Source: a virus. Taken from it: 21,360 nt of DNA. Under the pieces are notes generated by a model. That model had not been told where the DNA came from, made no database searches, and saw only the letters and a program-made list of their open reading frames with translations. Each line of letters opens with the position of its first letter. The first letter of the stretch is position 1. The DNA is taken from the IMG/VR virus record IMGVR_UViG_3300006749_000172, positions 1-21,360 of that record, one strand, 5' to 3'. This document shows positions 1 to 21,360 of the stretch, in pieces. Both the position numbers and the translations under genes were made by a program.

Positions 1-2
1 AA

Positions 3-47
3 AACACCTTGGAACAATCAGAACAGATGAGCCTTCCTCAACAATAG
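3..47 (+). CDS. C-terminal end of an upstream gene (partial)
   Basis: The frame starting at base 3 reads NTLEQSEQMSLPQQ and then stops at TAG (45-47). The next gene follows after 8 bases, and its ribosome site GGTGAT begins directly at that stop, which is the tight spacing seen elsewhere in the window. The visible 14 residues are hydrophilic and glutamine-rich and give no function. A competing reading is that the frame of the next gene, which is also open from base 2, simply extends leftward and this stop is chance. The clear GGTGAT site and ATG at 56 favour the first reading. Confidence 0.4.
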   Translation, partial: NTLEQSEQMSLPQQ

Positions 48-52
48 GTGAT
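47..52 (+). promoter_or_regulatory. ribosome binding site of the 56-700 gene
   Basis: GGTGAT (47-52, beginning with the final G of the upstream TAG stop) lies 3 bases before the ATG at 56. It matches the GGAGGTGAT complement of the 16S 3' end. It decides the start, because the reading frame stays open upstream to the window edge. Confidence 0.5.
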
Positions 53-55
53 AAA

Positions 56-700
56 ATGGGACTATTCGGAAACAATCAGCAAAGTAGCGGAACACTAAAC
101 TTAGGCGTAGGTCAACCGGGCCAGATGCCTATACAAGGTCAAACTCAAAACCCATTTGCCCCTCAAAATAACATGATGCAACAGGCTGCCCAAAATCCGT
201 TTATGGCAGGTATGATGGGCGGTGCAGGTATGCAGCAAGGTATGATGAGTCAACCTATGATGCCTCCAAGCGAAACTGACATACTACTGGCTTTGATGAA
301 GAGTCTTGCTCCTGCTGACCGATTTATTGTTGGTACACAGATGCAAACTTTGTTACAATTACTTAACGACCTAGTTAGTTTTTCAGTATTAGAAATACTC
401 AAGTCTGCTAAGTTTACTATTGACGAAGATGGCGGCACTATGCAAATGGATGTGACAAGTCTACCTCAGAATTTACAGACTATGAGCGGAGAGAATGTAT
501 CTAATCAATTCAATGCTCTTAAAATGTCAAGTCAACAGAATATACAACAAGCAGAAATGCAACAACAACAGATTGCAGCACTGGCTCAGCAGTCTATGAT
601 GGGTGGTGCACTTAGTGCTGCTATGATGGATGAAGGTTTTATGAACAAAGCAGGTAATGCTGCGGGTAGTTTCATGGGTAGAATGATGGGGATGAGATAA
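56..700 (+). CDS. Met/Gln/Gly-rich virion-associated protein, unknown function
   Basis: A 214-residue protein that I do not recognise. Residues 1-70 are low complexity, rich in Gln, Met, Gly, Pro and Asn, with NPF repeats (TQNPFAPQNN, AQNPFMAGMM). A middle part of about residues 73-120 looks folded and helical (TDILLALMKSLAPADRFIVG). The C-terminal part is a Gln-rich helix (AEMQQQQIAALAQQ) followed by a Met/Gly tail. The composition resembles the C-terminal tail of the portal in this window, which suggests a shared environment such as the virion interior; that is inference. The stop overlaps the ATG of the next gene (TAATG), so the two are probably co-translated. There is no signal peptide or membrane segment. 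Confidence 0.8.
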   Translation: MGLFGNNQQSSGTLNLGVGQPGQMPIQGQTQNPFAPQNNMMQQAAQNPFMAGMMGGAGMQQGMMSQPMMPPSETDILLALMKSLAPADRFIVGTQMQTLLQLLNDLVSFSVLEILKSAKFTIDEDGGTMQMDVTSLPQNLQTMSGENVSNQFNALKMSSQQNIQQAEMQQQQIAALAQQSMMGGALSAAMMDEGFMNKAGNAAGSFMGRMMGMR

Positions 701-942
701 TGATAGACAATAATCCATTTAATAATTTTTCAAGTTCGGCTATGAGTATATTTTCCCCTGTCAAAAGCGTCATTGTTGACATGGTTATGGTGCAGTTACT
801 GGCGATTATAGTTACACTAGGTCTTATCCTAGTCACAGGTGCAGATAATCTGAGCAGTGATACTATGGCTTACTTAGTCGCTGGTTTATTTGGTGCTTTT
901 TTCATGCTCGGTGGAATCTACAGCAGAATCTCCAGTATCTAA
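700..942 (+). CDS. small protein with two transmembrane helices (holin-like or membrane-anchored)
   Basis: An 80-residue protein beginning at the ATG that overlaps the previous stop (TAATG), with GGGGATGAG just upstream as ribosome site. Two hydrophobic helices are visible, about residues 25-47 (ending IIVTLGLILVTG) and 57-76 (MAYLVAGLFGAFFMLGG), joined by a short polar loop (ADNLSSDT) to form a hairpin. The first 20 residues are polar and contain NNPFNNF. A two-helix hairpin of this size fits a holin or a small membrane anchor, but lysis genes in archaeal viruses are poorly known and no endolysin is visible nearby. The last 57 bases overlap, on the opposite strand, the end of the cysteine-rich gene at 886-1209. 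Confidence 0.7.
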   Translation: MIDNNPFNNFSSSAMSIFSPVKSVIVDMVMVQLLAIIVTLGLILVTGADNLSSDTMAYLVAGLFGAFFMLGGIYSRISSI

Positions 943-1209
943 CTGTACTGACCTGTTCCATTTTCCTAGTGGACATTTACTTGATGACAGGCTAGTTTTG
1001 ACTCTCATCTGACAACCGCACTCCAAGCACCTATTAGACTTCTCATTCCAACTAGGACAGCGCATACATTCTTCCATTCTACCTTGTTTAACATCATCTG
1101 TTACATATCTTTTGAGCATAACATCTCTACCAGCCTTGGCTAGGCTTCTAGCAGTCTCTATAGAAACAGGAACTCCCATAATTTTAGGTTGTATCCTTGG
1201 TAGTTTCAT
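886..1209 (-). CDS. small six-cysteine zinc-binding protein (DUF6171-like)
   Basis: The only convincing minus-strand gene in the window, 107 residues from the ATG at 1209. Six cysteines (C48, C51, C61, C64, C66, C79) are arranged CMRCPSW...CLECGCQMRVK...KCPLGKW. I recognise this as the small phage/marine-virus zinc-binding pattern CxxC-x9-CxxCGC-...-K-...-CPxGKW, the DUF6171-like type, whose role is unknown. The N-terminal half (IETARSLAKAGRDVMLKRYV) is a basic helix. The start could also be the TTG at 1236, which adds nine residues. I prefer the ATG because GAAGGG precedes it and it leaves a short divergent gap to the next plus-strand gene. The last 20 or so residues, beyond the Cys domain, are encoded opposite the end of the membrane-protein gene. 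It must have its own promoter, probably within 1210-1269. Confidence 0.75.
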   Translation of the reverse strand: MKLPRIQPKIMGVPVSIETARSLAKAGRDVMLKRYVTDDVKQGRMEECMRCPSWNEKSNRCLECGCQMRVKTSLSSSKCPLGKWNRSVQLDTGDSAVDSTEHEKSTK

Positions 1210-1269
1210 AACCCTTCGGGGATGCTTCTCATTCAAAAGGGTTATCCGTGTAAATGCTATGGGCTATCT

Positions 1270-1971
1270 ATGGCGGGTGAGCGTCAAACTAAGCGGTCCT
1301 GTCCTTTTTGCCAGCATGGTGACCGTGAAACACTTGAGCAGAATATCATAGATGGTATCGCTAATCCTCAAGTTATGGACAAAGACATGGGCTGGAGAGC
1401 CAATACTGCGGAGCGTCACATGAAGAATCACGCAGGTGATTATCACGCTGGCGCTAATCATTCTTGTAAAGTATGTACTGACGATAATCGTAGAATGTTA
1501 GAAGTTGCTTATTTTGAAGGGGAAACTACCACAGAAGAAATTGCTGAACAATTAGAATGTAGTGAAGAGGCAGTTTACAGGCACATGAAACATCACTTTC
1601 AACCACTTGTTAAGAAAAGTTCTAACGCAATTGTTTCCATAAAGGTAGGAGAAGAAGTCAGCGTACTCAGAAATAATGTACAAGGACTTAACGGTAAGTT
1701 ATCTCAGTTTATGGAAGAGACTAGTATTCACGATGACGGAGTAATATCTGACATGGTAAGGTTGCATAAAGAAATTAGAGAAACCCTCAAAGATTTGACA
1801 ACTTATCAAGAAAAATGGGCTGAGCCAACTCAGAATATAGCCAACAATACTATCAATGTGCTCAAAGTGGAGTTAGGTAAGGAGAGTCCAGAAACTTGGA
1901 AACGAGTTAAGGCTAGCCTTCTCGCACAAGCAGACGGTACGCTAGACGAAGATATAATGGATTTATTGTGA
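1270..1971 (+). CDS. duplicated Cys-His/helix-turn-helix protein, candidate small terminase subunit
   Basis: A 233-residue protein from the ATG at 1270 (MAGERQTK). The same frame opens at an ATG at 1222, which would add 16 residues and overlap the divergent gene's possible TTG start. Neither start has a good ribosome site. Two equal 44-residue modules (residues 11-54 and 66-109) each begin CxxC and end RHMK-x-H, so each could bind one zinc through two Cys and the two His of HxxxH. The second module contains a clear helix-turn-helix (TTEEIAEQLECSEEAVYRHM). The remaining half is a helical, coiled-coil-like segment with an acidic C-terminus (LDEDIMDLL). Small terminase subunits are DNA-binding helix-turn-helix proteins with a helical oligomerisation part, usually encoded ahead of TerL, so this is a reasonable TerS candidate. 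A transcription regulator is the main alternative. Confidence 0.7.
   Translation: MAGERQTKRSCPFCQHGDRETLEQNIIDGIANPQVMDKDMGWRANTAERHMKNHAGDYHAGANHSCKVCTDDNRRMLEVAYFEGETTTEEIAEQLECSEEAVYRHMKHHFQPLVKKSSNAIVSIKVGEEVSVLRNNVQGLNGKLSQFMEETSIHDDGVISDMVRLHKEIRETLKDLTTYQEKWAEPTQNIANNTINVLKVELGKESPETWKRVKASLLAQADGTLDEDIMDLL
1300..1431 (+). repeat. Cys-His/HTH module, copy 1
   Basis: 44 codons from CPFC to RHMKNH in the 1270-1971 gene. Aligns without gaps to the copy at 1465-1596 with 11 identical residues, including both Cys and both His. Confidence 0.6.
1465..1596 (+). repeat. Cys-His/HTH module, copy 2
   Basis: 44 codons from CKVC to RHMKHH, eleven residues after the first module. It contains the clearer helix-turn-helix. 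Confidence 0.6.
1950..1958 (+). promoter_or_regulatory. possible TATA-like element upstream of the 1983 gene
   Basis: GATATAATG lies about 29 bases before the ATG at 1983, and that gene has no evident ribosome site. The spacing fits an archaeal TATA box with a leaderless or very short leader. It sits inside the end of the preceding coding region, so chance is a real possibility. Confidence 0.2.
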
Positions 1972-1982
1972 GTTGACAAAAT

Positions 1983-3359
1983 ATGCCACAAATGACCGGT
2001 TCAGATACTAGAATGTATTCGCCTAAGAGCGAATCCAATCTTGGTTATACTAACGACGATGATAATTATCGTTATGGTATTGGTGACCCAGAGCATATGG
2101 AAGAAGTCAGAGATAAGAAAATGGCTGAACAGGATAAAGCAAGTGAAATGTCTGAACTACCACATCTGCAATTGTCTGTACCTAAACCTACTCCAGAGAT
2201 GCCGCCTCTTCCCGGATTAATGGAAGAAGAGGAAGAAGAGCCAATGATGGATGACCAATTTAACGAAGGTCAGCAATTTGGCGCTATGACTGGGATGCCT
2301 GACATGGGTAACCTTAGTATTGGTAACGCTACTGGGACAATGCCAGCACCGGGCGGTATGCTTGCTACTGGTGAACCGATGGAAAATGCTTGGTCTACTT
2401 TGATGAAAGAAGATGAGGGAGACGATGAAAAACCTGACCCTAAAACATTCATCAAGCCTAAAAAAATTCCCAGACCTTTTTTTGACTCAGAAAAAGATGT
2501 CACTCCCATTAGAAGACGATTAGCGGCTGAGCCTACAGCAGAAACAAGCGAAAGTGACCTTCGAGCAGAAAGAATTTTACCTACTGCTTATGGTAATCCT
2601 GATTACTTTACTACAGGCGAGCCAATGGATGATGCTTGGTCTAGTCTGATTAAGAGTAGACTTGACAAAATAAAGGGTAAAGAGCAAAAACCTTTCACAA
2701 GAGAACAGTTCGAAATTTCACCCGGCGGTGCAGATATTACCACGGCTAATACTCGTAGAGCAAAAAGAACATCTCGTCAGGTATCACCAATGAAAAACAG
2801 AGGGCTTGATTTAAGTCCTCATAGTGTGGATTATTCTCATTTGGGTATCGCAACAAAGCAACCACTTCGTTTATTCCCTAGAGATTACGACCAGCAATTA
2901 GGTACTCAGCAAAAAAGACAGTTACTAGCAGGTGTACCTCAAGCCCAAACAGGTCACGCATTGGGACCTGAAAGTAAATACAACCCTAAAACTCACAAAT
3001 TATCTTCACCCAAAGGTAGACCTATCAAAGAACCCGGTGAACCTAAACTTAGAGGCCAAAGTCTGGCCAAGTCTGCTGCCGCTCTTAAAGAAGACATAGA
3101 CGACTTGAGAAAAAAAGTAGACTACATGAAGTTCAATCAAATAAGAAGGTTACTTAGCCAACTAAAAGATTCTGTAGAGAGGCAAGAAAGAAGGCTGAAA
3201 GCCAGTTCTGGCCCCGGTGAAAAGGGTGAAGCGGGTCATATGGAGGGCCAAGATAAGACAACTAAGCCCACCGGAGGAACTTCTACTATCGAACTTGCTG
3301 ACAGTTGGGGAGCACCTTCTACTCTGTTTGCAGCACCCGGTAGTGGGAGAGTGGGTTGA
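1983..3359 (+). CDS. 458-residue low-complexity virion protein with duplicated TGEPM-AWS motif, unknown function
   Basis: Not recognised. The first 200 residues are acidic, rich in Met, Pro and Glu, and probably disordered (LMEEEEEEPMMDDQ). A 14-residue motif occurs twice, TGEPMENAWSTLMK at residues 129-142 and TGEPMDDAWSSLIK at 211-224, in otherwise poorly conserved sequence. Residues 360-405 form a basic coiled coil (LAKSAAALKEDIDDLRKKVD and following). The C-terminus is Gly/Ser/Thr-rich. It starts 11 bases after the previous stop without an obvious ribosome site and overlaps the next gene as TGATG. With two long neighbours (3359-6303) it forms a set of three poorly structured proteins before TerL. 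They could be minor head, ejected or scaffold-like proteins; that is inference from position only. Confidence 0.8.
   Translation: MPQMTGSDTRMYSPKSESNLGYTNDDDNYRYGIGDPEHMEEVRDKKMAEQDKASEMSELPHLQLSVPKPTPEMPPLPGLMEEEEEEPMMDDQFNEGQQFGAMTGMPDMGNLSIGNATGTMPAPGGMLATGEPMENAWSTLMKEDEGDDEKPDPKTFIKPKKIPRPFFDSEKDVTPIRRRLAAEPTAETSESDLRAERILPTAYGNPDYFTTGEPMDDAWSSLIKSRLDKIKGKEQKPFTREQFEISPGGADITTANTRRAKRTSRQVSPMKNRGLDLSPHSVDYSHLGIATKQPLRLFPRDYDQQLGTQQKRQLLAGVPQAQTGHALGPESKYNPKTHKLSSPKGRPIKEPGEPKLRGQSLAKSAAALKEDIDDLRKKVDYMKFNQIRRLLSQLKDSVERQERRLKASSGPGEKGEAGHMEGQDKTTKPTGGTSTIELADSWGAPSTLFAAPGSGRVG
2367..2408 (+). repeat. TGEPM-AWS protein motif, copy 1
   Basis: Encodes TGEPMENAWSTLMK, residues 129-142 of the 458-residue protein. 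Confidence 0.55.
2613..2654 (+). repeat. TGEPM-AWS protein motif, copy 2
   Basis: Encodes TGEPMDDAWSSLIK, residues 211-224; ten of fourteen residues are identical to copy 1, 82 residues downstream. Confidence 0.55.
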
Positions 3360-5221
3360 TGTTTAAAATACACACCCCTTCTAAATATCGTAGATACACA
3401 CCTGTAGTATTCGGCAGTGCCGACTTTCACAAGGCCTATTTCAAGCCTTTATTGAAATCATTTGGTCTTACCTTTGTCGGAGATGGAGGGCAGGTACCTC
3501 ACGGTTGGGCACCAACAGACGCTGGTATAAGTCAAGACCCAGAAGAGCCCGACCATCCTCCTTGGAATCACCATCCTGAAACTGGTGAATTATTACCGGG
3601 CGGTAAACACACTATTGATTTTGTTAAAGAAGACTTAATGAGACGCTTTGGACTTAGTGAAGAAGAGAGTCAGTTCATACTTCAAAGGTCTATTGACAGA
3701 TACAATCAGAAACACCAAGACGAATACGGTGACGACAGCCAGCATACTCTGCCTAATTTTGACAGCAGTCAATGGCGCAAAGTGCATGTCGGTCCTTGGT
3801 ACGAGCACAATATGGAAACTCACATGAGAAAAGCCAGAAGAGGCGAGCCTCAGCAAGCAGGTGGTCCAAGACCTTTGATTACCTACGCTTACAACCAAGG
3901 TAATGTTGAGGGCGGCGCAACTGGTCGATGGATAGACAGCGGTCTTATTCACATGAATCAAGAAATTGGTGAGGTACTACAAGAACTAGGTGCTGACCCA
4001 GAAGCCGTGAATGACTTGAATTATGTAAAGTACAATGGTTTGAAGCCGGGCTCGCTTTCTGGTGGACTGGTTCAGTCTATATCTCCAAGAGACGGTAAAG
4101 AATACTTGAAAACAGGTATACTACCTAGTCAATATCTTAGTGCTGAGCAAGAGCAACAAATCAGTGACCAAAGAATGCATCCAGAAATACATGCTCATCA
4201 AATTGCTGAATTACTACCTGATTCTTTTTACTATCCAGCGTCTTTTTCAACTGCTAAAGGCGGGCTGTCAGGTGAAATGTTACGAGAAGAACTCGAAAGT
4301 ATGGGTCTAAGTCACAACTATAGCGATGAAGATTTGAATGAAATGGCCAGTACAAGGGCTTTGAAATTGTTATTCCAAACAACTCACAGTTTAAACAGCC
4401 CGTCTGGAGGAGGCTCTTTCAAAAACTTAGCCAGACAACTGTTCCAAGATTTAGATTCTCATCATGAAGATGAAACATATAATTTTCACAGAAACCATAT
4501 AGAAAGAGCGCCTATGCACGAAAGTACTAATTTTCACAAAAGGGCTAACTTAGTCGCCAAAGATATAGCCGGACATATGAGTAACGCTGCTGGTAAACTT
4601 GTTGCTCAAGGTATGAGTCAAGAAGAGGCTAAAGAACAGATAGCAAGGCGTATGAGAGAGTCTCAAGTAAATCACAATAAGAGAGCGTATCAGGGGCCAA
4701 AAGAAGGATTAAGGCAAAATATAGAAGGTCTAATTGCAGGTATGATGGATGTTACAGGGCACGAAAGATTCTCTTTAGGTGAAATACCAACAGATGCTGC
4801 GACACAAAGCATTGCTACTCCTATGCCAGAGTTCCCACATTACGCTGCGCCTGAGCACTGGGGGCCGGGAGGCCATGACCGTATAGCGCTTGGTGAGCAT
4901 GAGATGGCACCTACTGGAGATGAAGTCCGTGTTGTACCTTCTTATCCTAGACCTCAAACTACTGCACCCGCTTTACCTCCTCAAGTTCCGCCGATGATTA
5001 ATTTACCAACACCGCCTTTGCAGATGCAGCCAAGCAACCCATCAGACTTGGCAAGAAGAGCACTGGGCAGCAGAGGCTACCCTCAAGGTATACCTGACAA
5101 TCAGTTAACATTTGGTGACAATGGTTTCATAATGAATCGCTCCTTGGATGTAGCCAGCGGGATGGATGCAATCAAAAAGAAGATTGGATACTTTGACGGA
5201 TTTTTAAGGGGGCTAAAGTGA
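3359..5221 (+). CDS. 620-residue His-rich virion protein, unknown function
   Basis: The start is the ATG at 3359 that overlaps the previous TGA (TGATG), with purine-rich GGGAGAGTGGG just upstream. A TTG one codon earlier is also in frame. I do not recognise the family. The N-terminus is basic and aromatic (KYRRYTPVVFGSADFHKAYF), followed by a His/Pro-rich stretch (PDHPPWNHHPETGE). The middle, residues 100-450, looks helical and polar with many histidines (LFQDLDSHHEDETYNFHRNH). The part from about 490 to 575 is proline-rich linker (PALPPQVPPMINLPTPPLQ). The C-terminus is basic and ends FFLRG-like (GYFDGFLRGLK). His-rich helical sequence of the same style also occurs in the 1954-residue protein, so both may have similar roles in the virion. 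No catalytic motif was found. Confidence 0.8.
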   Translation: MFKIHTPSKYRRYTPVVFGSADFHKAYFKPLLKSFGLTFVGDGGQVPHGWAPTDAGISQDPEEPDHPPWNHHPETGELLPGGKHTIDFVKEDLMRRFGLSEEESQFILQRSIDRYNQKHQDEYGDDSQHTLPNFDSSQWRKVHVGPWYEHNMETHMRKARRGEPQQAGGPRPLITYAYNQGNVEGGATGRWIDSGLIHMNQEIGEVLQELGADPEAVNDLNYVKYNGLKPGSLSGGLVQSISPRDGKEYLKTGILPSQYLSAEQEQQISDQRMHPEIHAHQIAELLPDSFYYPASFSTAKGGLSGEMLREELESMGLSHNYSDEDLNEMASTRALKLLFQTTHSLNSPSGGGSFKNLARQLFQDLDSHHEDETYNFHRNHIERAPMHESTNFHKRANLVAKDIAGHMSNAAGKLVAQGMSQEEAKEQIARRMRESQVNHNKRAYQGPKEGLRQNIEGLIAGMMDVTGHERFSLGEIPTDAATQSIATPMPEFPHYAAPEHWGPGGHDRIALGEHEMAPTGDEVRVVPSYPRPQTTAPALPPQVPPMINLPTPPLQMQPSNPSDLARRALGSRGYPQGIPDNQLTFGDNGFIMNRSLDVASGMDAIKKKIGYFDGFLRGLK

Positions 5222-6303
5222 TGGGAAGAGTATTAGTTAAGTCTGCTCTTCCCGGCAAGGTATTGGTAAAGAGTAACTATGCTTTCGACGCCTTTGGTAA
5301 CCCAGTTATGTTGTCAACTCCTTCTACGGAGGATAATTCACCAGTAAGAGGAGAAAGACTTTCTGGCATTTTAGGAGGGGCAGTAGGTGCCGGTTTGTCT
5401 TTGACACAGCCGACTAATAACTTTGGTCAGTTTATTAACAATCTAAGGTATGGTATGTTCGAAGGTGCTAGAGATGCTCGTCGATTAAGAAGAGGTTTAT
5501 CGAGTCGGCGAGAAAAAATAAGAGCCAACAGAGCGGCAGATATTGCTGACAAATATGCTGGCTACAGGTCACAAGAGAATCCTGCTGAGGCAAGAAAAAG
5601 AGGTATGTTTGACAGGTTAACTGGTGGTAACTTTATGACTGCTGGTCAGCAAGAACAAGAATTGTATGAAGCAAATGTGCAAAGAAGACTTGCTGACGAA
5701 AGGGCTGCTAGAAACGCTGCTTTGGGCCAAGAGGTGTTCGATATGGCTGGCGGAATGCTTGGAGAAAGACCAGAAGACTTAACTTTACAACAAGGTCAAG
5801 GTATTTTGGGCAACATTAGGCAGTTGGGAGTGGCAGGTGCACAAAGAGGAAATAGGATAGATGTCCCAACAGTAGCATTACCTCCGCCTACCGAACAACA
5901 AAGGAATGATTTACTGACTGAATTACAAACAGCAACTACCCCAAAGCCGATTGGACCTACTATAGACAAGTTTCCTGTGGGAGGTACAATGAGTAAGCCT
6001 AGTGGTAAAGTAAGAGTTCTTAATGCAGCAGGTAATGAAATTGCGCCCGATGCTAACGCTATAGCCGGGTCCCAGCCCGGAGTACAAGCAGCCCCTCCAC
6101 AAGGTGCCAGTTTGACCGAGCAAGAAGCGGTAAGTAATATACCTGCATCTAATACATCGGTTCCTATTACTAAGCCAGAAGAAGAAAAGCCTACTGAGGA
6201 AGAAGAGGTTGATATGTCTGGTAGCGTAAACCCTAACACAAACCCTAACGAAAAGGCAATGATAGATGCTTTAACGGCTAAATTTACGGGGGCTGGACCT
6301 TGA
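5221..6303 (+). CDS. 360-residue protein with N-terminal VLVKS repeat, unknown function
   Basis: Starts at the ATG that overlaps the previous TGA (TGATG), with AAGGGGG upstream; a GTG one codon earlier is possible. The first 18 residues carry a tandem repeat, RVLVKS then KVLVKS. A glycine-rich hydrophobic segment follows (ILGGAVGAGLSL, about residues 49-60), too short and weak to call a membrane helix with confidence. Residues 75-180 are a strongly basic, Arg/Ala/Gln-rich helical region (DARRLRRGLSSRREKIRANR), suited to binding DNA or a coiled coil. The last 130 residues are Pro/Ala/Thr/Glu-rich and probably disordered. The stop TGA is shared with the TTG start of TerL (TTGA). I do not recognise the family. 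An internal virion or ejected DNA-associated protein is possible. Confidence 0.8.
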   Translation: MGRVLVKSALPGKVLVKSNYAFDAFGNPVMLSTPSTEDNSPVRGERLSGILGGAVGAGLSLTQPTNNFGQFINNLRYGMFEGARDARRLRRGLSSRREKIRANRAADIADKYAGYRSQENPAEARKRGMFDRLTGGNFMTAGQQEQELYEANVQRRLADERAARNAALGQEVFDMAGGMLGERPEDLTLQQGQGILGNIRQLGVAGAQRGNRIDVPTVALPPPTEQQRNDLLTELQTATTPKPIGPTIDKFPVGGTMSKPSGKVRVLNAAGNEIAPDANAIAGSQPGVQAAPPQGASLTEQEAVSNIPASNTSVPITKPEEEKPTEEEEVDMSGSVNPNTNPNEKAMIDALTAKFTGAGP

Positions 6304-7781
6304 GTGATGTCGACAATCTCATCCGAGATATGGACATAGAGATGTCTAAGAAATCTTTCAAGTACTTTTTTACTGAAATTTTAGAGTTCGACTTTTCTCA
6401 TCATCATGAAGATTGGCTTGCCGGTCTTAGTGAAAGCAGAAGATACTGCGTCAAAGCGAGTCGTGACCACGGTAAATCTGTGTTCTTCATGTCTTATGCG
6501 CTTTGGTTAGCCGCTTTCAAACCTAATACTCACATTATGGTATTCAGTCACAGCCTTGAACAGACACTTGAACACATGCGTTTCATTCGAAACAACATCG
6601 AAAGTGCTGAAATACTCAAGGATTTGAAGCCTACAGGTAAGCCTTGGGCTAAATCTTACTTTGAATTTACCAACGGTAGTCGTATTATGGCTAAGTCGGT
6701 TGGTGGTGCTACTCGTGGTTTCCACCCTGATGTAGTAGTATGTGACGATATTCTTTGGGGTACAACTTCGGGTGAGTTACAAAGAGCAGCCGACTGGTTC
6801 TATACTGTTCTACTTCCGGTTCTGCACCACACAGGTAGACTGATGATGGTCGGTACACCGTTTAGTTACAACGATTTGTACGCTGAGTTGGAAGACAAAA
6901 AAGCATTCCGAGTCGAAACCTATCCGGCTATCTTACCTAACGGTGAACCGCTATGGCCCGGAAGATGGCCGCTTGAAGCACTGAAAGTACGAGAAGAGTC
7001 GATGCCAGCGATTAAATTCGCTCGTGAGTATTTGTGTGAACCGATACACGATATGTCAAGTATGTTCCCTATGACTTTGTTAGAGAAGGCCAGAGATAAA
7101 AACTTAATTTTACTTGACAAGGCGGAGCAAGAGTTCGATGAGAACGGCGAGCCGTCTGGAGTATTTGGTCAGCACTTCATAGGTTGGGACCCAGCGATTG
7201 CATCAGATGCTAATGCTGACTACACTGCTATGAGCGTACTTAGGATGTTACCTGACACTGATGAGAAACAATTGGTACATGTAGTCAACGAAAAAGGACT
7301 GGGTAGCAGTGCACAGAAAAGAAAGATAATTATGCTTAATAGTCGATTTAGACCTGACCTCATTGAACTTGAAGGTAACAACTTTCAAAGAATGTTTGAA
7401 GCGGAACTCAAAGAGATGCGTGAGGATATACCTATCAAAACATTCATGACTACTCGTCAAAAGAAAGAAAGTATGTTTATGAGTTTACTGATGGCCTTTG
7501 AACAAGGTAAAGTAAAAACTCCTTGGGGTAACGAAAAGAGCAAAGAATTTACTCGCAATCTTGAAACCCAACTAAGTAGGTTTGGTATGCAGAAAAACGG
7601 CAGACTAGAGTCTGTGGGTACTCACGATGACTTGGCTATGAGTTTGGCTCTGGCAAACTGGGCTACTAAAGAGTTCAAAGGTAGCATGGTCATGCTCGAT
7701 GATTACCTAAGCGGATTTGATGAATGGTTCGGAGATGTACCACAAGGAAGAGTCGCAGGAGCCAGTTGGTTCACGATATAA
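6300..7781 (+). CDS. terL: terminase large subunit (TerL)
   Basis: The ATP-driven motor that packages viral DNA through the portal and cuts it with an RNase H-like nuclease. In the 493-residue product the ATPase shows a Walker A variant SRDHGKS (residues 54-60), Walker B VVVCDD (145-150) and coupling motif VGTPFS (184-189). The nuclease domain begins GWDPAIASDANADYT with D297 as first acid, continues with LIELEGNN (E356 or E358) and ends GTHDDLAMSLALANW (D443/D444). This is the complete order for the family at normal length. The start is a TTG overlapping the upstream stop (TTGA), with a G-rich stretch ahead of it. The first in-frame ATG is at codon 11. Gene order TerL, one extra gene, portal is close to standard. 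Confidence 0.96.
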   Translation: MSDVDNLIRDMDIEMSKKSFKYFFTEILEFDFSHHHEDWLAGLSESRRYCVKASRDHGKSVFFMSYALWLAAFKPNTHIMVFSHSLEQTLEHMRFIRNNIESAEILKDLKPTGKPWAKSYFEFTNGSRIMAKSVGGATRGFHPDVVVCDDILWGTTSGELQRAADWFYTVLLPVLHHTGRLMMVGTPFSYNDLYAELEDKKAFRVETYPAILPNGEPLWPGRWPLEALKVREESMPAIKFAREYLCEPIHDMSSMFPMTLLEKARDKNLILLDKAEQEFDENGEPSGVFGQHFIGWDPAIASDANADYTAMSVLRMLPDTDEKQLVHVVNEKGLGSSAQKRKIIMLNSRFRPDLIELEGNNFQRMFEAELKEMREDIPIKTFMTTRQKKESMFMSLLMAFEQGKVKTPWGNEKSKEFTRNLETQLSRFGMQKNGRLESVGTHDDLAMSLALANWATKEFKGSMVMLDDYLSGFDEWFGDVPQGRVAGASWFTI

Positions 7782-7785
7782 TTAA

Positions 7786-9105
7786 ATGACACCAAAAGTT
7801 GGGAAGGGTATGTGGCCGAGTCTAAATGTAACAAATACCACTAGTGTAGTGGATATGGGTAATTCTATTCTTACAGACATAGCATCCAATTTAATTCTAC
7901 ATCCTAATGTAGACGAGTCCATTGCTAAATCAATAGCGGCTCAGACTATAATGTTTGAAGAGAAAGATTTACCTCAGCCCCAGTATGCTGCTTTTGCACC
8001 TACTGGAGACGGTTGGTTTGAAGACCGTATAGGTAAAAGTGCTAATGAAATCATTAAAGATTTGAGAAGAGCCAGAAGAATTATGAAAGATGATAAAGAG
8101 GAAATAGATAATATCATTTCTACTATAAGGACTTTGAAAAGTACAGAAGTAGACGCTACACTATCTTTGATGCCTTGGAGTCACGACCACCAAGATACTA
8201 TGAGAAAAATAGGGCTATCAAATAAAGACTTGCGTTCACTTAGGTTGTTCGGTAATACTAGAAAATCTGGCATACTAAGAGCATGTCACTTGTGGGAAAG
8301 TGCAGAAGAAGCACTAATTAAGTTAGATGAGTTTGAAGATGTTTGGGGCGAAGAAGAGAAACACGCATGGGTTAACGCAATGGAACTTAAAAAAGATGCT
8401 AGGAACATCTGGAAAACAACCCTTCACCAGTTTGACAAACTATCCAAAGAACAACAAAAGTGGATGGTGATGGCCAAGTCAGAAGTCAAAGAAAAAGGTG
8501 CTATGTCTGCTAGGGCAATCACAAGTAATTTGATAGAAAAGGGTGTACCTAGACTTAATGTTAACAGAATGTCTAAACTCTTGAAGATGTATGGAGAAGA
8601 AATCAACATCATTTCTGGTCATCGAAAAGGTGAGTACATGTGTATAGACCGAGAAGGCCTGATAGTCAAAGATAATTGGGCTTATGCTGCTGGTTTTTTC
8701 GATTCTAATGGTTATATCAACATCTCAGATAGAGGTGAACCTAAGATTGGCTTTGCTACTACTGGAGATTTAGGCAAGATGCACTGTGAACAACTCTACA
8801 AATCTATAGGGATGGGTACTTTACAACTAGACCAGAGAGTGTATAAAGATGAAACTAAGTTACAACACAGGGTAGCACTTCAAAAGTCAGAAGATATATC
8901 TCAATTTTTACAAAGCGTTACTCCTTATCTAAGAGTCAAGGGAAGCCTATCAAAGGCAATGTCTAGTTATCTTAATACATCAAACAACAAAGCCAAGCAG
9001 TTTTTACAGTATTCTAATCTAGGCGGAACACTCAAAGGTGAAAGGTTATTGCGAGATTGGGGAGTAGACCGTGAAACGGTTTTGAGTTGGGCGGAGGAAT
9101 TTTAA
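7786..9105 (+). CDS. protein with C-terminal degenerate LAGLIDADG-fold domain, encoded between TerL and portal
   Basis: 439 residues starting at an ATG five bases after the TerL stop. Residues 1-240 are helical and charged and are not recognised. Residues 240-295 could be a winged helix (SARAITSNLIEKGVPRLNVN and following). From 297 to about 396 the sequence reads as a LAGLIDADG homing-endonuclease fold: motif AAGFFDSNGYINI (301-313), beta strands (PKIGFATT), helix after it (LGKMHCEQLYKSIGMG), and the typical closing stretch QSVTPYLRVKGSLSKAMSSY. The metal-binding acid at position 8 of the motif is Asn308, so nuclease activity is unlikely. It is not a free-standing intron or intein gene: no intein splice motifs are seen, and TerL and portal on either side are intact. 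A DNA-binding role in packaging is my inference. Confidence 0.78.
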   Translation: MTPKVGKGMWPSLNVTNTTSVVDMGNSILTDIASNLILHPNVDESIAKSIAAQTIMFEEKDLPQPQYAAFAPTGDGWFEDRIGKSANEIIKDLRRARRIMKDDKEEIDNIISTIRTLKSTEVDATLSLMPWSHDHQDTMRKIGLSNKDLRSLRLFGNTRKSGILRACHLWESAEEALIKLDEFEDVWGEEEKHAWVNAMELKKDARNIWKTTLHQFDKLSKEQQKWMVMAKSEVKEKGAMSARAITSNLIEKGVPRLNVNRMSKLLKMYGEEINIISGHRKGEYMCIDREGLIVKDNWAYAAGFFDSNGYINISDRGEPKIGFATTGDLGKMHCEQLYKSIGMGTLQLDQRVYKDETKLQHRVALQKSEDISQFLQSVTPYLRVKGSLSKAMSSYLNTSNNKAKQFLQYSNLGGTLKGERLLRDWGVDRETVLSWAEEF

Positions 9106-10871
9106 TGGCAGAAAAAGGAAGAATAGGTAAATTAATAGAATCAATCGGTAATCCGTTCCGTCGAAGAAGAACTCCAGAACCACAGATGCCTTTGTGGACA
9201 ACTGGCATACAGGAGCCTGTATTAGCACAAGGTATCACTATACCTGCCCTTTACTCAGTGGCCACTGAAAACCTAATACTTAGAACAGTACTTTCTACTT
9301 TACAGCAAGAAATATTTCGTAGAGGTTATTATTGGGAAAAGAAATTTCAGAAAAAATGCTCTTCTTGTGATGCGGAGTTTCAGCACGATGTAGACGAATG
9401 TAAAGAGTGCGGAGATATTAATTTAGAAGAGCCTGACCCTAATCAGTTAGTTTATCCTCGCTGGCTAATCGAGCAAAGAAATTCTATGGAACAGACATTT
9501 ATGGATGTACTTAGAGAAATAGAGTATGACTTGAACATTACAGACGATGCTTTCTTAATATTAATCAAAGAATATTATATGGACCCAGAAACCAACGAGT
9601 TAGCGTTTTACAGAATCAAAGAAATGGTTAGAGGAGACCCAATTTTCATGCGTATCATTGCTGACAAGCGTGGTGTAAGGGGAGGGAGGTTCCGAGTTTG
9701 CCCTGTTCATAGAAATGAAGTTAAGTCTTATTCCGAAGATAACAAATCTTGCCCTACTTGTGGCACAGAAATGCTTGATGTTCACCATGTCAACACAGCA
9801 GGCTCTGGTAAAACCCAGTATTATGTAGAAGGCGAGGTTATCCATGTTAGTAAATACAGGCCTAGTAAACTGTATGGTCGAAGTCCGGTATCTACATTAT
9901 GGCGACAGGCTATGACTCTTACTGCCATGGACAACTACATGTACACCGCTTACTCTAAGCGAAGAATACCAAGAGGTATATTGAGCGTAACTACTGATAA
10001 CCTCGAATCAATGAAATCATTTTTCAAAGCAACTGATGAAAAATTAGAGCGTGACCCTCACTACATACCTAAGATTGGTATAGAGTCTAGTACAGGTAAG
10101 GGTGGAATCAACTGGGTTAAGTTGATGGATAGCCTTGAAGAGATGCAGTATATACCTGCCCGTGACGAAATGAGGCAAAGGATTGCTTCTTTCTATGGCG
10201 TATCTAATGTGTTTATGATGGACACTGGTAAGTCTGGTGGACTTAATAACGAAGGTATGCAAATTCTTGTAACTAATAGAGCAGTAGAGTTTGGGCACAA
10301 AGTATACACTGACCACTTGTTCCCTAGAATTATGGAAGAGATGGATGTTACTGATTGGAAATTGACACTCTATCCAAACGAAGAAGAAGATGAAGTTACT
10401 CGACTACGCCGTGACGAAATGGAAGTAAACATTGCTCAAAGAATGATGATGATGGGTTACAAACCTACTTTATCAGAAGACGCTAATAGAGATATACGCT
10501 TTATCTACAAACAACCTGACCCAGTAGACCCTGCTCAGCAACAGCAACAACAAGGCGGTATGCCTCCGGGCGGAATGCCGATGGGAGGTATGCAAATGGG
10601 TGGCGGTATGGGTACGCCGGGCGCACTTCCGGGTCGTAATATTAGTCCACAAGGCGCTGCTCAAATGGCAAGACAAGCCCAAATGGGTATGGGGCAGCCC
10701 GGAGGAGAAGGTGCGGGCCTAAGAAACAGAGGTCCGGCAAGCCCTCAGAATAGAACCAGTATGGGTTCAGGTGCACCGATGTCAAGTGTTCAACAAAGAG
10801 GCGCTCAACCGGGTGCAGTGCAACAGGCTAGTCAGAGTATAATAGATGCAAGAAACCCTAGAGGGGCTTAG
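9105..10871 (+). CDS. portal protein with two zinc-ribbon insertions
   Basis: Forms the dodecameric channel at the capsid vertex through which TerL pumps DNA. The start is the ATG at 9105, overlapping the previous stop (TAATG) and preceded by GGAGG (9093-9097); an upstream TTG at 9087 is less likely. The 588-residue product has the portal core: LYGRSPVSTLWRQAMTLTAM (256-275) and the conserved region RQRIASFYGVSNVFMMDTGK (357-376) followed by NNEGMQILVTNRAVEFGHKV. Two metal-binding insertions are unusual: C85/C88/C99/C102 (CSSC...CKEC) and C199/H202/C216/C219 (CPVH...CPTC). The last 110 residues are Gln/Met/Gly/Pro-rich and probably disordered. The core is of ordinary portal length; the inserts and tail account for the extra size. 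Confidence 0.9.
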   Translation: MAEKGRIGKLIESIGNPFRRRRTPEPQMPLWTTGIQEPVLAQGITIPALYSVATENLILRTVLSTLQQEIFRRGYYWEKKFQKKCSSCDAEFQHDVDECKECGDINLEEPDPNQLVYPRWLIEQRNSMEQTFMDVLREIEYDLNITDDAFLILIKEYYMDPETNELAFYRIKEMVRGDPIFMRIIADKRGVRGGRFRVCPVHRNEVKSYSEDNKSCPTCGTEMLDVHHVNTAGSGKTQYYVEGEVIHVSKYRPSKLYGRSPVSTLWRQAMTLTAMDNYMYTAYSKRRIPRGILSVTTDNLESMKSFFKATDEKLERDPHYIPKIGIESSTGKGGINWVKLMDSLEEMQYIPARDEMRQRIASFYGVSNVFMMDTGKSGGLNNEGMQILVTNRAVEFGHKVYTDHLFPRIMEEMDVTDWKLTLYPNEEEDEVTRLRRDEMEVNIAQRMMMMGYKPTLSEDANRDIRFIYKQPDPVDPAQQQQQQGGMPPGGMPMGGMQMGGGMGTPGALPGRNISPQGAAQMARQAQMGMGQPGGEGAGLRNRGPASPQNRTSMGSGAPMSSVQQRGAQPGAVQQASQSIIDARNPRGA

Positions 10872-10906
10872 GAAGTTTAAAGTCAAGTGGTGTATTGGAG
10901 ATGAGT

Positions 10907-11248
10907 ATGGACCTAAAGAAATTGGACCCGATGGCTAGAAAAATGAGGAGTCATGTAGATGAATTCTACAAGGCCTTAGAACAGAACGATGATATTTCTG
11001 CTAGGAGTCACATTAGTGAAGTTTTGAAGTACGCTGATTACTTAAGTAACGACATAGATAACGCAATAGTCAAGTCAGATTCTTTCAAATCTGCTGGAGT
11101 AAACGACATCTATGTCGGCGGAGTACCAGTCTTGAAGTCTCATACTGACAAAACAGTACATCAAGGAGAAGGTCAAGTTCTACAAGGTACAATAAGAACT
11201 AGTAGAGCAGGTCCAGTTCACCGAAGACTTTCTAACAGGACTCTTTGA
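10907..11248 (+). CDS. small helical protein downstream of portal, unknown function
   Basis: 113 residues from the ATG at 10907, chosen because GGAG (10897-10900) lies six bases upstream. An ATG at 10901 and a TTG at 10895 are in frame but sit on or inside that site. The first 65 residues are helical and charged (MDLKKLDPMARKMRSHVDEF). The second half is extended and ends basic (GPVHRRLSNRTL). Two hydrophobic-Lys-Ser motifs, AIVKSD and PVLKSH, resemble the proposed protease sites elsewhere in the module. The family is not recognised. The next gene begins 10 bases after the stop. Confidence 0.7.
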   Translation: MDLKKLDPMARKMRSHVDEFYKALEQNDDISARSHISEVLKYADYLSNDIDNAIVKSDSFKSAGVNDIYVGGVPVLKSHTDKTVHQGEGQVLQGTIRTSRAGPVHRRLSNRTL

Positions 11249-11254
11249 GGTGAT
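11249..11254 (+). promoter_or_regulatory. ribosome binding site of the 11259 gene
   Basis: The stretch GAGGTGAT (11247-11254) begins inside the stop codon of the preceding gene and lies 4 bases before the ATG at 11259. It is one of the best matches to the 16S 3' end in the window. Confidence 0.55.
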
Positions 11255-11258
11255 TTAG

Positions 11259-11627
11259 ATGAGTGACGAGAGGGAAAATGTCGCTGAGAAACTTATGGGT
11301 GCTTTGATTACTAAGATGGAAAGCATGGATGAGGGTCTACAGATTCTAAAAGCAGAAAACATTGAGTTGAAAAGGGCTATTTCAAACCCAGCAATCTTAC
11401 TTAGAAAGGCTGGTTTTGTGGCTGCTAGGAATAACATGCCAGAAGATGTTATGCCTGACATATTCAGGGGTACGGCAGATGATGTCTTACTCAAAGAAGA
11501 CGGTAGTGAGATAAACTTACCTACCAGTAACCAAGACTTTTACAAAATGGATTGGAACGATATACACGCACTGGCTGACCAAGCAAAGTCAGAAGGTGCC
11601 ATTGGAAATGAAGTAGGAATGGATTAA
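11259..11627 (+). CDS. small coiled-coil protein sharing the scaffold C-terminal MDW motif
   Basis: 122 residues with a strong ribosome site. Residues 1-45 form a coiled coil (ITKMESMDEGLQILKAENIE). The C-terminal part contains MDWNDIHALA (97-106), which matches MDWSEVHNLA at the C-terminus of the protease-scaffold fusion in composition and order (M-D-W-[SN]-[ED]-[VI]-H-x-L-A). In phage scaffolds the extreme C-terminus is where the major capsid protein is bound. A shared motif therefore suggests that this protein docks on the capsid protein or is carried into the procapsid, for example as a second scaffold or a chaperone. That role is inference. The next gene starts after one spacer base. Confidence 0.75.
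   Translation: MSDERENVAEKLMGALITKMESMDEGLQILKAENIELKRAISNPAILLRKAGFVAARNNMPEDVMPDIFRGTADDVLLKEDGSEINLPTSNQDFYKMDWNDIHALADQAKSEGAIGNEVGMD
11547..11576 (+). other. capsid-docking motif candidate, copy 1 (MDWNDIHALA)
   Basis: Ten codons encoding MDWNDIHALA near the C-terminus of the 122-residue protein. The second copy, MDWSEVHNLA, is at 19278-19307 in the scaffold. Six of ten residues are identical and the differences at positions 4-6 are conservative. Confidence 0.55.
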
Positions 11628-11628
11628 T

Positions 11629-12024
11629 ATGAAGCCAAGATTTGAACAAACGAGCAAAGAAGTATACGACCTTTTGAAAGCAGTACAGGTTTTAGAAGGT
11701 CGAATTGCCAAGAAAGAAGGTAGTATGCCAGATTATACTAGCCAACCCGAAGGGGCTACTGTAGGATATGCTCGGTTTGAAGCGCAGCCGTCTGGAGTAC
11801 CTAACGCTTATTATAACACTAACAATGTATTACTTGACGATGTACAAGATGTCACTAACAAAGGTGCAATCTCAGAGAACAGCGATGTGTTAACTAGAGA
11901 ATCTCCTTATTACCCAACCGCTTTTAGCACAACAGGCGCTCTTGAAAACTTCACAGGCGGCGACGGTCCAACCTTGTCAGAATTGAAGAAGTCTATTGAC
12001 CGACTAGCCAGCCGTCTAAATTAA
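11629..12024 (+). CDS. small hypothetical protein
   Basis: 131 residues beginning at ATG one base after the previous stop, with AGGA about ten bases upstream. The N-terminus is a helix with heptad-like spacing (VYDLLKAVQVLEGRIAKKEG). The middle is polar, Asn/Tyr/Thr-rich and probably extended (NAYYNTNNVLLDDVQDVTNK). The C-terminus is another amphipathic helix (LSELKKSIDRLASRLN). I do not recognise a family. Position between portal and the giant gene suggests a minor structural protein. Confidence 0.7.
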   Translation: MKPRFEQTSKEVYDLLKAVQVLEGRIAKKEGSMPDYTSQPEGATVGYARFEAQPSGVPNAYYNTNNVLLDDVQDVTNKGAISENSDVLTRESPYYPTAFSTTGALENFTGGDGPTLSELKKSIDRLASRLN

Positions 12025-12030
12025 GCGGCT

Positions 12031-12036
12031 GGTGAT
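12031..12036 (+). promoter_or_regulatory. ribosome binding site deciding the TTG start of the giant gene
   Basis: GGTGAT (12031-12036) ends four bases before TTG at 12041. No in-frame ATG exists upstream (the ATG at 12035 runs straight into TAG), and the next in-frame ATG is about 50 codons downstream, so this site supports the TTG start. Confidence 0.5.
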
Positions 12037-12040
12037 GTAG

Positions 12041-15000
12041 TTGAGAGAAGGCTCCCTTGAAATCTTAGATAGAGCGAGAGATGTCTTTGTTAAGTCTTTG
12101 ATTGATGGTATCGGTAAGGCTGATGCTGGTGCAGAGTTTTACTTAACCGCAATTAGCGCTGAGCGCAGCGGATATATTATTTCACAGCAAGATGAGTCAC
12201 TAATCAAGATGTTCAATTCTGTAATTAGAAAAGAAGAAGAACAAGACTGGACACCTCAGCCATATACCAATGTAACTGAACAAGGGATGAGTTTTGAGAT
12301 AGACAATGATGCAGGTGCTGGTCTACCCGATAGTCCTTCAATCAACTCAAATAGAGTGGTAGGTGTTGACCCTAATAATGTTAAATATTCTGGTAGGCAA
12401 TTTGAATTAAACGACGGTGAGGCAAATGACCCTTACCGAACCCACAACCCATTAAGTGAAGGTATCAACCCTTTACATGGTCAAGAGGCAGAAGTGCTTG
12501 GTAATTTTTATGTAAGCGACCATCACGACAATGACCCTCAAAGTCTAATCGACGCTAAAAAAGAGGCTGCTTGGGAAGAACATGCTAAAGAAGCAGACCA
12601 TAACTTCTTGACTGAAAACGCACATTACGGTTCACTAGATACCGAACACGCTACTAACCACGCACTCTACTTACATGATTACCAAGAATGGGAAAACAGA
12701 AATCGTGATATGATTGAGCGGCATAGAAACTTAAAACAAGAAGAAGGGCTTTCTGAAAAAGAAATAGACCACCAGTTGAAGACTTTTCACATGAATGAAA
12801 AGAAGAAAGACTGGAAAGAAAACCTAGGTTTTATGGATTATTACCTTGGACTAGAGTTTTTTACTCCAGAAGAAAGAGAAAAGGTTTACCGTCATTTACT
12901 TGACCACGGTGGTTCTAATTCAAGTGACCAGCCTTTGAAATTGGGTAGGCATAATAATGACCCCGACCTTATGCCTAGACTCAAAAGAAGTTGGCAACAG
13001 AGGTTTTCTGGACTTTACGATTGGTGGACAAGGCACCCACAGGACCCTATGCATCCTACTATGACTAAACCTATACCTCTTTCAGAAGATGTTGAACAGA
13101 TAGGTAGAGTTCACAATATGGCTGCTCTTAAAGAAACGGGTTTAGGTCAAACCAAAAGTCATTGGGAAAAAGCAGTAGATTCGTTTAACAAGATGTATCG
13201 AGCGATGGTTGACCCAGACCATAAAGGGTTTATGTATACTCAAGTACCTTATTACGAAAAAGGTCCTGACGGTCAAGAAAAGATATATTGGAGAAAACAA
13301 GAGCAAAAAGCCGGTACAAGAAAAGACGGCTCTCAGAGAATACAGCAAAACCATATCGGTGAACGGCTACTTAGAGATATGTTAGGTATAGACGATAATG
13401 GTCAATTAGTAGAAGACGGGCAGCACCCTCTTTGGGGACCCAGTTGGAGAAAGTCCTATTCTCCATTTACCCAAGATGACATAGACACAATAATGAGAAG
13501 GAGGAGAGACGAGGCGATAAAAACTAGGTCGGCTGGTAGAGCGGCCAGAAACCACGCTATATTTCATTACGGAAGTTATGTTCATCCTGACCATTATGAT
13601 TATACTGACGACGCTGAAACACTTGCTACTCATTGGAAAAAACCTTTCCAAGTAGGTGGTTTGGGTAAGAATCCTAATTTGTTGTTTGACTTGTTGCATC
13701 ATCATTCAATTATGTTTAATCCGAAGGAAGACGCTGCTAAAGAAAAAGAAGCCCAGACTATTAGGGACTTTTACGGAGACGACTTTGATATCGGAGAAGA
13801 TGAAGAAGAAGAAGTCGATTACGAAAAGGCTAGTCGAGAAACTGATTTGGGCGGGTTAAGAGAAAGCAGTTTGATGTTTGATAAAACTGCTAACTCGATA
13901 ACTCCTGTTCATACTGATTTGAACACACGGAGCATGGAGGGGTTCATGGGACCTTTTGGACAAAGGCAGTTAAGTATAATGAGGGGAACTACAGGTGAAG
14001 GTGTCTCTTACAAAGGTGATTTTGAAAGATTAGGTTCTATGCTTTCACCTTTCAATGTAACAGGAACTAAAAGACTAGGTAGTCTAAATGCTCACGATGC
14101 TAGACACATGTCAAGTGTAAATGGTAAATTTACTAATGAAGAGCACGATAAGTTTCACACTGGTAGAATTACGGGTGATAATACCATGGCAACCGCCGCT
14201 CACGATGCTCTGAGAGGCAAAACTGCTAACCATTTAAGAACAAAACACGCCCATAAAGGTAATTTTTCTGATGACGATACAGCGTCAGTTATCAGTCATT
14301 CGTTTCACAGTTTAGGTACAGCGCTAGGTATGGCAAATCCACCTATGGCTCCTGCCAGTACAGTAATTAGTCACAGAGACAGAGGTATAGGTGAAGAAGG
14401 AAGGCCTTCTTCTACCTTGTCTGACCATGCAGACTTAGAAGATTTAGCGTCGAGGTACGCTAGGAAACCAGAAGCGTTTGATAAAGAGTCCGAAATAGAA
14501 AGACTAGAGGCATCTTTTGAGCAAGACCGGATTAGGTTAGTAAACGAAATCGCTGCACTTGATAGTAAGAAACCTCCTGTAGGTGCAAGTGAAGAAGAGT
14601 TAGAAAAGTTTCAAAATTTACTGTCATTTGAAAAAACCAATTTGATGCAAGAGTTGAAAGAACTACCTGCTGGTAAACAGAGAATGCTTGATAGGCTCGA
14701 AGATAACCTTGCACAGCATCAATTCAATTTGGCAAATGAAAATGAAGAAGATATAGGTATGGCTGGTTATGCAGGAAGAGAATTAAACCCAGTAGGCTCA
14801 TTGAGCCGTCAGTTATCCGTAACTGATAGACCAGATAGTTTAGAGCAAGAGTCTGATTATTACGAAGGCTTAATTGCACAAATCGAATCTTTGGAAAATG
14901 AATTTCCTGATTTACCGCCTCAGTTGAAACCTGCTAAGAGTGAAGAACTCGAAGAACTAAGAAGGAAGGCGAAAGATTGGGAAAGGAAAGAGAAAGTCGA

Positions 15001-17905
15001 AAGTAGAACTTTCGGAGGTGACGGTCATTACAATACTTTGCAGAATGTTTTGCGAAGTGATACTAACGCCATAACAGAAGCGGGTATTAAGTTAAAACAA
15101 GACATGATGCAAACGCCAGAAGGTCAGTCACTACTTGCTGAAATCTTTAATCCTAATGCTGATTTTCAAACCATCGCTGCTAACATGCGAATGTGGGCAC
15201 AGATGTCTAATGACTATTTGCACAGGGCTCCTTCTGATGCCCACGACATACACACTGCTGGTAATACAGATACAGATGTAACTGGTAGGTCTGTAAAGAC
15301 TGATGACTTTTCTGCTGATTTGAAAACTTCGGTTTCTTCGTCAGGGGTTAGTGTACCAGAAGACGCTATAGAAGATTATTTTAATCAGAGTAATAGAATA
15401 AATCAGATACTAGACAGCCAACCATATCAAGAAAATCCCAGTAAATATGAATTTTTGATTGAAGATGCAAAGGAAAAGAGGATTGAGTTTGAAAACTCAT
15501 TTATGAATTCACTTGGCTTAGATACATCTGATGATAGATTAAGGCAGACCATGAAAGATTATATCGACAACACCGTACTTCCTAGATTAAACGAAGGTAA
15601 ACCCATACCGCCGGTTATGTCAGGTCGACAGTTGATTAGTCAGAAGTATCCAGATATAGATATTGACGCCATGCTTGCAGATTTGGATAATAACAAACGA
15701 AGAAATAAACCAGATGTTAAAGAGTTTGCTAGAAAAGTAGAACAGATATATGCAGTTTTAGGCCGTAAAGGTTCAGATGAAAGAAGCAAACAGGCTGGTA
15801 TAGGTTTCCAACTTGCACATAACTTGGATGATAGATTTGAAGAAGACTTACATACAAAGCGCTCTGAGTTTGGAAATAGAAAGAAAAAAGATGCTAGATT
15901 CAAAGATGTCAAACACAGAGTAATGCAAACTCTAAACTCTTTGATTACTAGTTTCCCAGAAGTGGAAGCACCGCAAAGTACGACTGAAACAATTAGAGGT
16001 TTAGGTCGTGTCAAGGTAGGGCCGACTGGACATGACACCAGTACGGTACATAGCATTTACAATTCGGGAGGTTTCAAACATGAGTTCGGCCATGAAATGA
16101 GACCAAACTTCAACTATACTTTATCCGCAGACGGTACTCCTAAGATTACTCTTACTCCTGATGGTAACAAGCAAAGGTTAGTGCCTTTGCTTTATTCTTT
16201 CTGGAAAGATATAGCGCCACCTGAATGGTTGGATAAACTCAATTCTCCTGAGCACCAAGAATCAAGGGAGAAATTAAACGAAGCATCTAAGATGGGGGCT
16301 CAGTTTGTACAAGATTCTGTATCCTATTCAAGAAACCAAGACCCAAAAGCCACTTACAAATCAGAAATAGGCTTGGCTGATTTAACTAACCCTGACATTA
16401 TCAGAAAAGACCTAGGACCCAAAGTCCCTACTCTACAACCTATGCATCGTATCTTTGAACTTGATGACCTTGAACACCTGCGTGGCTTTACAGGCGACTG
16501 GATAGTATCTGTTATGCCAGAAGGTGAGAGAGGCTTTGTCAAGAAAGATGATGATAAAGTGACATCGCCTACATTTGATTTATCAGATGATGATAAGAAA
16601 AATTTCAATAAAGTTGCTGATGAAAATTACCATGTGGATGTAATTAAGACAGAAGAAGGGTACTATATTTTCGATGTCTTGGAGTTTGACGATAAAGAAG
16701 TTCACGAAGTAACTATTGATGACAGGATAAAGATACTAAGAGGGGGTATGGAAGGTATTGAGAATATACATCTTCCAAGCGCTAGTGATACTAGACTTAC
16801 AGACGACGCTGGTCTTAAACTAGCAGTTGAAGATTTACAGAAAGAACATGAATCTTTACTACTAAGAGACGCTAAGTCAACTTACATGGCGGGTGAACTC
16901 CGCCACCCTAAGTGGGTTATGCTCAAGCCCGGTAAAGATGTAGTCTTGAGAGTATTGGAAAGAAGAGGCAACGGACCTTATACTTACAGACTAGGTACTG
17001 GTCCAATTACTCAAGCAGAGAGTATAGGTAATCGAGCAGTAGAGTCGGGCGAAGAAACTTACATGGATGTAGGAGTTGCGTTTAACAGTCCAGATAAATA
17101 CAACGAAGGTGACCATGTTAGGGTTAATGCGGCTAATGTCACCAAAGTAGAGTCTATAGAAGATGAGTATGTTTACACATTGACCGGTTCAGATATTATA
17201 GGTGAAGCAGAAGGTGAAGGTCTGGTTAGTCGAGAAACACTTGGTCTACTAGCAAAGTCTCTTGATTCACAATGGTTATGTGAAGTACATAGAGCAAAGA
17301 GCGGAATAAGAGTGGTCATGCCACAAGGCGATGTAGTTTACAAAGCGACAGAATCACTAGGTAATTGGTCTTTACATAGTCCTTTATCGTCTAATAATTA
17401 TTTGATTAGGTTGTCTGAAAGCCAAAGAGCATACTGGGGGCCGATAGCAGGTGCTTTACTCAAGGCTAATTTAGATATTAAAGAGCCTGAGCAAGAAGAT
17501 AAAGCCGAAGTTCATGAATCAAAGGGTGATGGTAAACCTCTAATCCCTCCTAAGAAAATAAAAGAAACTAAGTGGACAGTAAACCAAGAACGAGATAAAG
17601 TATTAGTAAAGGGTCTTTTACTTATCGAGAAGTTACTCAAGAGCGGGGTAGGCTCAGTTGGACAGTCTAGTACTGGTGCTATGGGATTAGGTATTGACTA
17701 CGCTACTCCTATAGAATCACCTATGGGTCCGACTAATCTTCACGACGAGAAGACAATGCCTGACTATGACAACAAAAAACGCCCCGGAGAAGACTCCTCT
17801 ATAGAACCAGAAACAGAAGACCAAGAGGACAAAAAGCACTTAGTCATACCTGTATCAGAAGGTGTACTAGAGATAGATTCAGATAAGGCTGTCTTCCATA
17901 CTTGA
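12041..17905 (+). CDS. 1954-residue virion-associated protein with a degenerate ATP-dependent DNA ligase domain
   Basis: The largest gene of the window, lying between portal and protease, started by TTG behind GGTGAT. Residues 1-1450 are hydrophilic, highly charged and His-rich with coiled-coil stretches (about 810-960), and I do not recognise them. HEFGH (1347-1351) fits the HExxH pattern but lacks a convincing context. From 1462 to about 1705 the order of ligase motifs is visible: PTLQPMH entry, then TGDW (1484-1487) where the catalytic KxDG should be, YYIFDVLEFDD (1541-1551, motif IIIa), ESLLLRDAKSTYMAGE (1604-1619, motif IV with Arg for Lys), WVMLK (1625-1629, motif V), then an OB-fold-like segment including VGVAFNSPDKYNEGDHVRV (1677-1695). 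The nucleophilic lysine is missing, so it should be inactive. The C-terminal 250 residues are polar and repeat LVKG/LLKS motifs. A packaged or tape-like internal protein is possible; no tape-measure signature is seen. Confidence 0.85.
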   Translation: MREGSLEILDRARDVFVKSLIDGIGKADAGAEFYLTAISAERSGYIISQQDESLIKMFNSVIRKEEEQDWTPQPYTNVTEQGMSFEIDNDAGAGLPDSPSINSNRVVGVDPNNVKYSGRQFELNDGEANDPYRTHNPLSEGINPLHGQEAEVLGNFYVSDHHDNDPQSLIDAKKEAAWEEHAKEADHNFLTENAHYGSLDTEHATNHALYLHDYQEWENRNRDMIERHRNLKQEEGLSEKEIDHQLKTFHMNEKKKDWKENLGFMDYYLGLEFFTPEEREKVYRHLLDHGGSNSSDQPLKLGRHNNDPDLMPRLKRSWQQRFSGLYDWWTRHPQDPMHPTMTKPIPLSEDVEQIGRVHNMAALKETGLGQTKSHWEKAVDSFNKMYRAMVDPDHKGFMYTQVPYYEKGPDGQEKIYWRKQEQKAGTRKDGSQRIQQNHIGERLLRDMLGIDDNGQLVEDGQHPLWGPSWRKSYSPFTQDDIDTIMRRRRDEAIKTRSAGRAARNHAIFHYGSYVHPDHYDYTDDAETLATHWKKPFQVGGLGKNPNLLFDLLHHHSIMFNPKEDAAKEKEAQTIRDFYGDDFDIGEDEEEEVDYEKASRETDLGGLRESSLMFDKTANSITPVHTDLNTRSMEGFMGPFGQRQLSIMRGTTGEGVSYKGDFERLGSMLSPFNVTGTKRLGSLNAHDARHMSSVNGKFTNEEHDKFHTGRITGDNTMATAAHDALRGKTANHLRTKHAHKGNFSDDDTASVISHSFHSLGTALGMANPPMAPASTVISHRDRGIGEEGRPSSTLSDHADLEDLASRYARKPEAFDKESEIERLEASFEQDRIRLVNEIAALDSKKPPVGASEEELEKFQNLLSFEKTNLMQELKELPAGKQRMLDRLEDNLAQHQFNLANENEEDIGMAGYAGRELNPVGSLSRQLSVTDRPDSLEQESDYYEGLIAQIESLENEFPDLPPQLKPAKSEELEELRRKAKDWERKEKVESRTFGGDGHYNTLQNVLRSDTNAITEAGIKLKQDMMQTPEGQSLLAEIFNPNADFQTIAANMRMWAQMSNDYLHRAPSDAHDIHTAGNTDTDVTGRSVKTDDFSADLKTSVSSSGVSVPEDAIEDYFNQSNRINQILDSQPYQENPSKYEFLIEDAKEKRIEFENSFMNSLGLDTSDDRLRQTMKDYIDNTVLPRLNEGKPIPPVMSGRQLISQKYPDIDIDAMLADLDNNKRRNKPDVKEFARKVEQIYAVLGRKGSDERSKQAGIGFQLAHNLDDRFEEDLHTKRSEFGNRKKKDARFKDVKHRVMQTLNSLITSFPEVEAPQSTTETIRGLGRVKVGPTGHDTSTVHSIYNSGGFKHEFGHEMRPNFNYTLSADGTPKITLTPDGNKQRLVPLLYSFWKDIAPPEWLDKLNSPEHQESREKLNEASKMGAQFVQDSVSYSRNQDPKATYKSEIGLADLTNPDIIRKDLGPKVPTLQPMHRIFELDDLEHLRGFTGDWIVSVMPEGERGFVKKDDDKVTSPTFDLSDDDKKNFNKVADENYHVDVIKTEEGYYIFDVLEFDDKEVHEVTIDDRIKILRGGMEGIENIHLPSASDTRLTDDAGLKLAVEDLQKEHESLLLRDAKSTYMAGELRHPKWVMLKPGKDVVLRVLERRGNGPYTYRLGTGPITQAESIGNRAVESGEETYMDVGVAFNSPDKYNEGDHVRVNAANVTKVESIEDEYVYTLTGSDIIGEAEGEGLVSRETLGLLAKSLDSQWLCEVHRAKSGIRVVMPQGDVVYKATESLGNWSLHSPLSSNNYLIRLSESQRAYWGPIAGALLKANLDIKEPEQEDKAEVHESKGDGKPLIPPKKIKETKWTVNQERDKVLVKGLLLIEKLLKSGVGSVGQSSTGAMGLGIDYATPIESPMGPTNLHDEKTMPDYDNKKRPGEDSSIEPETEDQEDKKHLVIPVSEGVLEIDSDKAVFHT
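16424..17152 (+). other. pseudo-ligase region (nucleotidyltransferase plus OB fold) within the giant protein
   Basis: Residues 1462-1704 follow the ATP-dependent DNA ligase layout. Motif I is TGDW instead of KxDG. Motif IIIa (FDVLEFDD) and the following VTIDDRIKIL match the family's FDhLyldG...L.eR pattern. Motif IV keeps the Glu but has Arg for the final Lys. Motif V keeps Trp and the second Lys. The OB segment follows directly. Assigned by eye from motif order, without a profile search. Confidence 0.6.
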
Positions 17906-17912
17906 TTAAATA
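17905..17912 (+). promoter_or_regulatory. archaeal TATA-like box for the protease/capsid genes
   Basis: ATTAAATA overlaps the stop of the giant gene by one base. Its centre is about 28 bases from the protease ATG at 17937, and there is no ribosome site in front of that ATG. An archaeal TATA box positions transcription about 26 bases downstream, which would give a nearly leaderless transcript. That would let the capsid genes be expressed separately from the upstream genes. Confidence 0.35.
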
Positions 17913-17936
17913 GTATGAGCATAGTCTATAGAAGCA

Positions 17937-19328
17937 ATGGCAGCATCTGCATCACTGAGAACTTCCCCCGTTAATCACGGCGGAAGTATTAGTATTTTGA
18001 AGGCTGATAGCGACCTAGTAATTGCTGGATACGCATCTGTAGAGATGGTAGACAAGCAAGGTGACTTGATTACTAGAGGCGCTCTAGGTAATGCGTTTGA
18101 CGACTTTATGAAAGCAGACGGTTTCCGAAATGTACAACTCGCTCACTCTAACATACAAGTAGGAAGCGTAATACCATCTTACACTGACTCTAACGGTAGA
18201 GTTTGGAAATCCGGCGTTGATGATGCTGGTATGTTCGTAGTCATTAAACTACGAGACGACATAGAAAAGGCAAGAGAAGTTGCCAAAGAAATTCGCAAAG
18301 GTGCCCTTAGAGGTTTTAGTATTGGAGGACAAGCATTCAAGAGAATGCGAAAGAGTGACCAAAAACACGGTGACTACACAGAAATCTCCAAACTAGAACT
18401 TCATGAGGTTACTATTTGCGAAAAAGGTATTAACCCGGAGGCGACATTCCGTATATTGAAGGAGGACACAAATATGAACGATAATGTATTAGGCGAATTG
18501 TCAAGCACACTAGATAGACTGAACGGAAGACTCGACGCTATGGAAAAAGGCGAAATGCCAGAAGCAGCAAAGAGGGCTCTTGAAGAATCTCAAGACAAGA
18601 AACCCAAAAAAGATGAGGCGGAAGAAATGACCGAAGACGAAGATAAGAAAATGTACGGTGCTGAGCACAAAGAAGATGCAGATATGGCAAAAGGATATTC
18701 CGATGTCATTACTACTGACTATCTGAACTGGATGGAAAACACCCTTAAATCAGCAGGCGTTGATATAATGGGTGCAAGAGGTCACTTTGATAGTATAGCA
18801 AAGCAGAATCTAGGTAGTACACCAGAATCAATTGGCGACGGTGCAGATTACTTCGCTGGACAAGTTAAAGGAAGAGCACAAGAAGGTGGTTCACCATCTA
18901 CTAACGCTATCGGTAAAATCAACAGCGGCGGAAGCGGCGCAGTAGCAAAAGGATACTTACACCCAAGTGGAGTTTCCGCAACTGACCTTGAAGCAGCATA
19001 TGAAGTTTACAAAGCAGCATCTCTTGAAGAACAATTCAAATCCAATCTAGGAAATGTATTTGCTGACAGACTAAACAAAGAACTTACATCAGAAGCACAA
19101 GCAAGAGAAGCCGCTTCCTTTGACGCAAGAACACCACTTGCTAACATCGAAAAGGCATTGTCTGACCTAAGTGGCAGAATTGACAACATTAGTAAGTCAT
19201 CTGACTCAGTAGAGGCAGCAACAATCAGAAAACAACTTTCCACTATCGAAGTTCCTTCGACAATGGACATGGCAAGCATGGACTGGTCAGAGGTACACAA
19301 CCTCGCTGGGAGTGTTTTCAACAACTGA
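17937..19328 (+). CDS. HK97-family prohead protease fused to scaffold
   Basis: A self-assembling procapsid serine protease joined to its scaffold, 463 residues. The protease part (1-175) has the family signature: GYASVEMVDKQGDLITRGAL (31-50), LAHSN with His70, RGFSIGG with Ser128, and LELHEVTICEKGINPEATFR (153-172), corresponding to the usual L-x-EVSLV-x-x-PANP-x-A strand. His156 could be the third catalytic residue. The scaffold part (180-463) is acidic and helical (residues 183-245 are coiled coil and Lys/Glu-rich) and ends MDWSEVHNLAGSVFNN, a likely capsid-binding helix. SILKAD at 19-24 resembles ELLKAD in the capsid protein, so the protease may trim itself there. The ATG has no ribosome site; a TATA-like box lies upstream. 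An internal strong start at codon 180 probably yields free scaffold. Confidence 0.93.
   Translation: MAASASLRTSPVNHGGSISILKADSDLVIAGYASVEMVDKQGDLITRGALGNAFDDFMKADGFRNVQLAHSNIQVGSVIPSYTDSNGRVWKSGVDDAGMFVVIKLRDDIEKAREVAKEIRKGALRGFSIGGQAFKRMRKSDQKHGDYTEISKLELHEVTICEKGINPEATFRILKEDTNMNDNVLGELSSTLDRLNGRLDAMEKGEMPEAAKRALEESQDKKPKKDEAEEMTEDEDKKMYGAEHKEDADMAKGYSDVITTDYLNWMENTLKSAGVDIMGARGHFDSIAKQNLGSTPESIGDGADYFAGQVKGRAQEGGSPSTNAIGKINSGGSGAVAKGYLHPSGVSATDLEAAYEVYKAASLEEQFKSNLGNVFADRLNKELTSEAQAREAASFDARTPLANIEKALSDLSGRIDNISKSSDSVEAATIRKQLSTIEVPSTMDMASMDWSEVHNLAGSVFNN
18458..18465 (+). promoter_or_regulatory. internal ribosome binding site for free scaffold
   Basis: GAAGGAGG (from 18458) lies inside the protease reading frame, eight bases before an in-frame ATG at 18474. 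It is among the strongest ribosome sites in the window, while the full-length gene itself has none. Confidence 0.7.
18474..19328 (+). CDS. internal in-frame scaffold protein (nested in the protease gene)
   Basis: A 284-residue product starting at codon 180 of the protease gene, exactly where the protease domain ends and the helical scaffold begins (MNDNVLGELSSTLDRLNGRL). The start has GAAGGAGG eight bases upstream. In lambda the scaffold Nu3 is made the same way from within the C protease gene, so this layout is established elsewhere. The product would be acidic and largely helical, with a C-terminal MDW-x-x-x-H-x-LA motif that I take as the capsid-binding end. Expected to outnumber the full-length fusion in the procapsid. 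The nested start is read from sequence; its use is inferred. Confidence 0.65.
   Translation: MNDNVLGELSSTLDRLNGRLDAMEKGEMPEAAKRALEESQDKKPKKDEAEEMTEDEDKKMYGAEHKEDADMAKGYSDVITTDYLNWMENTLKSAGVDIMGARGHFDSIAKQNLGSTPESIGDGADYFAGQVKGRAQEGGSPSTNAIGKINSGGSGAVAKGYLHPSGVSATDLEAAYEVYKAASLEEQFKSNLGNVFADRLNKELTSEAQAREAASFDARTPLANIEKALSDLSGRIDNISKSSDSVEAATIRKQLSTIEVPSTMDMASMDWSEVHNLAGSVFNN
19278..19307 (+). other. capsid-docking motif candidate, copy 2 (MDWSEVHNLA)
   Basis: Residues 448-457 of the protease-scaffold, six residues from its C-terminus. Partner of the copy at 11547-11576. Confidence 0.55.
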
Positions 19329-19345
19329 AATAGAGGATAAACAAA

Positions 19346-19355
19346 ATTAAGGAGA
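19346..19355 (+). promoter_or_regulatory. strong ribosome binding site of the major capsid gene
   Basis: ATTAAGGAGA ends seven bases before the MCP ATG at 19363. The same ten bases recur at 20517-20526 before the next gene. Only these two genes share this leader, consistent with high expression. Confidence 0.7.
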
Positions 19356-19362
19356 GATATAT

Positions 19363-20496
19363 ATGGCAAGAAATTACATGAGAACAATCAATGATATGGA
19401 GCGCTACTACTACGGTGCTGGACAAAGTATGGGATATTCATACTCTGGCTCAGAACTATTGAAGGCTGATGCACCATTGCTAAGCACAACAGCAGGAACA
19501 TACCAAGCAATCTACGGTAGAAAAGTTTGGTCACAACTAAACCAAGAATTCAACGCATTTTCAATTCTACCAAAGAAACCATGGGACAGAAGCGGATGGA
19601 GAGTAGTTACTGCTAAGCCTTCCAAGACTGTTGGTGGCGGAATTGCAGAGAACGGTACACTACCAGACACAACCAAACCTACCTTCCAAAATGTTGCAGC
19701 AAAGCCTAAAACTATTGCTCACTCATTCGACATGTCTGAGACAGCAATCTTCCTAAACGACAAAGACGACGGTCTAGGTGACATTCGTTCAGTCTTGAAA
19801 GAAGAAATGGGTAAGCATCACGCAGAACATATTAACGATATGCTAACTGAGGATGTAACAACTGTAGCAGGAAATGACTTTGAATCACTTGACAGAATCA
19901 CCACTGGTGTTAACTCAATGACATCTGGTACTCACTACGATGCTGGCGACGAAGACATTTACTCAATCGACAGAAATGTAGCGGCCAACTCTTGGTCATA
20001 TGCTGAGGATTCTGCTGACAGCGGTTCTACTAACAGAACTCTATCACTTGACCACTTGGATGAAATTTTCAGACTTGTTTGGACTCGTGGTGGAAATCCA
20101 AAGGTTATGCTAACTGGATATGATACATTGATGAGAATTCAACAACTTCTACAAAGCCAACAAAGGTTCATGGAAGAAAAGAGAGTAGTACCAACATTCA
20201 ACGGTGTAAAAGGTGTTCCGGGTATGGAAGCAGGTTTCATCGTAGCAACTTACAACGGTGTACCAATCATTCCAACTAAAGAGATGGCTAGTGACGCTAT
20301 CAGCAGAATTTACATGCTGGACACTGACTACCTATACTTTAGTACTGCAAAGCCAACTCAATACTTTGAGTCTGGAATTGAAACTGGAGACCCATTCGCC
20401 ATTAACCGCCTCGGTCAAGAGGGACTTTACCGCACAATGGGTGAAGTATGGACAACTTTCTTTGGAGGTCAAGGTTCTATCCGTGACTTGAAGTGA
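19363..20496 (+). CDS. major capsid protein, HK97 fold
   Basis: The shell-forming protein, 377 residues. The N-terminal 34 residues (MARNYMRTINDMERYYYGAG and on to ELLK34) probably form a short delta-like arm removed by the protease, since after Lys34 the sequence ADAPLLSTTAGTYQAIYG resembles the start of the mature HK97 chain. The core follows with AGTYQAIYGRKVWSQLNQEF, an E-loop region rich in Gly and Thr (GGGIAENGTLPDTTKPTFQ), a spine helix region (IRSVLKEEMGKHHAEHINDM), and the A/P-domain strands VMLTGYDTLMRIQQLL and VATYNGVPIIPTKEM. The C-terminus GLYRTMGEVWTTFFGGQGSI is typical. It follows the protease directly, the classical order, and has a strong ribosome site. The N-arm is far shorter than the 103 residues of HK97, in keeping with a separate scaffold. 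Confidence 0.94.
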   Translation: MARNYMRTINDMERYYYGAGQSMGYSYSGSELLKADAPLLSTTAGTYQAIYGRKVWSQLNQEFNAFSILPKKPWDRSGWRVVTAKPSKTVGGGIAENGTLPDTTKPTFQNVAAKPKTIAHSFDMSETAIFLNDKDDGLGDIRSVLKEEMGKHHAEHINDMLTEDVTTVAGNDFESLDRITTGVNSMTSGTHYDAGDEDIYSIDRNVAANSWSYAEDSADSGSTNRTLSLDHLDEIFRLVWTRGGNPKVMLTGYDTLMRIQQLLQSQQRFMEEKRVVPTFNGVKGVPGMEAGFIVATYNGVPIIPTKEMASDAISRIYMLDTDYLYFSTAKPTQYFESGIETGDPFAINRLGQEGLYRTMGEVWTTFFGGQGSIRDLK

Positions 20497-20516
20497 GGAT
20501 TAATGGAGAATAAAAT

Positions 20517-20530
20517 ATTAAGGAGATGAT
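20517..20530 (+). promoter_or_regulatory. strong ribosome binding site of the 20536 gene
   Basis: AGGAGATGAT, part of ATTAAGGAGATGAT, ends five bases before the ATG at 20536. It shares the ten-base ATTAAGGAGA with the capsid gene leader. Confidence 0.65.
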
Positions 20531-20535
20531 TAAAT

Positions 20536-21003
20536 ATGGGAGCAACAAGTAAAGTAATTAGCGGAATAAAACTAGCATTTGATGATACACATTATGCAAA
20601 TGTTACAGAAGTATTGACTTTAGACATGAGACAAGGTGCGGTCACTGGTAGCACTCGTCATTTAGATGGTGCAGCAGGAGCAGCAGGTGCCTATCCGGGT
20701 TCTTTGACAGGTTTTCAAGCAACCAACACAGACACTACCAATACAGCAGGTGGCGGTTTGAAAATGATGGTAATTAAATACGACAAGTCAAGAACCAACG
20801 CAGATACAATCACATTCTCATCGAATGATGATTCAGCAAACAATCAACAAGTAGGAGTACCTTTTACAAAGATTGTAGCAGTGTTGGGACATGTTAACGG
20901 CGCAGCAAACGACCACGATATTGTAACTTTTACAGATACTGTTTTAACTTTAACAGCAGAAGCAGCGGCGGCAAACAACCACATTACACTATTGTTAGAG
21001 TGA
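20536..21003 (+). CDS. small beta-rich protein, candidate capsid decoration protein
   Basis: 155 residues immediately after the major capsid gene with a matching leader, so probably produced in large amounts. The composition is Ala/Thr/Asp/Asn-rich with alternating hydrophobic strands (VSGIKLAF-like start ISGIKLAFDDTHYANVTEVL, DTITFSS, KIVAVLGHV, DIVTFTDTVLTLTAEA, HITLLLE), suggesting a compact beta fold. There is no membrane segment or cysteine. Proteins of this size and position in HK97-type viruses are often decoration or head-stabilising proteins, which is the reason for the call; I cannot name a family. Its low complexity in the centre (GAAGAAGAYPG) suggests a surface loop. Confidence 0.75.
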   Translation: MGATSKVISGIKLAFDDTHYANVTEVLTLDMRQGAVTGSTRHLDGAAGAAGAYPGSLTGFQATNTDTTNTAGGGLKMMVIKYDKSRTNADTITFSSNDDSANNQQVGVPFTKIVAVLGHVNGAANDHDIVTFTDTVLTLTAEAAAANNHITLLLE

Positions 21004-21008
21004 GGTGA
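21003..21008 (+). promoter_or_regulatory. ribosome binding site of the 21015 gene
   Basis: GAGGTGAG (from 21002) overlaps the previous stop and ends about five bases before TTG at 21015. It supports the TTG start. Confidence 0.5.
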
Positions 21009-21014
21009 GTAACC

Positions 21015-21360
21015 TTGCCTACAGTTACATACATAGGTAACTACGCCTATAGAAAAGTACCGGGTACAAAGAGTATCTGGCCTAAGAGAGTACCTCAAGA
21101 AGTCTCTCAAGAATGGCTAGATACTAACCGTACTGCTATCTGTACTAACCCAGAAGTGTTCGTAGTCAAAGGCGATGCCAAGACTACAGCAGGAATAGGC
21201 TTTACAGAAGACGCTGATGGTGATGGACTACCCGACTCAGGTTGGACTAAGAAGGATATCACAGGATGGTTAAAAGACAAAGGAGTATCTATTACAGGGT
21301 ATGCTACTAAAGCAAAACTCTTGGACAAGGTAAAGACAGCACTCAATCCACCGGCACCAG
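21015..21360 (+). CDS. head-proximal protein with Ca-binding loop and HeH/LEM-like helix pair (partial, runs off the window)
   Basis: An open frame from TTG at 21015 to the window end, 115 residues so far, with GAGGTGAG as ribosome site. The beginning (MPTVTYIGNYAYRKVPGTKS) resembles small head-tail connector-region proteins that start with a short YxG strand. Residues 66-74, DADGDGLPD, form a calcium-binding loop of the thrombospondin type 3/dockerin kind. Residues 77-106 (SGWTKKDITGWLKDKGVSI, then TGYATKAKLLDKV) match the HeH/LEM/SAP-like helix-extension-helix pattern that is common in phage head and terminator proteins and often binds nucleic acid. The gene continues beyond the window, so its full architecture is unknown. 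It was chosen because codon use and ribosome site both fit, and no other start gives a long frame here. Confidence 0.75.
   Translation, partial: MPTVTYIGNYAYRKVPGTKSIWPKRVPQEVSQEWLDTNRTAICTNPEVFVVKGDAKTTAGIGFTEDADGDGLPDSGWTKKDITGWLKDKGVSITGYATKAKLLDKVKTALNPPAP

Follow-up and report, generated by a model that had tools for sequence, protein, structure and literature searches.

The large protein that a magrovirus encodes between its portal and prohead protease carried, near its C-terminus, a DNA ligase-like domain that, judged from its sequence, is almost certainly catalytically dead. With a probability of about 0.6, this domain serves for docking or binding in a protein that takes part in head assembly or resides inside the head.

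Genomic context and overall architecture

The window (the whole stretch of DNA analysed, 21,360 nucleotides of IMG/VR record IMGVR_UViG_3300006749_000172) contained the head module of a tailed archaeal virus, with its genes on the plus strand. The genes of the terminase large subunit (6300–7781; PHROG, 1.8e-63) and the portal protein (9087–10871; PHROG, 1.5e-65) were followed by an open reading frame (ORF) of 1954 residues with a TTG start (12041–17905), the prohead protease (Peptidase_S78; 17937–19328; Pfam, E = 1.9e-10; PHROG head maturation protease), and the major capsid protein (19363–20496; PHROG, 7.1e-56; Pfam SU10_MCP, 2.2e-10). This order of terminase, portal, S78 protease, and SU10/HK97 capsid protein is that of the magrovirus head module. 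The portal and capsid proteins were matched by those of the Druskaviridae haloviruses HVTV-1 and HCTV-1 at 28–34% identity. Relatives of the large protein were found in IMG/VR contigs that reached 118 kb; a family B DNA polymerase (PolB) was encoded in the majority of the long contigs tested, and the PolB-bearing relatives measured ~75–110 kb. Magroviruses are 90–110 kb viruses of Poseidoniales (PMC10768690, PMC12999244). Because the halovirus matches and the PolB-bearing relatives fit that group, the window was assigned to the magroviruses (Magrovirales; archaeal Caudoviricetes of Poseidoniales), with the host group taken from the same two studies.

The large gene was present as a single copy in all 22 long contigs, and the prohead protease gene lay directly 3' of it in 24 of the 24 loci checked. 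In the nine contigs having both genes, PolB was located 43–59 kb from the large gene on the opposite strand, in agreement with the reported magrovirus layout of two modules running in opposite directions (PMC10768690). The large gene was therefore placed outside the replication module, and its position between the portal and prohead protease genes bore out the structural-module location given in the preliminary description. No homologue was found in cellular genomes (genome_contigs), and GenBank phages gave no real match.

Homologues ran full length (~1600–2010 residues) in most loci. The N-terminal 1446 residues (12041–16378) evolved rapidly, with an identity per 50 residues of mostly 0.23–0.57 versus 0.64–0.87 in the C-terminal part. 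Neither a Pfam or PHROG domain common to several members nor any domain of known function was recognised in these 1446 residues. A putative metalloprotease site, HEFGH (residues 1347–1351), was rejected, as relatives do not conserve it. The C-terminal part was composed of a nucleotidyltransferase (adenylation) fold of the ATP-dependent DNA ligase type, dead by sequence (residues 1455–1640; 16403–16960; PF01068, hhalign, and AlphaFold), an OB-like fold in the position found in ligases (residues 1641–1725; 16961–17215), and a conserved segment of 229 residues at the C-terminus (17216–17902).

Fold of the ligase-like domain

The Pfam profile PF01068 (DNA_ligase_A_M) matched residues 1527–1629 with E values of 4.7e-6 for the whole protein and 3.5e-7 for the region alone; the score of 30.5 bits exceeded the curated cut-off (26.2), which a number of relatives did not reach. 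Several NCBIfam ligase models agreed with weak scores. When an alignment of 55 relatives was compared with full-length archaeal ligases by hhalign, an E value of 1.7e-8 was obtained. The AlphaFold model built from the same alignment had a pLDDT of 83.8 and a pTM of 0.71, and its best structural match was the LigI-type P. furiosus ligase (PDB code 2cfm), with a Z score of 18.6 and an r.m.s.d. of 3.3 Å over 255 aligned residues of the nucleotidyltransferase and OB folds. DNA ligases made up all of the best 50 matches listed. The predicted model aligned over its residues 1–278 with 2cfm, the OB-like fold being included in the 1–278 alignments to both 2cfm and 4eq5, and showed the nucleotidyltransferase fold followed by the OB fold, as in the ligase branch of the covalent nucleotidyltransferase superfamily. 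The order of the motifs was also common to the viral domain and the P. furiosus enzyme. The ligase resemblance is thus not a matter of chance. The preliminary description had recognised both folds in the 1954-residue protein from short peptides, all of which were present in the ORF at residues about 1462–1703; the above-cut-off profile match, the hhalign comparison, and the predicted structure uphold this assignment.

Placement and loss of the catalytic motifs

Profile alignment with true archaeal ligases was gapless over PTLQPMHRIFELDDLEHLRGFTGDWIVSVMPEGERGFVKKDDDKV of the viral domain and the ligase stretch from the PMLA lead-in through FEIKYDGARVQVHKDGSKV. The viral PTLQPMH segment aligned with the PMLA lead-in, and TGDW with the ligase GGEA. 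Motif I is therefore MPEGER (residues 1492–1497; 16514–16531), which aligned with the ligase K-x-D-G-x-R (KYDGAR), with Met1492 at the position of the catalytic lysine and Arg1497 retained. This alignment ruled out an earlier placement of motif I at TGDW, in which Thr1484 had been taken for the replacement of the nucleophilic lysine. The TGDW sequence belongs to a T/S-G-D/E-W element (16490–16501) located one strand ahead of the true motif I, and its Trp1487 was invariant, also in the larger set of relatives.

The lysine of motif I was lost throughout the family. Among 102 distinct domains, this position was occupied by Met (55), Phe (16), Leu (9), Tyr (9), Trp (7), Ile (3), and Ser (3). In the larger set of 209 distinct domains, the position was covered in 200 and was held by Trp (83), Met (56), Tyr (27), Phe (16), Leu (10), Ile (5), or Ser (3), and in none by Lys. 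Arg1497 was invariant in the core set and was Arg in 190 of the 200. Distant relatives had FYDGER or FYDGKR, which is the whole ligase motif I (compare KYDGER) except for the lysine.

In the motif III-like sequence FDVLEF (16670–16687), Asp1545 was retained (Asp in 94 and Glu in 8 of the 102 domains). Motif IV, EGhhhK in ligases, was ESLLLR (16850–16867), with Arg1609 in place of the lysine; Arg was found here in 102 of the 102 domains and in 203 of 207 in the larger set, the others being Lys (3) and Cys (1). The glutamate of motif IV was not conserved among the relatives. Motif V, WhKhK in ligases, was WVMLK (16913–16927), with Met1627 in place of the first lysine; among relatives the first position was Leu, Met, Val, or Ile, and the second was Arg, Ser, Lys, Gln, Thr, Asp, and others. 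The Arg of motif IV and the Met of motif V had been read in the same way in the preliminary description. The arginine of ligase motif Ia, which contacts the nick, was absent from the viral domain.

Motif III, the arginine of motif I, and the tryptophan of motif V were thus recognisable as in archaeal and eukaryotic ligases, whereas the motif I lysine, motif Ia, and the first lysine of motif V were missing, and the motif IV lysine was replaced by Arg. Unlike these ligases, the viral domain had no detected DNA-binding domain and was located near the C-terminal end of a head-module protein of 1954 residues. Neither the lysine of K-x-D-G, nor the Glu-Gly with the terminal lysine of motif IV, nor the K-x-K of motif V, by which ATP-dependent DNA ligases are defined, was present in it. 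The loss of catalysis proposed earlier agrees with the replacement of the lysines of motifs I and IV and of the first lysine of motif V, and with the homologue alignment. Judged from these residues, the domain should be unable to form lysyl-AMP and hence to join DNA.

Purifying selection on the dead domain

The dN/dS ratio was ~0–0.07 in the ligase-like domain versus 0.13–0.34 for residues 1–1440, by simple Nei-Gojobori counts in which many pairs were near or at synonymous saturation. Retention of the ligase fold, which had been suggested earlier, was thus accompanied by strong purifying selection, stronger than that on the N-terminal part. As the domain is dead yet tightly conserved, it must have some role.

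Search for an intact ligase

The PF01068 search recovered the large gene in 24 of 25 contigs, with a best score of 33 bits; true cellular ligases score 200–220 bits with the same profile. No intact PF01068-type ligase was found in the 25 contigs, the completeness of which is unproven. The RNA_ligase profile (PF09414) was absent from the 12 contigs searched, and the NAD ligase profile (PF01653) from the 22 contigs searched.

A second PF01068 match, of 12 bits in one contig, led to a family of 460–525 residues, which was detected in 15 of 22 contigs (E values below 1e-20). In the nine contigs for which the distance was measured, its gene lay 6.5–7.9 kb away from PolB and shared the strand of PolB. 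Over 447 columns, this family showed a weak collinear alignment with archaeal ligases (P = 0.002, compared with 0.06–0.9 for ten column shuffles), and its alignment with the pseudo-ligase was more local (P = 8e-5). It was not convincingly recognised by Pfam, NCBIfam, or PDB profile searches. Around the position of motif I, it contained an invariant Leu-His and no Lys-x-Asp-Gly. The family could represent either another degenerate ligase or a protein without relation to ligases. We infer that magroviruses would lack a ligase of their own and depend on that of the host, although the PolB-side family leaves room for doubt.

Relation to the reported magrovirus ligase

Magroviruses have been said in reviews to encode an ATP-dependent DNA ligase (PMC10768690, PMC12999244) or a DNA ligase (PMC10160649), and a read matching a Group A magrovirus reportedly covered a ligase gene together with the prohead protease gene (PMC7318539). 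The reported ligase (Aoguangviridae and Apasviridae profiles) resembles the present gene in adjoining the prohead protease gene. It was, however, counted in an almost complete replication set, whereas here the dead domain belongs to the morphogenetic module. As no intact ligase was found in the contigs and the gene order of the read was the same, this is probably the gene that was published as an ATP-dependent DNA ligase of magroviruses, at any rate for some of the group.

Proposed role of the domain and alternative explanations

An ancestor of the magroviruses may have captured a module of a ligase-family nucleotidyltransferase and an OB fold. This module would have lost its catalytic lysine and been fixed as the conserved C-terminal part of a head-module protein of ~1,800–2,000 residues. 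The large protein would function in head assembly or be an internal head protein. Its dead module could dock non-covalently or bind a ligand and thereby anchor the long, fast-evolving N-terminal part, while the viruses, having no ligase of their own, would use that of the host. The docking role is our guess, given that no domain was recognised in the first 1446 residues. Packaging of the protein in the virion is plausible from the position of its gene.

The corresponding slot of the haloviruses points in the same direction. HVTV-1 gp115 and HCTV-1 gp109 are likewise very large proteins (1313 or 1210 residues) encoded between the portal and the head protease. They differ in having a Zeta_toxin domain, together with an ADP-ribosyltransferase domain (ADPrib_exo_Tox) in HVTV-1, and no ligase match. 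No sequence homology was detected between them and the magrovirus large protein. The slot can therefore hold large multi-domain accessory proteins, which by analogy is suggestive, without being proof, of an accessory head protein in magroviruses.

The invariant residues clustered at the old active-site motifs (Arg1497, Arg1609, and Lys1624-Trp1625), an arrangement equally compatible with a protein partner and with a ligand that is a small molecule or phosphate. An alternative proposal is that the domain is a pocket for a nucleotide or a cap-like ligand, comparable to snurportin-1, which we consider unlikely, but the least so of the alternatives. The m3G-cap-binding domain of snurportin-1 (PF21974) is also a lysine-less relative used for binding, and it has a similar WIVxVxPxGxR segment; the snurportin sequence EWIVVVCPVGKRALIV could be aligned without gaps to the motif I region of the viral domain, with which EWIVVVCPVGKR of snurportin also lined up. 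The Pfam profile SPN1_m3Gcap_bd matched the relative L245 above the cut-off (28.1 bits, E = 2.5e-6), and the scores of L244 and L246 fell slightly short of it. The aromatic or otherwise bulky side chains that replace the lysine, the invariant Trp1487, and the invariance of the old pocket residues are consistent with such a pocket. However, the profile match covered part of the domain in a single magrovirus subgroup, sequence E values against PDB chains were weak (0.012), and the protein of the window itself was not matched. Snurportin was not among the 50 structural matches listed, which need not count against it. It is a eukaryotic import factor, and capped RNA is not known from the hosts of these viruses.

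Slightly less likely is a remaining DNA-binding function of the dead domain, directed above all at nicks or at the ends of the packaged genome. The predicted fold, closed as in 2cfm, the location of the gene in the head module, and the invariant Arg1497 in the core set would suit this function. The preliminary description had favoured it, but it was not supported: the nick-contacting arginine of motif Ia is gone, the N-terminal DNA-binding domain of ligases was not detected in the protein, and the domain is acidic (mean net charge per 100 residues, -5.5; archaeal ligases, -2.1 to +3.6), although charge is a crude test.

We also regard as improbable that the protein is an effector ejected into the host with the DNA, where the pseudo-ligase would compete with the host ligase or with another host partner. 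The slot is equivalent to that of HVTV-1 gp115, a Zeta/ADP-ribosyltransferase protein that may be ejected, and the large N-terminal part evolves rapidly. This part, however, remained alignable between viruses and was not exchanged for different domains, the halovirus protein shares no sequence homology with the magrovirus protein, and gp115 is itself packaged or ejected only putatively.

A persisting enzyme, that is, a nucleotidyltransferase with another nucleophilic residue or without a covalent intermediate, is very improbable despite the invariance of Lys1624, Arg1609, Arg1497, and Asp1533, because Lys1624 corresponds to an ordinary residue ahead of the motif V tryptophan in true ligases (RGKKWLKIK), the first lysine of motif V and motif Ia are lost as well, and the lysine position is filled by bulky residues.

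Implications for magrovirus biology

The hosts of magroviruses are among the most abundant archaea of surface ocean waters, and these viruses have been described as carrying a near-complete replisome that includes a DNA ligase. Published statements that they have a DNA ligase of their own probably need correction. Tentatively, the ligase credited to the whole order could be an inactive enzyme that now serves a giant head protein as a module for binding a ligand or a partner, its catalytic lysine having given way to a fixed aromatic or bulky residue; the second, more diverged ligase-like protein beside PolB would lack the lysine too, and the viruses would perhaps have no working ligase of their own. 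If the ligase is indeed the dead domain of the head module, the extent to which these viruses need the host to seal their Okazaki fragments has been misjudged. The domain is a defined unit, open to expression and testing. If the proposed role is correct, strong selection has kept the fold of a replication enzyme in a new, non-catalytic use in virion morphogenesis.

Ligase-like domains and the equivalent halovirus slot

The top viral structural match of the pseudo-ligase was BFVD A0A516LT18, an unnamed viral protein of 827 aa (E 8e-20, 26% identity). In the pseudo-ligase domains of one magrovirus subgroup (compared sequences L244, L245, and L246), the ligase model was outscored by the snurportin-1 cap-binding model. 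In the halovirus HVTV-1, the genomic slot corresponding to that of the pseudo-ligase gene was occupied by gp115 (L306:13623-17564), which contained a Zeta_toxin domain (E 3.3e-20) and also an ADP-ribosyltransferase domain (E 1.4e-8).

A protein family of 460–525 aa was located near the family B DNA polymerase (PolB) gene in 15 of the 22 long magrovirus contigs, with members in the compared sequences L504–L515, L503, and L300 (positions 997–2376, minus strand). The family was collinear with full-length archaeal DNA ligase, but the resemblance was very weak. The catalytic lysine was absent from this family, and a Leu-His pair was invariant near the place of motif I.

Other features of the head module

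An ORF (7786–9105) with an HNH/homing-endonuclease-like match (PHROG 5046, E 4.7e-6) was located between the terminase and portal genes and overlapped the start of the latter. It contained the segment AAGFFDSNGYI, which is similar to LAGLIDADG.

A W-x-D/E-I/V-H-x-L-A tag was observed near the C-terminal ends of both the 122-aa ORF at 11259–11627 (tag at 11553–11582) and the prohead protease (tag at 19284–19313). Among 19 loci, the tag was present in nearly all of the prohead proteases, and the small ORF carried it in about two thirds of loci. The tag could be a head-targeting or scaffold peptide common to both proteins.
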